Source: Planctomycetota bacterium
Lineage (GTDB): Bacteria; Planctomycetota; UBA1135; GCA-002686595
DNA length: 64,000 nt
Direction of reading: 5' to 3'
Assembly: GCA_029259595.1 (NCBI GenBank)
Contig: JAJDEW010000146.1
Coordinates: 1 to 64,000 of the forward strand
The notes below the pieces were generated by a model. The model was given only the letters and a program-made list of their open reading frames with translations. It made no database searches and was not told the DNA's origin. Below, piece after piece: positions 1 through 64,000 of the stretch (the stretch's first letter is position 1; the number at the start of each line of letters is the position of its first letter). Position numbers and translations under genes: made by a program.

Positions 1-2
1 CG

Positions 3-1748
3 GTCCTGCCGGGCGATGCCGCGGGCGGCTTCGGCCCGGCGATCGAGATCTCCACCGCTGACGGCTGCGACGCCGTGGCAGCCGCCGATCTGGCCGGCGA
101 CGGACTGCCCGAGTTGCTCGCGACCAGCAGCAGCACCCGCACCCTGTCCGTCGTCTCCCCGCTGCCCGGGTTCCAGCTGGGCGACGGTCCGGACCCGATC
201 CTCGTGGGCCTGCTGCCCAGCGCGGTGGCGGCCCTCGACCTGGAAGGCGACGGCGGCCTCGACGTGGTCGTGGCCGACCGGCTCGGAGGTCACACCGTGA
301 CCGTCCTGCGCGGGGACACGCTCGGCGGTCTCGCCGTGCGCCGCACGCTGCCGGTGGGCAAGCGACCCGCCGCCATCGCCGCCGGCGACATCGACGGTGA
401 CGGCGTGCTCGACCTGCTCAGCGCGAACTCGGGCTCCAAGAACGTCACCCTGCTGCTCGGCGACGGCACCGGCGTGTTCACACCGGCGCCCAAGGCCGTG
501 TCGATGGGCAAGGCACCGCGCGAACTGCTGCTGGCCGATCTCAACGACGACGGCCTGCTCGACCTGCTCACCCTGCACCCCGCCAGCCGCAAGGTGACGC
601 GCCGGCTCGGCAAGGGCGACGGCAAGTTCAAGGGCAAGAAGGCCTTCAAGATGGGCGTCGAGCCGGTGTCCATGGCGCTGGGCGATCTCGACGGCGACGG
701 CGTGCTCGATCTGGTCACCGCCAACGCCGGCACGGACGACGTCTCGATCCGCCTCGGCAAGGACAACGGCAAGGGCGTGTTCAACAAGCCGGTGCACGTG
801 CCGTCGGGCAGCGGCCCCGATGCGATCGTCCTGGCGGACGTCGACGAGGACGGCCTGCTCGACGCGCTGGTCGCGCACACCGGCGGGCGCGACCTGGCAC
901 TGATGCGTGGCGACGGCAACGGCAACCTGGGGCCTCCCGAGAGCCACCAGTTGTTCACCGCCCCGCGAGACCTCGCCGTCGGTGACCTGAACGGCGACGA
1001 GCACCTCGACGCGGTGCTCGGCAGCGCGTTGGGCCGCACGGTGATCGCGGTGCTGGGCGACGGCGCGGGCGGTTTCTCCGAGCCCGTGTTCCACACCGCC
1101 GACATCGACGCGGCGCCCCACGACGTGGACCTGGTCGACCTCGATGGAGACGGGGTGCTCGACGTGGTCACGGCGAATCCGGCCTCGGGCAGCGTGTCCT
1201 GGTTGATCGGCGACGGGCAGGGCGGCTTCTCGACCTTCTCGCGGTCCGCCGTGGGAGCAGACCCGCTGGCCGTCGTGGTCGACGACTTCGACGGGGACGG
1301 TTTCGCCGACGTAGCGGCCGTCGACTCCGAGGACGACACCGCGTCACTGCTGCGCAATCGAGCCGGGACGGTGTTCACACCCTGGAGCAACCTGGGGCGC
1401 GGCCTGGAGGGCGCCGACGGCGTGCCGCGCCTGCAGGCCTGCGGCTCCCTGGCGGACGGCTCGGTGGCACAGGTCCACCTGACGCGCGCGCGCCCGGGCA
1501 AGGCCAACGCCGCCCTGTTCGTGGGCGCGTCCGCCGCCGAGCTGCCCTTCAAGGGCGGCACGTTGGTACCCGCCCCGGACTTCATCCTGCCCGGCTTCTC
1601 GGTGGACGCCACCGGGAGCGCACTGCACACGATCGTGTTCCCGGCCACTCCCCCCGGGTCGGCGTTCTACCTGCAGTACTGGATCGACGACGAGGACGGG
1701 CCCGAGGGTATGGCCGCATCCAACGCGGTGCGCGGCATCACACCCTGA
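3..1748 (+). CDS. FG-GAP/VCBS repeat surface protein, 5' end outside window
   Basis: This is the C-terminal 581 residues of a protein whose frame is open to the left edge, so the true start is outside the window. At least nine copies of a calcium-binding FG-GAP/VCBS-type motif (for example DLDGDGVLDLVTAN) recur about every 45-50 residues and are separated by LGDGxGxF strands. That is the pattern of a beta-propeller of the integrin-alpha-like or FG-GAP class. The last ~110 residues lack the repeats and look like a beta-rich C-terminal domain ending in a WIDDEDGPEG segment. Such proteins are normally exported and bind calcium, carbohydrate or other surface ligands. No enzymatic motif is visible, so the function is unknown. 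The family call is firm and the role is not. Confidence 0.85.
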   Translation, partial: VLPGDAAGGFGPAIEISTADGCDAVAAADLAGDGLPELLATSSSTRTLSVVSPLPGFQLGDGPDPILVGLLPSAVAALDLEGDGGLDVVVADRLGGHTVTVLRGDTLGGLAVRRTLPVGKRPAAIAAGDIDGDGVLDLLSANSGSKNVTLLLGDGTGVFTPAPKAVSMGKAPRELLLADLNDDGLLDLLTLHPASRKVTRRLGKGDGKFKGKKAFKMGVEPVSMALGDLDGDGVLDLVTANAGTDDVSIRLGKDNGKGVFNKPVHVPSGSGPDAIVLADVDEDGLLDALVAHTGGRDLALMRGDGNGNLGPPESHQLFTAPRDLAVGDLNGDEHLDAVLGSALGRTVIAVLGDGAGGFSEPVFHTADIDAAPHDVDLVDLDGDGVLDVVTANPASGSVSWLIGDGQGGFSTFSRSAVGADPLAVVVDDFDGDGFADVAAVDSEDDTASLLRNRAGTVFTPWSNLGRGLEGADGVPRLQACGSLADGSVAQVHLTRARPGKANAALFVGASAAELPFKGGTLVPAPDFILPGFSVDATGSALHTIVFPATPPGSAFYLQYWIDDEDGPEGMAASNAVRGITP

Positions 1749-1775
1749 CGACTCGACCAGGCCGGCCGGCGACGC

Positions 1776-2153
1776 TCAGTCGTCGTCGTCCTCATCGTCG
1801 TCGTCGTCCGATTCGACCTCGACGATGGTCTCGATGCCGCCACGCTCGTGGAACTCGCCCTCCACGCGCAGGCGCGTCGGACTGAGCACCTCCATCAGGT
1901 CGTCGAAGACCTGGTTGGTCAGCGCCTCGTGCATGTACCGCTCGTCGCGATAGGAGGCCAGGTACTTGCCGAGCGAGACGCGCTCCACGCAGACCTCGTC
2001 GGGCTCGTACTCGATCACGAACGACGCGAAGTCAGGCAGCCCCGTCTTGGGACACACGCAGGTGAACTCCTCGCACTCGAAGCGCACCTCATAGGTGCGG
2101 CCGGGGCGCGGATTGGGGAACGTCTCGAGCGCGCGGCTGGCCTTGCTCGTCAT
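1776..2153 (-). CDS. queF: NADPH-dependent 7-cyano-7-deazaguanine reductase QueF
   Basis: QueF reduces preQ0 to preQ1 in queuosine biosynthesis, a four-electron NADPH-dependent nitrile reduction in the cytoplasm. The 125-residue product has the size of the single-domain (Bacillus-type) enzyme. The signature EFTCVCPKTG is present, with Cys34 in the position of the catalytic nucleophile and Asp41 (in LPDF) as the proton donor. The motif around ERVSLGKYL corresponds to the NADPH/QueF motif. The C-terminus carries an odd run of about ten Asp/Glu residues, encoded by a repeated GTC-type triplet tract on the plus strand. No other queuosine gene is next to it. The downstream neighbour on the other strand is the FG-GAP gene, 27 bases away (convergent). 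Confidence 0.95.
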   Translation of the reverse strand: MTSKASRALETFPNPRPGRTYEVRFECEEFTCVCPKTGLPDFASFVIEYEPDEVCVERVSLGKYLASYRDERYMHEALTNQVFDDLMEVLSPTRLRVEGEFHERGGIETIVEVESDDDDDEDDDD

Positions 2154-2219
2154 GCAGCTCCCGGGCCGTCGGGCCGTGAGTTCGTGGGGCGCGGCCCGCC
2201 GAAAGGCAGGCGCGCGTCG

Positions 2220-2250
2220 GATCGCGTCAGGCGGTCCGCGATCGCGTCAG
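2220..2250. repeat. 11-bp direct repeat with internal dyad between queF and the lipoprotein gene
   Basis: GATCGCGTCAG occurs at 2220-2230 and again at 2240-2250, exactly 20 bases apart. GATCGCG at 2220-2226 can also pair with CGCGATC at 2238-2244. The element sits just downstream of the lipoprotein stop and upstream of queF on the minus strand. It could be a weak hairpin or an operator. The role is unknown. Confidence 0.35.
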
Positions 2251-2259
2251 CGGGTCAGC

Positions 2260-2766
2260 TCAGTTGCCGACGTAGCCGAGTTGCTTGAGCAGGGCGAGGG
2301 CCGGCGAATCCTCGTTCTCCGAGGCTTGGGCCAGGAGCTTGTCGAGGTGCGGCTGGAAGGCCTCCTTGGCATCCGGATAGGCCTTCAGCCCGGCGTCGAC
2401 CACCTTGATCGCCGACTCGAGATGGCCGCTCTTGCGCAGCTTGGCTGCGGAGGTGATGTAGGTCTCCTCGTTGACCTTGCCGTCGAAACCGCTCGCGGCA
2501 GCCGCCAGGGCCGCCACGGTGGGCTCGCCGACCGCGTCCGACTGGGCCAGGGCATCGATGTGGAGCTTGGTCGCCCGCCACTCGAGCACCCCGTCGCCGG
2601 CCGCCTTGGCCTCTGCGGCGGCCTGGACGGCGATGTCGGCGGCCTTTGCGTAGTCCTTCTCGGTCAGGGCGGCCTGGGCGTCCGCCACCAGATCCCCGGG
2701 GCCACCGCCGCCACAGGCGGGGAGGGCGATCAGGGCCAGAGCGAACAGGATCGAGGGGGTCTTCAT
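2260..2766 (-). CDS. small TPR-like lipoprotein with LxxLGY tail
   Basis: The 168-residue product has a lipoprotein signal peptide with lipobox LPAC (Cys18), followed by a GGGG linker. The start was set at the ATG directly before this signal, because the longer in-frame extension is Arg/Pro-rich and non-signal-like. The mature part is alanine-rich and helical (AKAADIAVQAAAEAKAAG, ESAIKVVDAGLKAYP), resembling two or three degenerate TPR helices. The C-terminus is LLKQLGYVGN, an LxxLGY tail like those of the RHH proteins at 3280 and 19117 and the segment after the sulfatase domain at 20245. It is probably anchored to a membrane facing the periplasm. No enzymatic motif is visible, and the function is unknown. 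It may be cotranscribed with queF, whose start lies 106 bases downstream on the same strand. Confidence 0.75.
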   Translation of the reverse strand: MKTPSILFALALIALPACGGGGPGDLVADAQAALTEKDYAKAADIAVQAAAEAKAAGDGVLEWRATKLHIDALAQSDAVGEPTVAALAAAASGFDGKVNEETYITSAAKLRKSGHLESAIKVVDAGLKAYPDAKEAFQPHLDKLLAQASENEDSPALALLKQLGYVGN

Positions 2767-3057
2767 GTCGGGGTCTCCACGGTGGTCGTCCACCACAGAC
2801 GCAGGCTCTCGGGAGCGTGTGGGAAGCGGGTGAGAATACGCGATGATGAGCCTGGGTGCCCAGGCCGAGCCGGCATACCCCGGAAACGCCCGCGAGAGCA
2901 CCAATCCGACGCGTCGCTGTTCCGTGTCGCCATTCCAACGACTGCCCGGTGGACAGCCCGCAGCCCGCTTGCCCTCGGCGCCCTCACCGGGGCGCGGGGC
3001 CCTGCCGCCGCGAGGCGGATTGCCTGTGGAAGGACGGCGAAAACTCGATCTGCCCCC

Positions 3058-3085
3058 TTGCCATACGCTACAGGAAGGGTATTGT
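3058..3085 (+). promoter_or_regulatory. candidate sigma-70 promoter for the RHH-sat-AP-cysC cluster
   Basis: TTGCCA (3058-3063) is followed after 16 bases by TATTGT (3080-3085), a good -35/-10 match in otherwise GC-rich sequence. Transcription would start near 3092, leaving a leader of about 190 bases before the first gene. The start site falls inside the repeat element at 3087-3120. The rest of the 513-base gap 2767-3279 holds no gene that I can see. Confidence 0.45.
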
Positions 3086-3086
3086 C

Positions 3087-3120
3087 CGCACTCTAATCGG
3101 AGTGCGATTGGAGTGCGATC
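3087..3120. repeat. operator-like dyad plus tandem 11-bp repeats
   Basis: CGCACTC (3087-3093) and GAGTGCG (3100-3106) form a 7-bp inverted repeat around a TAATCG centre. GGAGTGCGAT then occurs twice, at 3099-3108 and 3110-3119, an 11-base period that puts both copies on the same face of the helix. The element overlaps the predicted start site of the promoter at 3058-3085. Tandem half-sites of this kind are typical for ribbon-helix-helix repressors, and the first gene downstream encodes an RHH-like protein. Autoregulation is therefore a reasonable inference. Confidence 0.45.
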
Positions 3121-3279
3121 GGTGTTCAGCCAGGAGCCTCCCGGCGCCGATGAGTCCTGCCCTCAGGGGCCGGACGCTCCGTTGCAGGCCCTCCCGGGCA
3201 CGCGCGCAGGCCGGCTCCCCGAGCCCCAGGCGCCCTCCCGAAGCGGTCCCGTCCCACCACCCTCCCGGCGTTCAACACG

Positions 3280-3513
3280 ATGAACAGCAAGGTCACGGTC
3301 AAGATCCCGCGGCCGCTCTACGAGCGGATCCAGCAGGTGATCACCGACTCGGGCTTCTCCAGCGCCACCGACTTCATCGTGTTCGTGCTGCGGGATCTGG
3401 TGGGCGACAGGGCCCTCACCAAGGACGAGCCGGAGCAGGGCGTCAAAGCCCAGTTCACTCATGACGAGCTGTCGGAGATCCGCCGCAAGCTCGAGAACCT
3501 CGGCTACCTCTAG
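3280..3513 (+). CDS. small ribbon-helix-helix-like protein with LxxLGY tail
   Basis: The 77-residue product begins with a strand (KVTVKIP), then helix A (YERIQQVITDSGF) and helix B (SATDFIVFVLRDLV), the order of a CopG/MetJ-type RHH fold. It is related along its length to the 65-residue protein at 19117-19314: both have a (S/H)xx(D/E)FIVxVL core and a charged linker, and the tails are RRKLENLGYL here and EKLKGLGYIS there. It opens a four-gene same-strand cluster (sat 82 bases downstream, then an AP-superfamily protein, then cysC). It may be a DNA-binding autoregulator acting on the repeats at 3087-3120. Alternatively, it may be an adaptor for the AP enzymes that works through its C-terminal helix. 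No toxin partner is adjacent. Confidence 0.75.
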   Translation: MNSKVTVKIPRPLYERIQQVITDSGFSSATDFIVFVLRDLVGDRALTKDEPEQGVKAQFTHDELSEIRRKLENLGYL

Positions 3514-3595
3514 CCGCCCGCCGGCCCACGGCCGGCCCCCCCGAACGAACCCAAACCCCTACTCCCGAGTCATCAGAGAAGCGAGCAAGACGAAC

Positions 3596-4747
3596 ATGAT
3601 TCCCGCTCACGGTGGACGCCTCATCAACCGCATGGTCCAGGGCGCGCTGCGCGATCAGCTGATCGAGCACGCCAAGACGCTCCCGCGCCTGACCCTGAAC
3701 CCCCGCGAACAGTCCGATCTGGAGATGATCGCCGTCGGAGCCATGAGCCCCCTGGAGGGCTTCATGGGACGCGACGACCTGAACTCGGTCGTGCACAAGA
3801 GCCGCCTGGCCAACGGCCTGGTGTGGCCCCTGCCCGTGACGCTGAGCAACAAGGGCGTGACCTGCAAGGCCGGCGACAAGGTCGCCCTGGTCGACGGGAA
3901 CGACGCCCTGCTCGGCGTGATCAGCGTCAGCGAGTGCTACAGCTACGACAAGAAGGAGGAGGCCGAGGGCTCCCTCGGCACCTCCGACGACGCGCACCCG
4001 GGCGTGCAGTACCTGGCCTCCATCGGCGACGAGTACCTCGCCGGTGAGGTGACGGTCACGGACCTGCCGACCCACGACTTCGCCAACGAGCGCCGCCTCA
4101 CGCCGCGCGAGACGCGCGTGCTGTTCAAGCAGCGCGGTTGGAACACGGTCGTCGCCTTCCAGACCAGGAACCCGATCCACCGCGCCCACGAGTACCTCAC
4201 CAAGTGCGCCCTGGAGATCGTCGACGGCCTGTTGATCCACCCGCTGGTGGGCGAGACCAAGAGCGACGACATCCCCGCCAAGGTGCGCATGGACTGCTAC
4301 CACACGCTGCTCGAGAAGTACTACCCGAAGGACCGCACGGTCCTCGCGGTGTACCCGCAGGCCATGCGTTACGCCGGCCCGCGCGAGGCGGTCTTCCACG
4401 CGCTGCTGCGCCAGAACTACGGCTGCACGCACTTCATCGTCGGCCGCGACCACGCCGGCGTAGGCAGCTACTACACCACCTACGAGGCGCAGGACTTCTT
4501 CAACAGCCTTGCGCACGACATCGGCATCCAGGCGCTGATGTTCGAGCACGCCTTCTGGGACAAGCAGGCCGGCGCGATGGCGACCGCCAAGACCAGCGCG
4601 GCCACCGACCCGTCGGACAAGATCTTCCTGTCGGGCACCAAGGTGCGCGAGATGCTCACCGCCGGGCAGCGCCCGCCGGTCGAGTTCACGCGTCCCGAGG
4701 TCGCCGACATCCTGATCGACGCCATGGCCAGCAAGGCCACGGTCTGA
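3596..4747 (+). CDS. sat: sulfate adenylyltransferase (ATP sulfurylase)
   Basis: This enzyme makes adenosine 5'-phosphosulfate from ATP and sulfate, the first step of sulfate activation. The 383-residue product belongs to the single-subunit Sat/MET3 family, not to CysDN. The PUA-like N-terminal part is followed by the active-site QTRNP (residues 189-193) and HRAH (195-198) motifs and the GRDHAGVG loop near residue 283. The start was placed at ATG 3596 because the family begins at this point, and the upstream in-frame extension is a Ser/Arg-rich shadow of the RHH gene. With cysC 1.1 kb downstream, the pair yields PAPS. No PAPS/APS reductase or dissimilatory sulfur gene is present here, so a role in making PAPS for sulfation is as likely as assimilation. 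Confidence 0.95.
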   Translation: MIPAHGGRLINRMVQGALRDQLIEHAKTLPRLTLNPREQSDLEMIAVGAMSPLEGFMGRDDLNSVVHKSRLANGLVWPLPVTLSNKGVTCKAGDKVALVDGNDALLGVISVSECYSYDKKEEAEGSLGTSDDAHPGVQYLASIGDEYLAGEVTVTDLPTHDFANERRLTPRETRVLFKQRGWNTVVAFQTRNPIHRAHEYLTKCALEIVDGLLIHPLVGETKSDDIPAKVRMDCYHTLLEKYYPKDRTVLAVYPQAMRYAGPREAVFHALLRQNYGCTHFIVGRDHAGVGSYYTTYEAQDFFNSLAHDIGIQALMFEHAFWDKQAGAMATAKTSAATDPSDKIFLSGTKVREMLTAGQRPPVEFTRPEVADILIDAMASKATV

Positions 4748-4864
4748 CGCACACCCGCCCGGGCGGCGCGCCGCGTGCAGCCGCCGCCCGGTGCGGGGTC
4801 AGTTCCCCCTCTCCGACCACCTCTCCGACCACCACTCCCCCAGACTCACTTGGGAGACCCGATC

Positions 4865-5824
4865 ATGGGACTCTTCGGATTCGGCAAGAAGAAAGCGGCG
4901 CCCAAGAGCCCGCCACGCCCGCTGACCCGCAGGCCCGGCGCGGCTCCGATGTCGCGGCCCGACCCCAAGGCCAAGAACAACTACATCGTGATCACGCTCG
5001 ACTCGTGTCGCTACGACTCGTTCATGGCCGCCGAGCCCAAGAACATCCCGATGATCAGCGGGGGCAAGGTCGAGCGACGCTGGACGTACGCGAGCTGGAC
5101 GGGCCCCAGCCACTACAACCTGCTGATGGGCCTGCTGCCCCACCACAGCCCCCAGAACGAGTTCGCCTCCGAGTACTACAAGGAGGACTTCCTCAACTAC
5201 AACGCGCGCTTCGGCACCGAAGGCATGGAGTTCGCCAAGCTCGTGCCCTCACTCTGGATGCCGGAGTACCTGCGCAACGAGCTGGGGTACACGACGCACG
5301 CCCGGGTGTCGCTGCCGGTGCTGAACAGCAAGACCAACGTCAACCGCAGCTTCGACACGTTCCAGCTGATGGACAGCCACAACGACATGGCCTCCATGCT
5401 GGACACGCTGGTCTTCGACGACGACCGGCCCAGCTTCCACATGCTCAACGTGGGCGAGACGCACTACCCGTTCGCCACGCCGGAGGAGGACCCCAAGGAC
5501 TGGCCGCGCATCAGCGGCATCCACGGCGTCTTCAAGCACCTCGATTCGCAGAACGTGGGCGGCAAGCTGATCAAGGACGAAGAAGCACCCAAGTTCTTCG
5601 ACCAGACGCGCCTCGACGAGCTGCGCGAGCGGCAGATCAACACCGTCCGCTACCTCGACGAGCACGTCTTCCCCAAGCTGTACGACATCGTCCCCAAGAA
5701 CACCTTCATCACCGTCACCGCCGATCACGGCGAGCTGTTCGGGGAGCTGGGCTACTTCGGGCACGGGCCGATCATGCACGAGAAGTGCTTCGAAGTGCCC
5801 TACGTCGAAGGCATGGTCCGCTGA
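4865..5824 (+). CDS. cytoplasmic sulfatase-like alkaline-phosphatase-superfamily hydrolase
   Basis: The 319-residue protein has the AP-superfamily core. A metal-binding VITLDSCRYD (Asp46) is followed by TGPSH (Thr79-His83), a T-x-P-S-H nucleophile motif in which Thr replaces the formylglycine Cys/Ser of true sulfatases. NVGETHYPF, TADHGELFG and GHGPI carry the remaining metal ligands. There is no signal peptide or TM segment; the N-terminus is Lys/Pro-rich, so the enzyme should be cytoplasmic, which is unusual for the group. The start ATG follows GGGAG at a plausible distance. It lies between sat and cysC (117 and 53 bases), so its substrate may be linked to APS, PAPS, PAP or a sulfated metabolite. 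Phosphodiesterase or phosphatase activity is as likely as sulfatase activity. Confidence 0.85.
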   Translation: MGLFGFGKKKAAPKSPPRPLTRRPGAAPMSRPDPKAKNNYIVITLDSCRYDSFMAAEPKNIPMISGGKVERRWTYASWTGPSHYNLLMGLLPHHSPQNEFASEYYKEDFLNYNARFGTEGMEFAKLVPSLWMPEYLRNELGYTTHARVSLPVLNSKTNVNRSFDTFQLMDSHNDMASMLDTLVFDDDRPSFHMLNVGETHYPFATPEEDPKDWPRISGIHGVFKHLDSQNVGGKLIKDEEAPKFFDQTRLDELRERQINTVRYLDEHVFPKLYDIVPKNTFITVTADHGELFGELGYFGHGPIMHEKCFEVPYVEGMVR

Positions 5825-5877
5825 GCCCGGACTCACGAATCAAACTCACGAGCCACTAACGACATCACAATTTTTCC

Positions 5878-6411
5878 ATGAGCAAAAAAGGATTCACCCT
5901 CTGGTTCACCGGGCTCTCCGGCAGCGGCAAGAGCACTCTGGCCCAGTTTCTCACTCCCAAGCTGCGCGAGCTCGGCGTTCCCGTCGAGGTCATGGACGGC
6001 GACGAGGTTCGCGAAAACCTCAGCAAGGGCCTCGGCTTCTCGAAGGAGGATCGCGACACGAACATCCGCCGCATCGGATACGTCGCGAACCTGCTCTCGC
6101 GCAACGGCGTCTGCGCCATGACGGCGGCCATTTCGCCGTACCGTTCGGTGCGCCGCGAAGTCCGCGACGGGTGCAAGGCCGAGTTTGTCGAGGTCTTCGT
6201 GAAGTGCCCGCTCGAGGTCGTCGAAGAGCGCGACACGAAGGGGCTCTACAAGAAGGCCCGCGCCGGCATCATCAAGAACTTCACCGGCATCAGCGACCCC
6301 TACGAGGAGCCCGAGAAGCCCGAGATCGTCGTCGATACCGCGGAGGAGTCGATCGAGCAGTCTGCCGAGAAGGTGCTCGAGTTCCTTCGCTCGCGTAGCC
6401 TGATCGGCTGA
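5878..6411 (+). CDS. cysC: adenylylsulfate kinase (APS kinase)
   Basis: CysC phosphorylates APS at the 3' hydroxyl to give PAPS. The 177-residue product carries a Walker A motif GLSGSGKS (12-19), the DGD motif ([17 protein letters not shown]) and the APS-binding segment [12 protein letters not shown]. The conserved [12 protein letters not shown] and [10 protein letters not shown] stretches typical of the family are also present. Length is normal for the stand-alone enzyme. It ends the RHH-sat-AP-cysC cluster. Bases upstream of the start are unusually AT-rich (a run of A and T just before the ATG), and a long hairpin follows the stop. With Sat it forms a complete PAPS-forming route in one transcription unit. 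Confidence 0.95.
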
Positions 6412-6436
6412 CGCCAGCCCGGTTCGACTGAAACGA

Positions 6437-6472
6437 AGCGGCCCGCCGTCGATCGCTCGACGACGGGCCGCT
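6437..6472. terminator. 16-bp hairpin between convergent genes
   Basis: Arms 6437-6452 and 6457-6472 pair over 16 bases with one C-A mismatch and a TCGC loop. There is no T-run on either side. The hairpin lies between the convergent cysC and the small minus-strand gene at 6491, so it probably ends transcription in both directions. Confidence 0.6.
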
Positions 6473-6490
6473 CGACATTGGCGACGCCGC

Positions 6491-6724
6491 TCAGTCCGTC
6501 GAAGGTTCGACCGAGACTTCGGTCTTCCGCTCCTCGGCCGTGACTTCCGGTTGCGTCGCTGCGAGGGGAACGCGCAGCTTGATGGCCTTGTCCGTTCGTG
6601 CCGACCGACGGATCCGGTGAACATGGATCCGCGAGTCATCGCGTTCGACAGGCACGCGCACGACGGCAAGGGTGGTGAGCAAGCAAAGCGTTCCCACCGC
6701 GATCAGCCCCACACTGGCTTTCAT
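6491..6724 (-). CDS. small single-pass membrane or exported protein, unknown function
   Basis: This 77-residue protein starts at an ATG followed by a clear hydrophobic segment (MKASVGLIAVGTLCLLTTLA), either an uncleaved anchor or a signal peptide. A basic middle region (HVHRIRRSARTDKAIKL) and an acidic Thr/Glu tail follow. The longer in-frame extension upstream is rejected because the hydrophobic segment would then be internal. No family is recognised. It lies 134 bases downstream of the methyltransferase on the same strand and may be the last gene of that transcription unit. Confidence 0.5.
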   Translation of the reverse strand: MKASVGLIAVGTLCLLTTLAVVRVPVERDDSRIHVHRIRRSARTDKAIKLRVPLAATQPEVTAEERKTEVSVEPSTD

Positions 6725-6858
6725 GCCAGCTCTATCGGAGCCCAGGGGCGTTCGACTCGCCCTGAATCCGGCCTTCTCGGGGATACGTCCCGGAATCGCG
6801 GCCAATACTCCGCGCGAAAATTCTTCCTCCGCCGTTCGCGCGCGCGTGGTCGCGTCGC

Positions 6859-7965
6859 TCAGGTGGTCGCGGGAATCTGCAGGATCGAGGCGTCGAAGGC
6901 GTCCTGGCGCCCGTCCTGGGTCCGCGCCACGGCCACGAGTGTGTGCTCACCCGGACCGATCTTTTGGGTCGAACCCTCGATGTACCAGTCGGTCTGGCGG
7001 AAGCTCTCCCCGCCTTCGCTCGCCGCCAAGGGCTCTGCCTTCTCCCGATGTTGGGCCTCGAACCAGTGCTCGCCGTCGATGCAGACCCGCACGTCCGCGA
7101 TGGGCGACATGTGGATCGGTGATCGGACCCAACCGCCCACCCAGGCGTGATCGTCCTCGACCGTGGACTTCGAGATCGAGCCGCGCAGGATCGGTGCGTT
7201 GCTCCACGAAGCGAGACCGGGCACCGGACCGGGAGACATCACGTAGAGATCCTGGATGCGCCAGAGCTCGCGCTCGAGGATCCAGACGTTCTCGATCCCC
7301 ATGGTCTTGCACATCGAGCGCACGGACCGAGGCGTGACGAAGGTCGCCCCGTACTCGTCGAGGTCGAGCAAGCGGCTCTCGCTGTGGCGTTGGTAGGTGA
7401 AGCCCGTCGGGTGCCGGTCGACATCGCCCAAGACCTCTTGGGTGTGCGTCGAGAAGACGAGCAACCCGTCCGGTTCGAGGGCGGAGAAGAGCTTCGGCAG
7501 GAAGCCTCGGAAGCGGTATCCGGGCAGGTGTGTGAAGAGTGAGCCGACCCAGATCAGCGAGTACTTGCGCTCGAGGTCGAGGGTGTCGGGGTCGTTCGTG
7601 GAGTAGAAACCAGGGACGCCGAAGCTCGAACGCACGAAGTCGACGGCGGGCTTCAGAACGTCCGAGGCCCAGACGTCCTGCGGGTCCCAGCGCTGGACGA
7701 GAAACCTCATGAGACGCCCATAGCCGCATCCGAAGTCCAGGATCGACTTCGGCTTGCGGTCCGCCTGCTCGAGGACGTTGAGCAGCACGCGGAAGGCCTC
7801 GTAGCCGCTTCGCATGTACTCGAAGGAGCGACGGGCCGCGTCCATTTGCAGGACGTCGTCGCGGTACATGTCGTCGTCGGGATGGATGGAGTCGTCGGGG
7901 ATGATCTCCGGGGACTGGGCGGCGAACCAGTGCCCCATCAAGCGTTGCTCGAGTTCTTCGGACAT
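6859..7965 (-). CDS. class I SAM-dependent methyltransferase with C-terminal beta domain
   Basis: The 368-residue protein has a Rossmann methyltransferase domain. Motif I is SILDFGCGYGR (residues 74-84), the acidic strand-2 region is VWASDVLKP, and LIWVGSLFTHLP and LFSALEPDGLLVFSTH follow, as in Methyltransf_11/25. Residues from about 265 onward form a separate beta-rich domain (VRVCIDGEHWFEAQH ... GEHTLVAVARTQDG) like the Ig-like appendages of some polysaccharide-modifying enzymes. The substrate cannot be predicted. The start used (MSEELEQRL) leaves a 13-base gap to the RND pump stop; an earlier start would overlap that gene by 38 bases. Its place at the end of the efflux operon may be incidental. 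Confidence 0.8.
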   Translation of the reverse strand: MSEELEQRLMGHWFAAQSPEIIPDDSIHPDDDMYRDDVLQMDAARRSFEYMRSGYEAFRVLLNVLEQADRKPKSILDFGCGYGRLMRFLVQRWDPQDVWASDVLKPAVDFVRSSFGVPGFYSTNDPDTLDLERKYSLIWVGSLFTHLPGYRFRGFLPKLFSALEPDGLLVFSTHTQEVLGDVDRHPTGFTYQRHSESRLLDLDEYGATFVTPRSVRSMCKTMGIENVWILERELWRIQDLYVMSPGPVPGLASWSNAPILRGSISKSTVEDDHAWVGGWVRSPIHMSPIADVRVCIDGEHWFEAQHREKAEPLAASEGGESFRQTDWYIEGSTQKIGPGEHTLVAVARTQDGRQDAFDASILQIPATT

Positions 7966-7978
7966 GCTCGGGGGGAGT

Positions 7979-10900
7979 CTATCTCGAAGCGACGCTCTCG
8001 GACACCACCGGATCACCCTCGGGGCGGCTCGTTCCGAACAGCCAGCGGCCGAACCTCCCGAGGTCTTCCAGGATCAGGTATCCACAGGGCACGAGCACGA
8101 GCGAGATGCTCGTCGAGAACATGACGCCGAAGGCCATCGAGATCGCCATCGGGATCAGGAATTGGGCCTGGACGCTGCGCTCGAGAATCAAGGGCATGAG
8201 CCCGGCAAATGTCGTGAGCGAGGTCAGGAGGATCGGACGGAAGCGCTCGATGCCGGCCTGCCGCGCGGCTTGGGCGACGGGCACGCCCTCGCGGACCTTG
8301 CGGTTCACGAAGTCGACCAGGACCAGGCTGTCGTTCACGACGACTCCCGCCAGAGCCGCGAGACCCAGCACCGACAACATCGACAGGTCGAATCCCATGA
8401 TCCAGTGCCCGATGATCGCACCGACGAGACCGAAGGGGATGGCCGACATGACGATGAAGGGCTGGAGATAGGAGCGGAAGGGGATCGCCATCAGCCCGTA
8501 GATCGCGAACAGCGCCATCAAGAAGTAGCGTTGCATCGCGGCGACGGTCTCGGACTGGTCGTTGCTCTGGCCTTCCAGCGACCAGTGGACGCCCGGGTGA
8601 GCGCCCTGAATGCCCGGGAGGACGTCCTTCGAGAGCCCCGCCAGGATCTCGTTCGCGTTGCCCTCCGCAGCGTCGACGTCGGCCAGCACGTGGATCGTAC
8701 GTTGGCGATTCGTTCGTTGGATCGTGGCGTAGCCGCGTCGTCCCTCGACCACGGCGACGTCCGAGAACGGCACCTCTGCACCTTCCGGCGTCCGGATGCG
8801 CATCGACTCGAGCCCGAAGAGCGTGCGCCGATCCTCGTGGGGGTAGCGCACCATGACCTTGACCTCGTTGCGGCCGCGCTGGATGCGTTGAACCTCTTCG
8901 CCGTAGAAGCCCTGGCGAACCTGTCGCGCTAGGTCGAGCCGCGTGAGCCCGAGGGACTCGGCTTCCGGCGTGATGTCGAGCGCAGCCTCTTCCTTGCCGC
9001 CGCGGAAGGAGTCCGTGACGTCGCGGACGCCGGGGTAGCCCGCGAGGGCCGTCTTGAGCTGCTCCGCCACGCTACGCAGCTCGTCCACGTCGCGTCCAGC
9101 CAGCTGGATGTCGATCGCGTCGCCGGCGGACATGACAGCGGAGTTGAACGAGACCTCGACCGCACCCGGAATCGGACCGCACAGCTCGCGCCAGCGCCTG
9201 GCGATCTCGTTGCCGGTGATCTCGCGTTGCTCCGACGGGATCAGCTCGATGACGACCTCACCGAGGTTGGGAGCAACTTGGACGGAAGCGCCGGAAGTCC
9301 GTTGTTGCTGGGCGAGGTAAGGCTGCTCGCCGACCGAGGACATGACGTTGCGCACCACGTGCGCTCCGGTCTCGGTCACCTCGCCAGCGAGCTCGCGAAC
9401 CAGCGCTTCGGCCGCGGCCTCGATCTGTTGGACCGCACCGCGGGTCGCGCGGACGGACGTGCCCTGGGGCATCCGGACTTGCGACGCCAGGATGTCGCCT
9501 TCGATGTCCGGGAAGAATACGAACTTGACCCAACCTCGTCCCGTCGCACCGATCGTCAGGAGCAGGCTCAGCACGCCGATCGCGACCGCCACGTATCGGA
9601 AGCGCAGGGCCCGGTCGAGCGTCGGCCGGTACACACCCGTGGCGAAGGCGAGCAAGAGCTTCGAGAAGGTGCGCTGAAGCGCCACCCACCAACGGAACGG
9701 GGCGATACGGGCGAGCCGCTCGGCGAACTTGCCCTGATGGGAGAGGTGCGCCGGGAGGATCCACTGCGATTCGATGACCGAGAACAGCAGGGCCGGAATC
9801 ACGATCGCGGGGATGACGGCGAAGAACTTGCCCAACGTGCCGGGCAGGAAGGCCATCGGAACGAAGGCGACACACGTCGTCAGGACCGCGAAGATCACGG
9901 GGACGGCCACGTCGGTCGCGCCCTTGACGGCTCCTTCGACGTCGTGGTTCCCGCGCTCGTGCTCCTGATAGATGCTCTCGCCGACGACGATCGCATCGTC
10001 GACGACGATCCCGAGCACCAAGATGAACGCGAAGAGCGAGAGCATGTTGAGCGACTGGTCGAGCCCCGGCATCAGCATGAGCACGCCGAGGAACGAGATC
10101 GGGATGCCGATCGTCACCCAGAAGGACAGGCGGAACTTCAGGAAGAGCGCGAGGACCAGGAACACGAGCAGGAGCCCCTGAAGGCCGTTCTCCAGGAGCA
10201 GGTCCAGGCGGTCCTGAAGCCAGACGGCGTTGTCCTGCCAGGTGCTGATGCTCACACCGCTGGGCAGGTTCGGGCGCGTGCGCTCGACGTAGTCGTGCAC
10301 GAGGGCGGAGACCTCGAGTGCGCTCTCGTCGCCGACGCGGAAGACCTGCACCATCACGACCGGAAGGCCGTTGAAGCTGGCGCTCTGGTCGGTGTCCTCG
10401 AAGCCGTCCACGACGGTCGCGACGTCCCGCAGGAGGACGCGCGTGCCGTCGGGTTGCGAGATGACGACCAGTTCTTCGAAGTCCGCGCCGACGTAGGCTT
10501 GGGCCTGGGTGCGGAGCAGGATCTCGCCGCCTTCGGTCTTGATCGAGCCCCCCGAGAGGTCGAGCGAGCGCGCGCGTACGGCGTTCGCGACATCGTCGAA
10601 GTCGAGCCCGTAGCGGCGCAGCTCGCTCTCCGCGACTTCGATCGAGATCTCGTACGGACGAGCGTTGGCCAGCTCGACCTGGCTGATGCCGTCGAGCGCG
10701 TTGATGTCGTCGCGAACGTGCTCGCCGAGTTCCTTCAGCGTTCGCTCGGCCACGTCGCCGTAGATCGCGACGTTGATGACCTGCTGGCGCATCATGAGCT
10801 CTTCGATCACCGGCTTCTCGGCCTCCTCGGGGAAGGTCGAGATGGCGTCGACTCGCGTCTTCACGTCGTCGAGGACACGGCGGGGGTCTTCGCCGGGCGT

Positions 10901-11188
10901 GACCTCGACCCGGACGCTGCCCAGGCCTTCGACCGCGGTCGACGACAGCTTCTTGATGCCTTCGAGGCCACTCAGCTCTTCCTCGATGGGGACGCAGATG
11001 CCTTCCTCGACCTCTTCGGGGGCCGCGCCCGGGTAGGGGACGCTGACCGAGATCATCTCGAGCGAGAATTCGGGGAAGAGCTCGATCTTGACGGCCGGCA
11101 CCGTCATGAGCCCGCCCACGACCAACGAGAGCATGAGCAGGTTCGCAGCCACCGGGTTGGTGGCGAACCAGGAGACGATGTTCTTCAT
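7979..11188 (-). CDS. RND-family efflux pump inner-membrane transporter
   Basis: This is a 1069-residue AcrB/MexB-type proton-driven pump. Twelve TM segments are expected, two large periplasmic loops are present, and the first TM follows MKNIVSWFATNPVAANLL directly. The TM4 proton-relay motif GIVVDDAIVVGE (near residue 405) has the Asp-Asp pair. The second half contains the matching VVNDSLVLVDFVNRKVREG segment of TM10-11. It overlaps the upstream HlyD gene by 4 bases. With that adaptor and the outer-membrane factor it forms a complete tripartite exporter. The C-terminal 20 residues are polar. Substrates are unknown; HAE-type multidrug or lipid export is most likely. Confidence 0.95.
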   Translation of the reverse strand: MKNIVSWFATNPVAANLLMLSLVVGGLMTVPAVKIELFPEFSLEMISVSVPYPGAAPEEVEEGICVPIEEELSGLEGIKKLSSTAVEGLGSVRVEVTPGEDPRRVLDDVKTRVDAISTFPEEAEKPVIEELMMRQQVINVAIYGDVAERTLKELGEHVRDDINALDGISQVELANARPYEISIEVAESELRRYGLDFDDVANAVRARSLDLSGGSIKTEGGEILLRTQAQAYVGADFEELVVISQPDGTRVLLRDVATVVDGFEDTDQSASFNGLPVVMVQVFRVGDESALEVSALVHDYVERTRPNLPSGVSISTWQDNAVWLQDRLDLLLENGLQGLLLVFLVLALFLKFRLSFWVTIGIPISFLGVLMLMPGLDQSLNMLSLFAFILVLGIVVDDAIVVGESIYQEHERGNHDVEGAVKGATDVAVPVIFAVLTTCVAFVPMAFLPGTLGKFFAVIPAIVIPALLFSVIESQWILPAHLSHQGKFAERLARIAPFRWWVALQRTFSKLLLAFATGVYRPTLDRALRFRYVAVAIGVLSLLLTIGATGRGWVKFVFFPDIEGDILASQVRMPQGTSVRATRGAVQQIEAAAEALVRELAGEVTETGAHVVRNVMSSVGEQPYLAQQQRTSGASVQVAPNLGEVVIELIPSEQREITGNEIARRWRELCGPIPGAVEVSFNSAVMSAGDAIDIQLAGRDVDELRSVAEQLKTALAGYPGVRDVTDSFRGGKEEAALDITPEAESLGLTRLDLARQVRQGFYGEEVQRIQRGRNEVKVMVRYPHEDRRTLFGLESMRIRTPEGAEVPFSDVAVVEGRRGYATIQRTNRQRTIHVLADVDAAEGNANEILAGLSKDVLPGIQGAHPGVHWSLEGQSNDQSETVAAMQRYFLMALFAIYGLMAIPFRSYLQPFIVMSAIPFGLVGAIIGHWIMGFDLSMLSVLGLAALAGVVVNDSLVLVDFVNRKVREGVPVAQAARQAGIERFRPILLTSLTTFAGLMPLILERSVQAQFLIPMAISMAFGVMFSTSISLVLVPCGYLILEDLGRFGRWLFGTSRPEGDPVVSESVASR

Positions 11189-12357
11189 CGGGGGACTTCC
11201 GTCGTCCGGACCCGCATGCCTTCGACGGCGGACTCGACCGTCGAAACGACGACGCGTTCACCCTCCGCGAGCCCCCGCGTCAGCACGACCGTGTCGCGCA
11301 GCGATTGGTGGACTTCGATCGCGCGGATGCCGAGCCGGCCGTCCTTCTCCACGAAGACGCGTCCTCCGCTGCGGAGCGCGGTACGTGGAAGGAGGATCGC
11401 TTCGTCCAGAGTCTTGCCGCGAATCGTGGCCTCGACGAACATGCCGAGGCTCAGCGGCGCGCGCGGTACATCCGTGCGCATCGCGAAGGGGTCTTCCACC
11501 GTCGCGACCAAGATGACCATGCGGCTCTTCTTGTCCAACTCGCCTTCGGTGCGAATGATGCGCCCCTGCCAGCTGCGCTGCTCGCCGGCGAAGCGCGCCT
11601 CCAGCGTGACCGTCGGACCGTCTTCGATCTCGCCCTCGTAGGCGAACGGGATCTCGAGGTGCGCGAGCTCGGCGTCAGGGATCGGAAGACGGACCTCGAA
11701 GCGGTCGATGGCGTAGAGCCGCGCCAGTTCCTGGCCTGGTTGGACGAAGTCTCCGCGCGCGACGTTCTGCGAGCGCACTCGACCTTCATAGGGAGCGCGG
11801 ACGAGGCAACGGTCGATGTCGCGGCCGGCCTTTTGGATGCGAGCCCGCGCCGCGGAGAGGGCAGCACGCGCTTCTGCGAGCTGAGGCTCGCGCAGAACCA
11901 GCGGATCCGGTGTGCGATCGGGGTGAGATTGCTCCCAGTCGTCCTTCGCGATCGCCGCGTCGGCCTGCTCTCGAGCGAGACGCAACTCGGCCTGGGCCAG
12001 ACCGAGGCGCGCTTCTTCGAGCGCGAGCTCGTAGTCGGTTGCGTCGAGCCGGACCAGGACCTCGTCCTCCGCGACGAAGCCCCCGTTCTCGAGTCCCTTC
12101 GAGACCTCGAGGACCCTGGCCACGACCTCGGCCAAGAGACGTGTCTGGGTGCCCGGTTCGACCGTTCCGTGTGTCAGCACGGACGACGTGTGCGGTCCGA
12201 TTTCGACGGGAACGACGCGTACGAAGGGTGGCGGCGTGTCGACGCGCGTGCTCTCGACGAGCGGCTTCGTGCGGATCATCCAGGACGAGACGAGGACCCC
12301 GACCACGATCACGGTCGTGGCGAGAACGAGGTTGGCCAGGAGGCGTTGTTTGCTCAT
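11185..12357 (-). CDS. HlyD/AcrA-type membrane fusion protein
   Basis: This 390-residue periplasmic adaptor has an N-terminal signal anchor (residues ~8-27). A split lipoyl domain follows (AEVVARVLEVSKGLENGG near residue 75 and VRAPYEGRVRSQNVARGD near 190), separated by a coiled-coil hairpin of ~100 residues. Beta-barrel and membrane-proximal domains complete it. It links the RND pump to the outer-membrane factor. The gene overlaps the outer-membrane factor upstream and the pump downstream by 4 bases each, which implies translational coupling and a fixed stoichiometry. Confidence 0.93.
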   Translation of the reverse strand: MSKQRLLANLVLATTVIVVGVLVSSWMIRTKPLVESTRVDTPPPFVRVVPVEIGPHTSSVLTHGTVEPGTQTRLLAEVVARVLEVSKGLENGGFVAEDEVLVRLDATDYELALEEARLGLAQAELRLAREQADAAIAKDDWEQSHPDRTPDPLVLREPQLAEARAALSAARARIQKAGRDIDRCLVRAPYEGRVRSQNVARGDFVQPGQELARLYAIDRFEVRLPIPDAELAHLEIPFAYEGEIEDGPTVTLEARFAGEQRSWQGRIIRTEGELDKKSRMVILVATVEDPFAMRTDVPRAPLSLGMFVEATIRGKTLDEAILLPRTALRSGGRVFVEKDGRLGIRAIEVHQSLRDTVVLTRGLAEGERVVVSTVESAVEGMRVRTTEVPR

Positions 12358-13781
12358 CGGTCGAGCTCCGCAGGCGATTCCACGCCCGTTCCTTCGAAGC
12401 CCCCACCCAGTGCGAGGTGGAGGTCGACGCGCGTTTCGAGGCGTCGGCGACGCGCCGCCAGGTGGTCGATCTCGCTCGCGAGCGCACGTCGCTGGGCTTC
12501 GAGGACGAAGAGCAGGTCGGTGAGTCCGGCGCGGTAACGCTCTTCGGCGAGCTCGCGCGCGGCGTTGGCGTCGGCGCTCGCGTCGGCCAGGTGGCGCTCT
12601 TCCTCGGCCAGGGCCGACTCGGTCGCGAGCGCGATTTCGACCTCGGAGAAGGCCCGCAGGAGCCGCGCGGCGAAGACTTCGGTGGCCTGCTCGACGCGGG
12701 CCTCGGCCAGCTCGACCCCGGCACGCAGGCGACCGCCCTGGAAGATCGGCTGGACGATGTTGCCGACGAGAGACCAGACGCTGAAGTCGTCGTCGGTGAG
12801 GTCTGCGAGCTCGTCGCTGGCGCGCCCTCCCGAGGCCGTCAACGAGATTCGTGGGTAGAGCGACGCACGGGCCGCACCGAGGCGCGCGTCGCTCTCGCGC
12901 AGCCGAGCTTCGGCCGCGGAGAGATCGGGACGGCGGCCCAGGAGCTCGGCCGGCAGGCCTACGGGTGGGGTCTCCGGCACCGCGGGCAGGTCGTCGCCGG
13001 CGACGAGCGCTCCCCCGGGATAGCGCCCGAGCAAGACCTCGAGCAAGCGTTCGGTGCGGGCGACCTGAGCACGCCGCTGCTCGAGGAGCGCGCGTGCGGA
13101 AGCCAGGTTGCTCTTCGCGAGGCGCAGGTCGAGGGCGTCGGCGACGCCCGACTCGAAGCGCTTCGACACGACGTCGGTGTTGCGGGCGAAGGTCTCGACC
13201 GTGCGTACGGACAGCTCGAGTTGCAGGCGTGCCTCCTGCCAGGCGAACCAGGCCTTGGCCGTCGCGGCCGCGAGCGACTGACGCGCCGCCTCATGGTCGC
13301 TCCGCGTGGCGAAGAGCTCCTCTTCGGCCGCTTCCGCCTGGGCGGCCAGTCGGCCCCAGAGATCGAGCTCCCAGGAGATGTCGAGGTCAGCGCCGAAGGT
13401 CGTGGACGTGCTCTCGAGGACGTCGCCACCGGGCACGGGCAAACCGACGAAGATCTGTTTGCGGCGGGAGCCCGACCCCCCGGCGCTCACCGACGGGAGC
13501 CGGTCGGCCCCGGCGATGCGGGCTTGCGCCAGCGCAGCGTGGATACCGGCGGCGCTGGCCGCGAGATCGCGGTTCGCGGACAGGGCCTCGTCGATGACCG
13601 CGTCGAGCGCAGGGCTCCCGAAGGTCTGCCACCAGGGCTCGCCGGGGACCGCGCCCGCGCCGTTCCCCGCTTGCCAGGCGGGCGGGACGTCGAGCTCCAG
13701 GTCTTCGAGAGCGGGGGCTTCGCGGGGGGTGAGGCAGGCCGAGGCGAACACAGGAACGAGAACGAGGAAGGGGTGCTTCAT
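12354..13781 (-). CDS. NodT-type outer-membrane efflux lipoprotein
   Basis: This 475-residue TolC-like protein has a lipoprotein signal (FASAC, Cys16), typical of the OprM/NodT group. The PPAWQAGNG and EPWWQTFGSPALDAVIDEAL segments mark the usual N-terminus, and two repeated helical halves contain the conserved NRDLAAS, RRPDLSAAEARLRE and GGRLRAGVELAEARV stretches. It provides the outer-membrane channel of the pump. The start ATG overlaps the tetR stop (ATGA), and its own stop overlaps the HlyD start in the same way. The longer upstream extension is out of place because the signal peptide would be internal. Confidence 0.93.
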   Translation of the reverse strand: MKHPFLVLVPVFASACLTPREAPALEDLELDVPPAWQAGNGAGAVPGEPWWQTFGSPALDAVIDEALSANRDLAASAAGIHAALAQARIAGADRLPSVSAGGSGSRRKQIFVGLPVPGGDVLESTSTTFGADLDISWELDLWGRLAAQAEAAEEELFATRSDHEAARQSLAAATAKAWFAWQEARLQLELSVRTVETFARNTDVVSKRFESGVADALDLRLAKSNLASARALLEQRRAQVARTERLLEVLLGRYPGGALVAGDDLPAVPETPPVGLPAELLGRRPDLSAAEARLRESDARLGAARASLYPRISLTASGGRASDELADLTDDDFSVWSLVGNIVQPIFQGGRLRAGVELAEARVEQATEVFAARLLRAFSEVEIALATESALAEEERHLADASADANAARELAEERYRAGLTDLLFVLEAQRRALASEIDHLAARRRRLETRVDLHLALGGGFEGTGVESPAELDR

Positions 13782-14434
13782 GAGCGCCCGCCTGTGCGGG
13801 AGGTCGATGCGGGAACCGGGGCGCGCAAGCCGCCCACGGCGAAGGCGACGAGCTGCTGCGCGACCACATCGGGATCCGCGGACGAGCAGAGGCCGTCGGA
13901 CACGATGGCGAGCCGACCGGGGTCGGACAGCTGCGTGCACAGGGCCCCGATGACGAAGTGCAGGCGCCAGAAGAGGACCTCGGGCGGGATCCCTGGCAAC
14001 GCGGCTTGGAGGAGCGGGAAGAAGCGGCGCTGCACCTCGGCGAACACGCGCCGGATCGTTTGGGCGTGCTCACCGGTCACCGAGTTGCTTCGCCCGAGGA
14101 TCTGCAGGAAGCGCGCGAAGCCCGGGTCCCCGCCCTTCGCCAGGCGCAGGGCCGGCAGGAGCAGGACCTCGAGCAGTTCTTCGAGACGCGGGACGCTTCC
14201 CTGGGCTTCCAGCTGGTCGAGTCGGGCGAGGCGCTCGGCATTGATCGGGCGGACGCGACGCTCGAAGACGGCCTGGAAGAGCCCCAGCTTGTGGCCGAAG
14301 TGGTAGTTGACGGCCGCGAGGTTGACCTCGGCCGCCCGGGTGACGGCCCGCAGGGAAGTGCCATCGAACCCCTGGGCGGCGAAGAGCTCCTCCGCGGCGT
14401 CCAGAATGCGGTCTTTCGTGTCGGGGGTGGCCAT
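13778..14434 (-). CDS. TetR/AcrR-family transcriptional repressor
   Basis: The 218-residue protein has a canonical TetR N-terminal HTH (RILDAAEELFAAQGFDGTSLRAVTRAAEVN, the recognition helix being NLAAVNYHFGHK). The ligand-binding domain resembles the CerR/DUF1956 type (FLQILGR, FPLLQAALPGIPPEVLFWRLHFVIGAL). It is the first gene of the efflux operon and overlaps the outer-membrane factor by 4 bases. It therefore probably represses its own operon and is released by a pump substrate. A dyad immediately upstream of its start is a likely operator. Confidence 0.92.
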   Translation of the reverse strand: MATPDTKDRILDAAEELFAAQGFDGTSLRAVTRAAEVNLAAVNYHFGHKLGLFQAVFERRVRPINAERLARLDQLEAQGSVPRLEELLEVLLLPALRLAKGGDPGFARFLQILGRSNSVTGEHAQTIRRVFAEVQRRFFPLLQAALPGIPPEVLFWRLHFVIGALCTQLSDPGRLAIVSDGLCSSADPDVVAQQLVAFAVGGLRAPVPASTSRTGGRS

Positions 14435-14441
14435 GGTTCAA

Positions 14442-14458
14442 ACGTTCGTATGAAACGT
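14442..14458. promoter_or_regulatory. candidate TetR operator upstream of the efflux operon
   Basis: ACGTT (14442-14446) and AACGT (14454-14458) form an inverted repeat around a 7-base centre, eight bases upstream of the tetR start codon. Two direct copies of CGTATG (14447-14452 and 14456-14461) overlap it. The position would block either transcription or translation initiation of the operon. The 319-base divergent region 14435-14753 holds no gene. Confidence 0.4.
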
Positions 14459-14633
14459 ATGTTCGACTGAAGCTCCGGTCCAGTCCCGGCCCGAGTTTTT
14501 TCGAGACCCCGACACCCACCTTCGGGAGAACGGCCCGTACCCAAGCTCCGAACGCTCGGCGACTCCTCCGACCTGCGCCCGCGCCTCTCGAACCCGGTCG
14601 CCGCCGAACGGGCAACTCGCAGGGGTCAAGCCC

Positions 14634-14639
14634 TACAAT
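14634..14639 (+). promoter_or_regulatory. candidate -10 element of the AP operon
   Basis: TACAAT stands out in GC-rich sequence 114 bases before the first AP gene. No convincing -35 is found 16-18 bases upstream. An activator-dependent or alternative-sigma promoter is possible. Confidence 0.3.
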
Positions 14640-14753
14640 ACCCGGCCTTAATTGCCGATCAGGGGTCAGGGAACGCGCGTTGGCAGTCGATTCGGTTTCC
14701 GCGGGCCCTTGCGGGCCTCTTCCCTCCTTCCTTCGCCTCTCCTCCTACCCCTC

Positions 14754-16916
14754 ATGATCATCCGGAAGCGGATCGTACGAATCGCGCTCGCGACGTTCGC
14801 CAGTGCCGCCGTCCTGGCGGCGCCTGCCTCGGCCTACATCGGTCCGGGTGCGGGCTTTGCCGCGGCCGGTAGCGTGCTCGTCCTGCTCGGCACCTTCGTC
14901 CTGGCTTTCGGAATCGTTCTGATCTGGCCGCTCAAGGCCGTCGTGCGACTCGTCGCCTTCCGTGGCAAGACGAAGCCGAAGGTCAAGCGGATGGTGGTCG
15001 TGGGTCTCGACGGCTTCGATCCCGGACTCGCGCAGCGCTTCTCCGAGGAAGGGCTGATGCCCAACTTCAAGAAGCTCCAGGACGAGGGCTGCTTCCACGA
15101 GCTCGGGACCGCGTTCCCGTCGATCTCTCCCGTGGCCTGGTCGAGCTATGCGACGGGCGTCGACGCTTCGCGCCACAACATCTACGACTTCCTCACGCGC
15201 GATCCTTGTTCGTACTTCCCGATGCTGAGCTCGACGGACATCCGTTCGGTCCCGAAGACGCTCAACTTGGGGCTCGCGAAGGTGCCCTTCGGTCAGAAGA
15301 CGATCTACAAGCTCCTGCAGAAGAGTCAGCCCTTCTGGAAGCTCCTGGGTGCCAAGGGCATCTGGTCGTCGATCATCCGCGTCCCGATCACGTTTCCGCC
15401 GCAGAAGTTCAAGAACGGCACGTTGCTCGCCGGCATGTGCGTGCCCGACCTGCAGGGGACGCAGGGTTCGTTCTCGTTCTATTCGACCAAGAAGAAGAGC
15501 GGCACTCATACCGGCGGACAGCAGTACGTCGTGCGCTTCAAGGACGGCAAGGTCGAATCGAAGCTGACCGGGCCTCCGGGCAAGGACGGGCACGCGATGA
15601 AGTGCCCCTTCACCTGCTCGTTCGACACGTCGACCGGCAAAGCGACCTTCACCGTCGGGACCGAGTCCGCGACGGTCGGGAAGCGGGAGTACACGCCCTG
15701 GTTGGTCATCCCGTTCGACGGCGTGACCGGGATCGCCCGCTTCTACGTCCAGGACTGGGACGGCGAGGAGGTCGGGATCTACGTGACCCCGATCAACATC
15801 AACCCGGACAGTCCGGCGATGCCGATCTCGCACCCGCTCGTCTATTCGATCTATCTGGCGAAGATGATGGGGCCCTACGCCACGCTGGGCCTGGCCGAGG
15901 ACACCTGGGCGCTGAACGAGCGCGTCGTCGACGAGGAGGCCTTCCTCAAGCAGGCCTGGCTCATCTTCGAAGAGCGCAAGAAGATGCTCTGGGACGTGCT
16001 CGAGAAGACCAAGAAGGGCTTCGTCACGGTCGTCTTCGATACCACCGACCGCATCAGCCACATGTTCTACCGCTACCTCGATCCGGATCATCCGGCCAAC
16101 GAGGGCAAGGACACGGAGAAGCACAAGAACGTCATCCGCGACCTGTACGCGAAGATGGACGCCTTCCTGCCCGAGATCCGCAAGAAGGTCGGCGACGACA
16201 AGGACACCGTCCTGATGATCATCTCCGACCACGGCTTCTGCAATTTCACGCGCGGAGTGAACATGAACACGTGGCTGAAGCAGGAGGGCTACCTCGTGCT
16301 GAAGGACGGTCACGAGACTTCGCCGGACTGGTTCGCGCACGTGGACTGGGACAAGACCAAGGCCTTCACGCTCGGGCTCACCGGCATCTTCATCAACCGC
16401 AAGGGACGTGAGGCCAAGGGCATCGTGGAGAAAGGTCCCGAGCTGAACGCCCTGTGCAACGAGCTCAAGACGAAGCTGGAGAAGCTGGTCGACCCGAAGT
16501 CCGGCGACCGCGTCGTCAAGGAAGCCTTCCTGACAAGCGAGCTGCACGGGGGCCCCTACGCCGACATGGCACCGGAGATCCTGCTGGGCTACAACAAGAC
16601 CTTCCGGCACTCCTGGGACTGTGCGACGGGCTCTGTCTCGGAGGAGATCTTCACGGACAACACGAAGTCGTGGTCGGGCGATCACTGCGTCGACCCGCGG
16701 CTCGTTCCCGGCGTCTTCTGGTGCAACCGGAAGATCAACGGCTCCGCGCCCAACATCATGGATCTGGCGCCGACGGCGCTGAGTCTCTTCGGTGTCGACA
16801 CACCGCGCTACATGCAGGGTCGCGACCTCTTTGCCCCGTCCCACGAAACGACCGGCGCCCCGAGCTCGTCTCCCGAGGAGCGTGAACTGGTGACGAGTGA
16901 GAAGGCATCCTCATGA
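14754..16916 (+). CDS. membrane-anchored alkaline-phosphatase-superfamily (COG3379-like) hydrolase I
   Basis: The 720-residue protein has a cleavable signal (ending APASA near residue 27). The YIGPGAGFAAAGS motif and a TM helix (about 38-60) follow, then a large extracytoplasmic AP domain. Visible active-site elements are VVVGLDGFDP (Asp86), the nucleophile region FPSISPVAW (Ser125 or a neighbour), TDRISHMFYRYLDPDHPA, MIISDHGFCNF and the C-terminal MDLAPTALSLFGV. This is the pattern of predicted phosphodiesterase/phosphomutase proteins grouped as COG3379. The start was placed at the ATG before the signal peptide. It overlaps the next AP gene by 4 bases and opens a five-gene operon. The substrate is unknown; nucleotide, phospholipid or surface-polymer headgroups are candidates. 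Confidence 0.88.
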   Translation: MIIRKRIVRIALATFASAAVLAAPASAYIGPGAGFAAAGSVLVLLGTFVLAFGIVLIWPLKAVVRLVAFRGKTKPKVKRMVVVGLDGFDPGLAQRFSEEGLMPNFKKLQDEGCFHELGTAFPSISPVAWSSYATGVDASRHNIYDFLTRDPCSYFPMLSSTDIRSVPKTLNLGLAKVPFGQKTIYKLLQKSQPFWKLLGAKGIWSSIIRVPITFPPQKFKNGTLLAGMCVPDLQGTQGSFSFYSTKKKSGTHTGGQQYVVRFKDGKVESKLTGPPGKDGHAMKCPFTCSFDTSTGKATFTVGTESATVGKREYTPWLVIPFDGVTGIARFYVQDWDGEEVGIYVTPININPDSPAMPISHPLVYSIYLAKMMGPYATLGLAEDTWALNERVVDEEAFLKQAWLIFEERKKMLWDVLEKTKKGFVTVVFDTTDRISHMFYRYLDPDHPANEGKDTEKHKNVIRDLYAKMDAFLPEIRKKVGDDKDTVLMIISDHGFCNFTRGVNMNTWLKQEGYLVLKDGHETSPDWFAHVDWDKTKAFTLGLTGIFINRKGREAKGIVEKGPELNALCNELKTKLEKLVDPKSGDRVVKEAFLTSELHGGPYADMAPEILLGYNKTFRHSWDCATGSVSEEIFTDNTKSWSGDHCVDPRLVPGVFWCNRKINGSAPNIMDLAPTALSLFGVDTPRYMQGRDLFAPSHETTGAPSSSPEERELVTSEKASS

Positions 16917-19072
16917 TCCTCCCCCGCTGGACCGTGTACCCCGCTCTCGTGACCCTTGCGGCCACCCTCGTGATCGCAATCCCGAGCTCGAACGACGAGG
17001 ATCCCTTCGAGGGAGCCGCCGTGCGCGAAGCCACGGCCTTGCGCACCCTCGAGTCGAACCCTTCGCCCGGGCCCTTCGAGCACAAGCCGCTGGTCGTCCT
17101 CGGGATCGACGGGATGGATCCCGACATCCTGGCGGAGACGATCGAGCTCTTTCCCGACGACATGAAGAACTTCCGCTGGCTGATCGAAGCCGGCGACGGC
17201 ATCCAGTCGCTCGGGACCTCGTGTCCGCCGCAGAGTCCCGTGGCCTGGTCAAACTTCATCACCGGGATGGATCCCGGTGGCCACGGCATCTTCGACTTCA
17301 TCCACCGCGACCTCATGACGCGCGGTCCGCTCGGATCGACCACGGTCAGCGCGCACCCGTCCGAGGTGCCGCTCTGGGGCGACTGGCAGATCCAGCTCGG
17401 CGGTGACAGCCCTTCGAACCGCACCGGCCGTGCCTTCTGGCAACGGTTGATGGACCACGGCGTGCCGGCCGACATCTGGCGCATGCCCATCAACTTCCCG
17501 GTCGAGGAGTCGCGCGGCGTCTCCTTCCCGGGCATGTTGACGCCGGCTCTGGACTCGGCTTACGGGCAGTGCACCTTCTTCACGACCGACCCGGCGCACG
17601 CTGCCGCGATCGACTACGAGAAGGTCGAGCGCGTCGACGAATGGGATGGGCAGATCAACGCTCGTCTCGTCGGTCCCGCGAACCCCTTCAAGAAGAAGAA
17701 CAAGGCCGAGACGGCGGCGTTCACGGTCTACGTCGACCGTGAGAACGGCGCGGCGATCTTCGATGTCGGCGCCAAGAAGGTCGTTCTTCGGCCGGGGCAG
17801 TGGAGCGCCTTCGTCCCGCTCGAGTTCGAGCTGCTGCCGCTCGGTGCGATGAACATGAGTGGCATCTGCCGCTTCTACCTGCGCTCGATCGACCCCGAGG
17901 TCGAGTTCTACGTCTCGCCGGTCAACTTCGATCCGACGAACCCTGCCGTGCCCGTTTCGATGCCGGAAAGCGCCAGTGCGGAGCTGGCCGAGGCGATCGG
18001 GCTCTACTACACGCAGGGCATGGCGGAGGACGTCAACGCGCTGAAGTACGAGGTCCTGACCGACGCCGAGTTCATGCAGCAGGTCGAGCTCGTGTACCGC
18101 GAGCGGCGCAAGATGCTCGACCACGCCATCGACGTCTATCTCGCGGACAAGGACGGGGGCCTCCTGTTCTTCTACTTCTCCACCGTCGATCTCGGGTGCC
18201 ACATGATGTGGCGGCATCACGATGCCTCGCATCCCGCTCACGACGACGCGATCGCGAAGCAAGACTCCTCGCGCTGGTCCGGTCGCGAAGGCAGCACGTG
18301 GAAGGACACCGTCTACGACCTGTATCGCAAGATGGACCCGGTCCTCGGTCGCCTCCGCGAGCGGCTGGGTGACGACGTGGCCCTGATCGTGATGTCGGAC
18401 CACGGCTTCGCGCCCTACCGGCGTGAGTTCGATCTGAACCGCTGGCTGTGGGAAGAGGGCTATCTCGTGTTGAAGGACGGCTTCGAGCCGGAGAGCGAGG
18501 AAAAGCCTTCCGACTCCGACAAGGTCTACATCTTCGGTGGTGGCGTGGATTGGGAGAAGACGAAGGCCTACGGCATGGGCTTCAACGGGCTCTACCTGAA
18601 CCTCCAGGGGCGCGAGCTCGACAACCCCGAAACGCCCGAGAACGAAGCCGGCATCGTGGCCCAAGGCTCCGAGGCCGAGCGGCTCTTGAAGGAGATCGGC
18701 GACAAGCTCGAACGCCTCGTCGATCCCGTGACCGGTCTGAAGCCTGTCTTGAGCTGCGACTTCGCCACCGACGTGTACCACGGCGCGCGCGTCCCGGAGG
18801 CTCCCGACTTGTTGGTCGGATACAATGCCGGGTACGGGAACTCGGATCCCGCGTCAACCGGTCGCATCACGCATACCGTCTTGGCGGACAACACCGGGGG
18901 CACCTTCAACGGCAGCCACCTGATGGCCCCGGAAGTCGTTTCCGGCGTGCTCTTGACCAACCGACCCGTTCGGGAAGGTCAGCACAAGCTCGAAGACCTC
19001 ACCGTCGAGGTCCTGAAGCACTACGGCATTGCGAAGCCCGACGAGTTGCGGGGTCACCCCGTGCTCGAATGA
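16913..19072 (+). CDS. alkaline-phosphatase-superfamily (COG3379-like) hydrolase II
   Basis: This 719-residue paralogue of the upstream gene lacks the YIGPGAG anchor and has a single N-terminal signal or anchor segment (about 8-24). Metal and nucleophile motifs match: VVLGIDGMDP (Asp66), CPPQSPVAW (Ser108), DLGCHMMWRHHDASHPAH, LIVMSDHGFAPY and a C-terminal LTVEVLKHYGI. Both genes share the (S/I)PVAWSxxxTGxD nucleophile loop and the VWSxxHLM-like ending, so they arose by an old tandem duplication. The ATGA overlap with gene I suggests coupled translation and possibly a heterodimer or two sequential steps. The substrate is unknown. Confidence 0.87.
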   Translation: MILPRWTVYPALVTLAATLVIAIPSSNDEDPFEGAAVREATALRTLESNPSPGPFEHKPLVVLGIDGMDPDILAETIELFPDDMKNFRWLIEAGDGIQSLGTSCPPQSPVAWSNFITGMDPGGHGIFDFIHRDLMTRGPLGSTTVSAHPSEVPLWGDWQIQLGGDSPSNRTGRAFWQRLMDHGVPADIWRMPINFPVEESRGVSFPGMLTPALDSAYGQCTFFTTDPAHAAAIDYEKVERVDEWDGQINARLVGPANPFKKKNKAETAAFTVYVDRENGAAIFDVGAKKVVLRPGQWSAFVPLEFELLPLGAMNMSGICRFYLRSIDPEVEFYVSPVNFDPTNPAVPVSMPESASAELAEAIGLYYTQGMAEDVNALKYEVLTDAEFMQQVELVYRERRKMLDHAIDVYLADKDGGLLFFYFSTVDLGCHMMWRHHDASHPAHDDAIAKQDSSRWSGREGSTWKDTVYDLYRKMDPVLGRLRERLGDDVALIVMSDHGFAPYRREFDLNRWLWEEGYLVLKDGFEPESEEKPSDSDKVYIFGGGVDWEKTKAYGMGFNGLYLNLQGRELDNPETPENEAGIVAQGSEAERLLKEIGDKLERLVDPVTGLKPVLSCDFATDVYHGARVPEAPDLLVGYNAGYGNSDPASTGRITHTVLADNTGGTFNGSHLMAPEVVSGVLLTNRPVREGQHKLEDLTVEVLKHYGIAKPDELRGHPVLE

Positions 19073-19116
19073 ACTGACGATTCCAAGAACGAACGAGATC
19101 AAGCAGAGGAACAGAC

Positions 19117-19314
19117 ATGTTTGGTGGTGGAAACAAGATCAAGCTGGAGGCCGACCTCCTGGACCGCATCAAGAGGGTCGCCGAGGTCGCCGGCTACGCG
19201 TCGCACGAGGAATTCATCGTGCACGTACTCGAGAAGGAGCTCGCCCAGTTCGAGGACGCGGGCTCCGATGAAGACATCGTCGAGAAGCTGAAGGGACTCG
19301 GCTACATCAGCTGA
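19117..19314 (+). CDS. small ribbon-helix-helix-like protein with LxxLGY tail
   Basis: The 65-residue product is homologous to the 77-residue protein at 3280. Its strand NKIKLEA, helix A LLDRIKRVAEVAGY and helix B SHEEFIVHVLEKELAQ give an RHH-like core, an acidic linker follows, and the tail is EKLKGLGYIS. A purine-rich stretch (AAGCAGAGGAACAGAC) precedes the ATG. It sits between AP gene II (44 bases) and the three-TM protein (50 bases). The same RHH type occurs with AP-family genes twice in this window, so a functional link to these enzymes is likely. DNA binding and protein-protein adaptor roles are both possible. Confidence 0.75.
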   Translation: MFGGGNKIKLEADLLDRIKRVAEVAGYASHEEFIVHVLEKELAQFEDAGSDEDIVEKLKGLGYIS

Positions 19315-19364
19315 CGTCGCTTCCGGGGGCATCGACCCCTGACGAACCCGACCCCCGCACCCGA

Positions 19365-20237
19365 ATGAACGCGATCAATCGCCTGTTCGACTCGCTCTTC
19401 AACGTCATCCTCACCCCCTTCGAATGGCTGGGCGAGGGGATGGCGCTGGTCTTGGTCAGTGGTGTCTTCGGCATCCTCTGTCTGCTCCTGTTCAAGCAGG
19501 TCAGCTGGCAGAAGGGGATCAAGGGCACCAAGGACAAGATCAAGGGCAACATGATCGCGATCCGGCTCTATCAGGACGATCTCGTGATCGTCGGGAAGTC
19601 GGTCGGAAAGGTGCTCCTGCGCAACTTTCAGTACCTCAGCCTGAACTTCGGGCCGATCTTGCCGCTCGTGCCTCCGATGGTCCTCGTGGCCGCGCAGTTC
19701 GTCGTCCGCTACGGCTTCGATCCGATCCCGGTCACTCCGACGGAGGAGATCGCCGATCTGCTGGCGGGCCAAGGCACGCTGATCGAGATCGAGATGAAGC
19801 CCGGGCACGAGGCCGAAGTCGCGAGGCTCGAGGTCAAGTTGCCGGCGGACCAGCTCGTGGCGGTGTCCCCGCTCGGGCGTTCGGTTGCCGCCGGAGTCGC
19901 GTACATCGAGGTCGTCGCGATTGGCTCCGGTTCCCAGGAGATCGAGTTCTTGATCGATGGGCGCCGCGTCGGGACCAAGGAGATCGTGACCGGTGACGAG
20001 CGTCCCCGGGTCATGCAACCGGAGCGCGTGTCCAGCTTCTGGTCGGCCTGGTTGTGGCCGGCCGAGGACACCTTCGCCAACGACTCGCCGATCGCCCGCG
20101 TCGCCTTCGCCTACCCCGAGCGAAAGCTCGCGATTCCCTACATGCCGGACGGACCGCTCGGCGTGTTGCTGGCCTTCTTCCTGTCGACGATCCTCTTCGG
20201 CGTGGCGATCCTCAAGCCGCTGAACATCCAGATCTGA
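19365..20237 (+). CDS. three-TM membrane protein, unknown function
   Basis: The 290-residue protein has a TM helix at about 24-43 and a cytoplasmic amphipathic stretch (SWQKGIKGTKDKIKGNMIAIRLYQDDL, split here by function only). A second TM region at ~95-115, a soluble beta-rich domain (~120-265) and a C-terminal TM at ~268-287 follow. The TM, charged helical hairpin, TM order recalls the YidC/Oxa1/EMC3/DUF106 superfamily of insertases, but the rest of that fold is not obvious and I do not assign it. It is in the AP operon, with 50 bases before it and 7 bases after it. It may insert, anchor or export the AP enzymes or their lipid substrate. Confidence 0.65.
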   Translation: MNAINRLFDSLFNVILTPFEWLGEGMALVLVSGVFGILCLLLFKQVSWQKGIKGTKDKIKGNMIAIRLYQDDLVIVGKSVGKVLLRNFQYLSLNFGPILPLVPPMVLVAAQFVVRYGFDPIPVTPTEEIADLLAGQGTLIEIEMKPGHEAEVARLEVKLPADQLVAVSPLGRSVAAGVAYIEVVAIGSGSQEIEFLIDGRRVGTKEIVTGDERPRVMQPERVSSFWSAWLWPAEDTFANDSPIARVAFAYPERKLAIPYMPDGPLGVLLAFFLSTILFGVAILKPLNIQI

Positions 20238-20244
20238 CGGCACC

Positions 20245-22065
20245 TTGCGCAGGAACGAGCCGTATCCGTTCCACGTTCGGCTGCTCGTCGGACTGTGCCT
20301 CGTCGGCCTCGGGGTCGCCGGAGCGGGCTGTGGAACCTCGACGCCCGAGCGTCGTCCGTCGGGACTCCTGATCACTCTCGACACGACCATTCCCGAGGCG
20401 CTCGGGGTCTACGGCGGTCAGGGCGACCTGACGCCGAACCTCGACCGTCTGGCGGGAGAGGGCATCGTCTTCGAGAACGCGCGCACGTCGGCTCCGATCA
20501 CGCTGCCGGCCCACGCCTCGATGTTGACCGGGCTCTATCCCGTGCGGCACTCGGTTCGGCGCAATGGTTCGATGGTGCTCTCGGGCGAGGCCTCGACGCT
20601 GGCAGAACAGGCGCGCGAAGCGGGCTTCGCGACCGCGGCCGTGGTCTCGGCCGTCGTGCTCGATCCGGAGTACGGTTTGGACCAGGGCTTCGATCTCTAC
20701 CTGGCTCCGCCCCTGCCCGAGCGCGCGACCGAGCACCTCGACGCGAGCTGGACGGCCGCGGACGTCGTCGAGCGCGCGCTGCTCTGGCTCGAGAGCGTGC
20801 CGGACGAGCGACCGTTCCTGCTCTGGGTCCACTTCTACGACCCGCACTTTCCCTACGAGCCGCCACCTGCCTTCCTCGAGCATGCGAACGGGGATCCGTA
20901 CCTGGGTGAGATCGCCGCCATGGACGCCGAGATCGGTCGGTTGCTCGCGGGTCTCGAGGCCGCGGACCGACTGGACGACCTCTGGGTCGTCGGCGTCGCC
21001 GATCACGGGGAGGGCTTGGGCCGCAACGGGGAGGACACCCACGGCTACTTCGTCTACGACGCGACCTTGCGCGTGCCGTTCTTCGTTCGCCCGCCCGCTG
21101 CGTTGGCCAAGGGGCGCGCCGGCGAACGGGTGGAAGAGCCGGTGAGTGTCGTCGACGTGCAGCCGACGCTCGCCCGGGCGCTCGGGCTGACGCAGTCCCG
21201 GGGCGCCCTGGACGTGGATGGCGTGGACGTCCTCGCGCTCGCGGACACGGCCGAGCGCGGCGTCTACTTCGAGAGCTACTTCGGTGTCGTCGCCTTCCAC
21301 TGGAGCCAGTTGGCCGGCTGGGCGACCCGAGATCACAAGTACGTCCACTCCAGCCAACCCGAGCTGTTCGATGTCCGCTCGCCCGCGGGCGAGGGCGCGA
21401 ACACGATCGACGCCCGACCCGAAGCGGTCGAGGCGGCGCGTGCCGCGATCGCGGCGCTCGCCGCGCGGCCGCGCCTCCCCGTGGCTGGCGTCGACGCCGA
21501 GTTCCGCGGCGTGCTGGGTCAGATCGAGCGGCTGGGCTACGCGGGCGCATCTTCGACCGAGCTGGGCCTGCCCGAACCGCTCGAGACGAGCGACTTGCCG
21601 AGCCCGCACGAGCGTGTCGCGGCCTACGCGCAGTTCGCCCAGTGCCAGAAGCTCCTGGCCGAAAACGGTTCGCGCGAGACCGTCGTGGACCTGCTCGTCG
21701 AAGTGTTGCGCGAGAACCCGATGAACCACAAGGCGCAGTTCCATCTCGGTCATGCGCTCATGGATCTCGGGCGCTGGGCCGAGGCGATCACCGCCTTCCT
21801 CGCCGTTCTGCCGCATCCCGGCGGGGAGCGCATTCCGGCCGAGCTCAACCTGGCCGTCTGCTACTACAACGCGGGCCAACCCGAAGAGGCGCTGCGGCGA
21901 TTCGAAAGCGCCCTGGCCGACACGATCGGACCGCCCGGGGCGTTGGAAACCTACATCCGCCTCCTGGAGGCGGGGGGACGTCACGACGAAGCGCAGCGTC
22001 AACGGGAACGCCTCGCCCGCGAACGACCGATGTCGCCCACGCTCGTCGGACCCGGCGGCAACTAG
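20245..22065 (+). CDS. sulfatase-like lipoprotein with C-terminal TPR region
   Basis: The only sensible start is TTG 20245, seven bases after the previous stop; it gives a lipoprotein signal with GAGC lipobox (Cys29). The AP/sulfatase domain follows: GLLITLDTTIP, the nucleophile motif PITLPAHASMLTGLYP (Thr86 where sulfatases have Cys/Ser), FLLWVHFYDPHFPY, GVADHGEGLGRNGED and FFVRPP. Residues ~420-430 read GQIERLGYAGA, the LxxLGY element. The last ~140 residues form TPR helices (NHKAQFHLGHALMDLGRWAE, AELNLAVCYYNAGQPEEALR). With 606 residues it matches periplasmic TPR-sulfatase proteins. The Thr nucleophile argues against formylglycine activation, so phosphodiester or phosphonate cleavage should be considered. 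It is the last gene of the AP operon. Confidence 0.87.
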   Translation: MRRNEPYPFHVRLLVGLCLVGLGVAGAGCGTSTPERRPSGLLITLDTTIPEALGVYGGQGDLTPNLDRLAGEGIVFENARTSAPITLPAHASMLTGLYPVRHSVRRNGSMVLSGEASTLAEQAREAGFATAAVVSAVVLDPEYGLDQGFDLYLAPPLPERATEHLDASWTAADVVERALLWLESVPDERPFLLWVHFYDPHFPYEPPPAFLEHANGDPYLGEIAAMDAEIGRLLAGLEAADRLDDLWVVGVADHGEGLGRNGEDTHGYFVYDATLRVPFFVRPPAALAKGRAGERVEEPVSVVDVQPTLARALGLTQSRGALDVDGVDVLALADTAERGVYFESYFGVVAFHWSQLAGWATRDHKYVHSSQPELFDVRSPAGEGANTIDARPEAVEAARAAIAALAARPRLPVAGVDAEFRGVLGQIERLGYAGASSTELGLPEPLETSDLPSPHERVAAYAQFAQCQKLLAENGSRETVVDLLVEVLRENPMNHKAQFHLGHALMDLGRWAEAITAFLAVLPHPGGERIPAELNLAVCYYNAGQPEEALRRFESALADTIGPPGALETYIRLLEAGGRHDEAQRQRERLARERPMSPTLVGPGGN

Positions 22066-22196
22066 CCCGTCCCCAGGACCCGGTCGAAGACACCGACCCT
22101 GTGCGGGCCCAGGTGTGTCGTGGGCCGATGTCCGCAAAGCACTGCCAGGCAGCGAGTTGGACCGAACTGCCACGCGCTCTCAGGAGGTCGACGGGC

Positions 22197-22202
22197 TAGA
22201 AT
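22197..22202 (+). promoter_or_regulatory. TAGAAT box, candidate leaderless promoter
   Basis: TAGAAT in GGGCTAGAAT ends six bases before the GTG start of the alarmone hydrolase gene. Transcription would begin at or next to the start codon. There is no clear -35 and no ribosome binding site. Confidence 0.4.
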
Positions 22203-22208
22203 GTCCGC

Positions 22209-22784
22209 GTGTTTTCCGACGGAGTCGAACGCGCCCTGCGAGCCTCGTACGCTGCCCATGAGGGCCAGTTCCGCAAGGGGACGCTGCCCGTGCCCTACGT
22301 CCTCCATCCGATCCACGTCTCGCTCTTGCTCGCGCGCTGTGGCTACGACGACGAGGTTCTGCAGGCGGCCATCCTGCACGACGTCGTCGAGGACTGCGAC
22401 GACTGGACCATCGGGCGGGTCGAGTCCGAGTTCGGCACTCGTGTGGCCGGGATCGTGGACGAGCTGACCGAGGACAAGAGCCTCGGCTGGGAAGCCCGCA
22501 AGCGCGGGGCGATCGAGTCCGTTCCCCGCCTCTCGGACGAGGCGGCGGCGGTCAAGGCCGGCGACAAGCTGCACAACCTGCAGAGTTTGCTGCAGGACTT
22601 GGCGGGCGCTTCGGTGCGCGCGGAAGTGTGGGCCGAATTCACCGGAGGGCGCGAGTCGACGCTCCGGATGTCAAAGGAGCTCGTGCAGGCGCTCGAGGCG
22701 CGCGTCGACGCCCGGCTCACGCGTCCCTTGCGCGAGGTGCTGCACGCGTTGCTCGAGCTCGAAGGCGACTCGACGGACGGCTGA
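22209..22784 (+). CDS. Mesh1-like small alarmone hydrolase (HD domain)
   Basis: The 191-residue protein matches the HD domain of RelA/SpoT without synthetase, TGS or ACT domains. The Mn-binding His33 (VLHPIHV), the HD pair His57-Asp58 (AAILHDVVED) and the later Asp in KAGDKLHNLQ are present. The ELTEDKSLGWEARKRG stretch is the characteristic EDK loop of Mesh1-type ppGpp or NADPH phosphohydrolases. It starts with GTG just after a TAGAAT box. It may lower (p)ppGpp or act on related nucleotides. It is probably monocistronic. Confidence 0.85.
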   Translation: MFSDGVERALRASYAAHEGQFRKGTLPVPYVLHPIHVSLLLARCGYDDEVLQAAILHDVVEDCDDWTIGRVESEFGTRVAGIVDELTEDKSLGWEARKRGAIESVPRLSDEAAAVKAGDKLHNLQSLLQDLAGASVRAEVWAEFTGGRESTLRMSKELVQALEARVDARLTRPLREVLHALLELEGDSTDG

Positions 22785-23133
22785 TCCGGCTCTGTCCGGG
22801 CCGATCCCGATCTGGCCCGGAGGCGGCCAGGAACTACGGGCCCGGGCCAGCGGTCCGACCCACGTCGCGAGGCCGTCGGGGGGCTGCCTACGGTCGGTGC
22901 GAGATCCTGGCCCCGGGCCCAGTGGAAGTCTCCGTCGAGACGGCAGGAGGGCCAGGGACCCCCTGCGTCCCTCCAGCCGGGCCTGAGGGCGAGTCCTACA
23001 GGAATGGAACCAGGATCTGCGGGATCCCGGGCGCGTTTTGAGCACCTGGCCCGTACGGCAGGGACGAGCTTCCCGCTCTTCCTCTCGAGGCAGGACCGCC
23101 AGGAGGGGTGCCGAAGCCACCCCGGAGGCCATC
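22785..23133. other. intergenic region without recognised gene
   Basis: These 349 bases lie between the alarmone hydrolase and the sigma factor. Open frames crossing it are Pro/Arg/Gly-rich and do not resemble proteins. GGAGG at 23124-23128 is the ribosome binding site that sets the GTG start of the next gene. No clear promoter is seen. Confidence 0.5.
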
Positions 23134-24246
23134 GTGCGCAAAATCATCTATCACAAGGATCTGGACGAGCGGCTTGGACGCCTGGCAGAGCGTCCCGACG
23201 CCTTTGCTGACGCCTGCCTGGACATCATCGAGGAATTCGATTCGATCGATGCCGACCTCGAGATCACGAATCCGGCGACCTACCGCCGGCACACGACGGG
23301 CAGGGCCAAGGCCTCGTTCGCCCAACAGTTCCGGGCGGACGTCGATGCGATCATGACGCTCGATCGGGAGACCGAGGCGGAGCTCGCGCGACGTATCGAA
23401 TTCGCGCGCCTGCGTCTCGAAAAGGCGCGTCGGGAGGAGGGTATCGAGGTCGAGGAAGGCATGGCCGCCCTCGCCGCGAACCCCCTGTCGCGCCGCGTCT
23501 CCCGGCGGGCGATGGAGTTGCACGCGATGCGCACGGAGATGGTGGAGCGCAACCTCTACCTCGTGCTCATCAACGTCGAGCGCTACGCCGGTCAATCGGG
23601 CACGAGTCGGTTGGACTTGATCCAGGAGGGGTCGGTGTCGCTCTTCCGCGCGGTCGACGGCTTCGACTGGCGTCGGGGTCTGTTGTTCCGCACCTACGCC
23701 GTGCACTGGCTGAATCAGGCCTTCCGCAACTTTCTCTACAACTCGAGCCACACCGTCCGGATTCCGGTCTACCTACAGAAGGCGCTGAAGCACATCAATC
23801 AGGCCACGATCCGGCTGGGCGACCCCAGTGCGACGGTGGAGGAGATCGCCGCGGAGACCGGCGACCTGAACGAGAACCTGGTGAGCGCCGCGTTGCGCGC
23901 GGCGCGTGGCAGCTACTCGATCGACGCCGACAACCCCGTCTCCGAAGAGGGCAGCCGCCTGCGCGATCTGCTCGTCGATGCGGACGATGACGGGCCGTAC
24001 GACGCTCGGATCGAAGACGTCTCGCTCGAGGCCGGGCTGAGGAAAGCGCTCGAGGTCTTGAGCGATCGTGAACGCAAGGTCGTCGAGATGCGTTTCGGCA
24101 TCGGCGTCGACCGCGAGCACACGCTGGCTGAAGTGGCGGCCGAGATGGGCGTCAGCGTCGAACGCATTCGCCAGATCCAGGTGCGGGCGCTCGGGAAGCT
24201 GAACACGCCGGGGTTGAGGCGCGAGCTCGATCCTTTCCTGAACTGA
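23134..24246 (+). CDS. divergent RpoD-type sigma-70 factor
   Basis: GTG 23134 is preceded by GGAGG with 5-base spacing, so it was preferred to upstream codons. The 370-residue protein has a unique ~75-residue N-terminus, region 1.2 (LDRETEAELARRIEFARLRL) and region 2 with DLIQEGSVSLFRAVDGFDWRRG (161-182). Region 3 follows, then region 4 with LSDRERKVVEMRFGIG and VSVERIRQIQVRALGKL. Regions 2.3-2.4, which melt and read the -10 element, differ from housekeeping sigma: YAVHWLNQAFRNF (189-200) where RpoD has a Trp-Trp pair and IRQAI. It is therefore a group 2/3 factor with altered promoter preference. No anti-sigma gene is adjacent. A terminator follows. Confidence 0.88.
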   Translation: MRKIIYHKDLDERLGRLAERPDAFADACLDIIEEFDSIDADLEITNPATYRRHTTGRAKASFAQQFRADVDAIMTLDRETEAELARRIEFARLRLEKARREEGIEVEEGMAALAANPLSRRVSRRAMELHAMRTEMVERNLYLVLINVERYAGQSGTSRLDLIQEGSVSLFRAVDGFDWRRGLLFRTYAVHWLNQAFRNFLYNSSHTVRIPVYLQKALKHINQATIRLGDPSATVEEIAAETGDLNENLVSAALRAARGSYSIDADNPVSEEGSRLRDLLVDADDDGPYDARIEDVSLEAGLRKALEVLSDRERKVVEMRFGIGVDREHTLAEVAAEMGVSVERIRQIQVRALGKLNTPGLRRELDPFLN

Positions 24247-24332
24247 GCGCGGGGCCGGATCCGTCCGGTCCGCGCAGGAAGCCGCCAAGAGGCCGCTTGC
24301 GGGCCTGTTCAGGCAGAGCGAAGAGAACCGAT

Positions 24333-24375
24333 GGGACTCGCCGCCTCCCAGGAGGCAGCGAGTCTCGTTTTCTTT
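24333..24375 (+). terminator. rho-independent terminator after the sigma factor gene
   Basis: A GC-rich stem (24333-24348 with 24351-24366, one C-A mismatch and one G-T pair, tight loop) is followed by TTTTCTTT at 24368-24375. This is the only clear stem plus T-run found in the window. The rest of the 219-base gap to the next gene holds only a possible TAGGAT box at 24451-24456, nine bases before the ECF gene. Confidence 0.8.
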
Positions 24376-24465
24376 GCACACCCCTTCGAAGCGCCCGCTG
24401 CCGCCCCTTTCAGACGCCTGGACGACTCCCGAAACCCGGGCCCCTGTGGTTAGGATCGGGGCGGG

Positions 24466-27363
24466 ATGCACCATCCGTTCGAGGAAAGGGAGTTCGAATC
24501 GCACGAGGCCCAGCTGCGCCGTTTCGCCCGGCGCTTCGCGCCGACTCCCCAGGAGGAAGAGGACGCTGTTCAGGACACCTGGGTCAGTGCGATCGAACGG
24601 CCGCCCGAGCGGTGGACGAATTCGGAGGGGTGGCTGCGCACCGTTCTGCGTTTCTCCCTGCTCCGGCGTCGGAGGCAGGAAATGCAGCGGCGATCGCGCG
24701 AGCATCGGGTCGCGCGCCTCGAACGGATCGAATCCGATGGCGAGTTCGGCACCGACGAGCTCTTGCGCGTTCAGGAGGTCGTTGGAAGCCTGGCCGAGCC
24801 CTACCGGACCGTGCTGCGGATGCGCTACTTCGAGTCGCTCTCCATCGCCCAGATCTCCGAACGCCTGGGGCGCCCGGCGGGTACCGTGAAGTCACAGCTC
24901 AAGCGTGGCCTGGAGCGCGTACGACGCGAGTACGGTCTCGCGCCCGAGCTGCCGCACTTCGGCGCGCGCCAAGGATTGGTACTGGCCTTCCTCGGCTGGT
25001 TGCGTCGCACAACCGGGCGCACCGCGTGGGCGCGACCCGCCTTCCTCGTGCTGGCCCTGGTCGCGACGGTCACCGGGGTCTATCTCTCAGGGACCGAGAG
25101 CTCGCGCGCCGGGCCTTCCCTTCCTTCGCTCGCGGTCGCCCGACCGGGAGGGGCCGTGCAGACTCCGCGCGTCGCCGATGCACCGGAACGCGCCGCCCTC
25201 CCGACGCCTTCAGCGCCGGGTCCCGTTACGACGGCCGGTCTCCGGATTCGTGCCGCCGGTCCGGACGGTAAGCCGGTTTCCGCTCTCGCGCTCGAGCTAC
25301 GCCGGCTCGCGGATCGCCTCGCGGCCTCCGCTGCGGAGCGTGTCCGCCGAGTTCAGACCGGGGAGGACGGAGAGGTCATCCTGGACGAACTCGCGCCGGG
25401 TCCCTGGCGCGTCGTGCCCGTGCGCGGTCGGGCGCTCACCGTTGAACTCGAGGCCGGACTCGTGTCCACACTCTCGCTCGACGTTCCGCAGGGGTACGAC
25501 TTGGCCGGGCGCGTCGTCGATCTCGAAGGAAGGCCGAAGGCCCACGCGAGCATCTGGCTCTCCGTGCCCGGGGATCCCGCCGACGGGCGCCTCGCGTTCG
25601 AGACCGATGCGCATGGCGAATTCGAGTTGCACGGGCTCGACGCCACGTCCTGGCTCGGCGCCGAGTGGGAAGACCTCGAGCCATCCAAGATCCTGTGTGT
25701 CGGCGAGCTCGTCGAGCGCAAGAGCGGCGACGACTTCGAGCTTCGGTTGGGGCAGCCCACGAAGACGATCGTGGGCTCGGTCGTCGATGTACGAGGTCGC
25801 CCCCTGGCCGGAGCCCGTGTCACGAACTCGGTGCGGCAACTGCCCGAACCGCTCGAGCGCGGGCTGCAGGCCCGCGACCTGCGTCCGGCGCCGCGCTCGG
25901 TCGAAACCGATGCCGAGGGCGCCTTCCGGATCGTCTCGATCGGCTCCCAGCTCGTCGTGGAGGCGCCCGGGCACGCGCCCTGGCAGGGCCGCGTCCAGGC
26001 GGGACCGGACCCCGAGGTCTTGGTGCGCGTGCGGCTCACCGAGGGCACGCGCCTGGCCGGCGAGGTCGTCGATTCCGACGGCCGCCCGCTCGCGGGCGGA
26101 CGGATTCGGCTCTCGTTCCCGCCCCCGTTGCACGCCCGCGAGTTGCTCGCGGACGAGGACGGTCGCTTCGTGGCCGAGCACGTGCCCGCGACGCCGGTGC
26201 TGGTGACCGCCCGCCCCAAGGGTGCGGACACCGTCGATGGTCCGAACTCGCCTGACTCGTCGCGCTGTTTCGTGCCCGACCCCGCGGACCTGACCGGCCC
26301 GCTGCGGCTTCGGCTCGCCACCGACGCGAGCGTGTGGGGCACGCTTCGCGCTAACGGAGGTCCGCTGGCTGGCTGGAGCGTTTCGATCGAAGCCCTCGAC
26401 CACGACGAGGCACGCTGGGAGGCGCACGCCGACCGGACGCTCACGAACGCGGCGGGAGGCTTCGCTTTTCCCGCGCGACCGCGGGTGGCGCATCGCCTCC
26501 GAATTCAGGCGCCCGGTGAAGGGACCCCGCGCTTCGCGGAGGTCGTCGACCCAGGTCGGCGTCTCGAGCTCACCGTGACGGACCGAACCGGCTCCATTCA
26601 TGGAACGTTTCGAGAGGACGCGCGCCTCCAGCTGCAAGGCGTCGCGCTCGAGGGGCCGCTGGATGTCGAGCTGGACGGGCAAGGTCGCTTCGAGCTCTGG
26701 CCCTTGCCTCCCGGGACGTACGTCCTGCGGGCAGCCTTGCCGAGCGGTGCGCGCGCGCCGATCGCGACCTTCGACCTCGCGCAGGGAGAAGAGCTCGATC
26801 TCGGCTTGGTTCGGCTCCCGGAGACGGGCGGCTTCGCGGTTCGGTTTCGAACGAGCGATGGTCTGCGTCCTGCGCGGATGTTCGTCCACCTCGTTGCGGA
26901 CGGGGTCCAGCTGATCACGGGGCCGGAGCTGGACGCGGGAGCGGCCACCATCGACCTGGACGGTCAGATCCGGAGCGAGGGCTTGCTCCCGGGTACGTAC
27001 GGCTTGCGCGTGATCGCCGACGGTTACGGAGCGTTGTTCCGGACCCTGGAGATCGCCTCCATGCGGACGACCGAGCTCGAGCTCGTTCTCGATCCGCCCA
27101 TCGCCGTCGAGCTCGCGATCGAGTTCGATTCGCTCGCGCCGGACGAGTACCTCGACATCGCCTTCGAGCCGACGGATGGTGGCCCAGCCGTGCGATTCGA
27201 TGCGATTCCGTCTCCGATCGAAGCCGGTACGCTCGAGTTCCGGTTCCGCCTGGCGCCAGGCGACTACCGCGTCGTCTCTTCCAGCACCCACGGCCTGCGC
27301 GGAGAGAGCTTGGTTCGTCTCGCTGCGGGTGAAACGCCGCGAGCGCACGTTCGGATGCGCTGA
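24466..27363 (+). CDS. ECF sigma factor fused to TM helix and extracytoplasmic carboxypeptidase-regulatory-like domains
   Basis: The 965-residue protein begins with an ECF sigma factor. Sigma-2 (residues ~10-75, EEEDAVQDTWVSAIERP) is followed by sigma-4 (~95-155, VGSLAEPYRTVLRMRYFESL and a PAGTVKSQLKRGLERVR recognition helix). One TM helix follows (~191-208), then about 750 residues of beta-rich repeats. The repeats have the signatures of CarboxypepD_reg/transthyretin-like domains: DLAGRVVDLEGRPKAHASIW, TIVGSVVDVRGRPLAGARV and RLAGEVVDSDGRPLAGGRI, each with a later DGxFxxxxxxPG turn. The sigma part would be cytoplasmic and the repeats outside. Since sigma and sensor are one chain, activation may need proteolytic release. 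No anti-sigma factor is adjacent. Confidence 0.87.
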   Translation: MHHPFEEREFESHEAQLRRFARRFAPTPQEEEDAVQDTWVSAIERPPERWTNSEGWLRTVLRFSLLRRRRQEMQRRSREHRVARLERIESDGEFGTDELLRVQEVVGSLAEPYRTVLRMRYFESLSIAQISERLGRPAGTVKSQLKRGLERVRREYGLAPELPHFGARQGLVLAFLGWLRRTTGRTAWARPAFLVLALVATVTGVYLSGTESSRAGPSLPSLAVARPGGAVQTPRVADAPERAALPTPSAPGPVTTAGLRIRAAGPDGKPVSALALELRRLADRLAASAAERVRRVQTGEDGEVILDELAPGPWRVVPVRGRALTVELEAGLVSTLSLDVPQGYDLAGRVVDLEGRPKAHASIWLSVPGDPADGRLAFETDAHGEFELHGLDATSWLGAEWEDLEPSKILCVGELVERKSGDDFELRLGQPTKTIVGSVVDVRGRPLAGARVTNSVRQLPEPLERGLQARDLRPAPRSVETDAEGAFRIVSIGSQLVVEAPGHAPWQGRVQAGPDPEVLVRVRLTEGTRLAGEVVDSDGRPLAGGRIRLSFPPPLHARELLADEDGRFVAEHVPATPVLVTARPKGADTVDGPNSPDSSRCFVPDPADLTGPLRLRLATDASVWGTLRANGGPLAGWSVSIEALDHDEARWEAHADRTLTNAAGGFAFPARPRVAHRLRIQAPGEGTPRFAEVVDPGRRLELTVTDRTGSIHGTFREDARLQLQGVALEGPLDVELDGQGRFELWPLPPGTYVLRAALPSGARAPIATFDLAQGEELDLGLVRLPETGGFAVRFRTSDGLRPARMFVHLVADGVQLITGPELDAGAATIDLDGQIRSEGLLPGTYGLRVIADGYGALFRTLEIASMRTTELELVLDPPIAVELAIEFDSLAPDEYLDIAFEPTDGGPAVRFDAIPSPIEAGTLEFRFRLAPGDYRVVSSSTHGLRGESLVRLAAGETPRAHVRMR

Positions 27364-27473
27364 AGCGACCGCTGTGAAGGCCGCAACGCGACTTCCCGTC
27401 GTCCCTGTGCGGCGGCCCGGGTCGAGCCGAGGTCAGGTTCGGGCGAGGAGGATCGCAATCGTGGCGCGTCGCC

Positions 27474-27479
27474 TATGAT
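27474..27479 (+). promoter_or_regulatory. TATGAT box, candidate leaderless promoter
   Basis: CGCCTATGAT ends seven bases before ATG 27487. The identical ten bases precede the senB start on the other strand. If this is a -10 element, the first ATGs (27475, 27478) lie inside the promoter and translation starts at 27487. Confidence 0.4.
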
Positions 27480-27486
27480 GAACCCG

Positions 27487-28542
27487 ATGGCAGCTTGGCA
27501 GGACGAACGATCGGTTGCTGCTCCCGCTGCGCCGCTGGATGCGCGTCGGCTGCGGGCCGCCTTCCTCGATCTCTATGGCCGGCCTCCGCTCCTCGACGAG
27601 CGCGAACGCTTCGCCGGTCGGGGCCTGTCCGAGCTCGTCGACGAGGCGCTCGCGGGGGAGACCTTCTGGCGCAACTGGACCGACGAGCAACTCTACTACT
27701 TCCTTCTGATCGACAACTTTCATCCCGCGGACGGCAAGGTCGAGGCCATCCCGAAGGACCTTGCCGCCGCGACCATCGGCGTGCGTGACGCGATCCATCG
27801 CATCGCGATCTCGTCGAGCTTCGATCGGCGCAATCCCGGCCCGGACACGTTCGTGACGGTCGTGATGGAACAGCTCCTCGGCCTGACCGTGCAGAGCCGA
27901 GTGCGCGACCTCGAGATCGGCAAGAAGCTCTATGACGGCGGGACAGGCAACTTCCTCGGCCAGACCGGTCGCTCCCAGGCGGATGTCGTCAACATCGCGA
28001 TCGAGGACCGACGGATGCTCGAGTTGCTGCTCGAGCGCGAGCACGAGCGGGTCTTGCGCGCGACTCCCGATGCGCGCGCGCTGAAGGACTGGACGCGTCG
28101 ACTCGAGCGCGACGACCGGGACTTCGCGACGATCCTGCGCGAGTGGTTCCTGTCCCCGGCCTGGGAAGCGCGGCTCGACCTGCGCGTGCCGATGTCCAAC
28201 CGCATGTTCGTTCGGTCCCTCTTCGTCGACTTGGCGGACCGTCTGCCGGCGGACGAGGAAGGCAAGCGGATGCGCGGTGCACTCGACGGTCTTGCCGATG
28301 CCCGCCCACTCCGTTCGGTGCTCGCACGCCTGATCCTCGATTCGGGCCGTTCGAACGTACCCGAGCGCGAGGCGATCACGGATCCGACCACCTGGGTGGC
28401 GGGAGTGTTCGAGCGTCTGCTCGGCCGCTCCGCCACGCCTGACGAGCTCGCCACGTTCGTCGCCGCCTTCCACGATCCGGAGTGCCGATCCACGACGGTC
28501 GTCTACGCGGTTCTTTCCCACCCGAACTACTCGACCTGGTGA
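27487..28542 (+). CDS. DUF1549-like protein of a planctomycete-type pair
   Basis: The 351-residue protein has two similar halves. Each opens with an RxxFxDLxxRxPxxxE segment (LRAAFLDLYGRPPLLDERERF near residue 20 and VRSLFVDLADRLPADEEGKR near 245), as in the PSD1/DUF1549-DUF1553 proteins abundant in Planctomycetes. There is no signal peptide and no heme motif. It is directly followed (4 bases) by a Tat-exported DUF1501-like protein, the usual partner. The start at ATG 27487 is chosen because TATGAT lies just upstream; ATG 27475 would add four residues. The biochemical role is unknown; in this locus it is linked to a multiheme cytochrome. Confidence 0.65.
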   Translation: MAAWQDERSVAAPAAPLDARRLRAAFLDLYGRPPLLDERERFAGRGLSELVDEALAGETFWRNWTDEQLYYFLLIDNFHPADGKVEAIPKDLAAATIGVRDAIHRIAISSSFDRRNPGPDTFVTVVMEQLLGLTVQSRVRDLEIGKKLYDGGTGNFLGQTGRSQADVVNIAIEDRRMLELLLEREHERVLRATPDARALKDWTRRLERDDRDFATILREWFLSPAWEARLDLRVPMSNRMFVRSLFVDLADRLPADEEGKRMRGALDGLADARPLRSVLARLILDSGRSNVPEREAITDPTTWVAGVFERLLGRSATPDELATFVAAFHDPECRSTTVVYAVLSHPNYSTW

Positions 28543-28546
28543 ACCC

Positions 28547-29680
28547 ATGACTCGCCTTCATCGTCGTCGCTTCCTCGAGCTGAGCACGGCCCTCGGGGCC
28601 GGAACGCTCCTTTCGAACACCGTCGGAGCCCGATCTCCGCAGGGCAAGACGAAGCGCGTGATCCTCGTCGCCTTCGCAGGAGGAGTGCGCACGCGGGAGA
28701 CGTTGGGGACGCCCGCGAACGTCCCGAATCTCGTGCGCATGGCGCAGGAAGGCGTCGCCTACACGCGAGTCCGCGCTGCGAATCTCGGGCACTTCGGCTC
28801 GTCGCTGTCGATCTTCACCGGCATTTCGGAGGCCCGCGGAATCCGGGAGAACGCGCGCGGTGAGGACCCGACGCTGTTCGAGTACGTCCGCAAGGACCTG
28901 GGGCTGGCCGCAGGCGACGTCTGGATCAGCACCTCCGGGGGACCGCAGCAGGCCAACTATTCGCACAGCCTGCATCCGGACTACGGCGAGCGCTACGGCG
29001 CCAACACGCTGGATGGCGATGGCATCTTCAACGCCGAGTTCAAGGGCATCCTCGATGCCTACGGCAAGCCGCGACTGTTGGGGGCGCGCGAAACGCAGCT
29101 CCTGGACACGATGCGTGGCGCCATCGCCTCGGAGGGTTCCGCCGGAGTCAACGACGCCGAGACGCTCGCGAAGGTCGAGCAGTACATCCTCGACGAGTTG
29201 TCCAAGGGCACGGTCGACCTGCGCGGCACCGGCGCGGCCGATGCGAAGGCCTTGCGGGTCGCACGCAATCTCTTGGCGGTCTTCCGGCCGACCCTGCTGG
29301 GCGTCGTCTTGCAGCAAGCCGACATCGCGCACGGTTCCTACAACGCCTACGTCGAGGTGATCCGGCGCAACGACACGATGCTCGGCGAGCTGTGGGCGGC
29401 CGTGACGAGCGATCCCGAGCTGGCCGATTCGACGTCGATCTTCGTCCTGCCCGAGTTCGGGCGCGACAGCGACTTGAACTCGCGTCGCGGTCTGGATCAC
29501 GGTGACGGCTCCGACGACCTGAGACACGTTTCTCTCGTGGCCTGGGGTCCGGACTTCGCACGTGGGCGCAAGGTGCTCGAGGAGGTGCGAACGATCGACG
29601 TCTGTCCGACCATCTGCGGTCTCCTGGACGCGGACGCGGCGAGCGCCCGGGGCAAGCGACTCCCGCGCCTCTTCGGTTGA
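28547..29680 (+). CDS. Tat-exported DUF1501-like / AP-superfamily protein
   Basis: The 377-residue protein starts with a twin-arginine signal (HRRRFLELSTALGAG). The body has an AP-superfamily layout: RVILVAFAGGVRTRETLG at the first metal-binding strand, a Ser-rich nucleophile region LGHFGSSLSIFTG, VLPEFGRDSDLNSRRGLDHGDG and a C-terminal DVCPTICGLLD as in sulfatases. The first strand lacks the usual Asp pair (FAGGVR where others have LDGxR/D), so the metal site may be degraded. Together with the DUF1549-like gene it forms the pairing common in Planctomycetes. The cytochrome gene starts 11 bases downstream. Cofactor-loaded Tat export into the periplasm is likely. Its function is unknown. Confidence 0.7.
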   Translation: MTRLHRRRFLELSTALGAGTLLSNTVGARSPQGKTKRVILVAFAGGVRTRETLGTPANVPNLVRMAQEGVAYTRVRAANLGHFGSSLSIFTGISEARGIRENARGEDPTLFEYVRKDLGLAAGDVWISTSGGPQQANYSHSLHPDYGERYGANTLDGDGIFNAEFKGILDAYGKPRLLGARETQLLDTMRGAIASEGSAGVNDAETLAKVEQYILDELSKGTVDLRGTGAADAKALRVARNLLAVFRPTLLGVVLQQADIAHGSYNAYVEVIRRNDTMLGELWAAVTSDPELADSTSIFVLPEFGRDSDLNSRRGLDHGDGSDDLRHVSLVAWGPDFARGRKVLEEVRTIDVCPTICGLLDADAASARGKRLPRLFG

Positions 29681-29690
29681 TCCCGTCTGC

Positions 29691-32600
29691 ATGAAGCTCG
29701 CAGTGACCGTCGGGCTGATCCTCCTCGTACGGATCGCCATGTTCGCTTCGGGAGCAGCCGGCTCCGGAGCGCTCGCTCCTGTCGTTGCGCAGGACTCCGG
29801 CTGCCTGACGTGCCACGCGGGCCTCGAGGACATGCACCCCGAGGCGCAGCTCTCGTGCGTCGATTGCCACGGTGGCGATCCAAATGCGCGTGAAAAGCTC
29901 CTGGCCCATGTCGCGAAGCCCGCCGGTTGGCCGCCGTCTGATGAGCGAGTCGCTCCCTTGAAGGAGGCCGCGGCGTGGCGGCGCTTCATCAATCCGATGG
30001 ACCTGCGCGTCACCGAGCGGACGTGTGGGACGTGCCACGAACGAGACGTCGACGCGCTCCTTTGCAGCCTGCACGGGACCACGGCCGGCCACTTGTCCGA
30101 TGGCTACTACGAGATGGGGCTCGAGCGGAAGAAGCGCTCGCGCTACGCCGTGTTCCCGGTCACGAGCGCGCTCGAACCCGGTGGCGCGGAGGATCGCCTT
30201 GCCCAGGTTCCCGAGTTCATGGGGCACCTCGATGCAGGCTCCCTCGGAGCGCACTTCTCCGACCTCGCGCGCAAGGAGTGCATGCAGTGTCACCTCTACT
30301 CCGAGGGACGGGCGATCCGCGGCCGGGTCGGTTTCGATGGGGATTATCGCGGCGAGGGGTGCGCCGCCTGCCACGTGGAGTACGGGCTCGACGGACTCTC
30401 GCTTTCCGCCGATCGGTCCGTTCCGCGGCGCGAGCCCGGGCACCCGTTGCGGCACTCGATGACGCGCGCCCCGACAACGCAGACGTGCACGTCATGCCAC
30501 TACGGTGACGCGTCGATCGGTCTGCATTTTCGTGGGTTGAGCCAGCTGCCGCCCGACTCGCCAGGTGGGCCGGAGATTCCCGGAACGACCGATCGCTTGT
30601 TGAACCGGACGTTCTACTTGAACGATCCGGCGATCTGTCCGCCGGACGTGCATGCCGAGCGCGGCATGCACTGCATCGATTGCCATACGAAGTCCGACGT
30701 GATGGGGGATGGCAAGTTGCACGGAAAGATGGAGCATGCCGTCGAGATCACGTGCTCGGCTTGCCATGGAACGTTTACGCGCCGTTCCGAGCTCGTGACG
30801 GAGCGAGGGACGCCGCTGGATCACCTGCGCTTCGATGGGACGAATGTCGTGCTGACCGGCAAGGTCTCCGGGCAACAACATCGCGTTCCGCAGGTCGTGG
30901 ACGTCTTGAATCCCGATCGCGCCGAGTACAACCACGATGCCGTGCTGGCGATGACGCCGGAGCACGAGCGGCTCGAGTGCTATACGTGTCACGCGGGTTG
31001 GAATGTGAACTTCCTGGGCTTCCACTTCTCGCGCAACGAGTCGTTGACCCAGCTCGACTTGTTGTCGGGCAAGCGCACGCCAGGGCGAGTCACGACCCAG
31101 GAGAAGGTCTTCGCGACCTGGAAGAGTTTCTACGCCGGCTGGAACGAGCGCGGTGCCGTCGCGCCCTACCTGACGGGGTTTTCGACGATGGGAAGCGTCT
31201 GGGACACCGAGGGCAACCTCGTCATCGATCAGCGCATGCCGGAGACCGCGCAAGGGCTCTCGGGCATGACCATGATCCACCACCAGCTGCACTCCACCCG
31301 GCCGACCGCGCGCTCGTGTGTCGAGTGTCACCGAACGTCGTCGACTTGGGGGATGGGCTCGCCGAACTTCAGGCTGGCACGTCAGCTCGCGTTTGTCGCG
31401 GACCAGCGGGGCGTCGAAGTCGTCGCGATCAACCGTTCCGAGCTGTCACGATCCGCGCCGCTGGGCAAGCTGGTGCTGCCGGACGTCGTCGATCTCGCCG
31501 TCCTCTGCGATCCATTGCAGGGCCACGCAAGAAGGCTCTTCGTGGCGGAGGGCGGCCGTGGAATTCACACCATCGACGTCACCGACCCCACGCGACCGAA
31601 GCGCGTCTCGTTCGTCGCGAGCGTACAGCCGCGCGGTCTGACCCTCGCGGGCGAGCACCTCTACCTCGCGGACGGCATCGGCGGGCTGCGGATCTACGAC
31701 GTCAAGAAGCCTGACGAACCCGAGCTCGTCGGCCGGCTCGCGACCGTCGACGCTCACGACGTGGCCGTGCAGTGGCCGCTCGCCTTCATCGCCGACGGTG
31801 CGGGGGGGCTGGTCATCGCCGACGTCCGTGCACCGATCGCACCGCAGTTCCTCCTCGCCCTCGATGTGAACGGACAAGCGCGCGCTCCGAATGCAGCGAT
31901 CGAGGTCGAGGCGTTGTTCCAGTACAGCCGCCCACTCACGGACGACCAGGGCAAGCCGCGCGACGAGCGGACGATCGCGCGCAACCTGTGCGCGCTCCTC
32001 GATCGGGATCGCGGCCTCGTCCTGGTCGACGTGACGGAGCCCACGCGGCCACAGATCCTGCACCCACCGCTCTCGGATGTCTCGAACGCGCGGCCCGACG
32101 TGAGCTTTCGGGGCTTGGCGTTGCTCTCGCAGGTCGATCCGGCCGAGACCTCGGGTGGAGCGCGGACCGCGGAGCGTGACTACGCCTACGTGCTGGTCGA
32201 GGCCCGCGGAGGGAATCGCAACGCGCGTGTCCTGCTCTACGACGTGTCGGATCCGACCCGGATGAAGGCACCGGTCGCCTCGGTTCCGGCGGGACAAGCG
32301 CCGGGGCAGCTCGTCAGCGCGGACTTCTACAACCCACCGTTTCGCCAGCGCGTGCTCCTGGTCCCGGGCGAGGACGGCGTGTTCCTGGCCGACGCTTCGA
32401 ATTCGCGCGAGCCCAAACAAATCGGCGTCTTGCCAGGCCTGCTCGAGTCCTACAGCGTCGCGATCGAGACGTTTCCGCTGGACCGCATGTTGGACGAGAG
32501 CGGTCGGCCCTTGAAGGACGTCAGCCATCCGGAGTCGCGCTGGATGTATCGAGCGGAGATCGAAAAGGTGCTCGGCGTCTCCGCCGAAGCCTTGCGGCTT

Positions 32601-33578
32601 CACCGCCTCTACCCCGACCCGCTCTACCTGCAGTCCGATTCCGCGCGCCTGCATCTGGGTCGCATGGACTCGGACCGGTCGGGCTTCCTCGAAGGCGACG
32701 AGTACGACGAGGCTGGTGGTGCGGGCGTCGATACCGATGCCGATGGCCGGATCAGTCTCCTCGAGCTCTCGCTCAAGGCCGGCCTCGCCGGCGAAGTTCC
32801 AATCGCAGGTTCGGGAGGCATGGCCGCCACGCCGTTGATCTTCGAGCGCCTCTTGATCGACGGCGATCTCGCTCGCTTGCTCGATGGAACGGATCCGCAT
32901 GCCTTCGACACGAAAGGTGACGGGCTCGATCGGACCGAGGCGGAGTCGGCGGTCTTCGCCGCACTGGACCTGGACGACGACGATCGCCTGAGCCAGGACG
33001 AGCTCTCGCGCTATCCGGGCGCCTATCGTTCCCTGCGCTATGCGGATGAACGGGCGCGCAAACTCCTGCGCACGGTCGATCGCTCCGGCGACGGGCGCGT
33101 GACGCGCCGCGAGTTCAGCCTGCTCGAGCCGGAATGGCTCGCGCTCGACGCGGACCAAGACGGTGTCGTGCGCCTCGAACGGGATCGGGCGCTCTATCGC
33201 GAGGGGCTCGGCTTCGTCGTGCCCGGCTCGGAGTGGCCCGTGCGACGGACGGACCTGTTTCCCTTCCCGCCCGGCCTGAACGCGGAGCAGTTTCTCCGCG
33301 TGTTCGATCGCGACGAAAGCGGAGACGTGAAGCGCAAGGAGATGCGGCATCGTCCTCAGCTGTTCGAGTTCATGGACCAGGACAAGAACGAGGTGCTCGA
33401 TCGGGCCGAGATCGACCGCGTGCTCGACCGACTGGCCCTGCGGGGAGTCCACGCGACGCCGGAGCGCTTCCACGACCGCTGGGACATCGATGGCGATGGC
33501 CGCGTGGCACCCGAGGAGCTGCCCTCCGGCGTTCTCCTGCGCGTCGGCGAGCACCTGAAGCCGACCCGCCGCCGCTGA
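29691..33578 (+). CDS. decaheme cytochrome c fused to beta-propeller and EF-hand region
   Basis: The 1295-residue exported protein has an N-terminal signal (about 1-34) and ten CxxCH heme-binding motifs between residues ~38 and ~550: CLTCH, CVDCH, CGTCH, CMQCH, CAACH, CTSCH, CIDCH, CSACH, CYTCH and CVECH. A propeller-like region with LVIVD-type repeats follows (RLFVAEGGRGIHTIDVTDP, LYLADGIGGLRIYDVKKP, AFIADGAGGLVIADVRAP). From about residue 990 to the end there are about nine EF-hand-like loops (DSDRSGFLEGDE, DTDADGRISLLE, DRSGDGRVTRRE, DIDGDGRVAPEE). The combination suggests a periplasmic or surface electron-transfer protein tuned by calcium. The gene is the third of a DUF1549-DUF1501-cytochrome unit. 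No dedicated cytochrome maturation gene is visible. Confidence 0.88.
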   Translation: MKLAVTVGLILLVRIAMFASGAAGSGALAPVVAQDSGCLTCHAGLEDMHPEAQLSCVDCHGGDPNAREKLLAHVAKPAGWPPSDERVAPLKEAAAWRRFINPMDLRVTERTCGTCHERDVDALLCSLHGTTAGHLSDGYYEMGLERKKRSRYAVFPVTSALEPGGAEDRLAQVPEFMGHLDAGSLGAHFSDLARKECMQCHLYSEGRAIRGRVGFDGDYRGEGCAACHVEYGLDGLSLSADRSVPRREPGHPLRHSMTRAPTTQTCTSCHYGDASIGLHFRGLSQLPPDSPGGPEIPGTTDRLLNRTFYLNDPAICPPDVHAERGMHCIDCHTKSDVMGDGKLHGKMEHAVEITCSACHGTFTRRSELVTERGTPLDHLRFDGTNVVLTGKVSGQQHRVPQVVDVLNPDRAEYNHDAVLAMTPEHERLECYTCHAGWNVNFLGFHFSRNESLTQLDLLSGKRTPGRVTTQEKVFATWKSFYAGWNERGAVAPYLTGFSTMGSVWDTEGNLVIDQRMPETAQGLSGMTMIHHQLHSTRPTARSCVECHRTSSTWGMGSPNFRLARQLAFVADQRGVEVVAINRSELSRSAPLGKLVLPDVVDLAVLCDPLQGHARRLFVAEGGRGIHTIDVTDPTRPKRVSFVASVQPRGLTLAGEHLYLADGIGGLRIYDVKKPDEPELVGRLATVDAHDVAVQWPLAFIADGAGGLVIADVRAPIAPQFLLALDVNGQARAPNAAIEVEALFQYSRPLTDDQGKPRDERTIARNLCALLDRDRGLVLVDVTEPTRPQILHPPLSDVSNARPDVSFRGLALLSQVDPAETSGGARTAERDYAYVLVEARGGNRNARVLLYDVSDPTRMKAPVASVPAGQAPGQLVSADFYNPPFRQRVLLVPGEDGVFLADASNSREPKQIGVLPGLLESYSVAIETFPLDRMLDESGRPLKDVSHPESRWMYRAEIEKVLGVSAEALRLHRLYPDPLYLQSDSARLHLGRMDSDRSGFLEGDEYDEAGGAGVDTDADGRISLLELSLKAGLAGEVPIAGSGGMAATPLIFERLLIDGDLARLLDGTDPHAFDTKGDGLDRTEAESAVFAALDLDDDDRLSQDELSRYPGAYRSLRYADERARKLLRTVDRSGDGRVTRREFSLLEPEWLALDADQDGVVRLERDRALYREGLGFVVPGSEWPVRRTDLFPFPPGLNAEQFLRVFDRDESGDVKRKEMRHRPQLFEFMDQDKNEVLDRAEIDRVLDRLALRGVHATPERFHDRWDIDGDGRVAPEELPSGVLLRVGEHLKPTRRR

Positions 33579-34352
33579 GTTGCGCCGCGTGGCCAGGTCC
33601 CGTCGTCGAGGCCGACGACACCTCGCGCACCTTGTCGCACCCCGCTTGCCGGGGCTCGGACTCGAGCCGCCGTTCCCTGCGGGCTGCAGGTCGTCGCAAT
33701 TCAGTCCAGGGCATCACCCGCGCGGCGCTTCGAGGAAGTCGGAAAAGGGTCCGCGCGTGCTCGAGCCGTCGGCCCTTGGGCCTTGCTCCGCCCGCGCCTG
33801 CGACCGAGATGGTCGCGAGAATTCCGTCGCTGGACGACGGTGTCCGCCAGCCTGGATTCGGTCGCAGGGACACCAAGCAGGCTCGAAGAGCCCGCAGGTG
33901 GGCCTTTCCAGGAGCTTGGAAAGCGTGAGGTCCAGGAACTGGATCGAGCGAGCGAGCGCGGTCCGAAGCGCGAGGGGAAGAGTGCGGACTGCGCGGCCGT
34001 GAGGCCACGCAGTCCGCTGGGCCATCCCGAGTCCCCTCTCAGAACTCGTTTCTCTCCGGGGATGGCCCGCACGATGCCGGTGGACCGGCGCTCGATACTG
34101 TGTCGATGGTTCCGGGATTCGTCCAGGAAGCGTCCATGAATCGGGACGCCGCGGCTCCAATTCTTGCACGCCGGCGGCGGGGGGAGCGGGCTGGTTGGCC
34201 GCATCCTCCCCCAGGCTCGTTCGCCTGCGGGGTCCAGTCGGAGCCGCGGGCTCGGTTCGGGCCCGGTTCGGGTCGCGACTCGCGGGCAGGACTCACAAGC
34301 GCGCCCGTCTGAGGTCTCGGCAGAGGCGTTTTGCTACTCTGTGGCGCTCCCC
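33579..34352. other. 774-base region without recognised gene
   Basis: The open frames in this gap are Arg/Pro/Ser-rich and unlike any protein, and the third-position pattern of the neighbouring genes is absent. It contains a strong hairpin (33984-34017). A TACTCT box (34335-34340) just before the lipA start is the only promoter-like element seen. An RNA gene cannot be excluded by eye. Confidence 0.5.
33984..34017. terminator. 15-bp hairpin in the gap before lipA
   Basis: Arms 33984-33998 and 34003-34017 pair over 15 bases with one C-A mismatch around a GTGA loop. There is no T-run. It may end the long cytochrome transcript or belong to an unrecognised RNA. Confidence 0.5.
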
Positions 34353-35297
34353 ATGATCCGCCCAACGTCCCACGGGGGAGCGTCCCCGCCCCAACGCAAG
34401 CCGTCCTGGCTCAAGGTCCCGCTCCCCGGCGGAGACGGCTACGCGCGTTTGAAGGGGCTCGCCAAGCGCCTCGACCTGCACACGGTCTGCGAAGAGGCCC
34501 GTTGTCCCAACATCGGCGAGTGCTGGAGCGGCCAGCGTCCGACGATGACGCTCATGGTCCTGGGCGACGAGTGCACCCGGCGTTGCCGCTTTTGCGCGGT
34601 GAAGACCTTGGACCGGCCCGCACCGCCGGATCCGAGCGAACCGGCCCACGTGGGCCAAGCCGTCGCCGAGATGGGGGTCGCCTATGTCGTGATCACGAGC
34701 GTCGATCGCGATGATCTCGAAGACGGGGGAGCGGGGCACTACGCCGCTTGTATCCGTGAGGTCCGTCGCCAGAGCCCCGAGACGATCGTCGAGACCTTGG
34801 TCCCCGATTACGTCGGGGAGGACCTCGCGAGCCTGATGGAAGCCAGGCCCGACGTGCTCGCTCACAACGTCGAGGTGGTCGATCGACTCCAACGCAAGAT
34901 CCGCGATCCGCGTTGCTCGTTCGAGCGCTCGCTCGACACGCTGCGGCAGGCCAAGCGGCTCGCCGGCGACGTCTTCACGAAGTCCTCCTTGATGGTCGGG
35001 ATCGGCGAGACCCCCGACGAGGTCTTCGACTCCCTCGAGCGTTTGAGGAAGGCCGAGGTCGACTTCCTCACGATCGGTCAGTACCTACGTCCGACCGCCC
35101 AGCACGCCCCGGTGCGCGAATACGTGGAGCCGGCGCGCTTCGCGGAATACCAGGTCGAGGGCGAGAAGATGGGCTTCCGCTACGTCGCCTCTGGACCGCT
35201 CGTCCGTTCGAGCTACAAGGCCGGGGAATTCTTCTTCGAACGCATGGTCCGCGAGCGGCGCCAAGGGGCCGCGGAAGACCCATCACGAGACATCTGA
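34353..35297 (+). CDS. lipA: lipoyl synthase (radical SAM)
   Basis: LipA inserts two sulfurs into protein-bound octanoyl groups to form lipoate. The 314-residue protein shows the auxiliary-cluster cysteines Cys46, Cys51 and Cys57 (CEEARCPNIGEC) and the radical-SAM CTRRCRFC cysteines 74, 78 and 81, both in normal spacing. The C-terminal RSSY motif (VRSSYKAGEFF) carries the serine that ligates the auxiliary cluster. The start ATG 34353 matches the family length; GTG 34341 in the same frame is an alternative. The stop overlaps the next gene start by one base (TGATG), so it is coupled to the dehydrogenase E1-alpha that needs lipoylated E2. Confidence 0.97.
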   Translation: MIRPTSHGGASPPQRKPSWLKVPLPGGDGYARLKGLAKRLDLHTVCEEARCPNIGECWSGQRPTMTLMVLGDECTRRCRFCAVKTLDRPAPPDPSEPAHVGQAVAEMGVAYVVITSVDRDDLEDGGAGHYAACIREVRRQSPETIVETLVPDYVGEDLASLMEARPDVLAHNVEVVDRLQRKIRDPRCSFERSLDTLRQAKRLAGDVFTKSSLMVGIGETPDEVFDSLERLRKAEVDFLTIGQYLRPTAQHAPVREYVEPARFAEYQVEGEKMGFRYVASGPLVRSSYKAGEFFFERMVRERRQGAAEDPSRDI

Positions 35298-36415
35298 TGA
35301 GCACGACCGAACCGCTGACGGTGATCGAGCCCGACGGGGGCGTGAACGGCTACGACCCCGGCCTGACCGAAGACGAGCTCTTGCACTGCTACAGGAGCAT
35401 GCTCGCGGTGCGCTTGTTCGACGAGCTCTGCCTCAAGCTGCAGCGTTCGGGACGGATCGGCTTTTCGATCCCGAACGAGGGCATCGAGGCGACCCAGGTG
35501 GGCGCCGCGAGCGCGCTGCGCAAGAGCGACTGGATCTTCCCGAGCTACCGCGACTTCGGCATGGCTCTGTATCACGGGGTTTCGCCGGTTGAGATGATGC
35601 ACAACATGTTCGGCAACGCGGCCGACTCCGCCAAGGGGCGGCAGATGCCGGTGCACTTCTCGTTCGTCGAGCCGATCCGCTTCTATTCGATCTCCTCGCC
35701 GATCGGCACGCACATTCCGCAGGCGGTCGGCGCCGCCTATGCGGCCAAGCTGCGCGGCGAAGACACGGTCATGCTGGCGAGCTTCGGCGACGGCGGCACG
35801 TCGAGCCTGGGCTTCCACTCCGGACTGAACTTCGCGGCGGTTTGGAAGGCGCCGGTGGTCTTCCTCTGCCAGAACAACGGCTACGCCATCTCCTGCACTG
35901 TCGAGGAGCAGACCGCGTCCGACGGCTTCGCCATCAAGGCCCAGGCCTACGGCATGCCGGGCGTCGTGGTCGACGGCAACGACCTCTTCGCGGTACGCAA
36001 GGTCGTGTCCGAGGCCGTCGAACGGGCGCGGACCGGCGGTGGTCCGACGCTGGTCGAAGCGAAGACCTTCCGGATGGGCGGACACTCGACCTCCGACGAT
36101 CCGAGGAGCTACGTGCCGGCCGAGCTCTTCGAGAGCTGGCGCGCGAAGGATCCGATCCCGCGCTTCGAGAAGTACCTCGCAGGAGCGGGGCTGCTGACCT
36201 CGGACACCCGCGCCAACCTCGAGAAGGAAGTGCGCGCCGAGATCCAGGACGCGGCTCGCCAGGCCGAGGCGACGGCCAAGCCTGGTCTCGAGACGATCTT
36301 CTCGGACGTCTACGCGACCTTGCCGGAACACCTGCGCCGGCAAGGACAAGAGGCCTTCGATCTGGCGGCCCGCAAGGGCGACGCGGCTGCAGGTGGCGGC
36401 GAGTTCCCGCTCTGA
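35297..36415 (+). CDS. 2-oxoacid dehydrogenase E1 component alpha subunit (first copy)
   Basis: The 372-residue ThDP-dependent subunit decarboxylates a 2-oxoacid and passes the acyl group to E2. The ThDP motif runs from GDG (164-166) to NN (193-194), and the SSPIGTHIPQAVGAAYA and GGHSTSDDPRSY segments resemble branched-chain 2-oxoacid dehydrogenase alpha subunits more than PDH E1-alpha. The start ATG overlaps the lipA stop by one base. The beta subunit follows after 84 bases. A second alpha subunit is encoded after E2, so two alternative E1 heterotetramers may share one beta subunit. Branched-chain or pyruvate specificity cannot be decided from sequence alone. Confidence 0.93.
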   Translation: MSTTEPLTVIEPDGGVNGYDPGLTEDELLHCYRSMLAVRLFDELCLKLQRSGRIGFSIPNEGIEATQVGAASALRKSDWIFPSYRDFGMALYHGVSPVEMMHNMFGNAADSAKGRQMPVHFSFVEPIRFYSISSPIGTHIPQAVGAAYAAKLRGEDTVMLASFGDGGTSSLGFHSGLNFAAVWKAPVVFLCQNNGYAISCTVEEQTASDGFAIKAQAYGMPGVVVDGNDLFAVRKVVSEAVERARTGGGPTLVEAKTFRMGGHSTSDDPRSYVPAELFESWRAKDPIPRFEKYLAGAGLLTSDTRANLEKEVRAEIQDAARQAEATAKPGLETIFSDVYATLPEHLRRQGQEAFDLAARKGDAAAGGGEFPL

Positions 36416-36499
36416 CCAGGACGCTCTTCTGGCTGGCCTGGACGCGCTCGACCCGCGCTCGACCCAACGAACACGACACGCTACGGATTGCACGGAATC

Positions 36500-37474
36500 A
36501 TGCCCACGCTCACCCTGCTGCAAGCGATCAACGACGGACTCAAGACCTCGATGCGCGAGGACGACAGCGTTCTGCTCTTCGGAGAGGACGTGGGCAAGAA
36601 GGGCGGGGTCTTCCTCGTCTCGGAAGGCATCCAGGCCGAGTTCGGGAAGGAGCGTTGCTTCGATTCGCCGCTCTCCGAGGACGGCATCATCGGCACCGCC
36701 ATCGGCATGGCCATGAACGGTCTGCGCCCGATCGCCGAGATCCAGTTCCAGGACTTCATCTTCCCCGCCTTCGACCAGATCGTCAGCGAGGCCGCCAAGC
36801 TGCGCTATCGCTCGGGCGGTCAGTACACGGCTCCCATGGTGATTCGCACGCCCTACGGGGGCGGGATTCGCGGGGGGCTCTATCACAGCCAGTCGGGCGA
36901 GGCGTACTTCTGCCACACACCGGGCTTGAAGGTCGTGGTCCCGTCGACGCCGCACGACGCCAAGGGGCTCTTGATCGCTTCGATCCAGGATCCCGACCCT
37001 GTGCTGTTCCTCGAGCCCAAAGCGTTGTATCGCGCCGTCAAGGGTGAAGTGCCCGAAGGCAGCTACACCGTGGACTTGACCTCGTTGCGGGTCGTTCGTG
37101 AGGGCGAAGGCGTCACGGTCTTCTGCTACGGCGCGATGGTGCCCGTGTGCGAGGCGGCGGCGAAAGAGGCCGAAAAGAACGGCATCGATTGTCACATCGT
37201 CGATCTGCGCACGCTCTATCCCCTCGACGAGGAGGGGGTCATCGAGGCCGCCAAGCGCACCGGCCGTGTCGTCGTCGTTCACGAAGCGCCGCGCTTCTGT
37301 GGCTACGGCGGCGAGATCAGCGCGATGATCGCCGAGAGCGCGATCGAGTACATGGAAGCTCCGATCCGACGTGTAACGGGCTTCGACACCCCCTTCCCCA
37401 ACACCCTCGAACACCACTATCTGCCCGACAAGCGGCGCGTGCTCGATGCGGTGGAATTCGTGCACAATTACTAG
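36500..37474 (+). CDS. 2-oxoacid dehydrogenase E1 component beta subunit
   Basis: The 324-residue transketolase-like beta subunit has the usual MPTLTLLQAINDGL start, FGEDVGKKGGVF, TPLSEDG-type loop (SPLSEDGIIGTAIGMAMNG), IRTPYGGGIRGGLYHSQ and EAPRFCGYGGEI segments. It pairs with E1-alpha to form the alpha2beta2 enzyme. ATG 36500 is preferred to TTG 36488 because it gives the standard N-terminus. It is the only beta subunit in the cluster and so must serve both alpha subunits, unless another copy exists elsewhere. Confidence 0.95.
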   Translation: MPTLTLLQAINDGLKTSMREDDSVLLFGEDVGKKGGVFLVSEGIQAEFGKERCFDSPLSEDGIIGTAIGMAMNGLRPIAEIQFQDFIFPAFDQIVSEAAKLRYRSGGQYTAPMVIRTPYGGGIRGGLYHSQSGEAYFCHTPGLKVVVPSTPHDAKGLLIASIQDPDPVLFLEPKALYRAVKGEVPEGSYTVDLTSLRVVREGEGVTVFCYGAMVPVCEAAAKEAEKNGIDCHIVDLRTLYPLDEEGVIEAAKRTGRVVVVHEAPRFCGYGGEISAMIAESAIEYMEAPIRRVTGFDTPFPNTLEHHYLPDKRRVLDAVEFVHNY

Positions 37475-37490
37475 GTCCGGAGACGAAACC

Positions 37491-39128
37491 ATGGCACTCG
37501 AATTCAAGCTCCCCGACATCGGCGAAGGCATCGCGGAAGGCGAAATCGTCAAGTGGCTGGTCGCCGAGGGCGATGCGGTCGAAGAACATCAGCCGATCGT
37601 CGAGGTGATGACCGACAAGGCGACGGTGGAGGTTCCCGCGCCCCAGGCCGGCACGATCTCGTCGCTGCGCGCCGCCGAAGGCGACGTCGTCCCGGTGGGC
37701 GATGTCATCTTCGTGCTCGAAACGAGCGGCGGGGCAGCGACTCCGAAGACGAAGCAGAAGTCCGAGCCCGAGCCCGAAAAGGCGACCGCGGCCTCCGGCA
37801 ACGGCGCCGCGTCCCAGGCCAAGAGCGAGGCCGCGCCGACGAAGGCGTCGGGCGGAGGCAAGACGATCGAGTTCAAGTTGCCCGACATCGGTGAAGGTAT
37901 CGCCGAGGGCGAGATCGTGCAGTGGCTCGTCGAGGAAGGCGCCGAAGTCGAGGAGCACCAGCCGATCGTGGAGGTCATGACCGACAAGGCCACCGTCGAG
38001 GTTCCCGCGCCCGCCGCCGGGACGATCGCGAAGGTCCTCGCCAAGGCCGGGGACGTCGTTCCGATCGGGACCGTCATCTTCCATCTCCAGACTGGAGCCG
38101 GTGCTCCCGCGGTCGCGTCCGGATCCGCTTCCACGGCCGAGGCGACGGAGAAGTCCGCTCCTCAGACCGCGTCGGTGCCGGCGAAGAAGCGCGCCGCGGG
38201 CGAGAAGGTCTTGGCCGTGCCGAGCGCACGCCGCGTGGCCCGCGAGCTCGGAATCGAGCTCGCGAGCGTCTCCGGCAGCGGACGCAACGGCGTCATCCGC
38301 CGGGCCGACGTCGAGGCCTTCGCGCAGAGCGGTGCTTCGTCGGCTCCGCCGAAGAAAGCCGCGGCCGCTTCCACGGCAGCGCGGGTCCCCGAGTTCGTGC
38401 CCGTTTCGCTGCCTGTCGGCGAGCGCGAGACCCGCAAGGCATTCCGTGGCGTTCGGCGCAAGGTCGCCGAGGCGATGACGCGTTCGAAGTACACGGCCAC
38501 GCACTTCACGGTGGTCGAAGAACTCGACGTGACCGAACTCGTCGCCTTGCGTGCGAAGGCGAAGGCGATCGGTGCCAAGGACGGCATCAAGGTCACCTAC
38601 ATGCCCTTCATCATGAAGGCGACCGCCAGCGCGCTGTTCCGCTTCCCCGAGTTGAACAGCCAGCTCGACGAGTCGACGCAGGAGATCGTCACCTACCACT
38701 ACGTCAACCTCGGCATCGCGACGGACACGGACAACGGCCTGATCGTTCCCGTGATCGACGACGTGCAGTCGAAGGGGCTCTTGCAGCTTGCGCACGAGCT
38801 TCAGGAGCTGGCCGAGCGCACCCGCTCGGGCAAGGTCAAGCCGGACGAGCTGTCGGGCGGCACCTTCACGATCACGAACGCGGGGAACATCGGCGGAACG
38901 CTCGCGACGCCGATCATCAACTTCCCCGAGGTCGGGATTCTGGGCGTGCACCGCATCATGAAGCGTCCCGGCGTCATCGAGACCCCGCAGGGTGACGAGA
39001 TCGGCGTGCGTCAGTACATGAACCTCTCGATCAGCGTCGATCACCGGCTCGTGGATGGAGCGTCGGCCGTGCGCTTCCTGGTCCACATGAAGGAGCTGCT
39101 CGAAGACCCCGGACTCCTGTCCCTCTAG
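37491..39128 (+). CDS. dihydrolipoamide acyltransferase (E2) with two lipoyl domains
   Basis: The 545-residue E2 has two lipoyl domains with lipoylation lysines Lys43 and Lys166, both in VMTDKATVEVPAP. They are joined by Ala/Pro/Lys-rich linkers, and a peripheral-subunit-binding domain follows (VPSARRVARELGIELASVSG). The catalytic domain has the HRLVDG motif (His518) near the C-terminus. The start ATG follows CCGGAG. The two lipoyl domains are nearly identical around the lysine but their linkers differ, so this is a genuine duplication and not an assembly repeat. It forms the core on which E1 and E3 assemble. A BCKDH- or PDH-type acyl specificity is possible. Confidence 0.95.
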   Translation: MALEFKLPDIGEGIAEGEIVKWLVAEGDAVEEHQPIVEVMTDKATVEVPAPQAGTISSLRAAEGDVVPVGDVIFVLETSGGAATPKTKQKSEPEPEKATAASGNGAASQAKSEAAPTKASGGGKTIEFKLPDIGEGIAEGEIVQWLVEEGAEVEEHQPIVEVMTDKATVEVPAPAAGTIAKVLAKAGDVVPIGTVIFHLQTGAGAPAVASGSASTAEATEKSAPQTASVPAKKRAAGEKVLAVPSARRVARELGIELASVSGSGRNGVIRRADVEAFAQSGASSAPPKKAAAASTAARVPEFVPVSLPVGERETRKAFRGVRRKVAEAMTRSKYTATHFTVVEELDVTELVALRAKAKAIGAKDGIKVTYMPFIMKATASALFRFPELNSQLDESTQEIVTYHYVNLGIATDTDNGLIVPVIDDVQSKGLLQLAHELQELAERTRSGKVKPDELSGGTFTITNAGNIGGTLATPIINFPEVGILGVHRIMKRPGVIETPQGDEIGVRQYMNLSISVDHRLVDGASAVRFLVHMKELLEDPGLLSL

Positions 39129-39161
39129 GGCTCGGTTTCCAGCCGCCTCCTCAAACCGCCC

Positions 39162-40292
39162 ATGACCGTCGCCGTGGAAGACCTGGCCCTCGAGACGCGC
39201 CTCCTCGACGAGGACGGCGAGCCCGTGGGCACCTTGCCCGAGCTCGCCGATGCCTGGCTGCGCGAGCTCCTGGTCCACATGCTGCGCGTACGCTGCGTCG
39301 ACCAACGCATGCTCAAGCTGCAGCGCGCGGGCCGCATCGGCTTCGTGGGCTCGATGCTGGGCCAGGAAGCCAGCATGGTCGGGACGGCCGCCGCCCTGGG
39401 CGAGCGCGATTGGCTGTGGTCGGGTCTGCGCGAGGGGGGAGCGGCGTTGATGCGCGGGCTTCCGCTCTCGGAGTACGTCGCGCAGATGTACTGCAACTCG
39501 AACGACACCGCCAAGGGCAGGCAGATGTGCAACCATCTGCAGCACAAGGGTTCGCACTACCCGAGCTGGTCATCGGTGATCGGGACGCAGATTCCCCACG
39601 GCGTCGGTGCGGCCTATGCGGCCAAGGTGCGCGGCTTGGACGAGGTCCACGGCATCTACTTCGGAGACGGCGCCACCAGCAGCAACGGCTTCCACAGCGG
39701 CCTCAACTTCGCCGCTGTTTGGAAGGTTCCAGCGGTGTTCGTCTGCGTCGACAACGGCTGGGCGATCTCCGTTCCTTCGAGCGAGCAAACGGCGACGACG
39801 GACTACGCGAGCAAGGCCGAGGCCTACGGGTTGCCGGGCTTCCGCGTCGACGGCAACGACGTGCTCGCGTGCCACGCGGCCATGTCCACGCTGGTCGAGC
39901 GCGCGCGCGCCGGCAAGGGGCCGGCTCTGCTCGTCGTCGAAACGTACCGGATGATGGGGCACTCGAGCTCGGACGATCCGACGAAGTACAGAGACGACGC
40001 GGAGGTCGCGGCCTGGGAACGCAAGGATCCGCTTCGTCGCTACGCACGCTTCCTCGAGAAGCGCGGCTTGGCAGCCTCCGATGAGCTCGAAACTCTCGAG
40101 ACGCGCTTGAACACCGAGATCGACGAGGTCATCCACGCCCAGGAAGCGGCGCGACCGATGGCGCTCAAGTCGCTCGTCGAGGACGTGTACTCCGCGGTCC
40201 CGCAGCACCTCCGTCGCCAGTACAACGATTTCATTCGCATCGCCGAACGCTACGGCGATGCGCAACCCGGAGACGGGGCCTTCCCGCTCTGA
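39162..40292 (+). CDS. 2-oxoacid dehydrogenase E1 component alpha subunit (second copy)
   Basis: This 376-residue paralogue of the 35297 gene has a ThDP motif from GDG (168-170) to DN (197-198), where the first Asn of the usual NN pair is Asp. The substrate-channel region differs clearly (WSGLREGGAALMRGLP here, PSYRDFGMALYHGVS there), as does the loop NHLQHKGSHYPSW. The regulatory-loop-like GHSSSDDPTKYRDD is kept. No second beta gene accompanies it. It may give the complex a different 2-oxoacid specificity with the shared beta and E2. The gene lies between E2 and lpd, in the same orientation with short spacing. Confidence 0.9.
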   Translation: MTVAVEDLALETRLLDEDGEPVGTLPELADAWLRELLVHMLRVRCVDQRMLKLQRAGRIGFVGSMLGQEASMVGTAAALGERDWLWSGLREGGAALMRGLPLSEYVAQMYCNSNDTAKGRQMCNHLQHKGSHYPSWSSVIGTQIPHGVGAAYAAKVRGLDEVHGIYFGDGATSSNGFHSGLNFAAVWKVPAVFVCVDNGWAISVPSSEQTATTDYASKAEAYGLPGFRVDGNDVLACHAAMSTLVERARAGKGPALLVVETYRMMGHSSSDDPTKYRDDAEVAAWERKDPLRRYARFLEKRGLAASDELETLETRLNTEIDEVIHAQEAARPMALKSLVEDVYSAVPQHLRRQYNDFIRIAERYGDAQPGDGAFPL

Positions 40293-40323
40293 GCCCCTTT
40301 CCAGACTCTCTTCAGGAGCCCCG

Positions 40324-41727
40324 ATGAGTTCATCTCGAAACGTGGTCGTGATCGGCGCCGGTCCGGCCGGATACGTCTGCGCAATTCGCCTGGCCCAGCT
40401 CGGGCAGAAGGTCACGGTCGTCGAGAAGGACAACATCGGCGGGACGTGCCTGAATGTGGGTTGCATCCCTTCGAAAGCCCTGATCGCCGCAGGGGCCCTG
40501 ATGGACAAGGTGAAGAACGCCTCGACGATGGGAATCACTGCACAAGGGGTCGAGCTCGACATCGAGAAGCTGGTCGGTTGGAAGCAATCGATCGTCGACC
40601 GCCTGACGGGTGGTGTGGCCGGGCTCTTCAAGAACCACGGTGTGAAGCACGTGGCAGGTACGGCGCAGATCGTGGACAAAAACACCGTCGTGGTGAAGAC
40701 GAAGAGCGGCGAGGAGAAGCTGCGGTGCGACGACCTCGTGATCGCGACCGGCTCGGTACCGACCGCCATTCCGGGCTTCGACTTCGACGGGAAGAAGATC
40801 TGGTCGTCGACCGAGGCTTTGTCACCGGACCGCATCCCCGAGCACCTCGTCGTCATCGGTGGTGGCTACATCGGTCTCGAGCTCGGCTTTCTGTTTCGCA
40901 AGATCGGAAGTGAGGTGACGGTGGTCGAGTTCACGGACGGGGCGCTTCCCGGCCAGGACCGCGACTGCGTCAAGCTCATCGAGCGCTCGCTGAAGAAGCA
41001 GAAGATCAATCTCGTCACGAAGACGGGAGCCAAGAGCTACGAAGCGGACGGGAAGAAGATCTACGTGAAGGTCGAAGGGCGCGATGGCAAGGCCGACACG
41101 ATCGAGTGCGATCAGGTCCTGTGCACGGTCGGGCGCCGCCCCTACAGCGACGGGCTCGGCCTCGAGAACGCGGGCCTTTCCGTCGACAAGCGCGGCTTCC
41201 TCGCGGTCGACTCCCAGATGCGTACGTCCGTTCCGAACGTCTACGCCATCGGTGACATCGCGGGCCAACCCATGCTCGCCCACAAGGGCAGCAAGGAAGG
41301 CCTCGTCTGCGCCGCCGTCATCGCGGGCCAGCCGGAAGAGTATGACGTCCGCTGTGTTCCCGCCGTGATCTTCACGTCACCGGAGATGGCCTCGGTCGGG
41401 CTGCTCGAGGACGAGGCGAAGGAGAAGGGTCACGAAGTCGTGATCGGCAAGTTCCCCTTCGCGGCCTCCGGTCGGGCGATGAGCCTGATGGATACCGAGG
41501 GCTTCGTGAAGATCGTGGCCGACAAGAAGACCGACGAGGTCCTCGGCGTCCACATGGTGGGCCCCGAGGTCACCGAGCTGATCGCCGAGGCCGCGCTCGC
41601 GATCGAGATGGGTGCCACGACCGAGGACATCGCGCGCACGATTCACGCCCACCCGACGCTGCCCGAGGTCGTGATGGAAGCTGCCGAGTCGGTCCACAAG
41701 ATGGCCATTCACATCTACCAGAAGTAG
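40324..41727 (+). CDS. lpd: dihydrolipoamide dehydrogenase (E3)
   Basis: The 467-residue flavoprotein reoxidises the E2-bound dihydrolipoamide with NAD+. The FAD motif VVVIGAGPAGYVCAIR is followed by the redox pair Cys42-Cys47 (GGTCLNVGCIPS), the second Rossmann GGGYIGLELG and the C-terminal HAHPTLPE with the catalytic His-Glu. An AGGAG ribosome binding site six bases before ATG 40324 fixes the start. It completes the dehydrogenase complex encoded by the upstream genes. It is also available to other lipoyl complexes such as glycine cleavage, which are not encoded here. Confidence 0.97.
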   Translation: MSSSRNVVVIGAGPAGYVCAIRLAQLGQKVTVVEKDNIGGTCLNVGCIPSKALIAAGALMDKVKNASTMGITAQGVELDIEKLVGWKQSIVDRLTGGVAGLFKNHGVKHVAGTAQIVDKNTVVVKTKSGEEKLRCDDLVIATGSVPTAIPGFDFDGKKIWSSTEALSPDRIPEHLVVIGGGYIGLELGFLFRKIGSEVTVVEFTDGALPGQDRDCVKLIERSLKKQKINLVTKTGAKSYEADGKKIYVKVEGRDGKADTIECDQVLCTVGRRPYSDGLGLENAGLSVDKRGFLAVDSQMRTSVPNVYAIGDIAGQPMLAHKGSKEGLVCAAVIAGQPEEYDVRCVPAVIFTSPEMASVGLLEDEAKEKGHEVVIGKFPFAASGRAMSLMDTEGFVKIVADKKTDEVLGVHMVGPEVTELIAEAALAIEMGATTEDIARTIHAHPTLPEVVMEAAESVHKMAIHIYQK

Positions 41728-41730
41728 TCA

Positions 41731-41762
41731 CGGCGACGGGTGAGAGGCACTCACCGTCGCCG
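41731..41762. terminator. hairpin between lpd and lipB
   Basis: CGGCGACGGGTGAG (41731-41744) pairs with CTCACCGTCGCCG (41750-41762) with one bulged G. There is no T-run. It may reduce read-through into lipB or protect the end of the dehydrogenase mRNA. Confidence 0.5.
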
Positions 41763-41779
41763 GCTTCTCAGGACGGATC

Positions 41780-42472
41780 ATGACGACCCCCGCGCGCCCA
41801 CTCGACGTTCGCCGGCTCGGGCGCACGGAGTACGGTGCGGCCTACGGGCTCCAGAAGGAGCTCGTCGCGGCCCGGATCGAGGGACGCATCCTCGACACGC
41901 TCGTCCTCACCGAGCACGAGCCTGTCATCACGACCGGACGCGGTACGCCGCAGGATGCGGGGCTCGGGCTCGAGCTGCCGGTCTTCGAGATCGAACGCGG
42001 GGGCGAGGCGACCTATCACGGTCCCGGTCAGCTCGTCGCCTACCCGGTGCTCGAGCTGCCCGAGGGCCGTCGCGACCTGCACCGCTACCTGCGTGATCTC
42101 GAGGAGGTCGTGATCGGACTCTTGGGCGAGTTCGAGCTCGAAGGCCTGCGCCGTGGCGGCCTGACCGGGGTCTGGCTCGGCGACAAGAAAATTTGCTCGA
42201 TCGGCGTCGCCGTTCGACGCTGGGTCACCTACCACGGTCTGGCGGTGAACCTGCACACCGACCTCGCGGCCTTCCGTGGTTTCCGCCCCTGCGGTCTGGA
42301 CGCCGATGTCATGACGCGGCTCGCGGATCACGTCCAGCTGCCGCCGACCAACCTGCTGGGAGAGGTCTTGCTGGTGAAGCACTTCTGCCGCGTCTTCGGA
42401 TTCGAGCTGCCCGAGCCCCAGCCGCCGTCGACCCCCGAGGGGTCCTTTCCCGAACTCCCGCTGCTGCGCTGA
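41780..42472 (+). CDS. lipB: octanoyl-ACP:protein octanoyltransferase
   Basis: LipB moves octanoyl groups from acyl carrier protein to lipoyl domains, giving the substrate of LipA. The 230-residue protein has RGGEATYHGPGQLVAYP (residues 73-89), the catalytic lysine in GLTGVWLGDKKICSIG (Lys136 or Lys137) and the catalytic Cys171 in FRPCGLDADVMT. Length and residue positions closely match the enterobacterial enzyme. With lipA at the other end of the cluster, the locus encodes the full endogenous lipoylation route and its main client. Confidence 0.96.
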   Translation: MTTPARPLDVRRLGRTEYGAAYGLQKELVAARIEGRILDTLVLTEHEPVITTGRGTPQDAGLGLELPVFEIERGGEATYHGPGQLVAYPVLELPEGRRDLHRYLRDLEEVVIGLLGEFELEGLRRGGLTGVWLGDKKICSIGVAVRRWVTYHGLAVNLHTDLAAFRGFRPCGLDADVMTRLADHVQLPPTNLLGEVLLVKHFCRVFGFELPEPQPPSTPEGSFPELPLLR

Positions 42473-42540
42473 GCGATCGCCCGCGGTCACCGGAAGAACC
42501 TTCCTGTGTCGCGATCAGCCCGAGCGTCCAAAGGCGAGGA

Positions 42541-42561
42541 ATGTGCCCAAGTTGGGCACAT
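42541..42561. promoter_or_regulatory. perfect 21-base palindrome upstream of the hybrid kinase
   Basis: ATGTGCCCAA (42541-42550) and TTGGGCACAT (42552-42561) are perfect inverted copies around one G. The element lies 28 bases before the preferred kinase start and 69 bases after lipB. It looks like an operator for a dimeric regulator rather than a terminator, since no T-run follows. The ATG at 42541 is in frame with the kinase and would make this the start of the coding sequence. Confidence 0.5.
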
Positions 42562-42588
42562 GGGGTTCCCGATGAGGTTCCGGAAGAG

Positions 42589-44994
42589 ATGCGCCCAGGG
42601 CTCGCCGAGCTCGGCGTCTCCAACAGATTCCGGTATCCGACGCGAGACACTGCCACCGCCTTCGTGGAGCACCCCAAGCTCAATCCAAATGACCGAGCCA
42701 CTCCCCGGGGCTCGCGCAGGAAGGCGTCCATCGCGTTCGGACCGTCCGGTCGCGAAGTCGTCCTGGCCGGAGCCGCGCTCGGAGTCTGCGTCTACCTGGT
42801 GGGCACGTCCTGGGGCTTCACGATCGGAGCCCTCCTGTTCGTCGCGCTGCTCGGGGTCTACGCGGTAACCGCGGCCGATCGCTACCGCGTCACGGATGAC
42901 GTCGTTGCCAGGCTGGTGGCGACGAATCGCGAGCTCGAACACGAGCTGGAAGAGCGCGTCCGTTCGGAAGATCGCCTGCGGGATCGCGTGCGCGTCCTCG
43001 AAGGCGAACGCAGTGAGCTGGGCGAGCAGATGCTGCTGACCGAAACCGCCGACCGGTCGAAGAGCGAGTTCCTGGCGAACATCAGCCAGGAGATCCGGAC
43101 TCCGATGAACGGCGTTCTGGGAGCCGTCGAGCTGTTGCTCGAATCCGAGCTGCGCGAAGAACAACGTGACTACGCGCGGACGATCGAAGCCTCGACGACG
43201 GAGCTCCTCAAGATCCTCCACGACGTCTTCGAGCTGTCCAAGCTCGAGGCCGGGCGACTCGAGCTCGAGGAGAGCGACTTCGACCTGCCCCGGTGCGTGC
43301 ACAGCGTCGTCGAGCACGCTTTCGCGGTCGCGCACGACAAGGGGCTCGAGCTGCTCTGCTACGTCGACCCCAACGTCCCGCGCATGATCAACGGCGACAG
43401 CAACCGACTCAGGCAGGTCCTGTCCAACCTGGTCGAGAACGCCGTGAAGTTCACCGAGAAGGGCGAGATCCGCGTCGAGGCTCGGGCGAGCCTACGTGAC
43501 GATTCGGGAGCCGATACACGGATCGAGTTCCTGGTCTCCGACACCGGCATCGGGATCCCGAGTCACCGGCTCGAGAAGCTCTTTCACCCGCACGTTCCAC
43601 ACCGTCGGCGCGTCGACGGCGAGTCGCCTCGACCCGGCTTGGGCCTGGTGATCTGTCGCCGTCTCCTCGAGATGATGGACGGGGACATCGACCTGGACTC
43701 CGAGGAGGGGCGGGGCACACGCGTGACGTTCACGCTCCCCTTCGCGGAGAGCGAGATCGAGCAGGTTCGTTCGGACGAGCTCGAGAACCTCAGGGGCTGC
43801 CGGGTCCTGGTCGTCGATCCGAACGCGAGCAGCCGGCGCCTGCTGTCCGCCCATGCGGAAGCTCTGGGGCTGGTTCCGCAGGAGGCCGCCGGTGAACCCG
43901 ACGCCCTGCGCGCGATCGAGGCCTCCTTGGGCAAGAGCACACCGCCGGACTTCGTGCTGATCGATTCGGTCGTCGAAGGTGGTGGCCTCGAGCTCGCGGA
44001 GAAGATTCTGCGGATCACGGCGGCAAGCGCTCCGAAGCTCATCTCGCTCCGGACGTCCGCCGAGACCTTCAGCTCGCGCGACCTCGTGCGTGCCGGGTTC
44101 GATGCCTGGGTCAACAAGCCGCTGAGCCGAGACAAGCTGCGAGCCACCTTCGAACACGTCGCTGTGGATGTGGACGACGGTGGCGTGGCGACGCCGGTGG
44201 TCACATCGCACGACAAGTCCGACCTGGGCAAGACACCCAGCGTGCTCCTCGTCGAAGACAATGTCGTCAACCAGAAGATCGGCTCCTTGCTCCTGAAGAA
44301 GCTCGGATGCGAGGTGGAGCTGGCTTCCGACGGGCAGCAGGCGGTCGACATCGTGCGCAACCGCGAGTTCGATCTGGTCTTCATGGACTGCCAGATGCCG
44401 ATCATGACGGGCTTCGAGGCGACGCGAGAGATCAGAAGTTCGAAGGAAGAACGACTTCAACGCCTGCCCATCATCGCGATGACCGCGCAGGCCATGCCAG
44501 GTGACCGAGAGCGCTGCCTCAAGGTCGGAATGAACGACTACTTGCCGAAACCCGTCCGCAAGGAGGACATCGGCAGAATGATCCAGAAGTGGGTTCGCGC
44601 CTCTCAGAAGGTGTCCAGGGCCCCTGTCACGACATTGGAATCAACCATGGAAATCCTCGACCAAACCGTGATCGAGGCTTTGCGCGAGCTGGGGGGAGAT
44701 GACGATCCCGAGCTCTTCGCCGAGCTGGTCGGTCTTTTTCTCAGCGACACTCCCGAGCGAATCAAGGAGCTGCACCGCGCCTTCGACGCGGACGAGCCGG
44801 ACGCGATCGAGCGTGCCGCTCACGCCCTCAAGTCGAGCGCTGCGAACCTGGGCGCCCTTCAGTTGAGCGAGCTCTTCAAGCAGATCGAGGCGGCCGGACG
44901 CGCGAGCGACATGCAAGTTGCCGGAGAGCTGGTCGGGCGGACCGATGAGTCGTACCAGCAGGTGGAAGCCGCGCTCAAGGCTGAACTGAACTGA
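42589..44994 (+). CDS. hybrid sensor kinase with REC-REC-HPt, lacking the H-box histidine
   Basis: The 801-residue protein has two N-terminal TM helices (~56-72, ~75-95) and a coiled coil (105-150). A DHp domain follows whose H-box reads FLANISQEIRTPMNG: Gln167 (CAG at 43087-43089) replaces the phosphoaccepting His. The ATPase domain keeps N box NLVENAVKF, G1 DTGIGIP and G2 GLGLVI. The first receiver (~403-520) is degenerate at the acidic pair (VVDPN); the second (~545-665) is canonical (VEDN, FMDCQMP, KPVRK). The C-terminal HPt has its histidine (AAHALKSSAANLG). The start is uncertain: ATG 42541 is in frame but begins a palindrome. The downstream HDOD-GGDEF gene is 29 bases away. Confidence 0.88.
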   Translation: MRPGLAELGVSNRFRYPTRDTATAFVEHPKLNPNDRATPRGSRRKASIAFGPSGREVVLAGAALGVCVYLVGTSWGFTIGALLFVALLGVYAVTAADRYRVTDDVVARLVATNRELEHELEERVRSEDRLRDRVRVLEGERSELGEQMLLTETADRSKSEFLANISQEIRTPMNGVLGAVELLLESELREEQRDYARTIEASTTELLKILHDVFELSKLEAGRLELEESDFDLPRCVHSVVEHAFAVAHDKGLELLCYVDPNVPRMINGDSNRLRQVLSNLVENAVKFTEKGEIRVEARASLRDDSGADTRIEFLVSDTGIGIPSHRLEKLFHPHVPHRRRVDGESPRPGLGLVICRRLLEMMDGDIDLDSEEGRGTRVTFTLPFAESEIEQVRSDELENLRGCRVLVVDPNASSRRLLSAHAEALGLVPQEAAGEPDALRAIEASLGKSTPPDFVLIDSVVEGGGLELAEKILRITAASAPKLISLRTSAETFSSRDLVRAGFDAWVNKPLSRDKLRATFEHVAVDVDDGGVATPVVTSHDKSDLGKTPSVLLVEDNVVNQKIGSLLLKKLGCEVELASDGQQAVDIVRNREFDLVFMDCQMPIMTGFEATREIRSSKEERLQRLPIIAMTAQAMPGDRERCLKVGMNDYLPKPVRKEDIGRMIQKWVRASQKVSRAPVTTLESTMEILDQTVIEALRELGGDDDPELFAELVGLFLSDTPERIKELHRAFDADEPDAIERAAHALKSSAANLGALQLSELFKQIEAAGRASDMQVAGELVGRTDESYQQVEAALKAELN

Positions 44995-45023
44995 GATCGG
45001 GACGTCCCGAAACCCAGACAGGC

Positions 45024-46937
45024 ATGCATTTCAAGGAACAATTCGAGGAGCTGAAGCACTCCGGTCTGCTTCCGACTCCTTCCAGCGTGGGAATGAAGAT
45101 TCTCGTTCTCACGCAGCAGGACGATTGTTCCCTGGACGAGATCACTCGCGTCATCCAAGCGGATCCGGCGCTCACAGGCAGGATCATCAAGCTGGCGAGC
45201 TCCAGCCAGATGACCGGTGCAAGTCACGTGGCCACGGCCAAGGACGCCTCGGTCCGGCTCGGGACCAGGACGGTATCTACCGTCGCGCTCGGCTTCACGA
45301 TGATCTCGGGCAACCGTTCCGGGAAGTGCGAGGACTTCGAGTACGACGCGTATTGGTCGTGGTCGCTCGCGAATGCCGTTGCCGCCGAGGCGATCAGCCG
45401 TGAGACGGGGATCGCGATCCCGGCCGAGTGCTTCACGTGCGCGATCCTCGCGCGCATCGGCCAGCTCGCCCTAGCGAGTGTTCATCCGAGCGACTATGCG
45501 GATGTCCTGCGCAAGAAGCGGGCGATGCCGCAAGCGCACATCATCGAGCTCGAGCGCGAGGCCTTCCGGATCAACCACCGGGAGGTCGCCGCGGCCATGC
45601 TCGAGGACTGGGGGCTGCCCCAGTACTTCGCGAACGCCGTGCTGTCATTCGAGGAGGACAACCCGGTCTTGCATGTCGACGATGCGCCGACGTTCGACAT
45701 GATCCGCGTCCTGCACGGGGCGAGCGCGATCGCCGACGTCTGCGTCGAGGACAAGGACAGTCAGGCGAGGCATTGGCCCCAGCTCGAGCGGATCTGCGGA
45801 GAGCTCGACATCGAGCAGGAGCAGTTCGGCGCGCTCTTCGAGAAGATCGTGCCTGAGTGGAAGGAGTGGGGGCAGATGCTCAAGGTTCCCACGAACGGCG
45901 TGATGCTCCTCAAGGACATGCGCGAGCAGTCCGTGGGCAGGAAGAGCCGGGCTGCGAGTGAAAGCAACGGCCTCCGGATCCTGGCCGTCGACGACGATCC
46001 CGTCTCACTCAAGCTGCTCGTTCGCCACCTGGAGCGCGCGGGACACCAGGTTTCGACCGCGACGAACGGCAAGGACGCCCTCGCGGTCGCACTCGACGCG
46101 AACCCGCAGATCGTCGTGACGGACTGGATGATGCCCGTGATGGACGGGATCGAACTCACGAAGACGCTGCGCCGCTTCAACTCGGGGCGCAACCTGTATG
46201 TGCTGATCCTGACCGGGCGGGCGGAGGAAGATCGAGTGGTCGAGGCCTTCGCTGCGGGTGTCGACGACTACATCGTCAAGCCGTTCAAGCCGAAGCTCCT
46301 GCTCGCGCGCATCCGTGGAGGCCAGCGCGTGGTCCGGCTGCAGGAGCAGGTGGAAGAGGACAAGAAGCTCCAGCGCGAGCAGGTCGCGAAGCTGGCCGTG
46401 CTCAACCGGCGCCTCAAGGCGGCGGCCATGACCGACGCCCTGACGGACCTTCCGAATCGTCGCTATGCCATGAAGCGGCTCGAGATGGAGTGGGCGAACT
46501 GCGCGCGGTCCGACACTCCCTTCGCCGTCGTCATGCTGGACATCGATCACTTCAAGCAGGTCAACGACACCTATGGGCACGATGCCGGCGACGTCGTCCT
46601 GCAAGCGACGGCGCGCGCCATCAGCCGCAGCCTGCGAGCCGGTGACACCTGTGCTCGGATGGGGGGTGAGGAATTCCTCGTCATCTGTCCGAACACCGAC
46701 GAGGAAAGTGCCTGGCAGGTCGCCGAGCGGATCCGCAGCGTGATCGAGGCCAACGTGCTCGACATGCCCAGCTTCAAGGGCAGCGTCACCGCCAGCCTCG
46801 GTCTCGCCTCGCGCTACGAGGGAGCGACGATCGACGGGCTCTTGAAGCTCGCCGACGAGGCCGTCTACGCCGCCAAGCACGGTGGCCGCAACCGCGTGTC
46901 CCAGGGGCACCCGCCCGAGGCGCGCGAGTCCGCCTGA
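45024..46937 (+). CDS. HDOD-REC-GGDEF signalling protein (diguanylate cyclase)
   Basis: This 637-residue cytoplasmic protein has an HDOD domain (residues ~10-270; LPTPSSVGMKILVL, ADPALTGRIIKLASSS). A receiver domain follows (~317-435) with acidic pair VDDD, phosphoacceptor in VVTDWMMPVMDG and lysine in IVKPFKPK. A short coiled coil and a GGDEF domain complete it, with catalytic GGEEF at 547-551 and an I-site RAGD at 538-541. It should make cyclic di-GMP with product inhibition. It is 29 bases downstream of the hybrid kinase whose HPt domain is a plausible phosphodonor, so the pair forms a likely phosphorelay to c-di-GMP. Confidence 0.92.
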   Translation: MHFKEQFEELKHSGLLPTPSSVGMKILVLTQQDDCSLDEITRVIQADPALTGRIIKLASSSQMTGASHVATAKDASVRLGTRTVSTVALGFTMISGNRSGKCEDFEYDAYWSWSLANAVAAEAISRETGIAIPAECFTCAILARIGQLALASVHPSDYADVLRKKRAMPQAHIIELEREAFRINHREVAAAMLEDWGLPQYFANAVLSFEEDNPVLHVDDAPTFDMIRVLHGASAIADVCVEDKDSQARHWPQLERICGELDIEQEQFGALFEKIVPEWKEWGQMLKVPTNGVMLLKDMREQSVGRKSRAASESNGLRILAVDDDPVSLKLLVRHLERAGHQVSTATNGKDALAVALDANPQIVVTDWMMPVMDGIELTKTLRRFNSGRNLYVLILTGRAEEDRVVEAFAAGVDDYIVKPFKPKLLLARIRGGQRVVRLQEQVEEDKKLQREQVAKLAVLNRRLKAAAMTDALTDLPNRRYAMKRLEMEWANCARSDTPFAVVMLDIDHFKQVNDTYGHDAGDVVLQATARAISRSLRAGDTCARMGGEEFLVICPNTDEESAWQVAERIRSVIEANVLDMPSFKGSVTASLGLASRYEGATIDGLLKLADEAVYAAKHGGRNRVSQGHPPEARESA

Positions 46938-47009
46938 CGCGGAGCGGGCCGAAGCGGGCTTCGAGCCTGCACGTGACGCGGAACCGTGGAGTTCGCACAC
47001 TGAGGCCGC

Positions 47010-48386
47010 GTGGCGTCGGTCGCCCGCGACCGCATGAAGACGCTGCTGGATCGCCTGGGCCTGTCGAGGCCGCAAGCCCGCGCCTGGGCGATGTACGACT
47101 GGGCGAACTCCGCGTTCTACACGACGATCATCACGGCCGTGTTCCCGGTCTACTTCCTCGATGTCGTCGCGAAGGATCTGGACCGGGACTTCGCACAGGG
47201 GCGCTATGCCTGGGCGACGACGATCGCGCTGGTCGCCATCGCCCTCTTGGCGCCCTTGCTCGGGGTCTTCGGCGACGTCTCGGCTCTGCGCAAACGCTTG
47301 CTGGGCGGTTTCGTCGCGCTCGGGGGGCTCGCGACGGCTGGCCTGTTCTTCGTGCAAGCCGGCGACGTGACGCTGGCGCTGGTCCTGTTCGGGCTGGGCA
47401 ACCTGGGAGCGGCGGGCGGAGCCATCTTCTACGACTCGCTCCTGCCTCATGTCGCCCGGAAGGGAGAAATGGACCAGCTCTCGGCGAGCGCCTACGCGCT
47501 CGGCTACTTGGGCGGCGGCCTGCTCTTGGCCCTCAATCTGGCCTGGATCCTCGCTCCCGAGCGCTTCGGGCTGCCGGCGGGCGAAGGTCTGTCCGCCGCG
47601 GAGGCGACCCTGCCGACGCGCCTCGCCTTTCTCTCGGTGGCGGTCTGGTGGCTGGCCTTTTCCGTGCCCCTCTTTCGCCGCGTGCGCGAGCCCGCCGCGG
47701 CACCGGTCGACGCCGCGGACGGCGGGTCGCTCCTCAAGGCTACGGTCCGGACGTTGCTGCAAACGCTGGGCGAGCTCAAGCGCTACAAGCACGCGTCGTG
47801 GATGCTCCTGGCCTTTCTCGTCTACAACGACGGGGTCGTGACCGTGATTCGCGTGGCGGGGCTGTACGCGACGGGCAAGGACCTCGACAGGTCCGTCGTG
47901 ATCGGGACGATCCTGGCCGTGCAGTTCGTCGGCGTGCCCTTCGCCTTCCTGTTCGGCATGCTCGCGAGTCGCTTCGGCGTGCGGCGCCTCATCCTGTTCG
48001 CGCTCGGCGTGTACGCGTTGATCTGCGTGTTTGCCTACTTGATGGAATCGAACAGCGACTTCGTCCTGCTGGGCATCCTCGTCGGCATGGTCCAGGGCGG
48101 CCTACAGGCGCTCAGCCGCTCCGTCTTCGGCTCGATGATCCCCAAGCACAAGTCCGGCGAGTTCTTCGCCCTCTTCGCGGTGGGAGAGAAGTTCGCGGGC
48201 ATTCTGGGGCCGCTCTTGTTCGCTCTGACGATCAGCTTCACCGGGGAGGCCCGCTACGCCATTCTGGCCGTCATCGTGTTCTTCGTCGTCGGCGCGCTGA
48301 TCTTCCGTCGCGTCGACATCGCGGCCGGACGCGCCGTGGCCGAAGCCGACGATCGCGAGCACGCGGCGTTGGCAGTCACTCGATGA
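47010..48386 (+). CDS. MFS transporter, UMF1 family
   Basis: The 458-residue protein has about twelve TM segments and the hallmark AWAMYDWANSAFYTTIITAVFP start of UMF1/Atg22-like permeases. Internal motifs AALRKR-type loop (SALRKRLLGG) and QGGLQALSRSVFG fit the family. GTG 47010 has GAGG four bases upstream; ATG 47034 is the alternative and would shorten the protein by eight residues. Amino-acid or small-solute export is known for eukaryotic relatives; the bacterial substrate is unknown. The 3' end overlaps the convergent DUF3604 gene by 11 bases. Confidence 0.88.
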   Translation: MASVARDRMKTLLDRLGLSRPQARAWAMYDWANSAFYTTIITAVFPVYFLDVVAKDLDRDFAQGRYAWATTIALVAIALLAPLLGVFGDVSALRKRLLGGFVALGGLATAGLFFVQAGDVTLALVLFGLGNLGAAGGAIFYDSLLPHVARKGEMDQLSASAYALGYLGGGLLLALNLAWILAPERFGLPAGEGLSAAEATLPTRLAFLSVAVWWLAFSVPLFRRVREPAAAPVDAADGGSLLKATVRTLLQTLGELKRYKHASWMLLAFLVYNDGVVTVIRVAGLYATGKDLDRSVVIGTILAVQFVGVPFAFLFGMLASRFGVRRLILFALGVYALICVFAYLMESNSDFVLLGILVGMVQGGLQALSRSVFGSMIPKHKSGEFFALFAVGEKFAGILGPLLFALTISFTGEARYAILAVIVFFVVGALIFRRVDIAAGRAVAEADDREHAALAVTR

Positions 48387-50349
48387 AGAACGGGCTGGAC
48401 CAGGCCGTGCCCTTGTCTTCCTGGATCGCGCGGACGTAGACGTACTCGCCGGGCTCGAGGTCCTCGAGCTCGAAGGCCTGTGCGAAGTCCCAGGCCTTCT
48501 CGCCCGGGACCTCGTGGATGACCTTGCCTGAACGGATGACGTCCAGACGGAAGAGCGGGGCACAGCCGATCACGCGCACGTAGAGCAAGGACGGTCCGTC
48601 CGCGGGTAGCTCGGTGGCCGCGATACCCGCGCCCATGCGATGCGAATCCAGGGCACAGCGCAGGATGATGCGGGGCCCCGACGTCCCGTACGTGCGCCGC
48701 TTCATGAGCGCGTGGCGGACTCCCTCGCGCGTGAGTTCGTCCGTCAGGATCGCCGCCGTGCCGCCCTTCATGCCGGCGTAGTGCGCGAGACCCGGGTGCC
48801 CGTCGTGGCTGTCGCCGCTGGCGATGAAGCCGAGCTTGTAGCCCTTGTCGAGCACGTCGCGCACGAAGTTGCCCTGCAGCGGGTTGTAGATCCCCCAGGG
48901 CGAGTCCTCGGCCTCACTGCTGCCGTGCACCGACGAGACCTCGGTCACGGGCTCGAAGCGCGGGTCAGGGGGGATGCGCCAGTCCGTCGCGATCGGGCCG
49001 CCCGCGGAGTGATGGGCGAAGGTCAAGGCCGAGTGCCCCTCCAGCGCCTTCCACAGGTCGAGCGGTGATTCGTAGTTCGGATCGATCGAGGACAGAACCG
49101 GTCCGTCGTCGCCGAAGTAGATGACGTGGCGGTGTCCGTACAGCCAGCTGGTCCACTCGTAGCCCAGTAGAGTCACGAACTCGTCGGGGATGTGGTTCTT
49201 GTCCGTCAGAGCACGTATGCGCTCCCACATGTCCGGATTCTCGTCGAGGAAGACGAGCCCCCAGTGGTCGTGATCCGTCAGCGCGACGATGTCCAGTCCC
49301 GCGACCTCGCGCGCGTAGGCCAGGTAGTCCTCCGGCTCGCCCGTGCCGTCGGAGAGGTTCGAATGGCCGTGCAGGTCGCCCCACCGGATGCGGGGCGAGC
49401 CCGCTTCGACGAGCAGCGGGTTGCCCTCCCCGAAGACCTCGCTCTCCGGATCGTTCGGATCCAACTGCGCGCGCGCCACGAAGCGATGAACGCCCGTTTC
49501 GTGGACCTTCACGGTGACCGTCGTCACGCCCAGTTGCTCTGCCGTGAACGTCACCTTGCGCGGCAGGTCCATGCTCTGGGGCACGCCGACGAGCTCGACC
49601 TCGCCTTCGAAGGGGACCCCACGGCTTCCGGTGCGATCCAAAACGGCGAGGCGCGCCGTGACCTCGTCACCGGGCGCGGCCGTGCTGGGCAGCACGAGGC
49701 TCAGCCGGGCGGCCGGTCCGGGGGCAACGTCGATGGCAGGAGAGTCGCGCAGCACGGCGTGGGTACCGTCCCCGTCGCCATCGACCGCAATCCAGAAGCG
49801 CGAGCCCCGTTCGGCATAGGAGTCGGCCATGGCCTGGCGCGGTCCGGCGCCGTAGGTGAAGACGATGCGTTCGCCCGCGCGCAACTCGCGCCCTCCGATC
49901 GTCGCCAGGAGCCAGCGTGGATCGCGCACCTCGAGCTCGACGCCTTCTGCTGCGCACGTGACCGTCGTATAGCCGGGAGCATTCGGGCGGCGGACCTGCG
50001 CCTCGCTCCAGTTCCAGAAGGGCGAGACGAGCAAGCGCACCGAGCCACCCGTCGCGACGCCGAGTTCACCGGCTTCGTAGACGATGGTCCACGTACCCGC
50101 CGTTCCCGCCTGGATCGGCGTGGGGTGCCCCTCGTCCTCGATCCAGGCCCGCCCACCGCCGTCCGAGGCGTGCCGCGGCAACGCCTGCGCGAGCTGGAGC
50201 TCCTCGTGCGTCACACGGCGCGCGGTCGGTGCATCCCCCTCGCGCTCGAGGGCGGAGACGGGGTCCGTCCCCGGATTCGAAGGTGCCTCGCCACAGGACC
50301 CGATCACGAGACCGCCCAGGGCCAGGCGGAGGAAGATTCGCAGCTTCAT
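48376..50349 (-). CDS. DUF3604-type PHP-like metallohydrolase lipoprotein
   Basis: The 657-residue protein has a lipobox (VIGSC, Cys19), so it is probably a periplasmic or surface lipoprotein. The N-terminal ~310 residues are beta-rich domains. The catalytic part has PHP-like metal motifs: WGDLHGHSNLSDGTG, VALTDHDHWG, TFAHHSAGG and GFIASGDSHDGHPG. This is the CehA/McbA-like or DUF3604 family, whose members cleave esters or phosphoesters. The start ATG is six bases after a TAGGGT box. A C-terminal beta domain ends in AWSSPFFIE. The substrate is unknown. Confidence 0.88.
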   Translation of the reverse strand: MKLRIFLRLALGGLVIGSCGEAPSNPGTDPVSALEREGDAPTARRVTHEELQLAQALPRHASDGGGRAWIEDEGHPTPIQAGTAGTWTIVYEAGELGVATGGSVRLLVSPFWNWSEAQVRRPNAPGYTTVTCAAEGVELEVRDPRWLLATIGGRELRAGERIVFTYGAGPRQAMADSYAERGSRFWIAVDGDGDGTHAVLRDSPAIDVAPGPAARLSLVLPSTAAPGDEVTARLAVLDRTGSRGVPFEGEVELVGVPQSMDLPRKVTFTAEQLGVTTVTVKVHETGVHRFVARAQLDPNDPESEVFGEGNPLLVEAGSPRIRWGDLHGHSNLSDGTGEPEDYLAYAREVAGLDIVALTDHDHWGLVFLDENPDMWERIRALTDKNHIPDEFVTLLGYEWTSWLYGHRHVIYFGDDGPVLSSIDPNYESPLDLWKALEGHSALTFAHHSAGGPIATDWRIPPDPRFEPVTEVSSVHGSSEAEDSPWGIYNPLQGNFVRDVLDKGYKLGFIASGDSHDGHPGLAHYAGMKGGTAAILTDELTREGVRHALMKRRTYGTSGPRIILRCALDSHRMGAGIAATELPADGPSLLYVRVIGCAPLFRLDVIRSGKVIHEVPGEKAWDFAQAFELEDLEPGEYVYVRAIQEDKGTAWSSPFFIE

Positions 50350-50355
50350 GGCGAC

Positions 50356-50361
50356 ACCCTA
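50356..50361 (-). promoter_or_regulatory. TAGGGT box, candidate leaderless promoter
   Basis: On the minus strand CTAGGGT ends six bases before the DUF3604 start codon. No ribosome binding site lies between them. Confidence 0.35.
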
Positions 50362-50483
50362 GCAGACCACTGGAGAAGTCATCCGGCGTCAACGCGCGTC
50401 CAGATGGTCCGGCCGGCGCACGAACCTGGCGACTTCGACTGGCGCAGCCGACGGGCTAGAACGGAGCTCGTGGGATCGGCAGG

Positions 50484-51488
50484 ATGCGCTCGATGTCGCA
50501 CGAGCTCCCGGACAAGATTCTCTTGGTGCGCCTGGGCGCGATCGGGGACGTGGCGAACGCCCTGGTCGTCGCGAACGCGCTCGCGGACGAGCGCCCGCGG
50601 GTCCGGGTCGGATGGGCGGTGCACGATCAGGCGCTGCCCCTCGTCGAGGGCCATCCGTCGGTCGCCCGGGTACACCTCTGGAAGCGCGGCAGCGGCCTGC
50701 GCGGGCTGCGAGCGACGCTGCGCGCGGCGCGGAGCGAGGGCTACGGACTCGCCGTCGACCTCCAGCGCATCCTGAAGAGCGCCTGGTTCGCGCGTCGGGC
50801 GGCCGGCCGGGTCCTGGGCTTCGACCGACGACGGGCCAAGGAGTTCTCCTGGCTCCTCGCGCAGGAGCACGTGGCGCCGCAGGATCCGGGGGCCCACATG
50901 GTCGAGCAGTACATGGGCTTCGTACGCGCGCTCGGGATCGAGGGGGCCAGGCCGCGCCGCTCGCTCCCGCGCGACGAGTCAGCCGAGGCCGTGGCCGCAA
51001 CCTGGGTCGAGCGCCACGGCCAGCCCGTCCTCGTCAACGTCGGGGCGAGCAAGCCCGAGAACCGCTGGCCACCGGAACGCTTCGCTGAGCTCGCCCGCGC
51101 CCTGGCGGACCGCGGCGAGGTCGTCGCCCTCACGGGTGGCCCGGCAGATCGCGAGCCCTTCCAGGCCGCCCTGGACGCGGCCGACGGGAAAGGCGTGCAC
51201 GACCGCGTCGGCCGGACGTCCCTGCGCGAGCTGATCGCACTCGAGCGCCGCGCCAAGCTTTTCGTGGGGTGCGACACGGGCCCGATGCACCTCGCTGCCG
51301 CGGTCGCTACGCCCGTCGTGGCGCTCTTCGGTCCGGCCGATCCGCGCCGCACCGGTCCCTACGGAACCGGTCATCGCGTGCTGCGTGCGAAGTCCGTAGG
51401 AGGCCGCGCGCCGACGATGGACGGGCTGGACACCGCTCGGGTCGTCGCCGAGGTCGAGGCCGCTTTGGTCGACCGCGCGCGCCCTTAG
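50484..51488 (+). CDS. glycosyltransferase family 9 (heptosyltransferase-like)
   Basis: The 334-residue GT-B enzyme has the GT9 N-terminal ILLVRLGAIGDVANAL and the nucleotide-sugar-binding LFVGCDTGPMHLAAAVATPVVALFGPADP segment. LVNVGASKPENRWPPERFAEL matches the conserved middle motif. It probably transfers heptose or a related sugar to lipid A core or another surface glycan. No other LPS gene is nearby. ATG 50484 follows GGCAGG; ATG 50493 is the alternative. TAGAAC lies about 20 bases upstream. Confidence 0.9.
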   Translation: MRSMSHELPDKILLVRLGAIGDVANALVVANALADERPRVRVGWAVHDQALPLVEGHPSVARVHLWKRGSGLRGLRATLRAARSEGYGLAVDLQRILKSAWFARRAAGRVLGFDRRRAKEFSWLLAQEHVAPQDPGAHMVEQYMGFVRALGIEGARPRRSLPRDESAEAVAATWVERHGQPVLVNVGASKPENRWPPERFAELARALADRGEVVALTGGPADREPFQAALDAADGKGVHDRVGRTSLRELIALERRAKLFVGCDTGPMHLAAAVATPVVALFGPADPRRTGPYGTGHRVLRAKSVGGRAPTMDGLDTARVVAEVEAALVDRARP

Positions 51489-51597
51489 CAGCCCGTTGAA
51501 GAAGTCCGTTCGGCGTCATGACGCCCTACCCCAGCGGATGCCGACGCCCTGACGTCCGAAGCGCTTCGGCAAGGACTCCCGGGAGTCCCGCTGAACC

Positions 51598-51975
51598 TCA
51601 GAGCAGCCGCTTGTTCAGCTGCTCGAGCACGAGCTGCGCTCGCCGACGGTTGTCCGCCGTGTCGAATGTGCCGGCGCGCACGGTGACGCGCGTACGGCCC
51701 TCGGGCAGCTGATTCACGATCAGCTTCACGTCGTCGACCTCGAGCACGCCCTGGGTTGGCTCTGGCTTCTGGTCCGACCCGACTTCGAAGCCGAGCTGGT
51801 TCATCGAGGCGACGGACGCGCGCCACACGGTTTCGAGGCTCTCCTCGTACTCGCTGTGGTGCCCGTTCTTGTCGTACTGGATGTAGCCGACGGCAGCGGC
51901 CGCGCCTGCGACTATGGCGACACACCCGCTGGACAAGAAAGCGGTGAGAACGATGACCGGAAGCGTCTTGAGCAT
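51598..51975 (-). CDS. DUF3568-type small lipoprotein
   Basis: The 125-residue protein has a lipoprotein signal (FLSSGC, Cys18) and a small beta-alpha domain. The domain includes AVGYIQYDKNGHHSEYEESLETVWRASVASMNQLG (quoted in part as YIQYDKN and ETVWRA motifs) and TRVTVRAGTFDTADNRRRAQLVLEQL, a pattern typical of DUF3568. AAGGAGG seven bases before ATG 51975 is the strongest ribosome binding site in the window. It is transcribed divergently from the DUF4126 gene, 95 bases away. The function is unknown. Confidence 0.82.
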   Translation of the reverse strand: MLKTLPVIVLTAFLSSGCVAIVAGAAAAVGYIQYDKNGHHSEYEESLETVWRASVASMNQLGFEVGSDQKPEPTQGVLEVDDVKLIVNQLPEGRTRVTVRAGTFDTADNRRRAQLVLEQLNKRLL

Positions 51976-52070
51976 GGCTATCCTCCTTGCCGTGGTGGCG
52001 CTCTTTGGCGCCGGCACGGATCGAGACTGCGAGTTCCCTTCTTCGTCCCCGCATCGTCCCGGCCTCCGCC

Positions 52071-52652
52071 ATGCCTGACCTTCCGGCGATCGCTCAGACG
52101 CTACTCGTACTCTTCACCGGTCTCGGTCTCGCCGCGGCCGTCGGGTTCCGGATCTTTCTTCCGGTTCTCCTCGCTTCGCTCGCGACCCGAAACGGTTTCC
52201 TGGAGGTCGCGGACGGCTTTCAGTGGGTCGCCTCGACGCCGGCGCTCGTGGCCTTCTCGCTCGCCACCGTGCTCGAGATCGCCGCCTACTACGTCCCTGT
52301 CGTGGACAATCTGCTGGACGTCGTCGCGACGCCCATGGCGACGATCGCGGGGACACTGCTCGCCACCGCCGTCCTCGTGGACTTCGATCCGTGGGTGCGC
52401 TGGAGCCTGGGCGTCGTCGCCGGCGGTGGATTGGCGACGCTGATCCACGTGCCGACGGCCGCCGGCCGCGCGGCCTCGACCGGCGCTTCGGGCGGGCTCC
52501 TGAACGCGGGCTTCAACACCGCCGAAATCTTGGCTTCGTCGCTCGTCTCGGTGCTGGCGGTCTTCATCCCGATCGCGATTCCGATGGTCCTGATCGCGCT
52601 GGTCACGGCCTACCTCTACAAGCGCAAGAAGCCGAAGCCGAAGGCGGGTTGA
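52071..52652 (+). CDS. DUF4126 membrane protein
   Basis: The 193-residue integral membrane protein has four to five hydrophobic helices. The conserved GLGLAAAVGFRIFLPVLLAS start and LEIAAYYVPVVDNLLDVVATP segment match DUF4126, and the C-terminus is Lys/Pro-rich. The start is ATG 52071 because the upstream in-frame extension is Arg/Pro-rich and non-hydrophobic. The function is unknown. The M20 peptidase gene begins 18 bases later, with its own putative promoter. Confidence 0.82.
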   Translation: MPDLPAIAQTLLVLFTGLGLAAAVGFRIFLPVLLASLATRNGFLEVADGFQWVASTPALVAFSLATVLEIAAYYVPVVDNLLDVVATPMATIAGTLLATAVLVDFDPWVRWSLGVVAGGGLATLIHVPTAAGRAASTGASGGLLNAGFNTAEILASSLVSVLAVFIPIAIPMVLIALVTAYLYKRKKPKPKAG

Positions 52653-52657
52653 GGCGT

Positions 52658-52663
52658 TACGCT
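52658..52663 (+). promoter_or_regulatory. TACGCT box, candidate leaderless promoter
   Basis: TACGCT ends seven bases before the ATG of the M20 peptidase. The same hexamer precedes the M14 peptidase start at 63515-63520. Confidence 0.35.
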
Positions 52664-52670
52664 CTGCGGC

Positions 52671-54101
52671 ATGAGCGACTTGAAGATCGACGTCCCGCGC
52701 GCGTTGGCCCTGTCCGAGAAGGTCTGGGAAGACGAGATCGTTCCCCAGCTGACCGAGTACATCCGGATTCCGAACAAGTCGCCCGCCTTCGACCCGGATT
52801 GGGCCGAGCACGGTCACATGGATCGGGCCGTCGGTCAGATCGAAGCGTGGTGTCGGGCGCGGCCGATCCCCGGGCTCTCGGTCGAAGTCGTGCGCCTCGA
52901 AGGTCGTACGCCGTTGATCTACATGGAGATCCCCGCGACCGGCAAGAGCACGGACACCGTCGTCCTTTACGGGCATCTCGACAAGCAGCCGGAGATGGTC
53001 GGTTGGCGCGAGGGCTTCGGGCCGTGGACTCCGCATCGCGAAGGCGACCGCCTGTATGGTCGTGGAGGCGCGGACGACGGCTATTCCGCCTTCGCCTCGC
53101 TCACCGCGATCGAGATCCTCGCCGATCAGGGACTACCGCACGCACGCTGCGTGTGCTTGATCGAAGGTTGCGAGGAGAGCGGCAGCTTCGACTTGCCCTT
53201 CTACATCGACCACCTCGCCGCACGCATCGGTGAACCGAGTCTCGTCGTTTGTCTCGATTCGGGCTGTGGCGACTACGAACGGTTGTGGAGCACGACGTCC
53301 CTGCGCGGCATGGTGACGGGCGACCTCTCGGTCGAGATCCTCGAGGAGGGCGTCCACTCCGGCGACGCGAGCGGCATCGTGCCGGACAGCTTCCGGATCG
53401 CCCGCGCGGTCCTTTCCCGGATCGAGGACGAGCTCTCCGGCAAGATCGTTCCCGAGGAACTCTCGACCCCGATCCCGGAAGCCCGCGTCCAGCAGGCGCG
53501 CGAGGCCGCGGAGGTCCTGGGCGACGTCGTTCACGCCAAGTTCCCCTTCGTGGAGGGGGCGAAGCCGCTCGAGGCCGGGCTGGCCGGTCTGATCCTGAAC
53601 CGGACGTGGCGACCCGCTATGACCGTGACCGGGGCGGACGGGCTGCCGGCCGTGCAGGACGCGGGCAACGTGCTGCGGCCCTCGACCTCGCTCAAGCTCT
53701 CCCTGCGCCTGCCCCCGACGGTGGACGGCGAAGGCGCGGCGTCGTTCCTGAAGGAGCTCCTCGAGAGCAATCCTCCGTATGGCGCCCGAGTGCGCTTGAA
53801 CCACGCCGACGGGTGCACGGGCTGGGACGCGCCGGCTGCGGCGCCCTGGCTCGAACGGGCGGTGCAGCAGGCCTCGGAGAGCTTCTTCGGCAAGCCCGCG
53901 GCCATGATGGGGGAAGGCGGGACGATCCCGTTCATGGGAATGCTGGGGGAGAAGTTTCCACAGGCCCAGTTCCTCATCACCGGGGTCCTGGGGCCCGAAT
54001 CGAACGCCCACGGCCCCAACGAATTCCTGCACGTGCCGACCGGCAAGAAGCTGACGGCTTGCGTGGCTCTCGTTCTCGCGTCCCACGACGGAAGAAACTG
54101 A
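52671..54101 (+). CDS. M20-family metallopeptidase (dipeptidase-like)
   Basis: The 476-residue cytoplasmic enzyme has the M20 zinc ligands: His102 in YGHLDKQP, Asp135/136 in GRGGADDGYS, Glu168/169 in EGCEESGS, Asp in VCLDSG and a C-terminal His in ESNAHGPNEF. The lid domain lies between about 205 and 330. It resembles Xaa-His or carnosine-type dipeptidases used in peptide turnover. There is no signal peptide. ATG 52671 lies seven bases after TACGCT and without a ribosome binding site, so the mRNA may be leaderless. Confidence 0.92.
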   Translation: MSDLKIDVPRALALSEKVWEDEIVPQLTEYIRIPNKSPAFDPDWAEHGHMDRAVGQIEAWCRARPIPGLSVEVVRLEGRTPLIYMEIPATGKSTDTVVLYGHLDKQPEMVGWREGFGPWTPHREGDRLYGRGGADDGYSAFASLTAIEILADQGLPHARCVCLIEGCEESGSFDLPFYIDHLAARIGEPSLVVCLDSGCGDYERLWSTTSLRGMVTGDLSVEILEEGVHSGDASGIVPDSFRIARAVLSRIEDELSGKIVPEELSTPIPEARVQQAREAAEVLGDVVHAKFPFVEGAKPLEAGLAGLILNRTWRPAMTVTGADGLPAVQDAGNVLRPSTSLKLSLRLPPTVDGEGAASFLKELLESNPPYGARVRLNHADGCTGWDAPAAAPWLERAVQQASESFFGKPAAMMGEGGTIPFMGMLGEKFPQAQFLITGVLGPESNAHGPNEFLHVPTGKKLTACVALVLASHDGRN

Positions 54102-54186
54102 CGGACTTGTCACTCCCGATGCGCGCGGAAGCTCGTATCGGGGTTCAGTCGGGTGAGCAGGGGCGACGAAATAGCCCTCGCCTCCA

Positions 54187-55050
54187 ATGCTCTCCAATAC
54201 GACACCGACCGGCCCCGCGGTGCCTCCCGGGATTCGGAAACTCCTCGTCCAACGCTTTTCGAGCCGCGGTTTCGAGCTGCCCCTCCTCCCGGATACGGCA
54301 GCACGAATCCTCGCCCTGAGCGGCAAAGAAGACACCACGGCGAAGCAGCTCGCGGATCTTCTGGAACGAGACCCGTCGCTTGCGACGCACGTGCTGAGGA
54401 TCTCGAACTCGGCCGCCTATGCGCCCAAGGAGCCGATCGTGTCGCTCCAGCAGGCCGTCAGCCGCCTCGGGAACCAAGTCATCAGCGAGATCGCGGTCGC
54501 GGTCGCGGTCAAGGGCCGCGTCTTCGACGTGCCCGGTCACAAGGTGCGCGTGCGCGAGATCTGGATTCACTCCGCGGCGACGGGCATGTACGCGAAGGAA
54601 ATCGCGCGCATCCTGCGCAGGAACGTGGAGGGGTCCTTTCTGTGCGGCTTGCTGCACGACATCGGGCGACCGCTCATTCTCCAGACGCTGGTCGACGTCG
54701 CTCGCGAAAAGACCAGCCATCCCGTCCCGACCAGCATCCTCGAAGGAGCCATGGAGCTGTTCCATTGCGAGATGGGCTTCCGGATGGTCGAGAACTTCAA
54801 GCTGCCGGAGTGGATGGCGGGGACGATCCTCCACCACCACGACTACGAGCACGCGACAGAACACAAGAACGACGCGATGGTCACCTTCTTGGCGGACATG
54901 CTGGCTCACTGGAGCCTCGACCATCTCGAGGAGGACGAGTTCGAGTCCGAGCATCCGGTCCTGGCCGAGCTCGGGATCTACGGGCAGGACCTGATCAGCT
55001 TGCTCGAGGCACGTCAGCACGTCCTCGAGATGGCCGAGGCCTTCGCTTGA
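54187..55050 (+). CDS. HDOD-domain signalling protein
   Basis: The 287-residue protein is a single HDOD domain. It has the LPLLPDTAARILALSG entry helix, DPSLATHVLRISNSAAY and SLQQAVSRLGNQVISEIAVAV, and it keeps an HD pair (LLHDIGR) and HHHDYE, which many HDOD proteins have lost. It may therefore still bind metal or act as a phosphohydrolase. Its stop overlaps the TTG start of sthA (TTGA), which implies translational coupling with the transhydrogenase. That pairing is unusual. It is distinct from the HDOD-REC-GGDEF protein at 45024. Confidence 0.88.
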   Translation: MLSNTTPTGPAVPPGIRKLLVQRFSSRGFELPLLPDTAARILALSGKEDTTAKQLADLLERDPSLATHVLRISNSAAYAPKEPIVSLQQAVSRLGNQVISEIAVAVAVKGRVFDVPGHKVRVREIWIHSAATGMYAKEIARILRRNVEGSFLCGLLHDIGRPLILQTLVDVAREKTSHPVPTSILEGAMELFHCEMGFRMVENFKLPEWMAGTILHHHDYEHATEHKNDAMVTFLADMLAHWSLDHLEEDEFESEHPVLAELGIYGQDLISLLEARQHVLEMAEAFA

Positions 55051-56471
55051 AGCTCGCGCCAGCGAGCTACGACCTGATCGTCATCGGTGCCGGCCCCTCG
55101 GGGCAGAAGGCGGCGATCCAGGGTGCCAAGGAAGGCTGTCGCGTCCTCTTGGTCGAGCGTCAGCGCAAGGCCGGCGGCGAGTGCCTCTACCGGGGCACGA
55201 TCCCCAGCAAGACCCTGCGCGAGAGCTCCGTCTACCTGCACGGCCTCCGTCAGCGCAGCAACGGCTCGCTGGACGTCGACGTGTGCGCGGGTTTCGAGGT
55301 CAAGGCTCTGATGAGGCGCTTGAGCAGCGTGCTCGCGACCTACGAGAACCGCCTCGAGGACCAACTGTCCCGCAACGGAATCGAACGCCTCCAAGGCCGC
55401 GCCGCCTTCGTCAGCTCGAACGAGATCGAGATCGAAGAGCCGCACCGCAAGAAGTCGCGTGCGACGGCCGAGACGATCCTGATCGCGACGGGCTCACGCC
55501 CGCGCCACCCGGGCGACGTTCCGGTGGATCACGAGCACATCCTCGACAGCGACTCCATCCTCTCGCTGATCTACCTCCCCGAGTCGCTCGTCGTCCTGGG
55601 AGCCGGTGTCATCGCCTGCGAGTTCGCTTCGATCTTCGTCTCGCTCGGTGTCCAGGTCACGCTGGTCGACAAGCGCGACCGCCCCTTGGCCTTCCTCGAT
55701 GAAGGGCTGACCGAGCGCTTCGTGAAGAGCTTCGAGACGATGGGCGGGCGCTTCCTGCCGAACTCCGACGTCACTTCGGTCTCCTGGAGTGGCGACATCG
55801 TCCGGACCGAGCTGGGATCCGGCGAAGTCCTGGTCTCCGACAAGGTGCTTTGTGCGCTGGGGCGAGTGGCCAACGTGGAGCAGCTCCAACTCGAGCAGGC
55901 GGGCGTCGAGGTCAATTCGCGCGGGCACGTTCCCGTCGACGAGTTCTGCCGCACCAACGTGCCGGGAATCTACGCCGCGGGAGACGTCATCGGTCCGCCC
56001 GCACTGGCGGCGACGTCCATGCACCAGGGACGGCGCGCCATCCGGCATGCACTCGGTCTCGACCTGGGCGAGCGCACCGACACGGTCCCGATCGGAATCT
56101 ACGCGATCCCCGAGCTGGCGAGTGTCGGCTTGACGGAGGCCGCGGCGCGCGAAGCCCACGGCGCTTGCCTCGTCGGGCACTCCGACTTCAGCGAGCTCGC
56201 GCGTGGGCAGATCAGCGGGAACACCGAGGGCTGGCTCAAGCTGATCTGTGACCCCCGGGGGGAGAAGATCCTGGGTGCCCACATCGTCGGCGAGGGTGCG
56301 ACCGAGCTCATCCACCTGGCCCAGATGGCGATGATCGCCGACTTGGACGTGGAGACCTTCGTCGAGAACATCTTCAACTTCCCGACCCTGGCGGAAGCCT
56401 ACCGCGTCGCCGCGCTCGCGATCCTGGCGCAGAAGGCGGCCCTGCGGTCCGGTCACGAGCAGGCGGCCTGA
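55047..56471 (+). CDS. sthA: soluble pyridine nucleotide transhydrogenase
   Basis: The 474-residue FAD enzyme transfers hydride between NADPH and NAD+. It has the dihydrolipoamide-dehydrogenase fold (LIVIGAGPSGQKAA, VVLGAGVIACEFAS, GIYAAGDVIGPP). The redox pair is altered to ECLYRGTIPSK, with Cys46 kept and Thr51 in place of the second Cys, which is the mark of SthA. The C-terminus lacks the His-Glu pair motif of Lpd. The only start consistent with the N-terminus is TTG 55047, which overlaps the HDOD stop. The product is cytoplasmic. Confidence 0.93.
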   Translation: MKLAPASYDLIVIGAGPSGQKAAIQGAKEGCRVLLVERQRKAGGECLYRGTIPSKTLRESSVYLHGLRQRSNGSLDVDVCAGFEVKALMRRLSSVLATYENRLEDQLSRNGIERLQGRAAFVSSNEIEIEEPHRKKSRATAETILIATGSRPRHPGDVPVDHEHILDSDSILSLIYLPESLVVLGAGVIACEFASIFVSLGVQVTLVDKRDRPLAFLDEGLTERFVKSFETMGGRFLPNSDVTSVSWSGDIVRTELGSGEVLVSDKVLCALGRVANVEQLQLEQAGVEVNSRGHVPVDEFCRTNVPGIYAAGDVIGPPALAATSMHQGRRAIRHALGLDLGERTDTVPIGIYAIPELASVGLTEAAAREAHGACLVGHSDFSELARGQISGNTEGWLKLICDPRGEKILGAHIVGEGATELIHLAQMAMIADLDVETFVENIFNFPTLAEAYRVAALAILAQKAALRSGHEQAA

Positions 56472-56475
56472 CGGG

Positions 56476-57030
56476 TCAGGTCGCGTCGAAGAGCCCGGGG
56501 TCTCCAACCCCGCGCTGCCCGCGCTCGAAGTCGATCAGAACGCGCTTCGCGTCCAGGCCACCACCGAAGCCGACCAGTTTCCCGCTCGCGCCGATGACGC
56601 GGTGACAGGGCACGACGATCGGGAGCGGGTTCCTGTTGTTCGCCTGCCCGACGGCGCGTGAGGCGCCCGGGGAACCGAGCGCGCGTGCGATGTCACCGTA
56701 CGTGCGCGTCGCACCGAACGGGATGTCCGCGAGCGCCTGCCACACGCGCTGCTGGAAGGGCGTGCCGCGCGGATCGAGCTCGAGCTCGAAGGACGTTCGT
56801 TCGCCGGCGAACCAGGCCGTGAGCTGCTCGCGCAGCCGAGCGGACGGCCTGTCGTCGAGCACGCAGGGCGTCCCGCTCCCGGCGATCTCGCGGGCCAGCT
56901 CGCCCTCCTCGGTTTGAAAGCGAATGCGACGCACGCGGCCCGCGTCGTCGACCGCCAACCCCAGGCCACCCGGCACGGCTGCGGACAAGACGCTCGTTTG
57001 CAGCGTCGCAAGGCAGAGGCGGGCGTTCAT
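56476..57030 (-). CDS. ogt: methylated-DNA--protein-cysteine methyltransferase
   Basis: This suicide repair protein removes O6-alkyl groups from guanine. The 184-residue Ogt-type protein has a short N-terminal domain and a C-terminal active domain. FQQRVWQALADIPFGATRTYGDIA includes the DNA-binding helix, and the acceptor is Cys142 in IVVPCHRVIG. GFGGGLDAKRVLIDFE matches the conserved C-terminus. The start overlaps the senB stop by 4 bases (ATGA), so the two are co-transcribed from the TATGAT box upstream of senB. The 3' end is 5 bases from the convergent sthA stop. Confidence 0.95.
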   Translation of the reverse strand: MNARLCLATLQTSVLSAAVPGGLGLAVDDAGRVRRIRFQTEEGELAREIAGSGTPCVLDDRPSARLREQLTAWFAGERTSFELELDPRGTPFQQRVWQALADIPFGATRTYGDIARALGSPGASRAVGQANNRNPLPIVVPCHRVIGASGKLVGFGGGLDAKRVLIDFERGQRGVGDPGLFDAT

Positions 57031-57986
57031 GGCGTCAGACCCAGCTCGGCCAGGAGTGCTCCCCAGGCCTCGCGCTCTCGCGTCGGCTCCGCGAGGGGCG
57101 CGAGCCGACGCCCGGCCGCGACGAGCCGCGTCCGATACGCGTCCTCGCTCTCGAAGCGCGCGAGCAGGCGAGCCAGCGCCTCGTCGTCGCCGGGTTCGTA
57201 CAACCCCGGGTAGCTCGGACCGAGGATCCCGACGCTGCCTTCGATGCGTGTCGCCAGGATCGCCACGTCGAAAGCCAACGCCTCGAACAGGACATTGGCA
57301 CCGCCCTCGACGCGCGATGAACTGACGAGCACGTGCGACCGCGCGAGACGCTCCAGCGTCCGCGTCCGCGTCAGCTCGCCCGCCCAGGAGAAGCGCGGGT
57401 TGCGCGCGAGTTCGGCCTGCGTCTCCGCTTCGAGCGCTGCGTCGAGTGCACCACCGATCAGGGTCACCTGAACGGTCGAGGATCGTGGCAGCCGGCGCGC
57501 GGCGCGGGCGGCCAGGAGCGGGTCCTTGACCGGGCGCAAATTCGCGATCACGCAGACCTCGATCCGGTCCTCGGGGCGCTCGGGCAGTCGGGCGGGACGA
57601 GGAACGGACTGGTAGAGGACCCGGGACCGCGAACGCAGCTCCTCCGGCAACCGGTCGGTCGCGAGCGGTTGGAGGACGAGGATGCGGTCCGCGCAGGCGA
57701 AGGAGGCGGCCACGGTCGGCGAGAGCGGTCCGTAGATGTCCGTGCCGGTGGCGGCGATCAGGAGCGGGCGATCGGCCGCCTCGCGCGCGAAGCGCTCGAT
57801 CGATGCTCGACTCTTGCCCGCGTGCAGGGCCACCAGCATGTCGGCCTCGCGTCCGGACCAGGCCTCCTCGAGAAAGACGTGCACACCCAGCCCACGCAGG
57901 AGCTTGGCCCAGCGCAGGGCTGTCGTGCGGTTGCCGTTGCGGACGTGCTTCCCGCCCGGGGACACGATGCCGATGCGCAGCGTCAT
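57027..57986 (-). CDS. senB: SenB-like selenosugar synthase (GT4-type glycosyltransferase)
   Basis: The 319-residue GT-B protein matches the SenB/TIGR04348 family in many places: GNRTTALRWAKLLRGLG, DMLVALHAGKSRASIERF, LIAATGTDIYG, DRILVLQPLA, EVCVIANLRPVKDPLLAA, SSRVEGGANVLFEALA and RIEGSVGILGPSYPG. SenB joins selenophosphate with UDP-sugar to make selenosugars used for selenoneine. The partners senA (EgtB-like) and senC (SelD-like) are not in the window. The gene is coupled to ogt instead. The start ATG is six bases after TATGAT. The family match is from memory and not from a search. Confidence 0.82.
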   Translation of the reverse strand: MTLRIGIVSPGGKHVRNGNRTTALRWAKLLRGLGVHVFLEEAWSGREADMLVALHAGKSRASIERFAREAADRPLLIAATGTDIYGPLSPTVAASFACADRILVLQPLATDRLPEELRSRSRVLYQSVPRPARLPERPEDRIEVCVIANLRPVKDPLLAARAARRLPRSSTVQVTLIGGALDAALEAETQAELARNPRFSWAGELTRTRTLERLARSHVLVSSSRVEGGANVLFEALAFDVAILATRIEGSVGILGPSYPGLYEPGDDEALARLLARFESEDAYRTRLVAAGRRLAPLAEPTREREAWGALLAELGLTP

Positions 57987-57992
57987 GCACGG

Positions 57993-57998
57993 ATCATA
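57993..57998 (-). promoter_or_regulatory. TATGAT box, candidate leaderless promoter of senB-ogt
   Basis: On the minus strand CGCCTATGAT ends six bases before the senB ATG. The same ten bases precede the DUF1549-like gene at 27487. The best -35 at 17 bases is TTCGAA, a weak match. Confidence 0.45.
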
Positions 57999-58091
57999 GG
58001 CGTGTTTCCATCCCGTTCGAACCAGCAGTCCAATCGCCGTGGGGAGAATGCACGCCGGAAGGTTGCCCCGCGAGCGGAGCTCGCATCGAAT

Positions 58092-60290
58092 GTGCGCCGC
58101 CATGCCTTCCTCGCCTCCCGTCCGTTGAGTCGCGCCGCTCGATTCCTGGCCGGCGTTCTCAGCCTGGGAGCGGCCGGAGGAGCGCAATCCGCCCCGCCGG
58201 AGCCGCGCGCGAGTGGCGAACGTCCGTCCGCGATCGCCGTGCGCACTCCGACTCCACCGCAGATCGACGCGCGCCTCGACGATGCGGTCTGGCAGCTCGC
58301 CACGCCGATCGGGCCGCTGACCCAGGTCGAGCCGGGGATCGGTATTCCGCCCTCGCAGCCGACCGAGGTGCGCTTGCTCTACGACGACGCGTGGCTGTAC
58401 ATCGCCGTCCGGTGCTTCGACGACGATCCGAGCGGGATCATCTCGACCCAGCGCGAGCGCGACGCGGTGCTCGATCCGGACGACCGGGTCGAGATCTATC
58501 TCGACACGTTCCTGGACCGTCGCAACGCCTACTTCTTCCAGATCAACCCGGGCGGCTCCAAAGGCGACGCCTTGATCACGGCCAACGGCGGGAACTTCAA
58601 CAAGCCCTGGAACGGCATCTGGGAGGGCGAGGCGACGATCGACGAGCAGGGGTGGTGCGCGGAGCTGGCGCTGCCCTTCAAGACGCTGAACTTCCGGGCG
58701 GGCCTCGAGACCTGGGGGTTCAACATCCAGCGCTTCATCCGTCGCCATCGCGAGGTGGCGCGCTGGTCCGGAGCGCGGCGCGACGTGCGGGCCTTCCAGA
58801 TCTCCGAGGCCGGCGACATCGCCGGGTTCGCGGGCATCCGTCAGGGCCTCGGGTTGGACGTCGTGCCGTTCTTCGTGAGCCGGCTCGAGCTCGACAATCG
58901 GAAGGACGACGCGCATCTCCTGGGACAGCCCGGACTGGACGCCTTCTATAAGCTCGGCTCGAACCTGACGCTGAGCATGACGATCAACACCGACTTCGCC
59001 GAGACCGAGGTGGACGAGCGTCAAATCAACCTGACGCGCTTCCCCTTGTTCTTCCCGGAGCGGCGCGACTTCTTCCTTCAGGACGCCGGGTTGTTCGAGT
59101 TCGGTGGGGGGGATCGCGACGCGCTACCGTTCTTCAGCCGCAGGATCGGGCTCGTGGACGGTGACGAGGTCCCGATCCTGACCGGGTTGAAGCTGACAGG
59201 ACGCATCGACGACTACCAGCTCGGCGTGCTCGACGTCCAGACGGACGAAGCCGGCACGCTCGCGTCCGAAAACCTGTTCGTGGGGCGCGTGACGAAGAAC
59301 GTGGGCGAGCTCTCGTCGATCGGCACCATCGTGACCCACGGCAATCCGGTCGACGACGGGCGCAACACCGTGATCGGGTTCGACGCCACGTACCGCACGA
59401 CGAGTTTCCGTGGTGACAAGCGGATCAATTCCACGGCCTGGTTCCTGCTGGCGGACTCCGAGGATGCGCGCTCGGGCGAGGCGGCCTTCGGAGCCTCGCT
59501 CAGCTACCCGAACGACACGTGGTCCTCGTCCGCCGGCTTCAAGGAGATCCAGGAGAACTTCGCTCCGGCTCTGGGCTTCGTGCCGCGCGCGGGCGTCCGT
59601 TTGTACGAGGGTGCGCTGACCTATCTCCCGCGGATCGGGGGGCGTGTGCGCCAGCTGGAGTTCGCCGTCGAGACCGACGTCGTGACCGACCTCGACAACG
59701 AGATCGAGACCGTGTCGACCGAGCTGCAGCCCTTCGGCGTCTTCTGGGAGTCGGGCGAAGGCGCGCGGATCGAGGTCGAGCAGACGCGCGAGGAGCTGAG
59801 CGAGGACTTCGCCATCACCGACGACGTGACGATCCCCGCCGGTGACTACGACTTCACGCGCGCCCGGATCGAGTTCGAGTCGGCCGAGAAGCGACCGCTC
59901 TCGGTGATCCTGAACTACACGGTCGGCGAGTTCTTCGACGGCGATCGTCAGGACCTGGCCGCGGGGGTGAACTGGCGGCCGGGGACGCTCTACAACGCTT
60001 CCCTCTCCTATTCGCTGAACAACGTGTCCTTGCCGGACGGCGACTTCGAGACCCAGCTCGCGCGCGGCCGCCTCAACTTCGCCTTCTCGCCGCGGACGAC
60101 GTGGAGCAACTTCGTTCAGTGGGACAGCGAATCGGACGGCATCGGGGTGAACTCGCGCTTGCGCTGGATCCCCGAGCCCGGGCGCGAGGTCTTCCTGGTG
60201 TTCAACCAGACCCTGCAGCGCGACGAGGGCTCACTCGAGACCCTGTTCCAGGAGCTGGCCTTCAAGGTCGGCTACACTCTCCGCTTCTGA
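58092..60290 (+). CDS. DUF5916-type outer-membrane protein with CBM9-like domain
   Basis: The 732-residue exported protein begins at GTG 58092, which gives a standard signal peptide (MRRHAFLASRPLSRAARF then a hydrophobic stretch ending GGAQSA). The N-terminal ~220 residues resemble a family-9 carbohydrate-binding domain (DARLDDAVWQ, VRLLYDDAWLYIAVRCFDDD, VEIYLDTFLDRRNAYFFQINP). The remainder is DUF5916, with the conserved FPLFFPERRDFFLQDAGLFEFG and alternating beta-barrel-like strands. The C-terminus ends in an aromatic beta-signal (GYTLRF). It is probably an outer-membrane barrel that handles glycans. The start is not certain; GTG 58002 is a longer option. Confidence 0.85.
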   Translation: MRRHAFLASRPLSRAARFLAGVLSLGAAGGAQSAPPEPRASGERPSAIAVRTPTPPQIDARLDDAVWQLATPIGPLTQVEPGIGIPPSQPTEVRLLYDDAWLYIAVRCFDDDPSGIISTQRERDAVLDPDDRVEIYLDTFLDRRNAYFFQINPGGSKGDALITANGGNFNKPWNGIWEGEATIDEQGWCAELALPFKTLNFRAGLETWGFNIQRFIRRHREVARWSGARRDVRAFQISEAGDIAGFAGIRQGLGLDVVPFFVSRLELDNRKDDAHLLGQPGLDAFYKLGSNLTLSMTINTDFAETEVDERQINLTRFPLFFPERRDFFLQDAGLFEFGGGDRDALPFFSRRIGLVDGDEVPILTGLKLTGRIDDYQLGVLDVQTDEAGTLASENLFVGRVTKNVGELSSIGTIVTHGNPVDDGRNTVIGFDATYRTTSFRGDKRINSTAWFLLADSEDARSGEAAFGASLSYPNDTWSSSAGFKEIQENFAPALGFVPRAGVRLYEGALTYLPRIGGRVRQLEFAVETDVVTDLDNEIETVSTELQPFGVFWESGEGARIEVEQTREELSEDFAITDDVTIPAGDYDFTRARIEFESAEKRPLSVILNYTVGEFFDGDRQDLAAGVNWRPGTLYNASLSYSLNNVSLPDGDFETQLARGRLNFAFSPRTTWSNFVQWDSESDGIGVNSRLRWIPEPGREVFLVFNQTLQRDEGSLETLFQELAFKVGYTLRF

Positions 60291-60314
60291 TCCGAAACAC
60301 CAGGAGAACGAGAC

Positions 60315-60596
60315 ATGAAGGCAGTCTGGAAGGGAACGCTCATCGCCGAGAGCGACGACACCGTCGTCGTCGACGGCAACCACTACTTTCCGCTCGCTTC
60401 TGTTCGCGAGGGCACCTTGGTCCCCAGCTCGACGACCACGGTCTGTGGCTGGAAAGGGACGGCGTCCTACTACCACGTCGTGGCCGGCGAAGGGCGCAAC
60501 GAAGACGCGGCCTGGGTCTATCCCGAGGCTCTGCCCGAGGCCAAATCGATCGAGGGACGCATCGCCTTCTGGAAGGGCGTCCAGGTCAGTCCCTGA
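60315..60596 (+). CDS. DUF427 protein
   Basis: The 93-residue cytoplasmic protein is a complete DUF427 domain. The start MKAVWKGTLIAESDDTVVVDGNHYF is followed by the family signature CGWKGTASYYHV and the C-terminal GRIAFWKGVQV. AGGAG nine bases before the ATG supports the start. It follows the DUF5916 gene by 24 bases and may be co-transcribed with it. The domain's biochemical role is unknown. Confidence 0.9.
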   Translation: MKAVWKGTLIAESDDTVVVDGNHYFPLASVREGTLVPSSTTTVCGWKGTASYYHVVAGEGRNEDAAWVYPEALPEAKSIEGRIAFWKGVQVSP

Positions 60597-60616
60597 GCGC
60601 GGTCCAGGAACCGAAC

Positions 60617-63508
60617 CTACCAGCCGGTCGGTTGGCTGGCGCCCGCGCCCGGTCCATAGACGACGGCGTTCGCGAACAGACGCCCTGTCGCCCGCTGGTA
60701 GCCGCGGAAGCCGGGCATCGACGCGAAGAGCACGATCTGGCCGTTGCCGATCCGCTCGACGGTGAGCCAGGCGCTCTCGGCCAGGCGCTCGCGCGCCTCG
60801 GGCCAGACGAGCCCGCCCAGGCGCAGGCGCTCGGCCGGCGCGAGCCGGACCGCCGCGCGGACCGGCTTCTTCGCGAGGAAGACCTCCGAGCCGGAGACGT
60901 AGACCGGTAGCTCGTCCGAGGCGCCGGCCGTGACCCAGGCATGGGGCTGGACGATGCCGCGCAGGGTCACGCCGTAGGGCGAGAACGTGCGCATCCATGC
61001 ATCGTCCTCCGGGCGCACCTCGAAGTCCGGTTCGGTGTCCTCGTCGTCGTCTTCTCCGTCGTCCTCGCCTTCCTGTGCGGGGGGAGGAGCCGGTTCCCAG
61101 ACGAGCTCGGGAGCGACGTCGATCGCGAGCGCATCCCACTCGCGCTGTGTCGGGATGTGGAAGTCCTCGAGCTCTTCGAGCGCGTCGCGGCGCAGGACGA
61201 CCGACGACAGGCCCAAGCCCTCGCGCGTCAGCGCCGCGGCGGAGTCCCCGCACGCGATCAGCGTGCCTCCGCCATTCACCCAGGTCGCGAGCGTCTCCTT
61301 CAACGGCTCGAGCAGACCCGCGACGCCGCCCCAGGTCGCAGGCAGGATCAGGACGTTGTAGCGACGCAGGTCGTAGTCGCCGAGCACCTGCGCGTCGAGG
61401 ATCGTGAAGGGCAGCCCCAGCTCGTGGTCCAGGAGATACCACAGGTGCCCGTACGTGTCGGGTGCGATCGGCGCGTTCGAAACGAGCGCCACGCGTGGCC
61501 GCGCGAGCAGGGCGAAGTGTCCACCGCCCAGATCGGGGCCCTCGTCCGGTGCCAGGCTCGTGCCCACGACGTGGACCACGTCGACGCCGGCGCGCCGCGC
61601 CGCGGACTCGACGCGCGCCGCGAGCTCGGCCGCCGTGCCCGTGTTCTCGTTGCGCCGCACCAGGAGGCTGCCGGTCGGCAACTCGACTTCGCCGACGCGG
61701 AAGGGCTCGTCGGACAGGTGCACCGCGAGCCCGGCCTCCATGGCGTGCGCGGCGAAGGCGACCGACGCGTCCGCCGTGCCGTGGATCGCCCATGCGACCG
61801 CCGAGCTCGCGTCCGCCGTGAAGCGCGGTTCGTCAGAGGCCGCCGCCGTGACCGCGTCGCGTTCGACGTCGACGGCGTCGCACCACCAGGCGTCCAGGTC
61901 CAGGGCGTGCGGCAGCGACCACGAAGTCAGGTCGTAGATGCGGGTCTCGCCCTTGCGTTCGAGGTCGCGGCGTTCGAGGTCGAGCGCCTTCTTGTCCATG
62001 CGCGGATCGAACTCGAGGAAGGCGCGCACGATCTGGCGCTGAGGCTGGCGCGCGGGGACGATGAGCGAGCCGGCCGGAACGCGCAGGCTCGCCTCCACCT
62101 GCCCGAGCGCACCGTTCGCGTTCGTGGCTTCGAAGTCGGCGCGGGTCCGGAAGACCTCCACGTTCTGGCCGGTCAGAATGCGCACCAGCTCGTCCTCGCG
62201 GTCCGAGCCCGGCCGCGGGCGCACGACGAAGACGCGGTCGTTCCCGGGCGTCTCGGCGGCCACGTTCTTGCGCTGGTTGGCCACGTAGTCGGTCAGGACC
62301 TCGTCGCGGCGCGCGCTGAGCGTCGTCAGGTTCGCGAGGCTCGCGGCGGCTTGATGGTGAACCGCCTCGCGGTACGTCAGGACGTTGCCCGAGGCGCGCA
62401 TCAGAGACGAGCCCAAGGTCCGCGCCTGCTCGTACAGGATGCCGGTGGCACCGATCAGCGAACCCCAGGCGTCGGAATAGAACGGCGCCCAGCCGTCCGC
62501 CCATTCGCGCGTGTAGTAGGTCCAGCCGTAGCGGTCGAAGGAAGCCCCGGCGCCCTCCGCATAGGCACGCTGCCAGTACGTGTGGCGCTCGGCCAGGTTG
62601 GTGTTCAGGGGCTCGGCCTGGGGATAGATGAGGAACGTGTCGAGGCTGCCCATCTCGTGGGCGTCGACGAACAACTGCGGGTGGAAGGACAGGACCGCCT
62701 GCCAGCGACCACGCGTCTCCGGCTGCGTCCCCGCCATCCAGTCGCGGTTCATGTCGAACAGGTAGTGGTTGCCGCGACCGTAGGGCCAGCGACCCCGGTG
62801 CATGCTCGCGTAGTCGAGGTTCTTCGCGTAGCCGGCGGACTGTTCGACCATCGACACGATGCGCTCGCGTCCGTCGGGGTTCATGACGGGGTCGATCACG
62901 ACGACCACGCGCTCGAGCAGCTCCGTGACCGCTGCGTCCGTCGAGGCGACCAGGTGGTAGCCCAGCGCGAGCCCGCCATCCGACCCCGACAGCTCGTCCC
63001 CGTGGATGCTGTAGCCCATCCAGGCGACCGGCGGCGTGTTCGCGGCGAGCTCGGTCGTCTCGGCCTCGGACAGGCCTCGCGGGTCGTGCAAGCGCGCGAG
63101 GTTCGCACGGATCGTGTCGAGCCGCGCGTGGTTCGCGGGCGACGTGACGACGGCGTAGACCAGCTCGCGCCCTTCGTGGGTCGTCGCGTAGGTCGAGAGC
63201 GTCAAGCGCTCGGACTCCGTCGCCCAACGCCGGAAGCACGCGAGGATCTCCGCATGGTGCGACAGTCGCGAACCGTGCAGCTGGCCCAGGAGCGCGTCGG
63301 GCGTCGTGATCGCCGCGTCGTAGCTCGCGCTCGGGAAGAAGGGCGCCGTGTACAGGTGCTCGAGCGGATCGCCGAAGCGAATCGTCGCCTGTCCACCGTC
63401 GTCCGTTCGCGCCGCGGCCTGCGGGGACACGGGCGGCACGGCCGAGGAAACGGAACTGCAGCTCAAGAGCGTGACGAGCAGGAACACGGGTCGGTGGGAG
63501 CGCTTCAT
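60617..63508 (-). CDS. M14-family zinc carboxypeptidase with extra C-terminal domains
   Basis: The 963-residue exported protein begins with a signal peptide (start ATG 63508). The M14 domain has Zn ligands His169 and Glu172 in GYSIHGDELSG and His284 in FVDAHEMGS, plus the substrate-binding NPDGRER. About 500 further residues include a DJ-1/glutamine-amidotransferase-like segment (YNVLILPATWGG, WVNGGGTLIACGDSAAAL) and a highly acidic stretch (EGEDDGEDDDEDTEPD) near residue 805. The layout matches large secreted M14 proteins of marine bacteria. It probably degrades peptides outside the cell. The start codon is six bases after TACGCT. Confidence 0.9.
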   Translation of the reverse strand: MKRSHRPVFLLVTLLSCSSVSSAVPPVSPQAAARTDDGGQATIRFGDPLEHLYTAPFFPSASYDAAITTPDALLGQLHGSRLSHHAEILACFRRWATESERLTLSTYATTHEGRELVYAVVTSPANHARLDTIRANLARLHDPRGLSEAETTELAANTPPVAWMGYSIHGDELSGSDGGLALGYHLVASTDAAVTELLERVVVVIDPVMNPDGRERIVSMVEQSAGYAKNLDYASMHRGRWPYGRGNHYLFDMNRDWMAGTQPETRGRWQAVLSFHPQLFVDAHEMGSLDTFLIYPQAEPLNTNLAERHTYWQRAYAEGAGASFDRYGWTYYTREWADGWAPFYSDAWGSLIGATGILYEQARTLGSSLMRASGNVLTYREAVHHQAAASLANLTTLSARRDEVLTDYVANQRKNVAAETPGNDRVFVVRPRPGSDREDELVRILTGQNVEVFRTRADFEATNANGALGQVEASLRVPAGSLIVPARQPQRQIVRAFLEFDPRMDKKALDLERRDLERKGETRIYDLTSWSLPHALDLDAWWCDAVDVERDAVTAAASDEPRFTADASSAVAWAIHGTADASVAFAAHAMEAGLAVHLSDEPFRVGEVELPTGSLLVRRNENTGTAAELAARVESAARRAGVDVVHVVGTSLAPDEGPDLGGGHFALLARPRVALVSNAPIAPDTYGHLWYLLDHELGLPFTILDAQVLGDYDLRRYNVLILPATWGGVAGLLEPLKETLATWVNGGGTLIACGDSAAALTREGLGLSSVVLRRDALEELEDFHIPTQREWDALAIDVAPELVWEPAPPPAQEGEDDGEDDDEDTEPDFEVRPEDDAWMRTFSPYGVTLRGIVQPHAWVTAGASDELPVYVSGSEVFLAKKPVRAAVRLAPAERLRLGGLVWPEARERLAESAWLTVERIGNGQIVLFASMPGFRGYQRATGRLFANAVVYGPGAGASQPTGW

Positions 63509-63514
63509 TCCGGG

Positions 63515-63520
63515 AGCGTA
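63515..63520 (-). promoter_or_regulatory. TACGCT box, candidate leaderless promoter
   Basis: On the minus strand TACGCT ends six bases before the M14 peptidase ATG. The rest of the 249-base divergent gap (63509-63757) contains no gene that I recognise. Confidence 0.35.
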
Positions 63521-63743
63521 GCGAACGCTACCCACGGCGGCCTCGGCGCGGCGCGAAATCGACGCAGGGTCGGCAGGTCGGATGCTCCCGCGCGCGGCGG
63601 ACGCAAGGACGTGGTTCAGCGGCACGCCGGAAGACGCCCGCGGGGGCGAAGCCCTAGGCCTGGACGGCTCGGGCTTACGTGCGGCCTGTGTTCGAACCGC
63701 TTCCCGCCCCTGGAAATCCGCCCTCGTGGGCCGAGCGAGGGGC

Positions 63744-63749
63744 TAACCT
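63744..63749 (+). promoter_or_regulatory. TAACCT box, candidate near-leaderless promoter
   Basis: GGGGCTAACCT ends eight bases before the start of the last gene. CACGGGAC between them is at most a weak ribosome binding site. Confidence 0.3.
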
Positions 63750-63757
63750 CACGGGAC

Positions 63758-64000
63758 ATGTCGAACCTGCTGCACCCCCCGGACGTTCTCGTTCTCGGCG
63801 CCGGCCCCGCCGGCTGCGCCGCCGCCGCGGTCCTAGCCGAGGCAGGCCGACGAGTGACCCTCGTCGACAAGGCCCCGCGTCGGCGCTACAGCGTGGGGGA
63901 GTCCATGATCCCGTTCTGCTGGAACGCGCTCGATCGACTGGGGCTGGTCGAGGCCATGGATCGCGGCGGCTTCAGCGTGCAGAAGAACGCGGTCCAGTTC
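63758..64000 (+). CDS. FAD-dependent oxidoreductase, halogenase/geranylgeranyl-reductase-like (3' end outside window)
   Basis: The first 81 residues are visible. They contain the dinucleotide-binding VLVLGAGPAGCAAAAVLAEAG and VTLVDKAPRRR, then VGESMIPFCWNALDRLG. GES-(L/M)-(I/L)-P is the conserved second motif of flavin-dependent (tryptophan-type) halogenases and related geranylgeranyl reductases and hydroxylases. The gene runs off the right edge, so the WxWxIP motif that would distinguish halogenases cannot be checked. Confidence 0.85.
   Translation, partial: MSNLLHPPDVLVLGAGPAGCAAAAVLAEAGRRVTLVDKAPRRRYSVGESMIPFCWNALDRLGLVEAMDRGGFSVQKNAVQF

Follow-up and report, generated by a model that had tools for sequence, protein, structure and literature searches.

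A conserved planctomycete gene cluster encoding paired AlkP-superfamily enzymes, sulfate-activation enzymes and a probable archaeal-type Oxa1-superfamily protein

Genes at the locus

The window analysed is a stretch of 64,000 nucleotides from a Planctomycetota bacterium (assembly GCA_029259595.1, contig JAJDEW010000146.1, positions 1 to 64,000), and it carries two groups of genes of interest on its plus strand. The downstream group has five ORFs, with a 4-base overlap (ATGA) between A and B and gaps of 44, 50 and 7 bases for B-C, C-D and D-E; the ORF calls bear out the initial annotation on the position, overlap and close spacing of the five. A (14754..16916) encodes an enzyme of the NPP/AlkP superfamily (PF01663, E 7.5e-27), and B (16913..19072) encodes a second, exported one (PF01663, E 2.2e-23). 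C (19117..19314) is a small RHH-like protein with a conserved C-terminal tail (..L(K/R)GLGYIS). D (19365..20237) has three hydrophobic segments and is predicted to be an Oxa1/YidC-superfamily protein of the archaeal (DUF106/EMC3) type in which an Ig/filamin-like domain separates H4 from H5. E (20245..22065), which has a TTG start, encodes a sulfatase-like lipoprotein with TPR (Sulfatase E 2e-37, lipobox).

The upstream group (3280-6411) begins with C' (3280..3513), an RHH-like protein of the form KVTVKIPRPLYERI...KLENLGYL. It is followed by Sat (3596..4747), an ATP sulfurylase (PF01747, E 1.8e-93), E' (4865..5824), an AlkP/sulfatase-family protein with the N-terminal sequence GLFGFGKKK (PF00884, E 2.8e-6), and CysC (5878..6411), the APS kinase that makes PAPS (PF01583, E 2.8e-63). 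Divergent from C', on the minus strand, is a gene for a small TPR-like lipoprotein (2263..2766; lipobox, weak TPR match) with the C-terminal tail LLKQLGYVGN. A ACTCCAAT/ATTGGAGT box array with a spacing of 11 bp (3089..3126, no strand) is a candidate operator of the RHH-like protein C'. Between the two groups are genes for a methyltransferase, an RND pump and a TetR-like protein. The sulfate-activation genes, 10 kb upstream in the window, are part of the same unit, a link that the initial annotation had not made.

Conserved gene order

A-B-C-D are colinear in all 50 of the relatives' loci that have at least 8.5 kb of upstream sequence, and because of this constancy the arrangement is not a product of chance. 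A sulfatase-family gene, equivalent to E, directly follows D in 2 of 86 loci. E adjoins D in the window but lies outside the conserved unit, so that what had been described as a five-gene unit holds for the four genes A-B-C-D, which stay together in relatives, and fails for the fifth, E, which is scattered.

By gene order, the conserved unit reaches upstream as C'-Sat-E'-CysC-A-B-C-D, and the A-B-C-D genes of the window are its distal half. Sat and/or CysC lie upstream of A-B-C-D in 26 of the 50 loci, and the complete order occurs in tens of loci, including those of DHS20C15 (L174) and Pla163 (L158). C' and D are found together in 26 of the 30 C'-bearing genomes (p 3e-22, a value inflated by kinship; p 1e-6 when collapsed to families, which is the fairer figure), and they also co-occur on separate contigs (G022, G116, G149, G195, G236 and G337). 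About half of the loci lack the PAPS half near A-B-C-D, and so do those of Aminicenantes, Myxococcota and Binatota, suggesting that sulfate may be a lineage-specific use of the system.

Of the other 36 genomes in the source's family 34 have D, as do 42 of 294 Planctomycetota genomes. Outside this phylum D occurs in records whose titles name Aminicenantes, Acidobacteria, Myxococcota, Binatota and Proteobacteria. The parts of the cluster are of known kinds, and the open-access literature on COG3379 with sulfate activation, on bacterial PF01956 proteins and on planctomycete AlkP/RHH clusters yielded no description of the combination, in agreement with the earlier view that this operon-like unit corresponds to no described system.

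RHH-like proteins and a candidate operator

C has a weak RHH match (E 0.13, below the Pfam cut-off) and C' has no Pfam match, and both have a strand-helix-helix pattern by eye. Boxes of the form AT(T/C/A)GGAG(T/C) occur within 260 bp upstream of C' at 8.65 per kb, versus 0.10 per kb elsewhere in the same loci (84-fold); some loci overlap, which inflates the counts but hardly the rates. The boxes are arranged either in tandem, 11 bp apart, or inverted, with spacings of 7 and 18 bp, and those ahead of C' in the window (ACTCCAAT, 11 bp apart) resemble an RHH operator. The tandem site is found at two places in the 6-Mb genome (window position 3099 and C50:20239), each just ahead of a C'-Sat-E' module, and 21 such sites occur across 61 genomes versus one for the reversed control. 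Upstream of A the boxes do not rise above shuffled sequences. C' is probably an autoregulator acting through the boxes upstream of its own gene, presumably as the protein that binds them.

In the window and in several other modules alike (for example L262, L263, L265, L266 and L268), the gene for an LGY-tailed small lipoprotein diverges from C'. The idea that the tyrosine of the LGY tails is sulfated was rejected, since A-B-C-D occurs without nearby PAPS genes.

Two AlkP-superfamily enzymes and the sulfate-activation half

A has a cleavable signal peptide, the motif YIGPGAG, one TM and then a basic stretch. Among 109 A proteins, a nearly invariant YxGPGxG lies between the signal peptide and the single TM, and the net charge after the TM is +7.2 (minimum +5; range +5 to +10) with an N-tail of net 0. 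By the positive-inside rule, this positive stretch would place the catalytic domain of A in the cytoplasm. By eye, the export signals of B proteins are of the Sec, lipobox or Tat kind. It is thus highly probable, judged from these features, that A is cytoplasmic and B periplasmic, and of the three periplasm-facing hydrolases originally proposed only B and the unrelated E would face out. YIGPGAG occurs once in the source genome, in A, and at most once in each Planctomycetota genome searched; at least two exact matches in genomes lacking D fall in unrelated ORFs. The motif marks A and adds little beyond linkage.

The metal ligands and nucleophile are D86, S125, D432, H436, D492, H493 and H644 in A and D66, S108, D426, H430, D496, H497 and H669 in B, each at least 97% conserved (109 and 114 sequences, respectively), and by motif and spacing we take them to correspond to the NPP positions. 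A and B keep all seven positions of the NPP branch (PF01663; XaNPP 2gsn; COG3379), but differ from it in having Ser for Thr at the nucleophile, about 700 residues and large inserts, and A differs further in its signal-YIGPGAG-TM anchor. The nearest sequence matches of A include solved NPP structures, and no solved relative of B was found in a sequence search of structures.

Sat and CysC carry the ATP sulfurylase and APS kinase domains of PAPS synthesis. E', which has no hydrophobic segment and is conserved beside Sat/CysC, is predicted to be cytoplasmic. The two activating enzymes are encoded together here as they are in the PAPS modules (Sat + CysC) that feed sulfotransferases, but no gene of the cluster was recognised as a canonical sulfotransferase, and AlkP-family proteins are encoded beside Sat/CysC instead.

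D is very probably a member of the Oxa1 superfamily

D has no Pfam or NCBIfam match, and it has no counterpart among plasmids or in PHROGs. The initial annotation had left this three-TM protein unrecognised, but its kinship emerges from profile searches. A profile built from 58 D proteins matches the archaeal YidC MJ0480 (5C8J) in the PDB at E 0.0012, colinear over TM1-hairpin-TM2, while TM3 aligns to MJ0480 separately with a low score and the stretch between TM2 and TM3 matches filamin repeats. D itself is below the gathering cut-off of PF01956 (EMC3_TMCO1), but a PF01956 search of 119 Planctomycetota genomes retrieved D-length bridging homologues (in loci L203 and L204) that lie above it (38.1 and 33.6 versus 27.1 bits). 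These align to the D profile over 252 columns, most of the length (hhalign, prob 97.6, E 3.6e-12) and, as their own query, reach MJ0480 at E 3.2e-6. The D core profile with two bridging sequences added has MJ0480 as its sole significant PDB match, at E 1e-9. For comparison, a 112-residue piece of MJ0480, itself an accepted superfamily member, reaches bacterial YidC2 only at E 0.016.

The AlphaFold (AF2) model of D (pLDDT 96.7, pTM 0.89) has EH1 at residues 2-20, H1 at 24-46, H2 at 49-68, H3/H4 at 73-116, the Ig domain, and H5 at 263-281. Members of the Oxa1 superfamily have the order EH1-H1-H2/H3 cytoplasmic hairpin-H4-h4h5-H5 (PMC8675477), and the modelled order EH1-H1-H2/H3-H4-[Ig domain]-H5 matches it, with the Ig domain in the place of h4h5. 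The charge of the H2/H3 hairpin (+7) suggests that it is cytoplasmic. We consider it very likely, from the profile matches and the modelled order, that D is an Oxa1-superfamily protein.

By the same comparisons, D is a divergent protein of the archaeal type and not a bacterial YidC. It shares with archaeal YidC (MJ0480/Ylp1, DUF106; PF01956; profile matches from E 0.0012 to 1e-9) the order EH1, TM1, basic cytoplasmic helical hairpin, TM2, TM3, and likewise lacks the bacterial two-TM h4h5 insert. It differs in being bacterial, in having an Ig/filamin-like domain of about 100 residues in h4h5, in being encoded with AlkP enzymes, and in that a canonical YidC is also encoded elsewhere in its genome. 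D shares with bacterial YidC (PF02096) a predicted three-helix core with a cytoplasmic hairpin, but has the Ig domain instead of a TM hairpin between H4 and H5 and has no PF02096 match. The YidC family has a conserved basic groove residue, whereas D has no K/R within H1 (24-43). In the literature, bacteria have YidC as their Oxa1-superfamily protein, and the three-TM DUF106/EMC3 type belongs to archaea and the ER. The presence of a three-TM member of the archaeal type in Planctomycetota and several other bacterial phyla, here in a genome that encodes a canonical YidC as well, bears on the evolution of the superfamily.

The operon of the bridging homologues encodes a beta-propeller protein, a PPDK-like protein and an FG-GAP protein. 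Beside these homologues is also a protein with a short N-tail and VGPLQA ahead of its first TM, which makes a role for D as the insertase of a partner a little likelier than lipid transport.

Proposed mechanism and alternatives

The sequences show a conserved synteny, sulfate-activating enzymes, AlkP/NPP active sites that are complete in both A and B, two RHH-like proteins (C and C') and the kinship of D to archaeal YidC. On this basis C'-Sat-E'-CysC-A-B-C-D may form a PAPS-linked envelope-modifying system with its own insertase, D serving A. This whole explanation is tentative, at a little under an even chance, and PAPS-linked envelope modification taken by itself is held just as guardedly; that D works mainly on A is possible but somewhat more doubtful. 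Sat and CysC would make cytoplasmic PAPS. A, held by one TM with its short N-terminal tail (YIGPGAG) outside, would act on the cytoplasmic side of the membrane and its paralogue B on the periplasmic side, the two working on successive forms of one envelope molecule that gains or loses a sulfate or phosphate group. D would be the dedicated Oxa1-type insertase and assembly partner of the short-tailed anchor of A, with its Ig domain positioned to meet B outside, and C', on the boxes upstream of its own gene, would set operon expression. The setting of D bears on whether one insertase can be dedicated to one partner. The single envelope pathway of the initial annotation is probably right in being envelope-related, but its gene set becomes A-B-C-D with the upstream sulfate-activation genes, and E falls outside.

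In our second choice, D does not insert A but works as a scramblase/flippase-like translocator of a lipid or substrate, handing a lipid-linked intermediate over from A on the cytoplasmic side to B on the periplasmic side. Such a role would suit an Oxa1-type protein whose gene sits next to those of two paralogues with predicted positions across the membrane from each other, but none of the conserved neighbours was recognised as a lipid-synthesis gene, the operon of the bridging homologues has no apparent lipid chemistry, and we regard the idea as rather unlikely. The cluster could also serve nucleotide/sulfur metabolism, with A, B and E' hydrolysing APS, PAPS, PAP or scavenged phospho- or sulfo-esters, D merely assembling A, and the envelope left unmodified. 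The adjacency of Sat and CysC and the NPP structures nearest to A are consistent with this, but a membrane-spanning enzyme pair with a dedicated insertase-like protein is an elaborate arrangement for turning over nucleotides, half of the loci lack Sat/CysC nearby, and no gene of the cluster was recognised as one for sulfate reduction, all of which make it unlikely. It is improbable that the cluster is a novel type of sulfation machine lacking a canonical sulfotransferase, in which a bacterial branch of the archaeal/EMC3-type insertases provides the membrane core and E', A and B use PAPS to build a sulfated envelope component, move it across the membrane through D, and finish it.

The remaining alternatives concern the identity of D and the extent of the operon. 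D might be an unrelated three-TM scaffold that resembles archaeal YidC through its basic coiled-coil and TM composition. In Foldseek, full-length D gives Ig/filamin-type or unspecific helical matches and its N-terminal core nothing below E 0.5, with no YidC/EMC3 structure among the matches listed in either search, and of 58 single D-family sequences only 3 match PF01956, none better than E 0.02. However, MJ0480 is the only significant PDB match outside the Ig region in three profile searches, the core elements are colinear with it, and a full-length chain of homology runs through proteins that pass PF01956, so that a likeness of composition alone is very improbable. The original proposal, in which the five genes form one operon and three periplasmic hydrolases act on a single envelope polymer, fits the export signals of B and E and the closeness of all five genes in the window, but with the rarity of E equivalents beside D and the positive stretch after the TM of A it is hardly tenable.

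D comes with fixed company, a pair of AlkP enzymes predicted to work on either side of the membrane, RHH-like regulators and often PAPS synthesis, and together they make a testable system. Complete planctomycete genomes that carry it include Pla86 (CP036296), Poly30 (CP036434) and Pla163 (CP036290).

The two halves of the cluster, C'-Sat-E'-CysC and A-B-C-D, are separated in the window's genome (G000) by genes for a methyltransferase and for RND efflux, together with one gene that resembles an outer-membrane factor and one that resembles TetR (window 6862-14434). The sulfatase-like lipoprotein E is followed by a gene for an HD_4 domain protein (window 22209-22784). The same genome holds a second C'-Sat-E' module (C50:19145-23357, locus L262), whose candidate operator boxes, the short repeats upstream of the RHH-like C', are the same as those in the window, and whose ATP sulfurylase is more distant (33% identity).

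The RHH-like proteins share a recurrent C-terminal tail, LxxLGY(L/IS/VGN), with divergent lipoproteins and the E' of the second module. Its carriers are C' (window 3280-3513), C (19117-19314), a lipoprotein (2263-2766) and the second E' (L262:7987-9357); the tail is present on proteins from both compartments.

A third AlkP-superfamily protein, A'', has a signal-like N-terminus and lies before C' in several families (L190:13563-16154, L200:5950-8634). In Aminicenantes (L176, L178), A is preceded by an AlkP protein that is shorter and lacks a signal. Since the 6-Mb genome G000 has 97 matches to PF01663, occasional chance adjacency of AlkP-family genes is to be expected.

D, the archaeal-type Oxa1/YidC-superfamily protein, has an in-frame TAG in one homologue (G331:C1:1767824-1768570), which is possibly a pseudogene or a sequencing error. 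Other planctomycetes encode a D-like protein, scoring above the PF01956 cut-off, within a differing operon (L203:9208-17426, L204:4063-12164) that also encodes an FG-GAP protein, a PPDK_N/PEP-utilizer protein and a membrane-anchored beta-propeller protein of 873-891 aa.
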